From Spongilla lacustris (lineage: Eukaryota; Porifera; Demospongiae; Spongillida; Spongillidae), in contig OX442430.1 of the NCBI GenBank assembly GCA_949361645.1, forward strand, positions 3,924,249 to 3,988,248: a stretch of 64,000 nucleotides of DNA. Reading direction: 5' to 3'. A program made the translations under genes and the position numbers. Of the stretch, positions 1 through 64,000 are shown one piece after another (position 1 is the first letter of the stretch; each line of letters begins with the position of its first letter). The notes under the pieces were generated by a model. That model was not told the origin of the DNA and made no database searches. It saw nothing but the letters and a program-made list of their open reading frames with translations.

Positions 1-1929
1 GGATGGCACAAAAAGTAACAAACAGAACATCCTAATAGCTGAGGGACCTCTCTAACTACAATTCGTATTTGAAGCGATTTGATTACTCCTACCGAAAGTT
101 ATGGTGAGTTTGACCCGGTGAGGTATCGGACGTTGCAATACTGGCATGGAACAAGTACAAGACACAGGTCTGAAATTGTATTTTACCATAGAGAAATGGT
201 GTCTGGTATGAAGTATTAAAAATAGGAAGTTGGTAGCTGTAACCATTGGGAAGTTAAATGATCGAAACGCAAAGGATTTTAATAACATTTTTTATATGTA
301 TCATCATTTTCTCAGAAACTGTCATTATCGACTACCTATTTTCAACAGATACAATGTACATGTTACATGTACATGTACATATGTACATGTGCATTTAGTA
401 CACCATTTGTCTATGGTTATATTTTGAAGTCTACACTAATTCCATGTTACACGTAGAATCATGATGTCTACAGGGATCAAAACTTCCAGCAGGTTCAATT
501 CTCTTCCAAATTAGTTCACATGTCTAAGTCCTGAAGGAATTGATTTGTACTGCCTACGCTTATGTCATCCATTTAGGAGACGCAGCTGCACAACAAACTA
601 CATTACCACTGAGTTCATGCCGCTGGTGTAGGCAAACCTCACCCCAATCAATGTTGAAGCAGGGAAAAATTTGTATGTAGTTTATTCAACAGCATCTCCA
701 TAAAATTAAAAAATAAACAGCCTTCATTTTTATACATCACTAATTTGCTTGTTGCCGCTTTGCTTGCAGTATATACAATCTAGGAAAATTAACCACAAAC
801 AGTTGCTACATGCTCTAATAATGCAGGCTTAAATTGTGATGTAAAGAAAGTAAACATTAATCTTTAATGAAAGAAATCTGAATTAACAAAAACGAATTAC
901 TTCCAGACAAATTATATACCATTTTAGAGGCATCCAAAAGCTCCAACATTTTAATAATAACTTGTCGAATTTATTAATAAATTCAAACCACTAAATCTAG
1001 ATACAATGGCCCCTAAATTAAGAACATTGCTAAAATCAAAAAATCAAGATTTCAATTTTGAATAACTTCTGAATGGAAGGAGTTAATTACATAGAGGTTG
1101 CAGCTTTTAAATGTACATGTAACTACCCATCCTCATTTATTAAAATTAATTGAAATGTGAATAGGGGTCTTGAGACTTTTATCACTAATAAAACTTCATA
1201 AAACAACACAAACAACATCCTTTGATAGTATTGCACTCCTGCTAAGAAGAAAAAAATAACCATACTTCACCATGCAAGTATACAACAACAAAAAAAAAAC
1301 ATAAACTCAACAGATATTACATGTATATACATGTATATAAACAGGGGACAATTTTGCACTAAATAATTTTAAAGTAAATTCAAGCTATTGCCTAAAGTAA
1401 GGTAAATTTAATCCATTGGGTATCAGACTTCACAATTATAAAGTAAAGTCCGTATATACCCGAAAGGTCATACATATGTCAAAGTATGAGAAGTTACAGT
1501 TGCAAAACCAATAAAACAATGAAAAGTATTCCCAGAGAGGGCAATAGTGATTTTAAACAACTACCCTACATGCACATGTGTATATGCATTGCAAATTTTT
1601 CACTAGGACTTGTCAATGCCGCTATCAGTACCAGCACAACCACTCTCCCCCTACGTGCCAGACATCTTGTCAAATGTCATAATTGATTGGTCAAATGTCA
1701 TAATTGATCGGAAATGGTCAGGTCCAATGTCTGGCCATTATTATAAGCACTGCCAAAGAACAGAGAAATGTTATACAGTTTGATCCATGGGATATTAAGT
1801 CGATATTTACGTACGGTGATTCAAACATAAAGTATTTCTATTTCTATACATACATAAATATGACACTATTTTCTTGGAAACCTCCTCCCAATGAATTCAT
1901 TTCTTCACCAGTTGCAATTGATAATTTAC
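1..1929. other. Non-coding stretch left of the last visible IRE1 exon; dispersed repeat at its start
   Basis: I see no convincing exon here. About positions 1-450 carry a diverged copy of a dispersed repeat also seen near 22,500-22,740, 41,200-41,420 and 57,190-57,620; shared words include TCTCTAAC/TACA and GAAG(C/T)GATTTGATTAC followed by a GGTTTGA(A/C)CCGGTG-like block. The remainder is AT-rich with ACATGTACATGT words. Because the IRE1 gene has not reached its transmembrane, kinase and RNase parts by 1,930, this is most simply an intron of that gene. The short open frames here have no recognisable protein content. Confidence 0.5.
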
Positions 1930-4900
1930 CTCATGATTTACTACTGATTCATCTGCGAATGAGTCCAAAGCATAGAGCTGACCATGCTGACTTCCAATAA
2001 AAAGGGATTGCCTAAAATGTGTTGTACATACATGTAAAAAAATGCATAGAAAAGTGGTTTCAAACCCACTGAAGATTGGCATCTACTGATCTTGCTATTG
2101 CACGCTTATCAATTTGAGTTAAAGCTTCTGTGGCAATGCTTGAAATTATCAGTTTCCGAAGAATGCCATTTTCAAGATTGAAAGCAGCAACCACAGGGGA
2201 GCTATATGAGTGTTTCCAAATATACTGACCTGAACATAAGACAGAAAATGCATGTACATGTACTATGTAAAGTTTTTCTACACGCAGTGCTTAAATACAT
2301 GTACATGTACATGTACATGATGTACATGTACATGATGTACATGTACATGTACATTGTGCATGTGCAGTATATGTACAAATAAAAAGGTTAACTGAGTATC
2401 TCAGTGTGAAACCACAAATACAAAGTCACAAAATAGGTACATGCGTCATATTTACATGTACATACATGTACCTGGGGTACCTAAACCGCAGTCAATAATG
2501 GCATAGAAACACATTGCATATTTAAACAGTACAGTGTACCTGTCAAAGCATCCACTGATACAACTGACCCATCAGAGTTTGAGCACAAGTAAAGTGTATC
2601 TGAGAAAAAAAAAGTTAACATCATGAGTTAATGCACACAATCACTTGAGCAAACGTACCTTGAGAAGACTGATCAGCAGAAGAGTGCGGACAATACTGGA
2701 AATAAGTGGCATTCCATCTGTGGCGCAAGACTGCATATGTTATAGTCATGCAGTTTCATAAAACATACCTTTGTTGTTTTGTAGCAGTGTCATAAACCGT
2801 CACCGTATATGCTAAACATAAACAAATCTATTATATTCATGTATAACAAAATTGAGCTTGGTGCATGGTGTCCCAAACATGATGTAATTAATGTACAAAT
2901 GTACAAATCAATGAGTTGACAACAAAGCTACATGTACATGTAGCTTTAAGATGTTTTCAAACCTATTGATCTTCCAAGATTTATTTTTTGCTTGCAAAAG
3001 CTACATGTACATGTATTCAATACATAAAAGCACAATTCTACTCACCAGAGCGCCCAATATATAGAGGGTTTTCATCCACATCTGCAGCTAAGTGACTTGA
3101 TGACCAACCATCAGTACTAAATGTATGAAGTTTAGAGCCTGTGTCAGAGTTCACAACTATCCATATGTCCTGTTTACGAGCTACAACATAGTTACATGTA
3201 TATCTAATATTACAGTCGCAATACCATGGCTAATGCGCAAACCTGTATACAGAAGCCCATCACTGCTTTGTGTTGGTGAAAGATGAACCAGCTGTGGTAT
3301 TGTCATCGGAAGTCTCTAAATAACATTACATAAATATATAAAGTATCGATAGCAACTACTAATGTTCAGCACCAACACACTTCAAACTTGCCCCCTTGTT
3401 TTGCCAACGCATACAGACTGCCATCTTTTGGATTTGGTATTAAAAAAATCCTGTAAAAAAAAAAAAAACATTAAGACATCATTCATATTACCTTTTGTTT
3501 ATACAGTAGCTAATGTTAATCAATGCAGAGAGACAAGTGTATTGGGTACATATATGGTATGTAAATGTGTGTGTGTGCGGTGGTATGTATACATGTGTAT
3601 GTGGTGATTCACTAGCAACAATAAATGGTGCACTCACACTGACATACCCATCTGGTGAAGCCTCCATTGATACAAGCAGCAAGGGATCTGTAGAAAATAA
3701 ACAAAAATACCTTCAACATCATGTGTAAATCTATGTCGATGGAAAAATTAAACAGGACACTTAGAATATTAGCTTGAGAAGTAAACAAATGAAGCACTGC
3801 ACATGCTAAATTCTCATACGCTCCATTATTAGGGCTTTATGCATAAATGCACCTTGAGAAGTTCCTTGCCTTTTATACCACCCCTAAACATTACTCTCCT
3901 TCAAAAAGGGTGTATCTTCACTGAACACTCTGATCAACAACTAACACTAATGCTCATATTACTACTGTCATTTTTCACCCAACTACATGTACATGTAGTA
4001 CTTAGTTTTAATATCATATGTTGTCACAATAAAATGTGTCATCTTTCATATTGGCCACCAGGCAACGATACCTCTTCCAAATAGTAAATTTTATCCCACA
4101 CATATAATTTACCAAACCATTTCAATTATGGTGTCTTACTGATGGTGTTATACCAAATCTACCAAGCCCAATACCCGCAATGCTCCAAACATGTACATGT
4201 GTATAAATTCCTGTAGAATCATCCAAATCACTTCAAATCAGTATAAATAAATGCAGGAGGGTCCATTACTTACATTATTAATTTGCTCAGACAACGCACA
4301 ATTTGTACAAGCAGTTTAGATGGATCTCATCTTATTCAAAGTGCATGGGTGAAATGTGCATAATGGTAACTGATTTGGAAATAATGTCAGGATCTTCTTA
4401 TTGCTTCCAATTATGTTGGTCAATATACACATATATTTGAGCTCAAAATTTTTTTTTTTTAACCCTAGGGGATAAATTATATCCCATACAGGTATGTGAG
4501 CAAGGAGCCAAAATAAGATATTTAGTTCACTATTGACAGATAATAGTACTACATGTACATGCACATGATATGTTTGTTTTCAGAAAGGTAAACATAGTAC
4601 ACCAGAAAAAGGGATATCTTATTGTTACATGACATATGACTTTTCTTCATATCATCATTATGGGACCAATTCTCTGGCCTACATTTGTTGTTCACCCTGC
4701 ATCTAATGCAGCAGATTCACAATTCACATATTTTTGTTCCAAATAATCCTGTCACCACCTCTAAATACGAACTGCTGATTAAGTAGTAGTGTAAGGTTAT
4801 TATATCTGCATATCAGGCCTCTTTTAATTTACTCAAGATATATATGTAAAGCATACCCATCTGCAGCATGATGATATAATATTGTTCACACAACACAATA

Positions 4901-5581
4901 TTAAATGTAACAATGAAGTAGTATGATTTAACGTACCTTCCTTTAAAGTCCACATCACTTCACCCGAACTCTTCCGCACACAAATCAGAGATCCATCTAA
5001 TGCAGCAAGCAACAAGTGCTGCTCCCTTGTTGAAACTATGTCATGTTGCTACAGTAGGTCAATTTAGTCCATTTAAATATTACAGGATGAGGTTCAGAAA
5101 AATGATAATGCAAAACGAATTCAAAACTGATAGTGCATGCGCAGATAATGGACATTGTGAAAAGTAACAAATCCACACATGCGTACTGACTTCTACTGTG
5201 GTGTAAGAAAGCTTCCTACTGATAGTGACAATATAACTAAGGTACTGAACATTACGCAAGAATTTTAATACTAATAATAGACATGCGGGTGTCACCAAAA
5301 GAGTATTAGGCCTAGTATATTAAATTAATTTATGGTATTCATTTAATGATGACATGAACCACTGATCGTGTGTGGTGTGCATATCGCAACGAAGGCTATT
5401 ACATGCATACGAACCCTACAAAGACGCAAGCTAAACGCTACATTTTACTTACAAATCGGTTCGTGTGTATCATGGGGGAAAAAACCAAACAATTAATTAT
5501 CGGAGAACACAAACTCACGCCTGAGAGCTCTGGAATAAGGAACAACAGTGACATAAAAACGGCGACCCTGGTCAATATCAT
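1930..5581 (-). CDS. ERN1: IRE1-type ER stress sensor, signal peptide and luminal domain (3' part beyond window)
   Basis: Minus-strand multi-exon gene. Exons read from splice sites and frame: 5581-5519, 5048-4937, 3687-3648, 3450-3381, 3315-3243, 3180-3046, 2811-2769, 2717-2659, 2599-2540, one starting at 2232 (end unresolved, before ~2055), and 2011-1930. The first exon encodes a 21-residue hydrophobic signal peptide (MILTRVAVFMSLLFLIPELSG). The following exons align collinearly with the IRE1 luminal beta-propeller-like sensor: AALDGSLICVRKSSGEVMW, DGSLYALAKQ, RLPMTIPQLV, RKQDIWIVVNSDTG, YTVTVYDTATKQ, RWNATYF, IGSQHGQLYALD. In the family this domain senses unfolded protein in the ER lumen and drives oligomerisation of a cytosolic kinase/RNase that splices XBP1 mRNA. 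It matches IRE1 better than PERK at these motifs. The phase between the exon starting at 2232 and the 2011 exon does not fit, so one boundary or a small exon is missing. Transmembrane, kinase and RNase segments are not in the window. Confidence 0.92.
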
Positions 5582-5665
5582 TGCGGTCAATTATTAAAAT
5601 CAATAGTCGTCACGTGAATCATTTGTAACGTAGCAACGTTCAAACATTCGAATTCGTGCTGAGAT
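5582..5665. promoter_or_regulatory. Shared head-to-head promoter region of IRE1 and SPAG17
   Basis: Only 84 bp separate the start codons of the minus-strand IRE1 gene (ATG at 5581-5579) and the plus-strand SPAG17 gene (ATG at 5666-5668). The 5' UTRs and core promoters must therefore overlap or lie within the neighbouring first exons or introns. A CACGTGA word at 5,611-5,617 is E-box-like. I see no clear TATA box. Shared promoter use is an inference from spacing. Confidence 0.6.
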
Positions 5666-8600
5666 ATGTCTAAAGGGAAAAAGAATGCAAAGCTCCCATC
5701 TGCTGGTGGCGGAGGTTGGGATGAAGCACTGGTTAAAGACGAAGTAGCGGATGTGAGTTTGCATTGAAAACTAAATTCAACTTTTGATATTATATCACTA
5801 TATATTACAGACCAGTTGGGATTTCTACTTGCTAATTGTCGTATCAGAACATCCATATGCGGATGACCATGTACAAGTGCTAAAGCATGCTATTGAGACT
5901 GGTCTACGAAAAAAGTTCATTGTATTCGATAAAGAGACACTACTTCAGAAGGTACACGATATTTACAATACTTTAAAAATTTTAACAATGCATATTTAAA
6001 GTCATTATTATTATTATTATAGCCATTTATAGGACTACTCACATGCCAGAAACAACAAAAACGTCACGACCAATGAAGGTCCAGCTCTTGACAGCAGAGC
6101 TCTTGCACATTACAAATTAAAATTACTAATTAGTACAAATGCATAACACAAGAAATAATAATATGCATGAACAGATACATGCATAATATGCAAGGCTCAC
6201 CAGACAAGCTCCATCATCAGTACCTTCTCCATTTGATTCGAGGACCCAAGTTAGGTGCCCTCAAAATGGCAAAAGCTCTCTCTTCTGGATATGATTTTTC
6301 TGTTTAATAGCCACATGTACATGTGTACTTTTTCATCAAGGAATTTAATAATTATATTATAATCATAATGTAATAATATATATTGTATTTGTTGCTGCCA
6401 GTATCATATCACTTGCATATCCATATCTTTGAATTGTGTAATGTAAGAAGAGATGAGTGTCAGTTGATCAATATCAATTGATACCCACTGTAGATGATTT
6501 GGATTTAAAAGCTCTACTGTTAAATTATCTCAAAACCAATTTCCCATTCCCTGAATGAGATTCTACTGCAGTAGTTAATTAACATACATATGTTGTGGAT
6601 GTTATTTCTACTGCATCTTTTCATGCATTCTCTTTTACATAAACATGTAGGCTGGTGAAGATTTAAAAACTGTAGCTTCTGCTGGTCGGGGAGGTGGTGG
6701 AGGAAAAAGTAAATTAGGCTCTGCAATGCAGGATCGTCCAATGTATGCTGAGGTGAGTATTTGTATATATTCAAATTGTACAACACCTTTGTTATAGAAC
6801 GATATTTACAGGTGTGTGAGCATGTTGTAAATGCCATTGGTTCTGGTGAAGGAGTTCCAGTATCATTGTTAGCTAGATTTATCAAATATTGTCTAATCAA
6901 GAGGAAAAAGGCAGACTTCAGTACAGAAGCACTAAAAAAGGTGAGCAGCAGAGATGTGTATGCAACTGATCACAATTCTATTAGGACACACATATTGTAT
7001 ACTATTAAATAGAAGAGCCTAGTCACATACATGTAGATCTGTCATTTGTTTATCAGCAAATACATGTACCTACATGTACATTTACTGTGTAGGCTACAAT
7101 ATGTTAATAAATGAGTGGTAGTCCTTGCAATTACTTCCAATTTGTTGTCACTGATAATACATGAAGTGACTATGAACTTGCTCCTTTATTTCCTTCCATC
7201 CCTTTTTAATATGAAACTATGCAGCGCATAATCAAGCACTATAGTTTCATATGCATTTGACCATTTCAGGATTGGTGGATTGTAATTTCTGGCAGATTGG
7301 TATTAGAAAAGATCAAAACTTTTAAGGGTGACAAATCGAATGACCCCAGGTCCTAATAAATTTGGTGGAACAATAGTAAATGTATATCATCCTAACCCTT
7401 GAAAGATTGGAGTCAATGATGGTGAATTGTCTTGTACCAGTAAACAACTACATTGTATTATTTATTGATTATTGTGACACCGGTAAACAATACATGTACA
7501 TGTACATTAAATGCACGTGTACATGTATTCTATAATTTGCATCTATGTGTGATTTTAGGAAGTTGTAGCTCAAAGTACGGATACAAAAAGTGCCAAGAAA
7601 GGAGCTGGAGGAGCTGTGAAGTCTGCAAAGAAGGGGAAAGCAACGCCTGCAATTGAAGAAGATACATTTCCATTACCAGTAAAACCACCAACCACCATGA
7701 AAAAGAGAGGAGAAGAGGAGGATAATGTCAAGTATATTGGTAAGTAGTCGCTATATTTATTCAAACTCTCTCGGCTGCTTTCCAGAGTTAAACTAATTTA
7801 ACCTTGGCATGTTAATACTCAACCTCTTTTCCTCCCAAATGCTTTTAAAATGCATTTCAGGTTTAGCTGAAATTTTAACTACCTGAATTTAATACAATAC
7901 TTCAGCTACATGTAGATATACTTAAGTACATGTATCTTTTAAAAGCAAATATAAGATATCATTTTTAAGTACCTAATATTCAAACCAACAAGCTACATTG
8001 AACATGTAACACATTTTTGATTGACTTGGAGCTTTAATAACCATCAACAGAATACATGTATTCAGCTCATTTAACTGCTCTAACTTGATGCTCGATGCAT
8101 ATGTGATGTACATGTATACTATTATTATTCACGTGACCTATCCAGCAGAGCTCTAGAATTTATACCAGGCCTAGCCTATATGAGGCTGAGCAGTGTGTGC
8201 AAATTTTGTATAGATGCATGTGTGTGTGCTGTTTGCATGTAGATGCATGTATGTGTGTGTCTATGTAAAAGAAGCCAATGCATAAATGTGATACTCCCAT
8301 TACATCATGGGCCCTGGTACTGTGTTAGCTGCTGGCCTGTGATTATGCCTTAGTGTGGCCTGATGCATATTAAACGACCACCCACTGGTTCTCATGAGGT
8401 GAACTTCAGCTTGTCATGGCATGCTGCATTCTTAATGCCATGCAGGTGTCGCAAAACTAGAGCCTTGAAAGATTGTGTCTTGATGGCCTCACGTTTTGTT
8501 GATACATGTACATGTACATGTACATGTAAGCTGAACTTTCTGCGCTCAGTCTGCATCAGTTGATTCTTAAAGGCTTGGTCAAAGAATAGGATTTCATCAA

Positions 8601-11600
8601 ACACCCGGGGGGGGGTTTTTGGTCCAAGAAAATATAATTAGATGTCCTACTAACACCTTACCCTTGCACCTAACATCACACCAGCCTCACCTCATCCTCA
8701 CACCTCATTCATCCTCACACCTCACTCACCCTCACACCTTCCTCCACTCACACCTCACTCATCCTCACACCTTCCTCCACTCACACCTCACTCATCCTCA
8801 CACCTCACTCATCCTCACACCTCCCTCATCCTCGCAACCTCGCACATCCTCACACCTCACCACTCATCCTCACCTTCCTCCACTCACACCTCACTCATCC
8901 TCACCTCACACCCTCACTGCCACCTCATACCCTCACTCATCCCACCTCACACCCTCACTCATCCACACCACACCAGTCTGACCTCACCCATCCTCACACC
9001 CTCACAACCTCACTCATCCTCACACCCTCACTCATCCTCACACCCTCCTCATCATCACACCCTCACTCATCCTCACACCCTCACTCATCCTCACTCATCC
9101 TCACACTCTCACTCATCCTCACACCCTCACATGTCCTCACTCATCCTTTATACTTATAGAGTGTTACCCCACCCACCTTGTCAATTTGATAACCACAGAA
9201 GCCATGTTTATGATTATTTCATGTGTCCCCAACCCATACCCAACCATTTGTATTCTGTGAGGTCCAAAGAATATAAGGCACTGCAGAAATATACAAATTT
9301 ATCGCTTCTCGGCCTCTTGGCTAAGATCAAGTAGAAATAACTACGGGTGATCCCTGGAAGTTTTCTACTTGGTCTGGCCACGGTTCTCAACTGTTACTTG
9401 TCATCCTATTTGTCATCGTTCCCCGCTGCTTCGACAGATTATCTACCTTTCTGCTCGTCCTGCGCGACAAACTACCCTCTTACAAACGAGGAAAACGAGA
9501 ACCGGGAGGTCGAGGGAATAAGCGCCAAGTTACGATTAATACGGTTTTTTTTTCCCTAACTGCAGTAGGGTTTTTTTCCTGGGGACGAGGGTGTGTGTCC
9601 GCCCCCCCAAATAAACACTTCCAGACACCGTAACTTGTTTTTCTTGCCAGAAATGGCATCACCTCTCCCCACACAAGCGGAGACATGGGAAAGACTTTTT
9701 CCATTACCCTCTGCACTAAAGTGTCCACGATGTTCCACATGCATGTGGAACGAAACGTCGTACGCTCGCCATGTACGACAACACTACCCCACCCCCCCTG
9801 TGGTGAAGTGGGTATGCGACGTGTGCCGTGCACCTTTTGACACCAAACAAGCGGTAGCACAACACTACCGCTCTCACAGCTCCGAAGACCCCGTTTCTCC
9901 TGGCCACACCTCCCAATCATCTCCTACCGACCCTACTAGCAGGCTTACACCGACGAACAACTACTCCTGCGAATACTGCGAGAACTCCTTCCCAACAAGG
10001 ATAGGCCTTAGGAACCACGAACGAGCACGCCATCAGGCGCTAGTCTCAGCCTCGCTCTCCAGGGCGGTCTCTGCTTTGACGGACACGCGCAGACCATCCA
10101 CTCAATGGTCGGACGAGGAAGTGGCGAAATTCCTCGCAGCGGTCAACAAGTACGGCCTTAAACACACGTCACTGATCGCTCAATTCATCGGTACGCGCAC
10201 CGCTACCCAAGTGACATATTTTAAGGCAGCTTACAAAAAACGTCACCCTATCTGGGCCATGAGGCACCTCCTTCCGGTAAAAGTCAAAACAACTAACCAA
10301 GGCACGCAATCCTCCCCTTCGACATCCCCAAGCAGCTCACCCTCCATGAGCTCATCGTCAAGATCTCCAACCCTCCCAACCCAAAGGAGTCACCTATCTA
10401 CCCCTAGCCCACAACTGCCTACCTTGGAAGAGGCCACTCCAACCACCTCGCCGGAGTGCCCGCCCACCATACAACCTACTATCTCTCTTCAATCCCGGGC
10501 CTCTCTACAGCTCGCTGACCAGGCACTTCGATTACTGAAAGCCCCACCCACCACCTCCCCCCCCAGAACTCAGGAGCCTTCCTCTACACCCCCCAGTACC
10601 CACCCTGAAGCCCCATCATCAGCTGTCAGACTACATCCAACCCGTTCCCCAACACCAACCCACTCTCCCCTTCCGCGACATGGCCCAGACCCCGCTGAAA
10701 GGGACTACAGCAATGGCTCACCCTTGGCCTACATCACGCCCCGAGCCACTACCCAGTCAACAGCACCCCCCATCAGCCTGGCCTTACATGACCTAGTTGC
10801 CTCCATCAGAAAAGAGGTGGAACTGGGTTGCAAGACCAACCCAAGACGAAGGAGGGACCAGGGCCACCTCTCCTCACCCTCAACGACTGGAGAAATCTCT
10901 CCTCCACCCCCTCCTCAACCAAGAACTCCCTCCCCACCCTGTGACAGCCCAACTACTACCCCACATCACCCCAAGGCCTCCTCGAGATCCATGAGTCATT
11001 CCTCTCCCTCTACAGCTGAACAACCATCTCCTCCTCCATCAAGTCAGTGGGCCCCCCCCCCACCCCCCCACTTGCCATATGGCCCGCCAGCGGTAATTAC
11101 ACAGCCTTCCCTGGGTGGGTTGCACATCACAACCACACACGTCCCTCGAATAGCCCCCACCCCATCCACAAACAATATGAGGGAGGGCAGGTCTGTAGGC
11201 CCCTATAATTGGTATGGTCCCAGTTGGTTAACCAAGCATCCACCCCTCATAGACCAGAACAGAAGTATGGGGCCATGCCCACCACTAGGAAACTGGGTGG
11301 GATGGGGGGAGGGTCCCAGAGGTAAAGGGAAGGAGACACCTTCTAGGCCCCCTATCACTACTTCGGCCCGTCCCGTGCTAAGGGGGAGTAGGATCCGAGG
11401 GCCCACTGGGCCACTCACGGGTAACAACAACAGGGGGGGCCTTGTACCTACAACTGGACAACCAAGTAGAGGGTTCAACCAGCCTTATACTTCTAATGGG
11501 CCTCATCGACACAGAGTAATCCAACCAGGCAGTGGGGAGTCATTAACCCAACCCAACCCTAGTGTCAACCACCTGGGGATAGATGGCGGTGTCCAGCCTG

Positions 11601-14600
11601 GTGGTGGGGGTGGACCTGAGGATGCTTTGTTCCCCCGGGGTCCCCTCTCCATGAACCCTAACGACAATACAGCCCCAGTGAAGCTGTTCTCCAAACTCCT
11701 CCCCTACACCGAGCGCCTTCTCTCTGACACGGAATGGTCCCAGTGGTGTTCGCTACTGGACTGCTGGACCCAGGGCTTCTCCAAATGGTTCTCGGATAGA
11801 TCCAAACCGCCCACACCAACACCCCAAGCGGCCTGGGCGCGCAGACAACAGGACAGGAGACCAAACGAAAGACGCCCAAACACCCAACAGGACAGGTCCC
11901 AAACAAGAAACCGTGCCATAACACGTATGGTCGCAGTGCAGAAGGCCTACCGACAGAATCCAAAGCGCTGCATGGCAATGTTGCGAAAATCTCCTCCACC
12001 AGTGCGTTGCAACATTCCCATCGCAACAGTTGAGACATATTTCTTAGCCAAGCAGAATGTGGCCGACCCCAGCGTCCCCATGGAACCCCCACCATTCCAA
12101 TTGTGGCAGGACACAACTCCCACTGACCTGCTAGAGGTACCCATCACCAGCCAAGAGGTACTAACCACACTGAGGAGAACAAACCTAAACTCTGCCCCGG
12201 GTCCAGACCGCCTGCCATACGCTGCATGGAAGAGGCTTGAACCAATCCCAAACATCGTAACCAGCATCCTGAACACGTGCAGGATCAATGCCAAGATACC
12301 ACCCTCTTGGAAAGGCTCAAATACAATCTTGATCCACAAAGGTGACAGCGTCAACCATCTCGACAATTGGAGGCCCATCGCACTCCAAAACACTCTGTAC
12401 AAAGTGTACGCCTCAATAATAGCTCGACGCTTATCAACCTGGGCCATCAGCAACAACATTGTCAGTCCCTCTCAGAAGGGCTTCCTTCCAGTAGAAGGCT
12501 GCCTGGAGCATGGATTTGTCCTGAAAAGTGTCCTGCAGGACTCACGCCGCAACAAGAGGGAGGCCTGCATAGCCTGGTTAGACTTAAAGGACGCCTTTGG
12601 CTCAGTTCCCCACCCTGTCCTCCTGGAAACCCTGCGTCTCGCTGGCCTCCAAGGTAGCACTCTAGATGTCATCAAAGACATATACACCAATTCAACAACT
12701 TCAGTTAAAACATCTTCGGCCACATCCACCCCAATCATCTGCCGAAGAGGAGTGAAACAAGGATGCCCCCTCAGCCCTATCCTCTTTGACCTCATCATTG
12801 AGGTCATTATAAGAGCAATGGACAGGGTCCCAAAGGCAGGCTACCGAATCGCCCACTCCACAGTCAGGTCGCTCACATACGCTGACGACCTGTGTGCATT
12901 TGCCTCATCCCCCGCCATCATGCAACAGATGCTGACAGGGGCCCAGAACGCGGCAACATGGGCAGGTCTGACATTCAACCCCCGCAAATGTGCAATCCTC
13001 TCCATTGTCCGTGGGAGCGGCAAAAGGCAAAGAGTGGATAGACCCCAACCCTCCATCTCAGGAGAACCAGTACCAACTCTCCCATGGGATGGGCAGTACA
13101 AATATTTGGGGTGCACAAGAGGAGCTGACCCAAACTCCGACCTAACCCAGGCTGCCAATGACTACCTGAGTGACTGTAAAGTCATCCTGGAATCGGAGCT
13201 AACAGACTGGCAAAAAATAGATGCCATCAAACGTTTTGCCAGACCCAGGATGACATACTTACTCCAGAACATGGAACCCACCATCAGCTGGGCCAGGTCG
13301 ATCGACCAAGAGCTGAAATCCCTGGCCAAAATGTGCTTCAAGCTCCCCAACCGTGCGACTACGTCCTACTTCTACGCACAAACCAAGGCAGGTGGCCTGG
13401 CTCTTCCAAGGATAGAGGACGAGATCCATCTATTCAGAATCTCGACTGCATACAAGGTCCTCTTTGCCCAAGGAGACGCCCAACTTCGGGACATCTCAAC
13501 ATCAGCCCTCGGCAAGACTGCTGAGATACGCACTCGAAACCAGAAGTCGGCACAAACCTTCCTCAACGATCCAGCAGACCCTGGTGAGGGACGGCGAGGA
13601 GACATTAAGTCCCTGTGGAGCGAAGTCCGTTCCTCTCTTCAGCACTGCCGAGCAAAATTCAACCTCCAGGACCAGTCAATAACTTGTGACGGCATAACTC
13701 TTGGATGGAGCAAGAGGAGAAACATTACTGGCCTCCTCCGTAACGCCATCCAGAGCAGGTATGTGGAAGACTGGAAGAGATGCCCAGACCAGGGTAGAGC
13801 AGTCATCTGCACGTCAGCCCACCCAGCAAGCAACCATTGGGTCACCACAGGCCGCTACACTAGTTTTGGCGAGTACCGGTTCGCCATCAAGGCCAGATTG
13901 AATCTCCTCACCACCCGCACCTCGCGCTTCAGAGCTGGAGATAGAGTCCCAGATCGCAGCTGTAGACGCTGCAACTCAGAGCAGGAGACCCTCGCTCATG
14001 TCCTGAATCATTGCCCAACCCACGTGGGCTTGCTAAGAAAGAGACACAACAACATCCTAGCTCGTCTCTCCAATGCGATCCCAGTCTGGAGAGGCAAACA
14101 ATTCAAAGAACAGGGGGTCCCGGGAGATAACCTTGGTCTTAAACCAGACCTCGTCATTCTCGATGACACTAAAAAAGAGGCTTTCGTAATAGATGTGACC
14201 ATGCCCTTCGAAGGGAACGGATCCTTTGCAGAGGCCAGACAGGCCAAAGAAAGGAAGTATGGCCATCTTAAAGCTCTCCTTAATGCCAAGGGCTACAATA
14301 GGGTAGAGGTGGATGCCTTTATTGTGGGCCCCCTTGGTAGTTGGGACCCGGCCAACGACCCAGTCCTCCACAAACTTTGCATCAGTCGTCGCTACGCAAT
14401 CCTGTTCCGGAAGCTATGCTGCACTGAGGCACTGAAAGGCAGCTTTGGAATATGGAAGGCATTCACTGAGGGGCACCCCCCTAACTCATAACCCTTTAAC
14501 TCATAACCCTCTATTGTGTATTTTTGCGTGTCTGCAGCACGCCTTCATTTCTTGTTACCTGTAACTGTGTACTACCGGCCCAAATGAGGCCGAGAGAGTC

Positions 14601-17600
14601 GTTCCCTACGACGGGACCACCCCCTTTTGGAGGTGAAGACCTTCTTTGATTTTTCCAATCAATTTTCTTCAACTGTTCTTACGAGTGTAATATCTCGTAT
14701 GAGGACAATGTCCTCACGATATTACATCAATTTTTGAAACCTGGGACTCGGAGTGAAGCTTGCTTCGCCGGCCCCGCGGGTTGCCCCAGTATTGCACTAC
14801 CTCTGGGTGCGGCCCATCCCCTTTAGGGGAACACTATTCTATTCTAATAAAGATAAGACTTTAAGCTAGTTGAAATGTAGAGTGCTTGTGGGTCTAAATT
14901 TCAAATAAATTACTTCCTACTAATTTAACTTCGGTAACTTCATTGTGAACACCTATCCTCTGGGGAAAAAACTCTTAGGCATACCCGAGGGGGGGGCAAA
15001 AAAAAAGAAGTTATAGATACCATCCCAAAAATTCTTAAAACCAAGGGCCAGGTCAACCCCCCCCCCCTCCGCCTTCGACCACGCCCCTTATAATAATTAC
15101 GTAATTGACCACACCTACAATTAAGATAATAGAAAGCAGGCTTCGTTGCAGATTGCTGTTGTAGGTGTTGTCACTTCGTCGCTTGCAGCTGGAGACGCTG
15201 TTTCACTTGTACCATAGAATTTCGCGATACTCAGTCTCTCGTGCCATGACGTAATGTACAGGCTGTAGGCCTATCGAATATTACATCCCTGCTCATCAAT
15301 TAAGGTTTGCGGTACTCCAACAAGATTTTGAAGAACGGCACGCATTATCGTTCATGATTTGGTAAAGTACTCGTTTAAACAATAGCAGGCGGGGCGTGAG
15401 TCGGCATGACCTCATGCATGTTACTTAGTACCAGGAGGTATCCGTGGCTTACTTAGTAGCGTTAGTATAGTTTTTATCTTTACATTGCTTTGCGACGCTT
15501 CAATTGTTGCACTATTGGGTAGTGAATTGGTATGAAGGCCACGCCCACGAATTGTGTCTCAGTCACGTGATAATATGCTTCAATGAAATAGCTTACAATC
15601 GCACTAGATAGGCAGTTAAGCCCTATCTTTGCACGAATTGGACACCCATGAACACTACAAACAATATGATTCCATCATTATGTTGCTGTAGTGCGAGCTA
15701 AAGTGCAAAAAAAAAAAAATTAAGAAAAGTGATTAATTTTTTTTAGAAAAAAATTTTTGGCCAAGACCCCCCCCCCCCCCCCCCCTAACTTTGATACCTC
15801 ATAACTTTTTTTCCTAGACCCCCCTGAAAAAAAGAATAGCATATTCGTGATGCTCTCAATGAGCTCTTCAAAGTTGGGGGATGGTGTCTTCCACTTTGTT
15901 TTTTGCCCCCCCCTCGGGCATACCTCATGCAAAAGTTTTCAGTGGCCATTCAGGAGTCTGTTTGCCTCCAACCCTCTCCCCTACTTTAAATTATGTTACT
16001 TATTTTGGTATCTTATCAAATATATATATAATATATTATAATTATATATATTTGAATTACAATTAGGCATAGAAGCAGAGGGAATTATCCTTTAATCTAT
16101 AAGCACCAGTAAAAACTTCTTTGGCTCTTTGGGCGCATGCTTCTGCCATATGTTTTGAGCTATGGTGGTGCCACACCGTGGGCATATCGACAGTGGAGGG
16201 AGGTGGACCGCTTGCTTGCATGTGACTACTTGCACATGGTACACTCTTGAAGCTAAACTTCAGAGTCATACGTTTATGCGATACACCCACGTGGCGTACC
16301 AGTGAGGCATTAGATGGGTCTGTGAGATAGCATCCAGGGAGGTATGCCCGTGCTGGGACTGGGGACCATCCACAGACTCCTGGTCCAGCTGCATTATCAA
16401 CTCAAGATGTGATTAAATGTGCATGCATTGTAAGTGTGCACTGTGATCTGTATTTCCAGATGATGAGCCAGAAGATGGACCACAGTCCTACATTATTCTT
16501 ACGGGTTTTACAGAAGCTGAACTCATACAAGAGCTTTTCTCTGTGAATACAAAAGTGCATTGTGTAGTGAGATTTCAAAGTGAGAAATCTCCTAAAGGTA
16601 CATTTACACTGTATTTATACAAGTTCAGGATACTATAAGTTGGTTTCATACATGTGCTTGTTCTATCATTAGAAATGTCTGAAGAAGAAGTGAGCAAGAT
16701 TAGAACACAATCAGCCTGCCTGTTAGACTTCTGGTCACTTCTCCATGAGATCTGCTTAAGTGACAAAGCACTAAAGAATGTAGCATTAGTTGATATAATG
16801 GCATCCAGAACTGTAGTTCCAACTGGCAGTGATGAAAAGGTTATATTTTACTTGCACAGAAACACTGTAATATCCCCCTCCAAACTTATTTTTACAGGAA
16901 TTGTATGGAACAGAACTTTTCAACATTCTTGCAGGGAAAATTTATGAGCTGCTGACATTGCAAACCCAGTATAAGCACTACATGAACTTTTTGAACATTC
17001 TAAATGTCCCATTTATCACCAACTTGCAAGCTTCTAATGTTTCTAGTGATAAGGCTCAAGATGTTGATAATAAAGAGAGAAATGTCTCTCATCCACCGAG
17101 GTATGTCATTTCATCCTTACACCAATTGTAATTCTATCTCATTGGTTAAAATTTGCATGTACATGCATGTATTTTTATTTTTTACTTTGCATTTGTAGTG
17201 CTGCTGAACCTTCGATATCTCGTGATCTACGACACTATAATCAGTTGATGTCTTGTGTTCCAGAAGAGAGCACTGATATAGGGTTAATCCTTTATTGCCT
17301 CGTCGAGCAGGTGATCTATAGCATGAAATGCTGATTATAGGTTCCCCACATAATAGATGGACTATATTTAAAGCCATTCATGAAATACATTGTGGACTGG
17401 TAAATCTAGATGCAACTGAGCAAGTAATATTCATACTCATTGCTGCATTAAGCTTAAATTATATGTGGTGTACATGTACATGTATGTGCTTCTATCTCAT
17501 TTCACTTATATGTAATCATACCTCTCTACTATATATGTATATATTCAGGTTGCATTAAATGTACATGTCCAGTCACCGACAAGCAGCAAGAGATCTGAAG

Positions 17601-20600
17601 AAGGGGGCAATGCAAAGTTACAGCAAAAACTAAACAACCTAATAGGTGAACTAGCCCTTACTTCTACTGACAAACAGGTATTGTCATACATGTGTGTGTC
17701 AGATTTTGTATATGTGCACTATCATTGCTTTAAATACAGGAACTGCTCACGTCATGTTCATCTTCCACAAATGCAACCCACTCAATCAAAAGTCAACCTG
17801 TCTTGTGTTCTTGGGATTTGTTACAGCAAAAACTCTGCCATCTCAAGAGCGCAAACCAATTTGATATGCATGGTTCATCAAATCACACATTGGAATCTAT
17901 GTGGTTAAAAAAGCTGCTAAAAACTATCCGCCAGCAAGTCAGGAAGTATAGCTCAGATAATGCCAGTATCAATGCTTTGGATAACTTTTGCATTACCGAA
18001 GACGTTACGCAATCATTGTTGCAAAATGCCTTAACTTCACTTACACATGAATACCTGGACACTCAAAATGCATCTTTTGCTCCAAAACATTCTATGCAAC
18101 TTCAAAATGTATTATTGGACCACCCACTGTCACTGAAACTGAAAGACAACTCCATCAATACTGAGGTCTTACGACCATCTGTGTTTGCACCAGTTGAGTT
18201 CTGTGTCCAAGAGCACTTAGATGAGTCTGCTGCTGTGCAACAGCTTCATGCACTTCAGCTCACAACTCACCCATACCTTGAATGCTTTCACCACAAGCAC
18301 CTCAAGTCAGGAATGATTGTTGCTCACACTGGATATGATGGAAAACCTGTGCACCAGTATGATTGGCTTGCTCAATCCCATTTTCCGTTAGGATTTCAAG
18401 ACTATATACAATATGTTGCTAAAACCTTTGGAGATGATGTCGATAAAGCCGCTGCATTGGAAGCTGAAAGAATTGCTGCAGCACATGACATCGATATTCA
18501 GCAAAATGAAACTCAAGAAAGTACACAACATGAGCTGCCACCTGAATCAGCTAAAATTGCTGCCACCCCCAGTGGAAAGAAAAGCAAAGCTGAAGCTTCG
18601 GTAGCCTCTTCGAAAGATTTATCTTGTACAGAGCCTTCCGGTGTGGATCAGAAAACTGTCAAAGCACTTTTTAATGCCTACGATCTTGGTGGAGCACCTA
18701 TTTTGTGCAAGGGACTTGTGCGGACTGCATTTACAGCAGATGGGTCCCAAATTCGAACAGAAACACTGGAATTTATCAGTAAACCAGTAACTCTGTCCAC
18801 CACTGTTTTGGATGGTGCAAATACGATTTCAACATACCTTGTGCGTGGAAAAAAAGAGAAGGCACAGAAAGTTAATAAAAATACTGAGCAAATTCCTCAA
18901 GATGATGCATCAAAAGCAGAACCCATCCCACCTCCTCCTCCTGCATTGCTGTCAACCGTACCTCAGCCAATTGATCAAATTATTTGTTGCGGCCTGCAAG
19001 CCTCTTTTAAGGATAGTGTTACTGTATCCTTGAGCCACTTTGGACCAGAAGGGAATGGAGAGTTCCCGTTGAAACCTGAACTTCCCAAAGTTTTAAGAGA
19101 AGCAAATTCTGCCATTTCAAGCAGACCTCAATCACAAGCAACACCACCTCCGCCACAAAAATTGAGTAAAAAGCAACTTGAACAGCAACAGCAAATGATA
19201 GAAGATCAGAAGCGACTAGAGGAACAGCGCAAAAGGGCACAGATTGAATACGCTGATAAGTGGAATTCCTTGGCTATGCAATGCAAATATCAGCAATTGT
19301 TTGCAAGCAATTCATACGGACTGCACATTCATTGTCAAGTGTTTTCTGACCCAACGTCAGATCCTACCTGTATTGATAGGGATGGCAGTTATATTGTTGT
19401 TCGACAGACCTATCATTGTAAAGGCAGTGGAACACAAGACTGTGAGCAGATACTACTGCAATCTGCATATCAGGAACACCACCGATGCTATTTGCCTAAT
19501 GGTTCAATTATTTGCTTCAAGGATCAATCCATTGTGATTAAAAATGCCGATGGCAGCTCTCTAAGGACAGCTAACGTGCATGAGCATGAACAATATGCAA
19601 AGCTATCATCATCTCAAGCAAGAATGAAAAGTACACAAACTCAAGAAGTCTCTGACAGGATGAAGTCTGCTACATCCGCCATATCATTTGCATCAGACTT
19701 CACACGTGGTGATGACATAAACTTGGACAAATCCTTGTGGATAGTAACAACTGCAGCAGGTGAACGATTTTTTTGGATGGACTCATCATCAACTGCAGTA
19801 AAGATTGAAGATATAAGAACCACTGAGACTGCAGATGGTCGCTTACCTGTTGATACTTCAAATGAAACCACAACCAATACTTCAGTACTCAAGTTGAGTC
19901 CAATCAGGGTGTGTAGAGCTACTGATCCTGTAACAAAAGAAGTAAGTTTTTAAAATATAATTGCACTTAAATTGTACATGTAATGTACTCTTGTAGACAC
20001 AGTGTTCACATTCCTTAAATTTGGCTTGTTCACCTGAAGTGCATTTCATTATTACTTGATGAACTAGTGAGATGCCACATGCACATACATGTACATTTAA
20101 TTACACACATATGTACATGTATAGGAGTAGTGTCCCTCAGTGGTTTAGATTTTTGTTTGTACACGTATAGGAAATTGTCACCAGAGAGGATGACACTGTG
20201 ATTTTGTACCAACCGGATGGTTCATATATTTCTGAATTTGCTGATGGAACAAGAATTACCACAGTGTTGAAGAATGGAACGAAACCTTCGGAAATTGTTG
20301 CAGAGTGTCCTGGATATGCAAGGGTACACTACATCTTCACTGCAAATTTATGCACAATAACATTTCCTGATTTGTCAACGATTGACTGTAATACTGATGG
20401 GAGCTACTGCATTAGAAAAATTGACAACTACAGCCTTCAGATAGACAAGAATGGGGATGCTTCATACATTAATATGATAGAATCAGTAAAACAAAAATAC
20501 AATATTTCTCACCTTGGCACTACTGATCTGTTGCAGTATTGTGATTGTAAGGGAAATAATTTCAATGTAAACCTGTCTGGGAAAATATCTGTGAGCAACG

Positions 20601-22143
20601 AAAAGACTAGTGTTCCTGTTCACTCTAATTTTCTCCCTTTGTACTGCTGGGTGCCTGGAGATGCCCCACCTTTCCTACTGCTCCCAGAATCCACTTTCCA
20701 GCAAGCAATGTCTCAAGCAAAAACAGAATTGGATTCTGTAATGATTCAGGATGCTGTTCCATCAGGATGTATAGCATCATCTACAACACTGATCAAACCA
20801 TGCTCATCTGGACTACTTCAAAACTATCAGGTACCGTACATAAGAGATACACTCATTCCAGCTAATGTTCATGGACCACAGCTCATTTTTTCTAACAAAA
20901 GGAGTATTCCAACATGCAAGGCCCTAAAATATCAACATTTTGCATGTAGGGTTCCTATTAACAAAACAGTACGGCAGCAAGTCCTGCAAGGAATCATCAA
21001 ATATATGCAGTGGAGAGAAAAGCAAGATGCTGCTAGCAATTCACTGTTGCCAGATACGAAAAATGAAAACGAGGAACTCAAAAATGTACTAGCCCTTGAA
21101 TCGAAATGGAAGGATGCAATTCCTACTTCACTTTTCAACACTGAAATATTGCATGAAAAATACAAAGTAAGTATGCTTCCTAAACCTACACTCAAAAGTC
21201 AATTATTGGAATTTGTTGCACCAATGCCACAAAAACGCAAATCTGAACAGATTGATGATGTAAGAAAAGTACTACGAGAAAACAAACATCCACCTTACTT
21301 TTCACTGCACAAGTTAGAAGTTCACAATCCTAATGACGTTAAAACACCAACTGTCAACCTCCATGTAGCCACCCCAGCAATACAAACCTCAAGTCATACA
21401 GCAACTACATGTAGCTCAGGTAAACAAGATTCCAGCATCCAAAATAGCAATCAGCCAGGATCAAAGGTACATTAACTTGAGGTAATAGTGTGATCAGTTG
21501 TGATGAGCCTGCATTGTATTATGTATCTATCAGCTGTTTATCTTTAATGTACATGTACATTAGACATAATACAGGACGTCTAATGTAAATATATGTAGTT
21601 AAGTCCTTTAATTGATTTCAGGTTACTGTATTAAATTGATTATGTGTTTTCCATCCAGTTGCAGTTTAAAGAAAAAATTTCCATGTGTCAAACCACTGCT
21701 CAAAAAACAGATCTTGTGCATAAAGGGCTTGGATTAATTCCAGATGAGGTCAACTTTGGTACGATAGTTGACACAGGTATATATAGCCAAACGGTGACTG
21801 TGAGAAACAATGGCATAAAACCTGCTAGGCTTAAAGTCAAGCAACTACATGGCCCAATGGAAATAAAGCTGATATACACACCTGGACCAGTAAGTTTGAA
21901 TAAAATGTAATTACTTCTGCATGTAACTAAAAACTATTTAACATTGCAATTGTTACCTCGTACATGTGTAAGTATAATAACATACACTCACAGATTGCTG
22001 CTGGCATGTCAAGATCAATTATCATTGAGATGACTGTCTCAGAAAATTCGAGTCCTATTCTGGATGGCTGTAAGCTGGAGATAAGTTCTGAGGCAGGAAC
22101 ATTATTGGTCCCAGTGAAGGCAAATGTACAGCTCAAATGTTAA
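5666..22143 (+). CDS. SPAG17: SPAG17 / PF6-like ciliary central-pair protein (complete, 14 exons)
   Basis: Exons, each with AG/GT borders and consistent phase: 5666-5752, 5811-5951, 6651-6752, 6812-6940, 7559-7739, 16460-16597, 16673-16839, 16898-17100, 17199-17310, 17549-17677, 17740-19941, 20171-21466, 21659-21889, 21994-22143. They sum to 5,268 nt, about 1,755 residues, against roughly 2,200 in human SPAG17. Diagnostic stretches: KKRGEEEDNVKYIDDEPEDG, RHYNQLMS..IGLILYCLVEQV, VTREDDTVILYQPDGSY followed by FADGTRITT, and a C-terminal ASH/MSP-like module beginning PDEVNFGTIVDTGIYSQTVT. The family protein (Chlamydomonas PF6) builds the C1a projection of the axonemal central apparatus and is needed for ciliary motility. 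Lysine- and proline-rich linkers (LSKKQLEQQQQMIEDQKRLE) lie near 19,160-19,240. Intron 5 (7740-16459) is unusually long because it holds the U2/retrotransposon insertion and a second element. An alternative donor at ~21,420 could shorten exon 12. Confidence 0.95.
7740..8640 (+). other. First part of SPAG17 intron 5, no gene seen
   Basis: Intron sequence after the GTAAGT donor at 7740. It is AT-rich with scattered ACATGTA/TACATGT words (for example 8,503-8,528) and a TGTGTG-rich patch at about 8,218-8,262. Short open frames here show no conserved protein signature and no usable exon borders. It ends in a G-run at 8,607-8,614 just before the tandem-repeat block. Confidence 0.7.
8660..9140. repeat. 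Tandem CTCACTCATCCTCACAC-type minisatellite
   Basis: Degenerate head-to-tail units built on CTCAC, CTCATC and CTCACAC run for almost 500 bp, with higher-order variants that insert CTTCCTCCACT. The strand is almost free of G. The block ends about 160 bp upstream of the 5' end of the U2 copy. The 120-residue open frame (8,619-8,981) is a by-product of the repeat (His/Pro/Ser/Leu-rich) and not a gene. Confidence 0.9.
9301..9332 (+). pseudogene. RNU2: U2 snRNA 5' fragment (nt 1-32), left flank of retrotransposon
   Basis: The 32 bases starting ATCGCTTCTCGGCC and ending CTAAGATCAAGT match the invariant 5' end of spliceosomal U2 snRNA, including stem-loop I, with one difference in the four-base loop region. 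The match stops at U2 nt 32, just before the GUAGUA branch-site recognition sequence. Retrotransposon 5' UTR sequence follows. The remaining 3' part of the same U2 copy resumes at 14,673, so this is one U2 gene interrupted by an insertion. I could not identify a proximal sequence element upstream with confidence. Confidence 0.95.
9333..14672 (+). mobile_element. Full-length RLE-type (R2-group) non-LTR retrotransposon inserted in U2 snRNA, Utopia-like
   Basis: The ~5.34 kb insert is bounded on both sides by U2 snRNA sequence, which fixes its ends. It has a ~260-320 bp 5' UTR, one long frame (9593-14491) and a ~180 bp 3' UTR with no long poly(A). The single frame with N-terminal zinc fingers, a central reverse transcriptase and a C-terminal restriction-like endonuclease is the architecture of the R2/NeSL group. 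Sense orientation relative to U2 and a site-specific location fit target-primed reverse transcription. The published RLE lineage that targets U2 is Utopia; the other U2-targeting family I know, Keno, is Tx1-like with an APE endonuclease and does not fit. About 7 bp of the target (U2 nt 33-39) are absent, a small target-site deletion. No direct target duplication is visible. Confidence 0.93.
9593..14491 (+). CDS. Retrotransposon polyprotein: C2H2 fingers, Myb-like, reverse transcriptase, restriction-like endonuclease
   Basis: Intact frame of 1,632 codons. The ATG at residue 21 (9,653, context GAAATGG) is the likelier start. Domains in order: three C2H2 fingers (C44/C47/H60/H64; C75/C78/H91/H95; C126/C129/H142/H147); a Myb-like helix block about 168-218 (QWSDEEVAKFLAAVNKYG); a long Ser/Pro/Thr-rich linker to about 760; a reverse transcriptase with SAPGPDRLPYAAWK, WRPIALQNTLYK, GVKQGCPLSPILFD and catalytic YADD at 1096-1099; a CCHC knuckle C1457/C1460/H1469/C1474; and a restriction-like endonuclease with PD at 1518-1519 and D1534 (KPDLVILDD, FVIDVTMPF). 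In the R2 group the fingers and Myb bind target DNA, the endonuclease nicks it and the RT primes from the nick. No stop or frameshift is seen and all visible catalytic motifs are present, so the copy could be active. Its GC-rich coding differs from the AT-rich host introns. Confidence 0.95.
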   Translation: MCPPPQINTSRHRNLFFLPEMASPLPTQAETWERLFPLPSALKCPRCSTCMWNETSYARHVRQHYPTPPVVKWVCDVCRAPFDTKQAVAQHYRSHSSEDPVSPGHTSQSSPTDPTSRLTPTNNYSCEYCENSFPTRIGLRNHERARHQALVSASLSRAVSALTDTRRPSTQWSDEEVAKFLAAVNKYGLKHTSLIAQFIGTRTATQVTYFKAAYKKRHPIWAMRHLLPVKVKTTNQGTQSSPSTSPSSSPSMSSSSRSPTLPTQRSHLSTPSPQLPTLEEATPTTSPECPPTIQPTISLQSRASLQLADQALRLLKAPPTTSPPRTQEPSSTPPSTHPEAPSSAVRLHPTRSPTPTHSPLPRHGPDPAERDYSNGSPLAYITPRATTQSTAPPISLALHDLVASIRKEVELGCKTNPRRRRDQGHLSSPSTTGEISPPPPPQPRTPSPPCDSPTTTPHHPKASSRSMSHSSPSTAEQPSPPPSSQWAPPPPPHLPYGPPAVITQPSLGGLHITTTHVPRIAPTPSTNNMREGRSVGPYNWYGPSWLTKHPPLIDQNRSMGPCPPLGNWVGWGEGPRGKGKETPSRPPITTSARPVLRGSRIRGPTGPLTGNNNRGGLVPTTGQPSRGFNQPYTSNGPHRHRVIQPGSGESLTQPNPSVNHLGIDGGVQPGGGGGPEDALFPRGPLSMNPNDNTAPVKLFSKLLPYTERLLSDTEWSQWCSLLDCWTQGFSKWFSDRSKPPTPTPQAAWARRQQDRRPNERRPNTQQDRSQTRNRAITRMVAVQKAYRQNPKRCMAMLRKSPPPVRCNIPIATVETYFLAKQNVADPSVPMEPPPFQLWQDTTPTDLLEVPITSQEVLTTLRRTNLNSAPGPDRLPYAAWKRLEPIPNIVTSILNTCRINAKIPPSWKGSNTILIHKGDSVNHLDNWRPIALQNTLYKVYASIIARRLSTWAISNNIVSPSQKGFLPVEGCLEHGFVLKSVLQDSRRNKREACIAWLDLKDAFGSVPHPVLLETLRLAGLQGSTLDVIKDIYTNSTTSVKTSSATSTPIICRRGVKQGCPLSPILFDLIIEVIIRAMDRVPKAGYRIAHSTVRSLTYADDLCAFASSPAIMQQMLTGAQNAATWAGLTFNPRKCAILSIVRGSGKRQRVDRPQPSISGEPVPTLPWDGQYKYLGCTRGADPNSDLTQAANDYLSDCKVILESELTDWQKIDAIKRFARPRMTYLLQNMEPTISWARSIDQELKSLAKMCFKLPNRATTSYFYAQTKAGGLALPRIEDEIHLFRISTAYKVLFAQGDAQLRDISTSALGKTAEIRTRNQKSAQTFLNDPADPGEGRRGDIKSLWSEVRSSLQHCRAKFNLQDQSITCDGITLGWSKRRNITGLLRNAIQSRYVEDWKRCPDQGRAVICTSAHPASNHWVTTGRYTSFGEYRFAIKARLNLLTTRTSRFRAGDRVPDRSCRRCNSEQETLAHVLNHCPTHVGLLRKRHNNILARLSNAIPVWRGKQFKEQGVPGDNLGLKPDLVILDDTKKEAFVIDVTMPFEGNGSFAEARQAKERKYGHLKALLNAKGYNRVEVDAFIVGPLGSWDPANDPVLHKLCISRRYAILFRKLCCTEALKGSFGIWKAFTEGHPPNS
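14673..14820 (+). pseudogene. RNU2: U2 snRNA 3' portion (nt ~40 to end), right flank of retrotransposon
   Basis: It begins CTGTTCTTA, matching U2 from nt ~40. It continues through stem-loop IIa (ACGAG..CTCGT), IIb (GAGGACAATGTCCTC), the Sm site AATTTTTGA at 14,729-14,737, stem-loop III with GAAGCTTGCTTC, and stem-loop IV with CCAGTATTGCACTACCTCTGG, ending near CATCCC. The 148 nt here plus the 39 nt before equal the usual ~187-188 nt length, so the 3' half is complete. A loosely 3'-box-like AATAAAGATAAGAC lies at 14,846-14,859. The gene cannot make functional U2 because of the insertion and loss of GUAGUAU. Confidence 0.96.
14977..15925. mobile_element. Non-autonomous element with inverted termini and C-tracts
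   Basis: The ends are inverted: AGGCATACCCGAGG plus a G-run and CAAAAA at 14,977, against CCTCGGGCATACCT preceded by TTTTTTG and a C-run ending at 15,925 (12 of 14 outer bases pair). The interior has C-tracts (15,057-15,069; 15,768-15,785) and no coding capacity. About 200 bp of its right part (15,628-15,915: GAACACTACAAA, GTGATGCTCTCAATGAG, AAGTTGGGGG) recur at 26,710-26,905, so it belongs to a family. It lies 156 bp downstream of the interrupted U2 copy, in the same SPAG17 intron. Superfamily not recognised. Confidence 0.7.
15926..16459 (+). other. End of SPAG17 intron 5
   Basis: It contains a TATATAAT-rich patch (16,019-16,052) and a minus-strand open stretch, 16,290-16,063, encoding a 75-residue Cys/His/Ser-containing peptide with no splice context that I can support. 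The intron closes at TATTTCCAG before 16,460. No gene is called. Confidence 0.55.
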
Positions 22144-24151
22144 GATGCCCACTTTTTGTATTTGCTTCTCTTTGTCATGATAATAGTTTTTCTAATTTAT
22201 CAGCGGTATGGCTGCATGCATTAATATGTGGGCCCTGTACATCATAGTGTACCTGTAATTAATTGTGGAGGGTACTATATGTTTAAAATGAGTGCTATTA
22301 CAGGAGCAGAAAGATTTCCACACGTTTTCTTATGCCAAAATGTAACAAGGTATTGCTCATTTGCATTTGGTACAAATAAGAGCCATATTACACATGTTGA
22401 ATAAGTGCACAAGTTATCAATGATATGGGATTTGTAGAGTAAAAAGCAAGGAAACGAGGGATTACAGTGTAGTTGTCATAAATTTTAACAGAACAAATCG
22501 ATTAGTAATGAACCTCTCTACATACAGCCGAATCTGAAGTGATTTGATTACAAGTTTATGGCGGGTTTGAACCGGTGGGATATCTGACAGTGCTGCAAGA
22601 CCCTAAGATGTATTTTACTGTATAGAATTTGGTGTAGGAGTGAAGATGGACATTGATAATAGTGATTCCAAATCAAGGGATTTAATAACATTTTTAATGT
22701 ATATTTTCGTGGAAACAGTGCCGATTAACTGCTTTGGTTAATTGTCCTCTAAATTAACAAATGAGTTATATGCTGTATCCAGAATGTTACATGTATTTCA
22801 TCTAGTTTTATCCTCCACCAAGTGCTGTTGTAGTAAGAGATTATCAGAAGGAATGTAAAAGTGTTTACAGTGAAGGGCTGGGGTGATGAGTCATAAAATT
22901 CAAGCCAAAAAGCCACCAAGGAGACTCGCATATCTTCACTTCAGTATGTCTCAGCTGCTATAGACCGTAACAACCATTCAGTATCTCACGTCCACTTCAC
23001 TGTAAAAATTTGACCCAATCATACATCTGAATACCAAAAAGAAATACACACAACGGAATTTAATAATGATTTCTAAGGTAGCACACAATATATACACCCT
23101 AACACTGTATTTCCGATGAAGATGAGGTACTCTTTATAAAACTCTGAGGTAATCCATGGTGAATTGCATGTGAGTACACAGCTGATTATAGCAACAGTGG
23201 GTACTCTAGTCTGCCCCTTCAGTGCATAATGGTTGTGGCAGCAGAGATAATATGCATTGAGGCACATGATGCATCAAGGACTTAATACAGTGATGTGAGG
23301 TGATGGAAGATGCTAGCATCCACTGGCTAAATGGTGGTTGGGGAGAGAAGGCATGCAGGAAACTTTCAATCATACCAGCAAGACGTTGGTAGTGGGCTCG
23401 GCCTCCAGTGAAGCTTGGGTGAGGCATGGGAGACTAAGCCTAACCTTATCTTGGCAAGATGCAGCTGAGCTGAGACCTTGTGTGCTGTCTGCCATACATC
23501 TATTTCCAAAGTTTTGTAATTACATGTATATTGATGTTAGTTCATTCTGTGTATCATGTAGTAAATAATAACTGTGAATTTAATTATTTGTGTTTGAATA
23601 ATCTTTATGCCCTCCTTATTGTAGCGGAGATTTTCTATAAGATTCACTATTGTGTCTCATTCTGCAGATAACCATAATGGTGTAAATATTGTGTCATGTC
23701 GATTGTGCAACATCATACCCAGTATTATGTAATGTGTGGCAGGGTAATTCAAAAAGTGCCACGTAAAAGTGTAGTGTGATCAAGCAGAGATAATAATATA
23801 CTCTGCTAGTCTCACACTGAATAAATGATATCATTATAATCCTTTAGCTCTTCCAACTGTGGCCATTGAGAAGGTGCATCAGACCCTTACCTTTTTTAGA
23901 GCACTTTAAGTGATCACATTCAGCGCTGCAGTTCTTCACACCATAGAGATGCTTGACTATGACTATGTATGTATAGGACTAAATGCCATGTATGTTAAAG
24001 TGCATAATCATGCATGCCTTATATCTTCCAGATATAAAATAATAAAAACAGGCAAACAACAATAAAAGAAGTGGATTCGACCATTTGGAGAGGCGTACAA
24101 ATGCACATAGACACATGGTCAGCAGTCTAAGACACCTATACAGACACATGT
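22144..24151. other. Intergenic region between convergent SPAG17 and CENPC
   Basis: About 2 kb between two convergent genes. A diverged copy of the dispersed repeat (TCTCTACATACAGCCGAATC, GGTTTGAACCGGTGGGATAT) lies at about 22,500-22,740. The rest is AT-rich. Open frames near 23,200-23,670 lack recognisable domains or credible splice borders. I see no RNA gene. Confidence 0.6.
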
Positions 24152-27100
24152 CTATTCACTAACAGTACTGGCATCATTGCCAACTACTCTGCTGATGTAA
24201 TAATACAGTTCAGAAACAGAGGGTAACAGGTTTCTGACAGAATACAAAGAACCTGCATGTATCAAACCAGGAATGAAGTAAACACACGCCATAGAGCCAT
24301 TCACATACCTTGGGGAATGTGAATCTGTAAGTCTGGATGTAGTGTGAATTGAACAGAGTTGATGGTCACCAACACACGTCCCTTCACTACGTAAAAGAAC
24401 TGCACAGTGCCAAATTAAGGGGCATAATGATAAAGTACCACCCGCTCACTCATACCAATTCATAGCGAGATGCTTTGCATTTACTCTTCTCAGCTAGACC
24501 ATCAAATGTAATACGGCCATTGGATGTGCTGCCACCAGTAAAATACTTTGCTATTCTCACTCCATCAGGTGACTCCTCCTCTGGTTGGCCCACACTATTC
24601 AGTTTCTCTGCTGAGGCTGGGGTAAAGACGACTCCTACAGGGAAATGGAGAGGGAGAGATATTTGTGCTTCAATACACAATACCAATTTACTCACTCTGT
24701 TTGTCAACAACATTTCCATCATCGTCATGAATTGGCACAGGAGGATATGCCTGCAAGATATTCAAGGCCATTTGAAATCAATTAACAGATTAATGGGCCT
24801 AACCGACCCAAATACATTTACTTCAACATTTGAAGAAATTAGACCACTAATATTAATACCACTAATATATAGTTAAAGCAAACACAGTTTTGCATGGTTA
24901 AGTGTAACAAGAGGAGCAATAGTGTTCCCAAAAAGACTGGCAAATAAATCTTGAATTTTGCTTTTGAACTGTGATATAGTTTACAGTTAATCAGTTTTGC
25001 AACACAAAGAGCATTATGCACAAAACCTTTGACAACCGTTTTGCCATCAAAATTAGGTCTGACCTACTTCAATATTGAATGGGAACATGAGCTGGGCTTG
25101 ATGGTTCCCAGTCCAATGTAAGATGTGCTGATCATTAACAAAGTATGTCTGGCTCTCTGATTGATTGTGACAATATAATTTGGGCTGCAGACATTAATGT
25201 ACATGTGTAAGTGGAATTCATCATTTAGTGACATCGGCTTGTCAATGAATTTAATATTATCAAATGACATCAATTGAATGTGCTGTGTAAACATATACAT
25301 TGTTGTACAAGGATTAGTTGTAAATCCATATTTTAACCTTAAATGCGTGTGGTTTTTGTGTCAATATGTGACGTTTCACATACATGTGTAGGTCAAACTT
25401 TTTTGAATGATGCAATAAACTGCCTGCCTATAATATGAAGTCATTTATGACCCCCTCTAGGGAAACCCCTGCTCATCCCAACAATACTGCCTGCCAAGAG
25501 GCAACTAACTAAACAGCATACATATACATGTTTTGTTTGTGTATGATGTCACACATGCTACATGTTTCCACACTTATTTCTACATGCACCTTGAAGGGGA
25601 CACACACACACACACAAAAAATATATTAACACCATCCTAAAAATACTTACAATCAAGCTTGATTCAGGTCACCCCCCCCCCCCCCCCCCCCCCCCCGAAG
25701 AACACGGCCATTTTACTGACCAGACCCCTCAAAAATCCTCACACCATTGATTATTTACACACCTACAAATAGAATACTAAATTGTGCGCAAGCAAGCCCG
25801 CCCCTTTAAAAACACTTCTTCAGTGAGGGTTGCTCGCGGTAAGCACATAAGCACTTAGCAGTGTCATCAGCCATCATTAATCGTAGCATATATATTATAG
25901 CCTTTAGGAATTGGATCACTTTTTATGTACTGCATGTAGTAAATTTAAGTCACTGTTCAATGCTATCTGAAGGCAATGCAACGAGGGGGGGATGGGGGGC
26001 AAAAAAAAAAAACACCTGTGTGGGACCCTATCGTCCAATGTTGTAGGGCTTGGTGAGAGGATTACAAACCTGCTTTTAAAATAAAAATTGGGATACAAGG
26101 GATCAAAAATAGAGGGCGTAGGGGTACCACCCTATGCCCATTATAATTTCATGTGTTTTTGTTTTGCGTTGGATACACATGGGAGTAGCATTGATTTATT
26201 CCTCCCAAAGCACCTCACTGAGATCTCACACATAATCGCTAGACACTTGTAAAACCAGCAGTGATGGATTTAACATTTAACCCCCTAGTGGTTATTTCCT
26301 ATTTGCTAACCAAATTAGGAAATAATCACTAGGGGGTTAAAACAGGTTTTTTTTTTTGATCCCTCATCTTTTTCCATCACTGCCGGTTGTAAAGTGTCTA
26401 GCGATTATGTGTGAGATCTCAGTGAGGTTATTTGGCTTGGAGGAATATATCAATACTCCCGTGTAAATCCAACGCGAAACAAAAAACACTCGAAAATGTA
26501 ATGGGTGCAGGGTGGTACCCCATTTTTGATCCATCGTATCTTTCTGCTTTTAAGTTCAAATTTTATTTTGAAAGCAGATTCACTTTTCTCCCTTTAAGCT
26601 CTACAATATTGGATGATAGGGTCCATACAGTTTTTCTTGCCCCCCCCCCCCCCCCCCCCCGCTCAGTTGTATGATAATATGAAAGAATAGCAATAATAAT
26701 GTGGAATCGCACTATCTTTGCAAGAATTGGACATATGAACACTACAAAGAATATTAATGATTCAATCATAGTGTGAGCTGAAGACAAGTGCATTAAACAA
26801 ATTCGGAAGTTGTTGTTGGTGCTAAAACTTATTATTTGTGGTGCTCTCAATGAGAGCTTTGAAGTTGGGGGGTGGTTGTCTTACACTTTGTTTTAGGCCC
26901 CGCCCCACTCATGATACTAAATATTTTACAAGGTAGCCCACTAAACAAACAAATTGATTTTAAATGGCATAATCACATTCAGAGTTATGACACTTACATC
27001 ATCTGTGAGCTGCTTTCTTGAGGTGGCTGTGTGCAGGTGAGGATTGGGAGGGACTGTAGATTAATGTAGCACTAAGGTACAAATACCCACCATCTTTTCG

Positions 27101-30100
27101 TCTTGGCTTAGGTGTACTCTCAGCAGGCACCAGAACACCAGTAACTGAAGAACCTGCAGATGCAAATACAATCATAACATTTGCCCATGTGCTGTTACAT
27201 TTTTTTACCAGTGAGTGTTGCTGGGTCAAACCAGTGGTCATACTCCAAAATTTCATCCGGCTCAAGACGAGGAACACGAGTGCGATGGGTTCTCCTTACC
27301 CCCGGTGTGAAATTCTGCTTAGGTTTGATTGGGACCCTATGATACCTCTTCCCACCAACGGTGGTGGTGTCCAGGAGGTCCTTATCAATGACCTCAACAG
27401 CACCAGCCTTCTTTAGGCGCTTCAGGCCAGCAGGTATAACACTCCTTCTTTTCCTTTTTCTACCAGATGGTGGGGGAGACTGTGTATTGGTTTGCTCAGG
27501 GCCTTTTGCCCCACTACGAAGATTCTGTGAAGGCAGTTGCCTTTTCGTTTTTTCCAAGGTCTGTGATTCTCCTCCTGGTGACTGAAACAATCTTCTCACT
27601 ATTGTTTCTCCTTGCTTGTCCCCATTGTCCAGTTCCTCCCCACTTGCACCTTTTTCTTCATTGCTCTCTTCCTCTTGGTCATTTTCCAACTGCCCTTGGT
27701 CATCCTCTATCTGAACTTCTGCCCCTGGTACATCTTTTCGCTCCTTTACTGGCACATCCTCCTCCATCACCTCCTCCCTCTCACTACCCTCTAATTCCTT
27801 TGCTTTATTTCTTGACCTCCTACCTAGGGCTGATACATCTTCAGGAACAAACCACTTGCCTGGACTGCCAGAGGGAACAGATCTCCTGGACCGTCTCTTC
27901 TCCAAGGCTCCGTCACCTTCATCCTGAACAGTTTTCTTAGGAGGTCTACCTCTGGGCCTCTTTTGCTCAACGTTATGAGACTCACTATTTTCTTCAGCAA
28001 CCTCTGTGACATGTGTGGACTTCCTGTGCCGTAAATCTCTGTTCTGTGGTCCTTGTGTGTCTTCTTCCTGATCACCCTCTGATGCATCTGTAACTGCTGC
28101 ATCCACAATACTAGTATCTCTCCGTTGAGATTGATGCGTCTTCTCCAAGGCCTCATCACCTTCATCCTGAACAGTTTTCTTAGGTGGTCTACCTCTGGGC
28201 CTCTTTTGCACAATATTTTGTGCACTATGAGACTCACCACTTTCTTCAGCAACCCCCCTGGCATGTGTGGACCTCCTGTACCGTAAATCCCTATCCTGCG
28301 GTCTTTCTGTGTCTTCTTCCTGATCACCCTCTGACACATCTGTAACTGCTGCATCCACAATACTTGTATCTTTCCGTTGAGATTGATGTGTCTTCTCCAA
28401 GGCCTCATCACCTTCATCCTGAACAGTTTTCTTAGGTGGTCTACCTCTGGGCCTCTTTTGCACAATATTTTGTGCACTATGAGACTCACCACTTTCTTCA
28501 GCAACCCCCCTGGCATGTGTGGACCTCCTGTACCGTAAATCCCTATCCTGCGGTCTTTCTGTGTCTTCTTCCCCCTCTGACGCATCTGTAACTGCTGCAT
28601 CCACAATACTTGTATCTTTCCGTTGAGATTGATGTGTCTTCTCCAAGGCCTCATCACCTTCATCCTGAACAGTTTTCTTAGGTGGTCTACCTCTGGGCCT
28701 CTTTTGCACAATATTTTGTGCACTATGTGACTCACCATTTTCTTCAGCAACCCCCCGGGCATGTGTGGACCTCCTGTGCCGTAAATCTCTATCCTGCGGT
28801 CTTTCTGTGTCTTCTTCCTGATTACCCTCTGACGCATCTGTAACTGCTGCATACACTATACTTGTATCTTTCCGTTGAGATTGATGTGTCTTCTCTAAGG
28901 CCTCATCACCTTCATCCTGAACAGTTTTCTTAGGTGGTCTACCTCTGGGCCTCTTTTGCACAATATTTTGTGCACTATGAGACTCACCATTTTCTTCAGC
29001 AACCCCCCTGGCATGTGTGGACCTCCTGTACCGTAAATCCCTATCCTGCGGTCTTTCTGTGTCTTCTTCCTGATCACCCTCTGACGCATCTGTAACTGCT
29101 GCATCCACAATACTTGTATCTTTCCGTTGAGATTGATGTGTCTTCTCCAAGGCCTCATCACCTTCATCCTGAACAGTTTTCTTAGGTGGTCTACCTCTGG
29201 GCCTCTTTTGCTCAACGTTATGAGACTCCCTATTTTCTTCAGCAACTCCCCTGGCATGTGTGGACCTCCTGTGCCATAAATCTCTATCCTGCGGTCTTTC
29301 TGTGTCTTCTTCCTGATCACCCTCTGACACATCTGTAACTGCTGCACCCACAATACTTGTATCTCTCCGTTGAGATTGATGTGTCTTCTCCAAGGCTCCA
29401 TCAGCTTCATCCTGCACAGTATTTTTAGGTGGTCTACCTCTGGGTCTCTTTTGCTCAATATTTTGTGCATTATGAGAGTCACCATTTTCTTCAGCAATCT
29501 CTATGACATGTGTGGACTTCCTGTGCTGTAAATCTCTGTTCTGTGGTCTTTCTGTGTCTTCTTCCTGATCACCCTCTGACACATCTGTAACTGCTGCATC
29601 CACAATACTTGTATCTCTCCGTTGAGATTGATGTGACTTCTCCAAGGCTCCATCACCTTCACCCAGCACAGTTTTCTTGGGTGGTCTACCTCTGGGTCTC
29701 TTTTGCTCAATATTTTGTGCATTACGAGAGTCACCATTTTCTTCAGCAACCCCCCTGGCATCTGTGGACTTTCTGTGCCGAAAATCTGCATCTTGTGCTC
29801 TTTGTGTGTCTTTTTCCTGATCACCCTCTGACACATCTGTAAACACAATACTTGTATCTTTCCGTTGAGATTGATGTGTCTTCTCCAAGGCCCTATCACT
29901 TTCATCCTGTTCAGGTGGTCTACCTCTGGGCCTCCTTTGCTCAATATTTTGTGTTACACGAGAGTCACCATTTCCTTCAGCAACCCCTCTGACATATGTG
30001 GATCTGTTGTGCCATAAATATCTACTCTGTGGTGGATGTGTGCCTTTTTCCTGATCACCCCTGAACATCACTGTAACTGCTGCATTCCCACTCTCCACCT

Positions 30101-31280
30101 TCTCCCCACTTCCATCTTTTTCTTGATTGCTCTCTACCCTTTGGTCATTTTCTAACGGCCCTTGGTGATTCTTCATCTGAACTTCTGCCCCTGGTACATC
30201 CTTTGGCTCCTTTACTGGCACATCCTCCCTCTCACTACCCTCTAATTCTTTTGCATTATTCCTTCTCCCGAGTGCCTCACCTTTGCCTTGAGTAGGTACA
30301 ACCTTCTTGGTACCTGCCAATCCAATCAGCCTCCTTAATAGGGCCAGCTGTTCAGAACTATCCACATCGCTGTCAGTATCACTACTGTCATTAAATACAA
30401 TTAATGGTCTTTGGTGAACCTTCTTTTCTTCCTCTACAGCTTTCGTCTTCACCTTCTCCTCTTCAGCAGCTTTCTTCTTCACCTTCTCCTCTTCAACAGC
30501 TTTCTTCTTTGCCATGTCCTCCATCTCTGCAGCCTTCCTCTTTGCCTTCTCCTGCCTAATCAGTTCCTCTACATCTGTTTCAGGAGAGCTGTCACGGTCT
30601 GAGGATGACAAGGTCAAAATCAGTGCAGGTTTGTGAAGGAAACTACAAATCAAGCAACTACCCTTATAACTGACTGTTTTGCAAGGTACTCTGACTAAGG
30701 CAGGAGTTACTAACCATACTGCCAATGACCTCAAAAAGATAAACCTTTTAACCATTTGAGAGCCTTGCAATCCACTCATGACTCATGGTCCACCAAGAGA
30801 GTTATATATGCTGTACATTTCAATACATGCATTGCCAACACCCAACAATTTTCTAGTGCATTGTACAAAACGTCACCTTAGTCTTCTAAACCTGACAAAG
30901 CTGTGTGAGCACCCCAAACACCGACAGACACAGTAAAGGCGTTCTCAAAGTACATTGTACATACAATAGTTCCTGACCGAGCTCTGCTCTGCAAGTACCA
31001 AGCTAGTACGGTAGGCATATAAACTCCGCCAACTTATATTAGCTATAGTGTATCTGAAATACTGCAACGCACCGATATCTTTGAAATATTCACTAATAGG
31101 TTCAAACCCATGGCTGTCTCTTTGGAAAGACTTGCGCTTGTGATACGGTAGGCTACAAGAACATAATGTTCACTTAAGAGAACATCTCGATGATGCAGTC
31201 CTACGTACCCGATATACAAGTTTGAATTTCCTACGTGCTTCGTCTTCCTGTTCATTCCCGCTGTAAATAACGCACATCAT
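24152..31280 (-). CDS. CENPC: CENP-C, inner kinetochore protein, with nine AT-hook repeats
   Basis: Exons: 31280-31209, 31136-31073 (both tentative but in phase), 30598-27209, 27153-~27091, 24750-24696, 24634-24456, 24399-24309, 24252-24152 (stop). Family hallmarks seen: a basic N-terminus (ARRKFKLVYR); a central CENP-A nucleosome-binding type motif RRSRRSVPSGSPGKWFVPED; the CENP-C motif VRRTHRTRVPRLEPDEILEY followed by DHW, then GVLVPAESTPKPRRK; and a C-terminal cupin dimerisation fold (STSNGRITFDG, YELFFYVVKGRVLVTI, HIPQGSLYSVRNL). The protein bridges CENP-A chromatin to the outer kinetochore. The large exon holds nine ~80-residue repeats (~28,000-29,950), each with an AT-hook core RPRGRPP, which I do not know from other CENP-C proteins. 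Two coiled, Lys/Glu-rich stretches (KKAVEEEKVKKKAAEEEK) precede them. The junction between the 27,153 and 24,750 exons does not fit in phase, so a small exon in that intron is probably missed. Confidence 0.9.
25600..26910. mobile_element. Fold-back element in CENPC intron, same family as 14,977-15,925
   Basis: A long imperfect palindrome is centred near 26,310. CCTCACTGAGATCTCACACA and its complement TGTGTGAGATCTCAGTGAGG lie at 26,211-26,230 and 26,409-26,428, and the pairing extends out to about 25,990 and 26,650 (GATAGGGTCC / GGACCCTATC). The central loop is TAACCCCCTAGTGGTTATTT and its complement. C-tracts lie at 25,671-25,696 and 26,641-26,660. The right end (26,710-26,905) is homologous to the right part of the element at 14,977-15,925. 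No coding capacity. It sits in the intron between the CENP-C-motif exon and the cupin exons. Confidence 0.75.
27900..29960 (-). repeat. In-frame tandem repeats (~240-255 bp) encoding AT-hook units
   Basis: Nine head-to-tail copies inside the large CENPC exon. Each encodes a unit of the form KRPRGRPPKKTVQDEGDEAL, then KTHQSQR, DTSIVDAAVTD, EGDQEEDTERPQDRDL, RSTHARGVAEEN. The outer copies (nearest 29,950 and 27,900) are more diverged and the inner ones nearly identical, as expected for recent unequal exchange or gene conversion. One unit lacks the DQE codons. Because unit lengths are multiples of three, two other frames also stay open over long stretches (for example 28,852-27,824); those are shadows. 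Confidence 0.95.
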
Positions 31281-31772
31281 AATACTTATACGCATGCGCA
31301 AAATTATTTTGGCGGGAATTGATTTCTCGGCTTTATCGCATACAGACAGTAGCCCGTGATGAAGTCGATATACTAGTAATAAGCAGGCATTTGACATTTA
31401 AATGTCAATGTACATGTTTGTTGGTAGTCTGGCCCGACTGATGGGTTAAAAACGGGTCAACCTGTCATAGGCTCTGCGCTGTCAGAGTAACTAAGTAGTG
31501 CGGTTACTAGTTGCGTGTGTGCTTATGAAGAGTCCTAAATGCATGTCGCTACGAGATTTATTGGGCAGGAGACATGGATCAGGGGCGGATCCAGGATTTT
31601 GGGAAAGGGGGGGTCTGATAAATATATACACAACTGGGTGAGGGGTGACAGCAAAGGCCTTAGGGGGTCTGGCCGTGGGTGAGTGCTGATAGCTCCCCCA
31701 GTGGGGTCTGGGGCGAAGACCCATCCACTATTTTACGTTTGCGTTTATTTAGCATCTGCCATATAATATAAT
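31281..31772. other. CENPC upstream region with hAT-like terminal motif
   Basis: The CENPC promoter should lie at the start of this stretch (GCATGCGCAAAATTATTTTGG at ~31,292 and TTGGCGGGAATT at ~31,308, the latter resembling an E2F site). At 31,572 a CAGGGGCGGATCCAGGATTT motif begins, which resembles the terminal repeat of many animal hAT-type elements; I could not find its partner end. No gene seen. Confidence 0.5.
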
Positions 31773-32959
31773 ATGGGACAGTGTCCAGCAAAATCGGGCT
31801 TGTGGGGTTATAATTTTATCACTATAAAAATTGCACGTTACACTTAACAGCACATCTTCGCAACGGTACAACCTTTTTCTTTCAAATTTCGTACACTTAT
31901 TCCCACACCATTTCTCTCTGTGGAAATCGATTTTTGTAATCTACGTATTTTCCGTGCAGCGGGTACAGCATTCGTTAACCCTGCGGGTTAGAAATCCACA
32001 TTTCTCGAGGTGCGAGTGTTGAAAACGCGTCAAATTCGGAACATACATAGTGAAGTCCTGTAGCTATTGATTTGTTCAGATCGTTGATTTGTATATTATC
32101 CGTTACGGTAATATGGCAGTGCAAAGTTAGTGCATATTTCCCGCTCCATTCGCGCCACCAATGTATCTTAACGCTTCCCGTTCTTCCGAGCACATGAATA
32201 TGCAATTTATATCTGGCTCCGCCTATTCTCCGCCCCAAAGACCCAGTACCACTTTTGCTTAAGTTGCTGGAAATTAAAGTGGAAACAATCTCGTTACGGC
32301 TGGCTTTGACTTTACAACTAGCGATTAGCGAAGTAAAGTTAACAAGTAATTGAGGCGATCGTGCAATGCACGTGGACTCTCGTGCCAACTCGGTACGTAC
32401 GCACTCATAGCCACATTATAATACATCGCAGAAATCAGGAGGGTGGTGATTGATTCATTTAGGAAAAGGCTTTCCGGGGACAAGTACGATTACTAAGCCT
32501 TACTGTATACTACATGTACTATAAGTCTTGCTGCCTTCTTTGCACAACGTTAGCAACACAAACTAGTGCTATGGTGCAGTGCCAGTTATAAGAAGTGCTG
32601 TTACTGTGCTTGTAAAGTAGTGCTATAGTGTTGTGATTGTGAAGTAGTGCTATTGTGCAGTACCCGTTATGGTGCTGAAGTAGTGCTATGGTGCTGATTA
32701 TGTAGTGCTATGGTGCTGATTATGTAGTGCTATGGTGCTGCATTTATGAAGCAGAGTGCCTCTGTGTGACGTAGTGCTATGGTGCAGTGCTAGTGAAGTA
32801 GTGCCATCGTTCTGTGCTTGTGAAGTAGTGCTATGGTGCTGATTGCATACTGATATGGTGCAGTGCTTGAGACGTAGAGCTATGGTGCAGTACTAGTGAA
32901 GTAGTGCCATCTTTCTGTGCTTGTGAAGTAGTGCTATGGTGCTGATTGCATACTGATAT

Positions 32960-33225
32960 GGTGCAGTGCTTGTGATGTAGTGCTATGGTGCAGTGCTTGT
33001 GACGTAGTGCTATGGTGCAGTGCTTGTGACGTAGTGCTATGGTGCAGTGCTTGTGACGTAGTGCTATGGTGCAGTGCTTGTGACGTAGTGCTATGGTGCA
33101 GTGCTTGTGACGTAGTGCTATGGTGCAGTGCTTGTGACGTAGTGCTATGGTGCAGTGCTTGTGACGTAGTGCTATGGTGCAGTGCTTGTGACTTAGTGCT
33201 ATGGTGCAGTGCTTGTGCGAGGAAG
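32960..33225. repeat. 27-bp satellite array (GTAGTGCTATGGTGCAGTGC type)
   Basis: About nine to ten nearly identical 27-bp units reading GTAGTGCTATGGTGCAGTGC then TTGTGAC. As 27 is a multiple of three, the array is open in several frames and produces artefactual peptides such as repeated RHKHCTIAL. The mirror-image array lies at about 39,355-39,530. Confidence 0.95.
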
Positions 33226-33639
33226 CAAGGGACATGGGGGCCATTACCCTCATTTTATTGTCATAGAGGGGTATTGCCCCCCCCCCCCCCCCCTCACCTT
33301 TATTCAGTACGATCTATACACCATCCTAAAATTTATGTCAGGTCCTCAGCCTATAGACACATTTATTTGTACCCCCCACTTTTAAATACCTTACTACACA
33401 CCTGATGGTGGCACCGTGCTTCTGAAGTAGTGCTATGGTGCTATGCTTGCTGTGGTGCTTATTGTGTAGTGCTATGGTGCTGCGTTTATCAAGTAGTGAT
33501 ATTGTGCAGTGCTAAGCAATGCTGTGGTGCTGTGTTTGTGAAGCATGTGAAGTAGTGCTATGGTGTTGTGCATGTGAAGTAGTGCCATCCCTATTATGGT
33601 GCTGAAGTAGTGCCATGGGTGAAGTATGTGTGCTGATTG

Positions 33640-33960
33640 TGTAGTGCTATGGTGCTGATTGTGTAGTGCTAAGGTGCTGATTGTATAGTGCTATGGTGCT
33701 GATTGTGTAGTGCTAAGGTGCTGATTGTATAGTGCTATGGTGCTGATTGTGTAGTGCTATGGTGCTGATTGTGTAGTGCTAAGGTGCTGATTGTGTAGTG
33801 CTATGGTGCTGATTGTGTAGTGCTATGGTGCTGATTGTGTAGTGCTATGGTGTTGATTGTGTAGTGCTATGGTGCTGATTGTGTAGTGCTATGGTGCTGA
33901 TTGTGTAGTGCTGTGATGCTAATAGTGTAATGCTATGGTGCTGCATTTATGAAGTAGGGC
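33640..33960. repeat. 22-bp satellite array (GTGTAGTGCTATGGTGCTGA)
   Basis: About 14 units of 22 bp (GATTGTGTAGTGCTATGGTGCT) with occasional AAGG or TATA variants. The same unit recurs at 34,690-34,830 and inverted at about 36,850-37,140 and 37,590-37,960. It shares the GTAGTGCTATGGTGC core with the 27-bp array, so both derive from a common unit. Confidence 0.93.
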
Positions 33961-34949
33961 TATGGTGCAGTGTTTGTGACGTAGTGCTATGGGTTATATA
34001 AATGGAGGGGGGGGGGGGGGGTGCTACACGCCATCCTAAAAGTTCTAATATAGATCAGATCTCTCCCCCCCCCCCCCCCCCCCTCGGCCTATAGACATGC
34101 TCATTTATATGCACCCCCACCTTCCTACACGCCTGATGGTGCTATACTTGTGAAGTAGTGCTATGGTGTAGTGACTGTGAAGGAGTGCTTGGTACAGTGG
34201 CTGTGAAGTAGTGCTTTGGTGCAGTGCTTGTGCGAGGAAGCAAGGGCCATGGGGGCCATTGCCTCCATTTTATTGTTGTAGAGGGGCATTGCCCCCCCTC
34301 CCCCCCCTCACCTTTATTCTGTATGATGTTTAGAAGTATAAATGGAGGGGGGAGTGGGGGGGGGGAAGTGCTATACGCCATCCTAAAATTTCTGAGTCAG
34401 GTCCTCAACCTATAGACACACTTATTTATTTGTACCCCCCACCTTTAAATACCTTCCTACACACCTGATGGTGGCACTGTGCTTCTGAAGTAGTACCATG
34501 GTGCTATGCTTGTGAAGTGGTGTTGTGGTGCTTATTGTGTAGTGCTATGGGCTGTGTTTATCAAGTAGTGCTATTGTGCAATGCTACGGTGCTGTGTTTG
34601 TGAAGCATGTGAAGTAGTGCTATAGTGTTGTGCATGTGAAGTAGTGCCATCCCTGTTTAGTGCTGAAGTAGTGCTATGGTGTTGATTGGTTAGTACTATG
34701 GTGCTGATTTTGTAGTGCTATGGTGCTGATTGTGTAGTGCTATGGTGCTGATTGTGTAGTGCTATGGTGTTGATTGTGTAGTGCTATGGTGCTGATTGTA
34801 TACTGCTATGGTGCTAATAGTGTAATGCTATGGTGCTGAATTCATGAAGTAGAGCTATGGTGCAATGCTTGTGAAGTAGTGCTATTGTGCAGCGCCTGTT
34901 AAGAAGTGCTAGTATAGTGCTGTGCTTGTGAAATAGTGCTTTTTATGGT

Positions 34950-36060
34950 GGACTACTACAGATCAAAGACAACTTGTTACCCAATTTGTTTCAGGAGTAT
35001 TGGTAATTGCTATAGGAAGGTTAGCCCTTAATCCTCATTTGAAAAGACAACAGTTTGCACCACCCATTTTCATGTTAATTGGGAATGGGCTTGTGACTCA
35101 TGTACACATCTGATGCTCCTTGAAATCTTAGCGTACTACACCTTTAATTAATGTTCATGTATAGTTTACAGCCCCCTTTTAATGGGATGCAATGCCCAAG
35201 CAATACACATGTAGCTTCCATGGCACAAGGTGCACCTTGAACTGAGGCCATGCAGGCCAGGTCACCACTTAATGGCTGCATGGGAAATATGGTCAAGGTG
35301 ACTCTGATAGAAACAATAGATGTTCTTTAAGGCAAGCTATGACCACCTCGGCCATCATGCAGCTACAGTGACCACCTCAGTGTGGAGCTATGTCTCCTGA
35401 CCACTCCAAAACTTGCCTAAGCTGTTATCCAACTGGTACATGGGAAAGGCAATGGCTCTAGACTTGCCCATCACTTCTCACCTCTTCATTTAACCCCCTA
35501 GCACTATTGGAAGCGAGGGTGCCCAGGTCAATACACACTGCCAATGACACCTTGTGCTCTGATCTGGGGTGTGTTTGTGTGAAGCCTAAGATACGGAGGT
35601 ACCAGCTATAAGCTTGCCTCACCTCTTGCCACCACCTCTAAATTCCAAAAGCTACATGTATCCTTACCCGGACTGCCAACCCTGATGTAAATTAGTGATT
35701 GCTTTGATTGCTTGTGTGTGTTGTACATCTGTGATTGTGTGTGTGTATGTGCCTGCATATGTGTGTGTGTCTGTACGTGTGTGTGTTTGCAAATTCTAAG
35801 TGGTGCCCCTCATACATGGCCCCTATTTAATCTAGGGAGCTGTGCAACATACTCTGAATATTTGTATAGTAGCTCATATAGTACAAGAGCAGTGTTGAGA
35901 TTTTTTTTTTAAGTCCAGGCTTCACAAGGGTAGAAGCTTTGGAAGCCTTGCACATGTTAGCAGTGAATATTATTGCTAACCTATCACTACAGATTATGGC
36001 AGGACTGGGCCACTGGAAAGTTTACATAGACTGTGTTCACAACCAACTAGCTTGTTATTT
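34950..36060. other. Non-repetitive spacer inside the palindrome, left half only
   Basis: Sequence of ordinary complexity without a credible gene; it includes a TGTGTG-rich patch at 35,714-35,790. Its last ~150 bp (35,905-36,060: TTTGGAAGCCTTGCACATG, CTATCACTACAGATTATGGC) are repeated directly at 36,450-36,590. It is the main asymmetry between the two arms. Confidence 0.75.
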
Positions 36061-39000
36061 CTTATAGTGCAGTGCTTGTAAAGTAGTGCTATGATGCAGT
36101 AAGACTTACTGTAGTGCTATGGTGCTGTGCCTGTGAAGTGCCTTTTCACAGGCACAGCACCATAGCACTACTTCACAAGCACTGCAGTATAGCACAACTT
36201 AACAGGCACTGCACCATAGCACAACTTAACAGGCACTGCACCATAGCACAACTTAACAGGCACTGCACCATAGCACTGCTTCACAGGCACTGCAACAATA
36301 GCACTGCAAAATAGCACTTCTTGAGAAAACAGCACCATAGCAAGCACCATAGCACTACTTCATAAGCATAGCACCAAGGCACTAACAGGTGCGAAGGAAG
36401 GTATATAAAGTTGGGGGGTGCAAAAAAAGAGCTCACACAGTACAAGATCAGTCCTTCACAAAAGCAGCTTTGGAAGCCTTGCATATGGTGGCAGTGAATA
36501 TTATTGTTAACCTATCACTACAGATTATGGCAGGACAGGGCCACTGGAAAGTTTACATAGACTGAATGTTCACATACCAGCTGAATGGTAAGTGTTCAGG
36601 TTCAAATACAAATACATGTACACCAACAAATTTCCCAGCTTGAACATGTATGTTATTTAAAAAAGCACTTCACAAGCACCATAGCACTACTTCACAGGCA
36701 CAGCACCATAGCACAACATCACAGGGACTGCACCATAGCACTATTTCACACTGTGGAGGGGGGGTCCCAATGGCCCCCATACTTCTTTGCCACTGACCAT
36801 AGCACTATGTCATAAATGCAGCACCATAGCACTACTACTTCACATGCACTGCACCACACAATCAGCACCATAGCACTACACAATCAGCACCATAACACTA
36901 CACATAGCATTACACAATCAGCACCATAGCACTACACAATCAATACCCTAGCACTACACAATCAGCACCGTAGCACCACTACACTGTACTTCACAAGCAT
37001 AGCACATACCATGGCACCACACAATCAGCACCATAGCACATACCATGGCACCGTAGCACTACACAATCAGCACACATAGCACTACACAATCAGCACCATA
37101 GCACTACACAATCAGCACACATACTTTACCCATGGCATTACTTCAGCACCATAATAGGGATGGCACTACTTCACATGCACAACACCATAGCACTACATCA
37201 CATGCTTCACAAACACAGCACCATAGCATTGCTTAGCACTGCACAATATCACTACTTGATAAGTGCAGGACCATAGCACTACACAATAAGCACCACAACA
37301 CTACTTCACTAGTATAGCACCAAGCACTACTTCAGAAGGACAGCACCATCAGGCGTGTAGGAAGGTGGGGGTGCAAATAAATGAGCATGTCTATAGGCCG
37401 AGGGGGGAGGGGGGAGAGATCTGACCTATGTTTAGGATGGTGTGTGGCACCCCCCTCCCCCCTCCATTTATACTCTTATACATGGTACTGTGGAGGGGGG
37501 GGGGGGGGGGGCTATGGTCCCAATGGCCCCCATACTTCTTATGCCATTGACCATAGCACTACTTCACAAACACTGCACCATAGCATGTCATAAATGCAAC
37601 ACCATAGCACTGCACAATCAGCACCAAAGCACTACTTCACAAGCACTGCACCATACCACTACACAATTGGCACCACAGCACTACACAATTAGCACCATAG
37701 CACTGCACAATCGGCACCATAGCACTGTACAATCAGCACCATAGCACTACACAATCAACACCATAACACTACACAATCAGCACCATAGCACTACACATCA
37801 GCACCATAGCACTACACAATCAGCACCATAGCACTACACAATCAGCACCATAGCACTACACAATCAGCACCATAGCATTACACAATCAGTACCATAGAAC
37901 TACACAATCAGCACCATAGCACTACACAATCAGCACCATAGCACTACTTCACCCATGGCACTACATCAGCACTAAACAGGGATGGCACTACTTCACATGC
38001 TTCACAAACACAGCACCATAGCACTACACAATAAGCACCACAGCACCACTTCACAAGCATAGCACCATAGCACTACTTCAGAAGCACAGTGCCACCATCA
38101 GGTGTGTAGGAAGGTATTTAAAGGTGGGGGGTACAAATATATAAGCGTGTCTATAGGTTGAGGACCTGACTCAGAAATTTTAGGATGGTGTATAGCACTT
38201 CCCCCCCCCCCCCCCCCACTCCCCCCTCCATTTATACTTTTATACATCATACAGAATAAAGGTGAGGGGGGGAGGGGGGGGGCAATGCCCCCCCATGACA
38301 ATAAAATGGAGGCAATGGCCCCCATGGCCCTTGCTTCCTCGCACAAGCACTGCACCATAGCACGTCACAAGCACTGCACCGTAGCACTACTTCTGAACAA
38401 ACACTGCACCATAGCACTACTTCACAAACCATAGCACTACTTCATAAATGTAACACCATTGCACTACACAATAAACACCACAACACTACTTCACTAGTAT
38501 AGCACCAAGGCACTACTTCAGAAGGACAGCACCATCAGGCGTGTAGGAAGGTGGGGGTGCAAATAAATGAGCATGTCTATAGGCCGAGGGAGTAGGGGGG
38601 AGAGATCGGAGTTTTAGGACAGCGTGTAGCACCCCCCCCTCCCCTCCATTTATATATGGTACTGGTGGAGGGGGGTGGAGGGGGGCTATGGCCCCAATGG
38701 TACTCATACGTCCTATGCCACTGACCCATAGCATTACATGTACTTCAAAAACACTGCACCATAGCCCTACTTCATAAATGCAGCACCATAGCACTGCATA
38801 ATCAGCACCATAGCACTACACAATCAACACCCTAGCACTACACTGTACTTCACAAGCATAGCACATACCATGGCACCATAGCACCACAAAATCAGCACCA
38901 TAGCACTATACAATCAGCACCATAGCACTACACAATCAGCACACATACTTCACCCATGGCACTACTTCAGCACCATAATAGGGATGGCACTACTTCACAT

Positions 39001-40601
39001 GCACAACACCATAGCACTACTTCACATGCTTCACAAACACAGCACCACAGCATTGCTTAGCACTGCACAATATCACTACTTGATAAACGCAGCACCATAG
39101 CACTACACAATAAGCACCACAGCAAGCATAGCACCATAGCACTACTTCAGAAGCACGGTGCCACCATCAGGTGTGTAGTAAGGTATTTAAAAGTGGGGGG
39201 TACAAATAAATGTGTCTATAGGCTGAGGACCTGACATAAATTTTAGGATGGTGTATAGATCGTACTGAATAAAGGTGAGGGGGGGGGGGGGGGGGGGGCA
39301 ATACCCCTCTATGACAATAAAATGAGGGTAATGGCCCCCATGTCCCTTGCTTCCTCGCACAAGCACTGCACCATAGCACTAAGTCACAAGCACTGCACCA
39401 TAGCACTACGTCACAAGCACTGCACCATAGCACTACGTCACAAGCACTGCACCATAGCACTACATCACAAGCACTGCATCATAGCACGTCACAAGCACTG
39501 TACCATCGCACTACGTCACAAGCACTGCACCATATCAATATGCAATCAGCACCATAGCACTACTTCAAAAGCACAGAACAATAGCACTACTTCAAAAGCA
39601 CAGAACAATGGCACTACTTCACTAGTTCATAAATGCAGAGTGCCATAGCACTACACAATCAGCACCATAGCACTACTTCACCCATGGCACTACTTCAGCA
39701 CCATAACGGGTACTGCACAATAGCACTACTTCACAAGCACAACACTATAGCACTACTTTACAAGCACAGTAACAGCACTTCTTATAACTGGCACTGCACC
39801 ATAGCACTAGTTTGTGTTGCTAACGTTGTGCAAAGAAGGCAGCAAGACTTATAGTACATGTAGTATACAGTAAGGCTTAGCAATCGTACTTGTCCCCGGA
39901 AAGCCTTTTCCTAAATGAATCAATCACCACCCTCCTGATGTCTGCGATGTATTATAATGTGGCTATGAGTGCGTACGTACCGAGTTGGCACGAGAGTTCA
40001 CGTGCATTGCACGATCGCCTCAATTACTTGTTAACTTTACTTCGCTAATCGCTAGTTGTAAAGTCAAAGCCAGCCGTAACGAGATTGTTTCCACTTTAAT
40101 TTCCAGCAACTTAAGCAAAAGTGGTACTGGGTCTTTGGGGCGGAGAATAGGCGGAACCAGATATAAATTGCAATTCATGTGCTCGGAAGAACGGGAAGCG
40201 CGTTAAGATACATTGGTGGCGCGAATGGAGCGGGAAATATGCACTAACTTTGCACTGCCATATTACCGTAACGGATAATATACAAATCAACGATCTGAAC
40301 AACTCAATAGCTACAGGACTTCACTATGTATGTTCCGAATTTGACGCGTTTTCAACACTCGCACCTCGAGAAATGTGGATTTCTAACCCGCGGGGTTAAC
40401 GAATGCTGTACCCGCTGCACGGAAAATACGTAGATTACAAAAATCGATTTCCACAGAGAGAAATGGTGTGGAAACAAGTGTACGAAATTTGAAAGGAAAA
40501 GGTTGTACCGTTGCGAAGATGTGCTGTTAAGTGTAACGTGCAATTTTTATAGTGATAAAATTATAACCCCACAAGCCCGATTTTGCTAGACACTGTCCCA
40601 T

Positions 40602-40996
40602 ATATATATATACACCTTGTGCCCAGTCCCTCACTAGAACATCGATCAGATGGGCAAATGTGATCCATTTTGGCAAAAATGACAATAAGGTCAGGGTATG
40701 CCCAAAAAACACCTGGTTTGTAATGCAAAAGGAGTTACATGCACATATTTGAACTAAAACTTCAGTCATGTAGCTGTCCATGAGTGAATTGATATCCAAA
40801 CCAAAGTAAGAATAACTTTAGAAGTCTGTGTTGAATTTGTTATTAACCTGTTACTAGGACAACAGACTGTCCCCAGACCCAGTTATTGAGCAGTCATAAC
40901 GTTATTAAACGTGGAAGAAGAGTCTTATCTTTTGTGCTTGTACATGTTCAGAATATTACATTGCACATGATACAAACATGTTTAGAAGAAAAGAGT
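40602..40996. other. Gap between palindrome and SUPT5H 3' end
   Basis: It starts in TATATATATATA. No gene seen. It should contain the SUPT5H 3' UTR (transcribed leftwards from 40,997). A TTAATAACG-type AT-rich stretch near 40,890-40,905 could serve 3' end formation, but no canonical AATAAA is obvious. Confidence 0.55.
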
Positions 40997-42228
40997 TCAG
41001 CGATTGCGAGGAACTAATTTCCCTAAGCTGCTAAGGCCAATGATCTTAAGAGATGAGTCTGAATCAACTTTCACAATGCCATCTCCTTCATCAATGTTAA
41101 TCAGTGTTCCGTTAAGTCCCTTGTTCGAACCTTCAATGACCTTCACCTATAAATTAGAAAATCAATAACCACCTGAGTACAACAACACATGTATGTACAT
41201 TTATGGGACAGCTTCCGAGAATTTTCAACACTTCATACTATACTGGTCATTTCTTTGCATTTTTGGAGTCTTGCACTTGTTCTGTGCCAGTATTACAACA
41301 TACCCACCGGGTTCAAACCCACTATACTTTTGGGTAGGAGTGAACAAATCACTTCAAATTCGGTTCATAGGTAGCGAGGTCCTGGACTGTTCTGTCCATT
41401 AATTTGTATGCCGTCCATTCCAGAGATACAGTTGAAAAAGTATGTACAAGTTTTCCCACTTGATTCAAGCCAATGATACAATCATCACTGCCTCCCCATA
41501 CAATAAGCGGGATGCAATTTGACCAAAGCATTGGCGCGAATCAAGTGCAAAAATGTGCACGTAGTTTGTTCAACTGCATCTCTGTAACGGATGGCATAAA
41601 AATCAACAAACAGAAAAGGACCTCTCCCTACCTACATACTAGTATATATATATGTACTTGGATTTCCTTTCAAGTTTCATATGTTCCAACACCATCTCTC
41701 TATGTGGAAATCATCGATTTTGGTGCTCTAATTATTTTCTGTGCGGTGAGTGTAAAGATCGCTAACCCAACGGGTTAGTATTTCCCATTTCTCCATGTAC
41801 AAGCCTTGAAAACGCGTCTGATTCGGGATCTAAATAGAGGAGTTCCTGTTTGATTTGTGCCAATGCTTTGGCCAAATCACATCCCGCTCAGCGTATTGGG
41901 AGGGAGTGATTATCACTGGTGTGAATCAAGTGGGAAAACTTGCATGTAGTTTGTCTCAACTGTATCTTCATAATGGATGACACGAACAGAACAGGTATCG
42001 GTCTCCTCTATGTAATGTACACCCCAAATCGTACGAGGAGAAATGGGTTAGCGATCTTTGCACTCATGTCATGGAAAATAATTACAGCACCAAAATCGAT
42101 TTCCATATAGAGAGATGATGTGGAAACAAGTGTATGAAATTTGAGAAAATGTTGTACCATTATAAAATATATACTGTTTTATTCAACGTAATTTAAAACC
42201 CAGAAGGGTGATTTTGCTGCAAACTGTC

Positions 42229-42287
<59 letters not shown>

Positions 42288-45200
42288 CATGCAATATGAA
42301 GTTTTCTCGGAAACTGTCCAAACCCAATAAGTACATGTACATGTGTATAATAACAGAATTTAAGAATTTATATTTTCATCAGCAAACAATAATAACCATG
42401 CTCAATATTTGTGGTAGATGCTCTGTTGTCATTAATATATCACATGCCCCTAATAATCAACAGCCATGTAGCCAGCCATACCTTATCTCCTTTTTGTGGG
42501 GCAACAGGATCTAACCATCGAACAGGAACATCTACATCCTTCCCATCATCATAGAAGTAGACACTTGCACTCTTTCCAACAACGTGCCTTGCAACACCAC
42601 ATTTTCCAACTATACCAGTTTCCTGTTAATTAAAATGGCCAATTTCATACATGTACTTAATATATAGCCAAGATAACAGAAATCAAAGTACATTAATTAC
42701 ACAAAAGAAAAACCTCAGAACACAGTGATAATAATCGGTTTCCTCTACATGTATGTAGATGTGTAAGTTGGTTTTAAAGGTGTTGAAATTCTCACTATTC
42801 ATGTTATATTGCAGGAAATCATTGTAGATGAAATAACTTTCAAAAGTTAGTAAGCGTAACTGCACACCTGACTACATGTACATGTATAACAGTGTCCTAC
42901 ATGTAGATTAAGAACTTTTCTCGTAGATGTCTGTCCAGAGACTAGAGATTAAAAGCATATTTTTCAGAACCAAAACAAGAATATCCCTGAAACCTTTAGT
43001 ACAAGAACAAGTGCATTAACATAAAGTTATATTTATGTAAAATAAAATTGGGGTGTTTTAGTTATAAATCACGGTGCATTTATAACAAAGCAGCAAAGGA
43101 AGGAATCTTGAAGTACATTCGGACAAGTGCAAACATAAGACTGCACACATACAGTGTAAGCACAAAAAAGCACAAACTACAAAACACATAAGGCACATGG
43201 GCAACAAACAAATACGTACACGTATTTTCAGTTATGGAACACAATTGAGAAAAGGTTCAACTTATCATTAATAGCATTACTACCATGTTAACTGTAGATT
43301 AATCAGTAATTTTGATTCTAGCCATCAAGTGTGCAATGATTGTGATTGGCTAATATTTATTTTTTAAAATTGGTAGGAACCCTGTAGATATGTATTAAAT
43401 CATTAGTGAAAATACCCCTGGTAATTAAAATGAAAATAATCCAGTGTAATGTATCATCACAATGTCATGAAGAAATTTATATGATCTTGGATCAACATGC
43501 ACATCCGCAGTTTCACCACAGTATAAATTTATCTATATACACTTCCATGATTTTATACCTGTTTAGGGTCAAGTTACACAAGCAATTATGTAAATTTAAA
43601 TTTGGTACTGCGTCAATTTTTTCCCCTACTCTAAAGGTTAGCACGTTCCGCTTACATGGATTGAGTCGATGTGCAAAGCCCATATGAATATATTTCACTC
43701 AATCCCAACTTTAGTCTAAACTGTGAATTTTAAGAATTGAACAGAAATCATTCAGGAAAAGTTGTATGGAATATATTATATATATACCCCATAGAAACCT
43801 ATTTCAGTGTGAAGAATATCTACATGTACACATGGTAACAAATTAAATCCTAAAAGTTGCATTTAAAGAATTACATGTAATCATTTTATGATTGAAAAAT
43901 TCAATTCCTAAATAGTGGTAAAATCAGGGGCAAACTTTAGTAAGTTGACTGCGATATTACACCTTCATTTGACTGCCTCACATCGCAATACATATGTACT
44001 TCCTTGATGCTGTCGTTGACTTTTAAATAATGTATGTTATTTAGTCCATTTCACGCCAGCCTTTCTTCCATGCCTTTGTAATTCTATATAAGGCTTCTTC
44101 ATTGGGAGGCCATTGGCAATCTCTCTCTCTCCCCCCCCCCCCCCTTGCCAATTAGGGGAATTTAAAATTTTAGGAATCGAGAGTTACGGGAGTAACTCTC
44201 ATATAGGATTTGTATACCACCAACTTTCTCAGAGAGAATGTTTTTTATATCTTGTGATATCATACAAATCAATGCAGTTAGACACTTTACCAAAGGTGCA
44301 CCTTCATAGAGAATGCTTCATTCCCTTTTACTTGGTTAAATGTAGCTACAAAAATCAAAACTCAAAAAGATTCAGAAAACAAGGTGCCTCAAATGATATA
44401 CACATGTACATGTGTAATTGTAATTGTTATGCAAGTTTCAGTGATAAAGGCTGATTTCACCTACATGTACTTCAATCCATTTTCATACATACATGTATAC
44501 AGTGCTTATTGTTGCTAACTCCATGTGGTTGCAAAATGGTACACTGAACACTATTAAAATGGGTGCACAAATACACACTTTATGAAGTCACAGAGTGCCA
44601 GCACATAGTAATCTTAGCTTAAAAACATGAACCAACGATAACACACGAGATACATTGTTTGTACATGTACATGTACATGCAAATATTCACAATGCCTTAC
44701 ATGATATCCATCTTTGACCACTACTTCAATGTCTGGAGGCAGCTGTGCATCTGAGGCTATGTACAAATTTTTTTTGTGCACATTAATAGCAAGAATACAA
44801 TACATGTATGCAAATGATTAATAATGAATTTTATGCAACACAGCCATTGAAAGTCATAAGGTGCAAAAATAATAATATATGCTTCCAATGGCTTACATGT
44901 ACCAACATCAGGGCTGCCAGGGGTCCTTGGGCTATAATCGATGCCACCACCAGGTGTCAGAGGGCTGACACCAACTGGCGAAGGAGTTGTGTATTCAGAT
45001 GAGTACACAGAAGCTGGGTAGGGTGCTGGGTAATGCGATGATGGAGCATTAGCCGGTGAATCAGGAGTAGTAGTGTATGGGCTTGGAGTGGCTGGATTAT
45101 CATAACCAGACGAACTTCCCGGAGTTGTTGGATTTGCAAATGGCTGGTAATGCAGGTGAAAACTTTCTTGAATACAATGCAGGCATTTAACAAATTCCAG

Positions 45201-48200
45201 TGTGCCATATCAGTTCACACATTAAAATTCATCCCCATACATGTAGATCCTCTGTTACATGACTGATGGCTACATGTAGCTAATTACAATGCTGAGTAAC
45301 TAGACGTATATATTTATTTAAGGCTCTGCATCATTTATTACACATGCTGTTTTGTTGATTTGTTCATTCTCTATCAGGTTTAAAATAAATCTCCAACCAA
45401 CGTTTTGAATACATGTACATGTTACTGTAGTAGCAAGGACAAGTGGTCTCTGCCAGGTTGATGCATGTTGATGCTCTCCACACATTATTCAACCAATGCT
45501 GTACTACACATTACCATTACAGATTCACACATGCCCTTTACTTACAGCAGGAGATGGAGCTGAAGAGTCAAAGAAGTAATCATCAGGTCTGCAAAGAATG
45601 GTATCATTTTATAACATAATACATCTCAGTACAGTACAATAATGATTAAATACATGTACATACATGTACATACAGATACATATGACGATATAAAATCTGC
45701 ACTGCCTAAAGCATACCTGGCCGGTGTGTTGGAAACACTTGGATCCCACGCACTTCCACCATGTGAAGGGGTCCGCGATGGGTCATAAGAAGGCGTCATA
45801 TAACCACTAGCTCCATGACTAGGAGTACGGCTGCCTATGATTCAAGCAATATGACAAATGGACAGTACAAGCACTTGGTTAATTTTATTACAAGCCCAAC
45901 CTTCTTGCATGGGTGTCTGAGACCCGTACATAGGAGTCCTCGATCCAGCTCCATGCATGGGAGTCATACTTCCATATGAAGGAGTCATACTGCCCACCAT
46001 GGGAGTCTGTGCACCAAATGATGGTGTGCGACCCCACGAAGAACTCGTACTTCCACGCTCCTGGCCACTGAAGCCATAGAGGAATGAAACACACATGACT
46101 TAGCAGTAACCTGTTCAAAATATAAACTGAATACTATCAAATGTTGTTATATTTAAAAATATTATATACACGTACACACAGCATAACATTCAGTAACAAC
46201 GGTGCACTATTAAAAATAACAATAATCACATAACAGTTATGCTATGGTGTGCCTTTGTAACTGAATATTATGTCGTGTGCACAGGCATATAATAATTTTT
46301 ATATGCAACTGCCCTATCTCCATAAATGGATATAAAAGTCCAAACTGTATGCCCACTTATTTCAGGTTTATATTATATTAGCCCACATAATATTACATAT
46401 GTACAGTGGTACGTAACTGTACATTGTATATGTACATGTGCATTAAACATAAGTTCGATGTCAAATACTCACGTGATTTGTAGAAGCCTTGTTCGATCAA
46501 CTGAAATTGTCTTGCAGCTAGTATGCAGTTCAACACGCGCAGTTGTTTCTGTAGCATCCTTCACAATTCCAACATATCCTTTGTATGGGCCCATTACAAT
46601 ACGAACAGTCTTTCCAATCCAGCTAGTGTCTCGTCCCCCTTTGCCTTTAAAACCTCCTCTGTCGCCACCTCCACCTCCACCACCTCCACCACCACCTCCT
46701 TGCCCTGCTTGCCCTGAGTGTATATACCAGAAAGCATTGTAGTAATAAAATGTACAACATGTACATGTACCACTCATGCAGGATGCTGGTAACAATTAGC
46801 AATCAGAATGAGCAAGTTGTATGAAAATGAAAACTTATTTGGAAAGTGACCTTTAATGCATATACATGCACATGTAATTGTAATCCAGCCTTATTTATCA
46901 ACTCATCCAGGAATGATACATGTACACATATGTATTTGGACTTCCTTGTTACATATCTACACACAGTTACACAAGTACATCTACATCCCACACAGTGCAA
47001 AAAAAACAACACACCCCCTATTTCCTTGCCTCAATTTGATTACAATCATGACATAAATTCTGTGTTTTTATTTATTAGATCACAAAAACAAGTTACCATA
47101 CACTTAGGGATAAAAATTCTTGCCTCGATGAGGTGCAGGGCTTGACAGCCTTGGAGACTGTGGTATGGGAGGGGCAAATGCTGCAGCTTTCTACAAAAAG
47201 AGAAATGTACATGTATATAAATGACACCACAATCTTTCAGTCTTCCCATCATTTTGTATCTTTAAAGGTGGACCAATAGAGCTTAGGGTATATTTAAGCA
47301 ATCAACATAAAAATCCCATTCAGCTTGTTACAGCCCATCGAAGATTGCCTCTGAGTATTTACGACTTTGAATTGGCTCTTGACAACCATCCCCATCACCA
47401 CCACATGAATAGTTTATCTCAACTGATGGCAATTGCTGAATTCTATTCTAAGTTACACGTATACTAAGTAGCTAAGTTGGTGCAATGACATAATTACAAC
47501 AAACTGCACAAATGACGTACATTGCTGACACTATTTTGTGAGTAGATACATGTACATACACGTATGCAGATGTTTGCATTTAATATTCCTCAGGACTATC
47601 TTATTAACTGAGACAGACCTTTTAGGGTACAGTAAATCAGTTTCATCATTTGAGAAGAATTATACAGATCACAGAGATCAGGAAGTCGAACGCAAAAAAA
47701 AACCCATAAGTTTATACTCCTTTCCCACAGATTTGAGATTTTTAACAGAGTTACATTGTAATTAAAAAGGGATTTTAAAAAGGGATTTGCAATCATCTAT
47801 TAACTAAGAAGCTAAAGCTTTAGCAATAGTGTTTGCTTGCAAGAAAGCACAAAGAGGGATACCTAATTGGAGTTTATCCACTCTACAATACATGCCCTTA
47901 CAAATCAACTATTTAACTGGCCAATACAGTTGTGTATTCCATATAAAACTAACTTACTGCGACACTGCTCATTCCGCCTGCAAGCTCAACATGTTTTGCC
48001 TTAGCAACAATCATTCCACTGTTCTCCACCATATTGCGTGCTTGTATAAAGATATTGCCTCGGTAGACGTATCTAATCTCTCCTTGCTTTCCCTACGAAC
48101 ACCATAAATAATTCCAATTAGTTGATAACAAAATACAAAAAATAAAAATAAACATGAAGACCATAAAACGTAATACACATACCAAATGAGGACCATCAAC

Positions 48201-51200
48201 AACTTTCACAATATCTTTGGCTGCAATGGAATTCTGTAAAGCAAGCAAAAATGAAGAGCAAATTTACGGCAGTGGATTCAATAATAAGAATGGTAGCTTT
48301 CTGGTAAACATGTACATGTACATGTAAAAGCAAATGCAGTATAATATATGCCTTTGCATGTACATGTGTGTGCACATAAATCAATCAATTACCAAATGAA
48401 ATTACTGTAGCATATAAATTTACAATAGCAGCGAAGAAAGATAAAAATAACTGTCCTGCTTTCAATTTGCACACATACAAATCCACAAAACCACTCTTCT
48501 GTCCCTCCTTCCCAGGTGCACTAACTTGCTTGTGATCCAGAGCTACAGCTCTAGTCTTTCTCAACTGAACAGCATGTTGGGAAACACTAACTTCTTTGCC
48601 AAACTGAGTCAACACTTTGAATGCTTCTTTTTCCAACCTCACAATAACACCAACAGTCTGTGGGCTGAAGAAGGCATTGCACATAGAGAACAACCAACAC
48701 ATTATATATGAGGACGAAATTGTGGAAAAAGTCCTACAGCACATGTTTGCCACTTTCCAGGACAAGCAAACCAGCAATGCTTGAGTTGTAATGTATGGCT
48801 AATTAAAAAATTCGGCTACTCTATGAAGATAGTCCAATTCTCAGTTCATCTGCAACTTCTGGATCATTTCAGACAAAGAAATTTGAAATCAAAAGTAGGA
48901 CCTGTGCAATGTCATCTCAATAAAAGTATACCCGTTTTGCAGTCCCTTCTCTCCACACAAGCACCATTTTTTTTGCCTCTTAACTGCCACTGTTTTTCGA
49001 TTGATACTTGTATGCATCCATATGCACTAAAATAGCACTAAATGCAGTACTTACTCTAGTTCAACCAAGTCGCCCAGTTGAAAATGCCCAGAGGCATCCA
49101 CACCACTACTAGTTTCAAGACACAGCTGAAGATCTCTTGGACGAACTTTGAGCTGAAATCAGAAGAAAAATAAAATATTCTGCACAGCCAAGTCATTTGT
49201 ACATACCTCATGCATCGTGAGATCAGAAAAGACAATTGCCAAGTTGTTCTCAATCCTAACAATCAATCCTGTCTCACTCTCATGTCTTCCTGCAATCACT
49301 TTTATGTGGTCTCCCACATTGAAATGTTTGCGAAGTTCTTTTGCCATAAATTCTAAGGGATCCTGGAAGATTGAAAGCAATCAACTAAGATGACTTCTAC
49401 TATTCTGATCAGCAAAATGTTCTGCAATCCATCAAGAGTAACAATGATGCACCAACTACCTGTATCACCTCCACTCATGTGAAAGTGCACATGAACGCTT
49501 TGTTATTCCCAAATACATGCAATCACACGTCAGAGTCATTTCAAACCATTTCACCAAAGAGATGGACACTGTGTTGTAGCTTTATGTGCTTTGAAACTAT
49601 ATAAGCAGTGCTGGGAATAATTTTTGACCCATAAACGCAAGATACTCTCGGCTTTGAATATTTGTTCATTAATTTAGTGTGATTAGTTAGCATTTTGATT
49701 AGAAATGTAAGGGCTAAACAATTGGTTTGTAAGATAGATTTTGTAATGCAGAATTTACTTTATAATATTATGTTGTGCATTATAATCAATACTTATGTGA
49801 TAACCACTGAGAATGTAAGGCAGCCATTTTTAAGGTGGCTATCACAGAGGTGTTAACCACAACTATCAAAACTTTGGCCACATGTCAACACTAGTCTAAA
49901 ATAGTTGTTGACATGAGGCCAAAGTTGTGATAGTTGTGGTAACACCTCTGTATAGCCACCTTAAAAATGGCTGTCTACACCAAAACCTTCTCAGTGGTTA
50001 TCACATAAGTATTGATTATAATGCACAACATAATATTATAAAGTAAATTCTGCATTACAAAATCTATCTTACAAACCAATTGTTTAGCCCTTACATTTCT
50101 AATCAAAATGCTTGACACAGTAGCATTATACTTATCAGGCCCTTCGATGGTGCCATGCATGCAACAGTTTTCATTTTCATAATGTGTACCAAGATAAAAC
50201 ACTGCAAAGCACAGATTTATCAATAATTATTCAAAGCCGAGAGTATCTTATAAAATAATATTTATTCCCAGCACTGCTTACATAAAGGCAAACTTACCAA
50301 ACATAAAGCTACAACATGGTATCCATCCCTTTCGTCACCGATCAACATCTCCATATACATGTCAGGGGTGGATATAGCGGTCGGACAACGGACAAAATCC
50401 GACCAAAACCGTACAATGTCAGTCCAAACTTACCATTGTCGGACAAAAGTGCGGATCGTTTTTAATGTAATTCAATGATTGTTTGCACAAACATAACCAC
50501 TGACAATCATTTGCATAAACATAAAGCAATATTCATAGTTACTTTTACTACCTAGATTAGCAAAGTTCAATACGTAGCGCTACTAGTCTACAGTACTGCG
50601 TGTAGATGTATAAAGTCAATGTTCGACAATGTAGTTACGTGAAATGTTCCAAGCCAATTAATGCACGCAAATAAGAATTTTTAATCGTTTGTTCAAAATG
50701 GCAACAAAGTGGTCGAAAAGGCAGGCTTAAAAAGTGGCAATCCACTAGTCGCTCTTGTGGTTACGCTGTGGTGCAGACAGCAATGATAAGTCTATAGTTG
50801 ATCTGCTGCTGTGCTACTCTTTGCTGCTGGCACAGATAACCACAAGACTAGCTGTATTTTGGATCAAGCCACTAGTTCCCAACTAGCCTATGCAAGCAAA
50901 AGCCAATGCTGTACCCCTTCCTACTTTTTCACCTATTGTTCAGTCTCTACACACAATAAAATCAATTTTGATAGCAACAGTAGTGATACTGTACTGAGGC
51001 GTATGTATTTAAAAGAACATATTTATCAATGTCAGACCATTTCTGAAACCTTATATCCACCACTGCATGTACATATACATGTACATGTACATATAAACTA
51101 ACACTTTACATGGCATGAGCTCTGGTTACATGTACAGCTGAGGAGCAGTGATATGTGCATCTCATGTTCTAATACATTATTGCACTGAGAAACCTATGCA

Positions 51201-54200
51201 ACCACAACACACATGCATTATATACTTGTTTGAGCAGACGTACATGCTGTTTTTAATATCTCACCTACACATTTCAAGATTGATTTGACTGAATGCATAC
51301 ATACACATACATACGCAAAAAGCAAGTGGTGGCATGACAGTGTAAATGCACTTACATGTAGGCTAAACTATAGGTTTAAAAAGACAAACATAAAGCACAA
51401 AATGTTGTTCAGAATAAATTCTTAATGACTACCTTTAAGTATACTTCAACAAAAGGATTTGCTTTAAATCTACAATCACAAATCAATATAAACAAAGCTG
51501 ACAAATAAATAGTGTCACCATCACCAAAATATTCATATTCATTAACAGTACGTAATTACACCACACCTTCAAGTCTTCATGTTTTGGCATTATAGTCACT
51601 GTTGTCCCCTCCACGGAGATAACCTTCCCCTGCAAGTTCATAAGATCCCCTTCACAGACCTCAACAGTATCACCAGGCTGGAAGACTGGACCTCCTGATT
51701 CACTGCTACTACCAGCTTAGACAAGGTTACAAAAAATAAATAAATTATAGGCTACTGTCATGTTCAAATGAACATTTTACAAGCAGTCAAAGAATGAAGT
51801 CATAGTCAACATGCAACACACTACATGTATAAATTAAAATGCAGACCACTCAATAATGTCCCACTGTACAAGGGATGGTCCTCACGTTATAGCTAACATC
51901 CTCCCCTAGATTGTTAATCCTTAAGTACTATACACAAACATAGGTCCTGCAACACAACTCATGTCTGCATTTGTTACCTTCAAGGTCAACTTCCTCTGGT
52001 GTGGCTTCAAACCTTTCCAGTTCCTGCAGTGTTGGCTTCACACCTTCATGAATCTACATTTAAAATAAAATAAACAATTTAATAAATATTACCACTATTG
52101 CACCTAAATTTAAAGGGACAGAGACACACAATATGGAGAAACACAAAGAAATACACAATGTAAACCTTCATCAATAACATTAATGTTTCAATCCTTGTTA
52201 TTTTTTTGATGATTTGTCCTTGAAATAAAATAAAAACTATAAATACAATACATGTGCATGCACATACATGTATGCACAAATCATCATCATTATAATTTTT
52301 ATGTCACTACAGGTCTAGTACTACAAGAAATAAATGCATAAAAGAACCCCTCACACTGGGCACTTGTATCCAGTAAGTAAAGGCACTGTTTTTACTTGCA
52401 GCTCACAAATTTTCAAACAACCATTAAGCGTTTAACACGCACCAATTGTTCCAAGTTGAAATTGAAAGAACAAAGCCTTGCTACCAATTTAGAATAACCT
52501 GGCAAAAAATGATTTACAACCAGTTGATTGCCCTTAGATTTAAAATGGCTAGTGATTAATCAAAGCCAAAAGGATACAAACACTCAGTTTCTGTCGGAGG
52601 GAGTTCTTAAATGTTAACTTCCTTCCCCACCCATTACATGCGATGGTGCATCTGATTTAGATCAAATCATACATGTACTTGCCTCATAGAAAATACTGTA
52701 CACATTCAAATGTGCAGTCACACAAGAAAATTTACGTACACTGTATGCACCACAAACAGATACACAAGCTGAATATTAAACACAGATTACTCCCATGTTT
52801 CAAGTAATTAAATATACTGTAACATTGTCATGTAACTTGAAACATAGCATACACAGGTGTTGTGAGAAAATGTTTCATGTTAAAGATGCCCTAAACAGCG
52901 TGCCCAACATAACACAATAATAGTGATAAACACTTATGTGACATACAGACAAATACACCACAGGCAGTCTTCCCTACTGGCTTGGAATTGTAGGTACTTA
53001 CTATAGCTGCCATTACAAAGTTCTTGTACATGAATCCATTTCTGAAGTGACAGCTTTCAAAAACCTGGAAATCTCCGTCTCTTGCAATCTCACCTCCAAG
53101 TTCCCTAGAAACAACAGATGTCAGTGTGATAATAATATCAACCAAATGCACAAACCGTATGATATCTGCATCAAAAAGTTTAGGAGGAGGTCTCCATCGT
53201 TTTCGTTTCCGGTCGGCATCATCATCAGATGACTTTAGCGCTCCCCTCTTTCTTGTGTAATCGATTCGAGGTATCATCTTGAGACGAACCTGATTCCTGG
53301 ACGTATCCATGTAATCGACCTAAAAATAAGTTCAATCATAATAATAAAAATTTATCCATCAGAAGAGTACTCATTCTTATTTCAAAGATTGGGCCTTCAT
53401 GTTTTGTGAAATAAACCACTTTGCCATCGAAAAGCCCCATAATCTTCTCAGGACTACAACTGTACATGTATTGTACTTGCAGCAATTGTATGTCGCCAAC
53501 AATACATCGTTAATACCTTACTTACAAGGCTGAAAACTATTTACCTTTTGCCCTGAGAGTAATTTACCTCAACTGATTAGCGCAAAATGTATAACGCTGC
53601 ATTTAAATAAGAGAATATAAATACGCACACATGCATGTTGTGCTTTATCTACAAAACAAAGCCCACATCCTCAATGATCACCGTTCTAAATTCATCTGAT
53701 CTTTGAATAGTAATGCTGACTCTATCCACAACTGAGGATAGTTGTTTTTTAATGGTTGTAGATTAGTTAATCAGCTGATTTTCTTAGCCAAATAATGGCA
53801 GTTAAATAATTATTTTAAATTCCCTCACCAAACTTAACCTTAATTCTCCAGGTCCAAGTCCTACGCGTAGGACCAATATTTGAAAATTCATCATAAATAG
53901 AAATGCAGTTTTTTGGCATCCATTTCTCTACTGTTGTTTGATGTGTCTATCATGCAAAATTTACCAATTGTCATTCTATTTATTAAATCACACCCTTGGA
54001 TGCAAATAAACAGATACGGTTCTTAAAAATGCATTATGAATAGAATTTAATTGTCACAGAAAAAAGTACGACAAGTACAATTTTTTTTGGAATGTTTTTT
54101 GAAGCATGATGTGTGGGCTACTTTATACATTCTACGGCAGTGTTTTTACTGTAATTGATTTTGCCATTTTTACTTAAAACGCACTGTAGGTTTTCAAGTC

Positions 54201-57200
54201 ACTTGGCTATTCCTGCAACATGCGTCTGACAAATACATGTATCTATCATTCATAAGCTTGTGGAGCTACATGTAGCAATTTCCAAATCTACAATGTACTT
54301 TTTAATATGCTTAGTGCAAAAGACCTGTCCTACTACCCCCTTCTTTTAAAATGTTGCTCTGATCTTCCCAACGTTACATTAAGTTGCTTTGCAATTTATC
54401 GCAAATACATCTTTTAGCAATGCAGTATTGATTGTATTTGACAATCTTTGAAGAATTGCAAGAATATAAAAACATTTTCTGAATCCATTTCTACAGTACA
54501 ATGACATTTTGGTTTATTTTTTGATCATATGAGTTTGCTAAAAATGAATTTTAACTTGCGTCCTATGCGTAGGACGCTAATCCTACCCGTAGGACGACGG
54601 GAGATTAAAGGTTAACAGTGAGTTAAGTTCAATGTCTTGATTGTTGGATCGTCTTTCCAGTATTTTATAATTATGAAGCAAATCTACTTGTTGATTTCAA
54701 TTTAGCAATCTTACAGTTCAAGGTTTGAAAGGTTTCATGTTTTCATCTTTGAAATGCTGATCTGAACATTTGATTATTAACTCATCTAATACACACGTAA
54801 CACCTGCATTGCTTTTGATCCCAATTTAACACATTCTTACCATTACACAATGTAAACCCAAATCAGTTACATGTACAATGTAACTAACTAATCTTAATTG
54901 AACATAGTTATAACAGTAGTGTCTTCTGCAGAATCATTTTTGGTCATAGGGAAATTTTAATAAATGGCATTCAAGAATGAAGATATATATCTATTTAATC
55001 TTTACTTAAAATAAAATAATAATTTCCAACAATGCCAATAATAAGTAAGCAACTTTGTATGTATTTGCTTCAACATCCTGTTTGAATTTTAATAATTCAA
55101 ATGTACCTGATCTATTAATAAATCCAAGCCACTAATTCAAAATACAATAACAACTCATAATAAAATAGATGATTGGTTGATTGATTAGAAACTCTACTAA
55201 TGGGTGAAATCTTGATTTTCACAATGTAGTTCATTTTGGAGGATATTCATCTGAATATTTAATAAACCATTACAGGTAATTTTATACTACTAGTACAGTA
55301 ACATGTACATGTATGTGCTGATAGAGCAACAATTACCAGTTAATTACCTGTTCATGGTTAATTTAGAAACAAATTTCCTTGATTGTATGTGCAATTGGAA
55401 GTACATGTACAATGCACGTACACGTACTTGGATTATTATGCTGCAGTATATACAGTACCTTATCACAATGCCAAGTATACAATACACACACTCATTCACT
55501 CATTGCATACAGAGTATTAACCCCCCCCCCCCCCCCTGCAGAGCTCACCTGTGCAAGGTCATCTCGATAAATTCCTCTTTTGATGCGTACCCATGACCCA
55601 TGCTTTAGCCCAGCAATATCCTTCACAACCCTCAATACATCAGTCATCTCCTTGATGGGCACCATCAGCTGCTGCCACATGCCTACACGAAGGTTCCCAA
55701 TATCTTCTATGGCTTGTTTGACATGCTGTTGCTTGTATGCTTCCACATAGATATAACCCTTAAGTCCTTCCACAGCGATGACACTTTTGATCTGCAGGGG
55801 CTGCGGAATTAAATGGAGAAAAGTTATACTGCAATTTGGAGCATCCACACGACTTCCAAATTTCTGCACATTCATTCTGTATACATCTGTACATAAATGC
55901 ATACGCAAACAAATATGCATACTGAGGAAAAACTGGCCTGCGTTTCACACCTTTAAATACTAATTGGAAAACCAAATATATGTGCACCTACATACATGTA
56001 CATGTAGTTTTAAAAGTGGAAACTACTTTCAATGGGTGAGTCGTTACACAAAACACTTAATCACATAAACATGTCCCGCTCACATTTTCACTAAACTGCA
56101 GAGATGCAAACTTCTTCATCATGATCAATGCCGTCTCCTTCTCACATCCGATTCTGCACTTCACAGTCCATAGATTTGGATCTCTGTTGAAGACAAATGA
56201 ACATAATTGATGCAACTGAAATGCTACAAACATGTATAACAGGTTTAAGATAGAGTGGAATGACAGAATAATTACTTGACTCCAGGAAGTAGTCGTTGCT
56301 GCTGTATTTCTCGGGGCTGGCTCTCAAGGTCATCGTAGCTAAATGATTAAATTCAAACAAGTGAATTAATACAAACATGTGATGTAGATAATTACAGCTC
56401 TCTTACTTGGCAGTTGGGGTACTGGCATATTTTTTACGATAATATTCCTCCAGCTTGTCTTCAGACCCTTCATTCAGCAGTTGGTGAATGTTTAAACTGC
56501 GGGCTTTCTAACAGCAAGAAGAAAAAAAAAAGTGACACATCAGACCAAACTGAGTGCACCAGACTAGGTGTATTGAAAAACAAACCACAATCTCAGGTAG
56601 GAAACAGCAGCCGAAACAAACACAAAAAAATCAACGTTATTGTGGGTCAGTGAGTAATTTATAATTTAAATTTTTGTCAAACTCTCTCTATAGTGCTTAA
56701 ATTTCATTTGTGTGGTTGATTGCTACATGTACAATGTACATGTATCTAGTGGTGTGCAATAAGCTTTGTTGCCACCTGGCAATCCAGGAGCAAGACCCAC
56801 AAGTGAAGCAAACAGCTATATGTATGATGACAGGGAAAAAAGGTGACGCAAATTTAATTGTACTAAACCTGAATGTAAATTGAAATGGGACAGTTCACAA
56901 GAAATGGCCCTTCTTCGCATGTATCTAAAATGTTATCAAAATGCTTTACAACTGAATCACTGTAATATCCTACTGTTAATGCTATTCCAATGCATCATAC
57001 TACACCATTTTTCAATGTAAAAAATATTTTAGGGTCTTACACTAACTCTTTGTTATGATCGTGAAGCCTGATACCCAATGAGAATAAAAACACCTTGATC
57101 AGGAGCATTCAAATCAGTAAGTACAAAGAGGAATCCTGCAGCCAATAATTTGTTCTGCTCATTTATTTTGTTTTCCGTTACAGAGAAGAAGTTGAAAAAG

Positions 57201-59422
57201 TTTGCACGTTTTCTTGCTTGATTCAGCCAAATGACATAAGCAAAATGTATCCCACAATGTATTTGGCTATCTCATCAGCGCAAATCAAGCAGGAAAATAT
57301 ATGGTTTGTTTAGCTCTATCTCCATAACAGATTATATAAAAATCCACAAACAAAACAAACCAATAGCTACAGGACTCACTTCAATACAAACTGATATAGA
57401 AGCAATTTCAATTGGAGAGAGTTTTTTTTTAATCACTATGAAGATTGAACATATCGGTTATAACATGGAATAAGTGGAATACCACGAAATACTTTCAAAG
57501 AAGCGATGGTATGATGTGTCCACAAATTGGAAATCGACACTGTTAACTGTTCGGAAGGTATAGTACTCAATTCAACATTTTATAACAATTTAGGTACACA
57601 AAAGATGGGCCACTCTCTCAGAAACTGCCCTAAATGGAGAAAAGCAATGCAACTGCTAAATTCTTACCATGCTTTACCACCACCACAAGCCACAGGTCAA
57701 ATTCAAATTTAAAACTTCTGTACTTGTAATACATGTCATATAGTGGCAATTACAAAGCAATTTCTCCTAATATGAGTTGTAAGAAACGATGTAGTGACTG
57801 GCTGAGATTGCAAAGCACATATACATGTTGCTGAATGAGGGTATGAATAGGAAAGGTATGCAACCAGCAAGGGTGGGCCAGGGGCACTGATATCCCGTAA
57901 CTGGAGTTGGGAGGGGGGGGGCAACTTCTGATAGGTAGCTTTAAACATTATGTTTAATTTGCCAACTGATGACGCAGCAGTACATGTAAGTATTCAAATG
58001 TAATGATCACACTACTCCTTTGTGGCACTGAGTGTGCAAACTTAAGCTTTCACAGCTAGCTGCTGACAACAATTTCTAAAGATGAACTAGAGCCATTTAT
58101 TACAATTTACCAGTAGTGCCCAAATCCACACAAAAAAAAATCATGCATGCCCAATAATCCAACTAAACTTATTACGTTTTATTTGCTGGCTGCCATGGTG
58201 CAATGGCTACTATACCATTGATACCAAATTCTGTTGATATGGCAGTTGTGGACTACCAGTTGTTAAGTGCCCGCAACTTACATTGATGTCATCTTCAGGC
58301 GGTAGCTCATATGGGTCTGCTCAGATAGAAGTAAATACCAAAATAAATGGCAATGCCAGCCTGCACTAATCGCAATGTGGCCTGCAAGCTTACTTGCATT
58401 GTCAATCAAAGCTTCAGCCCCATCCTCCCAATCATCTTCTTCCTCTTCCTCATCTGTTTCCTCTGTGAAAAAAAAATTCGCATCAATATTAACATCGCCT
58501 TGCAACAGAAAGTCCGTAACACAAGGGGTATCACTCGTGCACAGATTTGCCATTTGAATTAACCTGCTTCCTCTTGAATGAAATCACTCTTTGGTCTCTT
58601 GGTGACACGCTGCTCTTCCTCCTCCTCCTCTTCCTCTTCCTCTTCCTCCTCTGCTTCCCCTCCCTCTGCATTTTCCTCCTATAAAAACAACACGTCTGCA
58701 GGTCTGTACATATCACAACAGTCATGAATTCTTGTAGGGAGTTATAGTAGTAATAGCAACAGGTACAGCAATTTGAAGAGACTGCTCATGTTGCTATAAT
58801 CGACCTTACAAACGTAAGATAACCAACAAATCAACGTTTGAAATCATCAAGCACAACATACAGGCAGTTATATGTAATTACATAATAATTTCATACGCAC
58901 TGTAACTGAAATGCAACTATTCCGAGATTGGAGCTGAATATACAGCTTCAATATTGTGCAACCACGAAACGACCGTTGCATGTTTTGGGGGTAGCCGATT
59001 TGCGATGGGCGCATTCGAGTTCGATAATAACAAATTCAAGCTCCATTAATGACCACTAAATTTTGTATCAAACACGACTAGTCCACAACAAGCAAAATCG
59101 GTAATCTTTCCCTTGTGGGTGGCACGAGGGCACTTTAATTGGAGAAATGTATGCTTGTCGTATGTAGTATACTTCCAACGTAATGTTCACAATGTGTTTA
59201 CTTTTTCTTTTTTTTACGCAAGCATTATCAACTTCTGGACGAGGAATGGTTACGAACGCTAGTTAAGTGCCGTAAAAATAAAAATAAAAATAATAAGATT
59301 TAGTCCTAGCTTATGCTACTGGTTAAGCTTCCTTCGAGCAAATCATGCACAGATTCTATCCTTCCAAGGCAATTTCTTACCTCGCTCTCTCCACTAAACG
59401 GTGAATCGTCACTATCTGACAT
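40997..59422 (-). CDS. SUPT5H: SPT5, transcription elongation factor DSIF subunit (complete, 26 exons)
   Basis: Exons: 59422-59381, 58678-58564, 58462-58394, 58316-58282, 56507-56407, 56338-56276, 56183-56084, 55800-55549, 53319-53156, 53104-53002, 52053-51978, 51715-51567, 49362-49207, 49152-49055, 48664-48526, 48233-48183, 48092-47958, 47190-47124, 46713-46473, 46067-45901, 45834-45717, 45588-45546, 45143-44903, 44756-44701, 42622-42482, 41146-40997. Total 3,072 nt, 1,023 residues (human about 1,087). Order: acidic N-terminus ([14 protein letters not shown], long Glu runs), NGN domain ([32 protein letters not shown]), KOW repeats ([85 protein letters not shown]), a CTR of [15 protein letters not shown] repeats that P-TEFb phosphorylates in the family, and a terminal KOW ([20 protein letters not shown]). 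With SPT4 it binds RNA polymerase II. The intron after 47,124 uses a GC donor. Several introns hold mobile elements. Confidence 0.98.
41205..42319. mobile_element. Composite inverted-repeat element in last SUPT5H intron
   Basis: The left end GGGACAGCTTCCGAGAAT (41,205) is matched inverted by TTCTCGGAAACTGTCC (42,304-42,319). Inside, a second inverted pair lies at about 41,690-41,800 and 42,040-42,140 (ATCGCTAACCCAACGGGTTA vs GGGTTAGCGATCTTTGCAC; GAAATCATCGATTTTGGTGC vs CAAAATCGATTTCC). An inner terminus AAACTGTCCCAT abuts (AT)n at 42,230. Blocks are shared with the arms of the 31,773-40,601 palindrome (ATCGATTT near CACAGAGAG, GTTGTACCRTT, TTTTGCT), so they are one family. No coding capacity. 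Confidence 0.75.
42230..42281. repeat. (AT)n microsatellite
   Basis: About 26 AT dinucleotides directly after an AAACTGTCCC terminal motif. The palindrome termini at 31,773 and 40,601 also sit against TATATA runs, as if this repeat family inserts in or generates TA repeats. Confidence 0.98.
49545..50333. mobile_element. Fold-back (hairpin) element in SUPT5H intron
   Basis: The two arms pair over roughly 340 bp each. AGCAGTGCTGGGAATAA at 49,605 faces TTATTCCCAGCACTGCT at 50,262-50,278; GATACTCTCGGCTTTGAATA faces TATTCAAAGCCGAGAGTATC; the centre is CCACAACTATCAAAACTTTG / CAAAGTTGTGATAGTTGTGG around 49,858-49,938. The right arm has an extra ~115 bp (about 50,112-50,228) absent from the left. 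No coding capacity and no clear target duplication. The intron runs 51,566-49,363. Confidence 0.88.
50363..51065. mobile_element. Candidate hAT-like non-autonomous element in the same SUPT5H intron
   Basis: The ends are short inverted repeats, CAGGGGTGGATATAGCGG at 50,363 and CCTTATATCCACCACTG ending 51,065 (13 of the outer 15 bases pair). CAGGGGTGGA is typical of hAT-type termini. Length 703 bp, too short for a transposase; the internal open frame (50,811-51,101) shows no transposase motif I recognise. An 8-bp target duplication, expected for hAT, is not evident (both flanks are ACATGT-rich). Similar CAGGGG-GGAT starts occur at 31,572 and ~63,800. Confidence 0.6.
53834..54615. mobile_element. 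MITE with TTAA-flanked termini and subterminal CCTACGCGTAGG palindromes
   Basis: The ends read TTAACCTTAATTCTCC (53,834) and GGAGATTAAAGGTTAA (54,600-54,615) in inverted orientation. If TTAA is the target duplication, the termini are CCTT..AAGG, as in piggyBac-type insertions. Subterminal palindromes GTCCTACGCGTAGGAC (left) and GCGTCCTATGCGTAGGACGC plus TCCTACCCGTAGGA (right) are additional shared motifs. No coding capacity. It lies in the SUPT5H intron between the 55,549 and 53,319 exon borders. Confidence 0.7.
57190..57620. repeat. Copy of dispersed repeat in SUPT5H intron
   Basis: Resembles the repeats at positions 1-450, 22,500-22,740 and 41,440-42,000: TTTTCTTGCTTGATTCAGCC, a CGCAAATCAAGCAGGAAAAT block, GTTTGTTTAGCTCTATCTCC and an ACAGGACTCACTTCAAT stretch appear in the same order. 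Non-coding. Boundaries are approximate. Confidence 0.6.
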
Positions 59423-59556
59423 GCCGTGAGTTCTTTTAATACAGACTTATATTACAACGCGTGACGAAACCTTTGAAGTCATGTGATCGAAATTGTAAAT
59501 ACTCCACCCACTCGAGACTCGTCTTACTACGACAACGACTCTATCCGATCCCAAAG
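59423..59556. promoter_or_regulatory. Shared head-to-head promoter region of SUPT5H and CNOT9
   Basis: Only 134 bp lie between the SUPT5H ATG (59,422, minus) and the CNOT9 ATG (59,557, plus). The gap is more CG-containing than nearby introns (ACGCGTGACG at 59,457-59,466). Both genes are broadly expressed transcription/mRNA factors, so a bidirectional promoter is plausible; this is inferred from spacing. Confidence 0.6.
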
Positions 59557-61733
59557 ATGACTACTGCGCCTGGCAATCCAGTACGTTTTTTAATCGAATA
59601 GCAACTGAGAAAATTCACGGAATGATTGTCTATTTGTGTTTACCTCCTGTTTTGTACTTTCGCATACGGTACGCGATCGTAGAGATTTCCGATACGTTCT
59701 ATGTCTTCTCCAAGTGGGGTTACAACGGATGCGCCCCGAGAGCAAGTTAAAGCTGCAACCAACGTAAATAGAGAACAAGTTTACGTGTGGATCCAAGAAC
59801 TTTTGCATCCGGACACTAGAGAACACGCACTGATTGAGCTAAGTAAAAAGCGGGAAGTCCTCCCGGAACTAGCCCCACTACTCTGGCACTCGTTCGGTAC
59901 CATGGCCGCGCTATTGCAGGAAATAGTGATGATATATCCTGTAATAAATCCTCCGACGCTTACTGTGAGTAAATGGAATGAAACCCGGGTTATGTTCTAA
60001 CAGTAACTGCATGAAATTGTTGTGCTGCTTTGCAATGTCTATACTAAATTCAATATGCCTACTACAGCTAAGTAATACATAATATTCAAATTGCTGTACA
60101 TTGTTCATCATAGGCGCAACAATCCAACAGAGTGTGCAATGCATTGGCACTCCTACAATGTGTCGCCTCTCATCCTGAAACTAGATCTGCCTTTCTTAGC
60201 GGTAAGTCAGGTTTGAAAGGTCATGGTGATATATTTGCCTTATGCATGGCAGCTTTAGTTAGTTAAGAGGGGGGAAAAAGGAGTCATTTTGTGTTTGTAC
60301 ATGTGGTTATCAGCTCTGTGCATCACAGAGTGTACATGTACCTTGCATGTTCCAAAATCGTGTCATGTAGTAGATAATAAATATAGAAATGTTAATTTAT
60401 GTACCCTTTTGTGCACTTGTTCCAGAGCTACACTGTTCTTGGATTGATTGTATATAAAGGCACACCCTAACAAAATCACTCCATTTTATTGGCAGACAAC
60501 AGTGATCTGATCAATTTTTTTTTTTAAATTCAGCACACATCCCACTCTTCCTATACCCTTTTCTTCACACTGTGAGCAAGTCGAGACCTTTTGAGTACCT
60601 GAGGCTTACCAGCCTTGGAGTGGTTGGGGCTCTTGTAAAGGTATTACTGTGTGTGCTTCTGTTCTTGTGGCCAAAACAAAAACAATGAAGTTGTCTCATT
60701 GTGGGGAGTGGAGGGAAGGTGGTTGAGCATTATTTGCTAATCAATCAATCCAATTGGTGTTCGGCTTTTAACATCAGTTTGTTTGGTTGAATGGCATTTT
60801 TCTATACATTTGTAGACTGATGAACAAGAAGTCATCAATTTTTTACTCACAACTGAAATAATTCCACTGTGTCTGAGAATAATGGAATCAGGGAGTGAAC
60901 TGTCGAAAACAGTTGCAACATTTATCCTTCAAAAAATTCTGCTTGATGACACTGGACTGTCGTATATTTGTCAAACATTTGAGCGGTTCTCACATGTGGC
61001 AATGATACTTGTGAGTGAATTTTACTGCAGGGATGCTGGCTGCACCTTATCATTTCTACCCATAGCAGACCTAGTTATTATTGATTTACACATTGATGAT
61101 TAATTTTGTGTCTCTTCAGGAGAAAATGGTCGTCTCTTTAGCAAAGGAACCATCTACAAGACTGCTAAAGCATGTTGTGCGTTGTTACCTGCGACTCTCA
61201 GACAATCCACGGTATGTAATCATCCGTGCATGGAATATCATCTTGCAGTACTTACTCTACCATGCTGACTGTCATTATGAAACTTTTGACTCAATTATAA
61301 ACTATATTGTATTCTTGACATCCTTGAGTACATACAGCTCTTGGTAGATAAGGAAAATTGCCTGTTGTTTTTGGTTTTTAGTTCTCATTAATGTTCACAT
61401 ATTACATCTGTACTGTCCAGAGGAAAGAATACTGGCTAAGATTTTCAGTTGTGGTGTTGGTTTCCATGTTATTAGTCAATCATCCTGGTTCACAACACAT
61501 TCATATCACTTGCAACATTTAATAGTAGTGGCATTGTAACTATTTACATCACAGTGTTTTGAATGATTTTGATTTTGAACTCTTCTAGTGCTCGTGAGGC
61601 CCTGCGGCAATGTCTTCCAGAACAACTAAAGGACAACACCTTTTCAGTTACTCTAAAAGATGACAGCACTACTAAGAAGTGGTTATCTCAAGTACTTCAG
61701 AATGTAGGGATAGAACCCCCAGCATTTTGTTGA
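59557..61733 (+). CDS. CNOT9: CNOT9 (Rcd-1/RQCD1), CCR4-NOT complex subunit (complete, 7 exons)
   Basis: Exons: 59557-59580, 59683-59964, 60114-60201, 60534-60640, 60816-61010, 61120-61211, 61589-61733. They sum to 933 nt, 310 residues (human 299). The armadillo-repeat fold is nearly identical to that of other animals: [100 protein letters not shown]. In the family it binds the NOT module and recruits GW182 and other tryptophan-containing adaptors for mRNA deadenylation and repression. The start is less certain: exon 1 adds [14 protein letters not shown] before a second in-frame ATG at 59,701, which could be used instead. The C-terminus (VGIEPPAFC) differs from the vertebrate tail, as is common. 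Confidence 0.97.
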
Positions 61734-62851
61734 TTGAATGGTTTGATTATTGGAAAATCATGCAATTTTATCGTTGCAAAATTGTTGTGAGATTTTTTTT
61801 AAAAACAGCTTCGTGCAGGCAAGATGTACCTTCTTTATAAATGCCTACTACAGCTGCCGGTACATGCAATGGAGATAAGCAGGATCACTCATCAGGCTTC
61901 GATATTGCTTCGACACACTAATCAAACTGTGCATTGGTGCCTTACACATACTAGTACAGTTTTTTTAAAAGCGACTGGTTACAACTTACAAGTGCCCGTC
62001 GTTATAGCAGCCATTTCCCCTTTGCAGACAACTAATTAGTTATTTCATATAGATACCGGTAGTTCATAGATTCGAAATTAAATGAAGTTATCGAGCTATT
62101 TTTAGAATAGTTTAGGTACGCACAGATCGTAAATATAGAAACAAAATTTACCACCATCTTGGTTGACGAATTTGTAGACAAGGCAGTTTGCTGAAGAAAA
62201 GCTGAACTGGTGAGTACATGTAATGAGCATCCAACTAATTGTTCACTGGGCATTCGAAGTTAAATGATGTTATCGAGAGAGTGTTCTATTTTTAGAATAG
62301 TTTAGGTGTGCACTGGTCGTAAATATAGAAAACAATTTGACCACCATCTTGGTTGACGAATTTGTAGACAAGGCAGTTGACCGAAAGAAAGCTAAACTGG
62401 TGAGTAATGAGCATTCGACTTTACCGCTATTTGGCGCTTGGTCGCCGCTAACTGCTAGGAATAAGTGAAGTTACCGCTGTATGAAATGAAAGAAGTCGTC
62501 GGTGATGTTACCACGCATGTTAGACCTATTCTAGTTTGTATTCCTGTAGTGGCTAGAAACCTTTTTTTTCCCTTCCTCGTGTTGTATGGCTGTACTGCAT
62601 GCACATTCCAGTCAACTTTTCGTACATGGTGCACTAAATTACACAACAAGCCTGTAATAGTGTTGTTGTAGGGTTTATTAGCTAGGCGCTACATTTGAGT
62701 GAATGGGCGAAAAGGGACCGATAGTGATTGGAAGCTGTTCCTCCCGTTCATGTTTGGGTGTGGTCACAGTCAAGTGTTTTGGGAATTCCTGGTCACGTGA
62801 CTGGTGAGTTCGGGATGATTTGGATTTCTGTGTGCAGGTGGCTGGTCAGAC
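61734..62851. other. Intergenic region CNOT9-ARF6 with a ~175 bp tandem duplication
   Basis: Two direct copies, about 62,069-62,230 and 62,252-62,414, share TAGAATAGTTTAGGT, CGTAAATATAGAAA, CACCATCTTGGTTGACGAAT and TTTGTAGACAAGGCAGTT. The ARF6 promoter and 5' UTR should lie between ~62,420 and 62,851. A 68-codon frame at 62,465-62,671 has no recognised domain and is not called. Confidence 0.7.
62069..62414 (+). repeat. Tandem direct duplication, two ~165-175 bp copies
   Basis: The copies differ by scattered substitutions and small indels, so the duplication is not very recent. Each ends in AAACTGGTGAGTA/CTGAACTGGTGAGTAC, which resembles a splice donor, so the units could contain duplicated 5' non-coding exons of ARF6. 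This is speculation based only on the donor-like ends. Confidence 0.8.

Positions 62852-64000
<1,149 letters not shown>

Follow-up and report, generated by a model that had tools for sequence, protein, structure and literature searches.

The window, i.e., the whole 64-kb stretch of DNA analysed (C17:3924249-3988248, in an assembly of 248,560,934 bases and 51 contigs), contains a gene for the U2 snRNA, which splicing requires, split by one non-LTR retrotransposon. The features of the locus are as follows.

9271..9276, + strand: ATATAA box, 25-30 nt 5' of the U2 gene, in the conserved U2 upstream region
9301..9342, + strand: 5' part of the split U2 gene, host U2 nt 1-42 (pattern, Rfam, intact host U2 genes)
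9343..14670, + strand: non-LTR retrotransposon, 5,328 bp (both boundaries common to four fully read copies)
9362..9375, + strand: 14 nt able to pair with U2 nt 24-37 of the upstream flank, with one G-U (0/300 shuffles)
9653..14491, + strand: single ORF, 1,612 aa from ATG 9653 (translation)
9722..9784, + strand: C2H2 zinc finger 1 (motif; AlphaFold2 model)
9815..9877, + strand: C2H2 zinc finger 2 (motif; AlphaFold2 model)
9968..10033, + strand: C2H2 zinc finger 3 (motif; Pfam)
10103..10213, + strand: Myb domain PF00249 (Pfam, 27.3 bits, cut-off 24.4; fold)
12332..13117, + strand: reverse transcriptase (RT) domain with YADD (Pfam, motif, fold)
13961..14014, + strand: CCHC zinc knuckle (motif)
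14141..14257, + strand: restriction-like endonuclease (RLE) core, KPDL...VIDVT...K (motif, fold)
14492..14670, + strand: 3' UTR with a predicted terminal hairpin at 14634-14671 (folding z -2.4 and -2.1)
14671..14822, + strand: 3' part of the split U2 gene, host U2 nt 39-190 (Rfam RF00004, intact host U2 genes)

The start of the U2 5' segment at 9301 was located with a 28-position pattern tolerating up to three mismatches, which had a single, exact match and none in 100 shuffles. Rfam gave a partial U2 match to this segment (31.2 bits, E 1.1e-4), which is below the gathering score of 46, and recognised the 3' part as RF00004 (107 bits, E 1.3e-20); the Rfam start of 14640 for the latter is a forced global start, the true start being 14671-14673. 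Compared with intact host U2 genes, the 5' flank ends at U2 nt 42 and the 3' flank begins at nt 39, so that AACT (U2 nt 39-42) is found on both sides of the element and no U2 letters are lost. To judge from these letters, AACT may be either a 4-bp target duplication or microhomology. The first-pass annotation had described a U2 gene interrupted by an intact element, and the pattern, Rfam and the open frame confirm it. Both U2 halves that it recognised are present, with limits that had to be replaced by those listed above, and the apparent gap at U2 nt 33-39 arose because the host U2 is non-canonical there. The ATATAA box was present in all 16 U2 upstream regions compared by eye.

The reading frame of the element is open without interruption over 9569-14491 and encodes three C2H2 fingers, Myb, RT, CCHC and RLE, and the continuous C2H2/Myb/RT/RLE frame noted earlier is thus upheld by Pfam and motifs. 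RVT_1 and Myb were above the Pfam cut-off in the window protein, C2H2 and zf-RVT were below it, and no APE domain (PF03372) was detected by Pfam at E up to 1. The predicted fold of the Myb region is Myb/SANT, and the RT/RLE fold is R2-like with an R2-type RLE, the core of which we take, partly from PD..D motifs, to lie at 14141..14257. At the 5' end, the 14-nt stretch complementary to the upstream U2 flank presumably has a role in pairing with it, and a 5' hairpin that includes the U2 flank had a z of about -4 in a region picked after the fold was seen. Rfam revealed no ribozyme at the element 5' end. Two crude scans for an HDV-like ribozyme there gave one negative and one weak result, the latter equalled by 9 of 200 shuffles in distinct P1 and by 14 of 200 in matches, with a flank of U2 nt 1-32 only.

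A scan of the assembly with the Rfam U2 model yielded at least 28 rows, 11 of them at 129.7-149.6 bits and 17 lower, and the U2 genes cluster on four contigs. All 10 genes read among the 11 high-scoring rows were full-length U2. Two of the 17 lower rows represent the 5' halves of further split genes, inside L024 and L025, and in 13 of the remaining 15 an element stands directly before U2 nt 39-40. Four of these 13 rows (window, L020, L021 and L022) carry the family of the window element, designated family A; eight were assigned by similarity to the 3' end of a second family, family B (L023, L024, L025, L027 with two, L028, L030 and L032); and L026 was counted via an RT frame whose end lies about 560 nt ahead of U2. 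The last two had no clear junction: the U2 of L031 is degraded, with remnants of an RT nearby, and that of L029 is degraded too, with nothing there that matches the window protein. The whole-genome search for U2-flanked copies at the same position, proposed with the original observation, has therefore supported it, and insertion at a fixed site in several different U2 genes is seen directly.

Family A sits in U2 genes on three contigs, C11, C17 and C18. A DNA scan of the assembly identified five full family-A 3' ends, all of which adjoin U2 starting at host nt 39, and one 55-nt fragment elsewhere (C17:7005167); the 3'-end scans of both families are limited by similarity and distant copies may escape. 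Site-specific U2 insertion by an RLE-type element, as first suggested, agrees with these five of five ends. The 5' and 3' junctions are the same in all four fully read copies, the fifth (L028) having been read over its last 1,261 bp. The element of L020 (C11) differs from that of the window by no mismatch and one gap, a single base of a C-run, in 5,329 columns, whereas only 57 of 300 nt of their upstream flanks align, at 75%, and 158 of 400 nt of their 3' flanks align at 94%, mostly U2 itself. Identity to the window element was 99.3% for L022 and 98.8% for L021 (C18), and among the four copies the frame is uninterrupted only in that of the window. Near-identical elements in unlike flanks make the window and L020 insertions look independent and recent. 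L020 and L022, both on C11, have flanks identical over 300 and 400 nt and elements that differ, which indicates that duplication, recombination or conversion also acts there. With its intact frame and these signs of recent movement, the window element is a complete copy that has apparently been active in recent time, in line with the earlier description of it as possibly active.

Family B has the same U2 3' junction as family A and target duplications of 20-21 bp. The 5' flank of both L024 and L025 extends to about U2 nt 59 and the 3' flank begins at nt 39, giving a 21-bp duplication, and that of L030 is 20-21 bp. A Myb-positive frame of 1,540 aa is present in L024, L025 and L028, and the L024 frame shares 38% identity with the window protein across RT and RLE. 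Thirteen of 18 family-B 3'-end matches (one of them merely 70% alike) are followed by U2; the other five lack recognisable U2, L054, L057, L058 and L061 having at most AACT(GT) and L063 none. Seventeen of the 18 lie within U2 regions of C1, C11, C17 and C18. L028 contains a tandem insertion, within one U2 gene, consisting of a family-A 3' end, 21 nt of U2 and then family B. None of three family-B 5' ends (L024, L025 and L030) has a stretch complementary to U2.

The host U2 is itself unusual at the target. Seven of the 10 intact genes read have GATCAAGTAGAAATAACTGTTC, and the region reads GATCAAG-TAGAAATAA-CTGTTC in the host as against GATCAAG-TGTAGTAT-CTGTTC in canonical U2. Canonical AAGATCAAGTGTAGTATCTGTTC, with up to three mismatches, was not found in the whole assembly except at one place on C3 with three mismatches. 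GTAGAAA occupies the position of canonical GTAGTA, beside the cut, and U2 nt 1-37, including GTAGAAA, are invariant across 10 aligned high-scoring genes. Within U2 nt 1-69 only nt 38-39, at the presumed nick, vary between chromosomes (TA, A-, AC). Stem IIb differs compensatorily among the host genes (by eye, 10 genes), and U12 had one match over the cut-off in the assembly. According to part of PMC8531310, GUAGUA is conserved and is the sequence with which the branch site pairs. The host core would be GUAGAA in place of GUAGUA, derived by one change, a two-base loss before it and added bases after it. Among literature titles and abstract openings, no altered U2 branch-site strand was reported for a sponge; if confirmed for the host U2, such an alteration would be a rarity in an RNA that is nearly universal. 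It is conceivable, and on the whole doubtful, that the host U2 was remodelled at the cut site, via repeated cleavage and repair or as an escape, and that the element followed. That reading takes in the complementarity of the element 5' end to nt 24-37 of the altered U2, and if true, a spliceosomal RNA that is nearly universal would owe its altered form to a selfish element.

The nearest named homologues of the window protein are from E. muelleri, as we read the 'Em' identifiers, and are 31-55% identical among the best 120 of 318 matches. A tree based on RT and RLE, with 115 sequences of which three were R2 from PDB and 112 other proteins, placed the window protein within a 42-sequence clade that holds all E. 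muelleri members and stands apart from R2 (split support 97.2/100); its nesting among Ephydatia muelleri proteins bears out the sponge affinity suspected from the letters. Close tree neighbours come from Camponotus floridanus, Solenopsis invicta and Ladona fulva, species that are included in Utopia Table 1 in the consulted part of Kojima and Jurka 2015 (PMC4640811), and their link to Utopia is circumstantial. A resemblance of the head, comprising three fingers and Myb, to that of R2 was obtained by phmmer over ZnF and Myb, by a custom profile and by Foldseek, for which the top three matches to the predicted head were all R2. An R2-clade element might accordingly have switched its target from 28S rDNA to U2, given the likeness of the ZnF3 and Myb head to R2 lineage A, an AU test on RT alone with 48 sequences that did not reject a sponge and R2 grouping (p 0.294), and unrooted trees in which the sponge clade sits between R2 and an arthropod clade. 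Such a switch is nevertheless unlikely. The separation of the 42 sponge-clade sequences from R2 was unchanged with protist-like outgroups (L001-L003), and APE outgroups with RT alone left R2 outside at 95.1/87; APE and protist-like outgroups combined gave unsupported splits. Scores of about 500 bits to arthropod and nematode relatives (best 120 of 318) are far above the 245 bits to R2, with databases and query lengths that differ, and U2 is the Utopia site. The element thus appears Utopia-like at its target and R2-like in its head, and is provisionally filed as a Utopia-like, Myb-bearing variant.

Two other explanations concern the copies rather than the lineage. A generic element could have landed by chance in a dead U2 copy, and the window itself does hold one copy only; this was rejected because insertions at the same position recur in the data of the genome itself, with an element at the same nucleotide in 13 of the 15 U2 places that are interrupted or degraded. 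Conserved motifs both upstream and downstream of the host U2 genes, together with the lack of an A-tail visible by eye after the window U2, also speak against a pseudogene, and a fortuitous junction is extremely improbable. Spread by duplication of U2 units or by gene conversion instead of retrotransposition would explain the identical flanks of L020 and L022 and suits the clustering of U2 genes on four contigs. As the origin of the copies it is quite improbable, in view of the near-identical elements within divergent U2-gene flanks on C11 and C17 and of the occurrence of family A on three contigs.

Overall, the locus is very probably the result of fixed-site insertion into U2 genes by an RLE element that is Utopia-like in its target and R2-like in its head, presumably through target-primed reverse transcription (TPRT). 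The steps can be drawn by analogy with R2 as presented in part of PMC3774820. The element RNA would probably be made as a U2 co-transcript, the ZnF-Myb head would bind U2 gene DNA, and the RLE would place a nick between U2 nt 38 and 39 in the bottom strand. The 3' UTR hairpin may be recognised by the RT, with the first strand primed from the nick as in R2, and second-strand synthesis would take place at an offset top-strand cut. This second cut would set the duplication, lying a few bases away in family A and about 20 in family B. The 5' end of the RNA might base-pair with the U2 sequence that precedes the element, and the uniform 5' junction fits an RNA that retains upstream target letters. 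In R2, according to part of the same source (PMC3774820), the target flank can join the P1 stem of a ribozyme.

The combination of a Utopia-type target and an R2-type ZnF-Myb head appears to be newly described here, in U2 genes of what looks like a sponge; no report of U2-inserted sponge elements was found among the papers listed in the literature searches. Although the part of PMC13188248 consulted describes Myb-bearing sponge elements as non-site-specific, the present families suggest that such elements can insert at a specific site. With an R2-type head on a U2-targeted element, one can also test whether specificity for rDNA came after the Myb head and which region of the protein determines the insertion site. 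R2 proteins are under development for targeted gene insertion.

Several known systems resemble the window element in part. Kojima and Jurka have described Utopia, in the part of PMC4640811 consulted, as RLE-type elements in which a single protein usually carries zinc fingers at its N terminus, an RT, a ZF and an RLE, and which lie in U2 with the downstream part beginning at nt 39. Few copies are retained in U2 in oomycetes and wasps, the top-strand cut varies, giving duplications of 20 bp in reptiles and none in arthropods, and Nasonia has tandem insertions (PMC4640811). The window element likewise lies in U2 with downstream U2 from nt 39 and its single protein has zinc fingers at the N terminus, an RT, a ZF at the C terminus and an RLE instead of an APE, and the tandem insertion of L028 recalls that of Nasonia. 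It differs from Utopia in the Myb domain after the three zinc fingers and in the alteration of the host U2 at the target, and sponges are absent from the Utopia Table 1 taxa (PMC4640811). A 2026 survey of R2 (PMC13188248, Genome Biol 2026) has, in the part consulted, excluded Myb-bearing proteins from Utopia, mentioned Utopia-like sponge proteins without Myb, and reported Myb-bearing sponge elements, including those of E. muelleri, as having variable flanks that are closer to those of Utopia. The window element shares with the Porifera R2-homologous elements of that survey the Myb domain and a finger pair resembling R2 lineage A, whereas both Myb-bearing families here, in contrast to that account, are in U2. 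The ZnF-Myb head and RT/RLE fold are similar to those of R2 lineage A (zebra finch and Platysternon; PDB 9nl3, 9nl2 and 9dou), which is separated from the sponge clade by a long RT branch. Unlike R2, which targets 28S rDNA, the window element has U2 on both flanks. Keno, which we take to belong to the Tx1 clade, has an APE endonuclease, unlike the window element with its RLE. The U2 3' junction of Keno, as described in part of PMC4640811, is nonetheless the same as that of the window element.

The intact U2 genes of the window's own assembly are nearly uniform over nt 1-69, with variation at nt 38-39 only among the 10 that were read (L012-L019, L034, and L036). One own-genome locus, L028, is a single U2 gene with nested insertions of two families, that of the window element (A) and a second U2-inserted family (B). 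At this locus, the U2 fragment immediately behind the family-A copy holds the family-B element.

The window contains the following additional features.

Repeats and host genes in the window
8685-9147, tandem array with a unit of 17-18 bp, CCTCACTCATCCTCACA(C), just 5' of the U2 gene
17734-21475 (+), long host frames
27195-30782 (-), AT-hook-containing frame of 1,195 aa
31771-40603, large inverted repeat whose two outer arms (31771-32691 and 39682-40603) are 99% complementary
46472-55944 (-), exons of the transcription elongation factor SPT5, with SPT5 domain matches
59683-60000 (+), CNOT9/Rcd1 exon

The inverted repeat is a foldback-like element containing tandem arrays with 22- and 27-bp units, and a 252-bp tandem array makes up most of the AT-hook frame, in which the protein repeats at ~84 aa. 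SPT5 domains were matched by three of the four pieces tested. The long host frames, which we take to be SPAG17-like, gave zero matches in Pfam; the first has unnamed homologues with identity up to 70%.

A Lachnospiraceae MAG contains three RLE retrotransposon contigs of eukaryotic look (L001-L003, used as outgroup sequences in trees), which are probably contamination.

All 10 of the intact U2 genes that were read carry GTAGAAA where the near-universal branch-site strand GTAGTA is expected.
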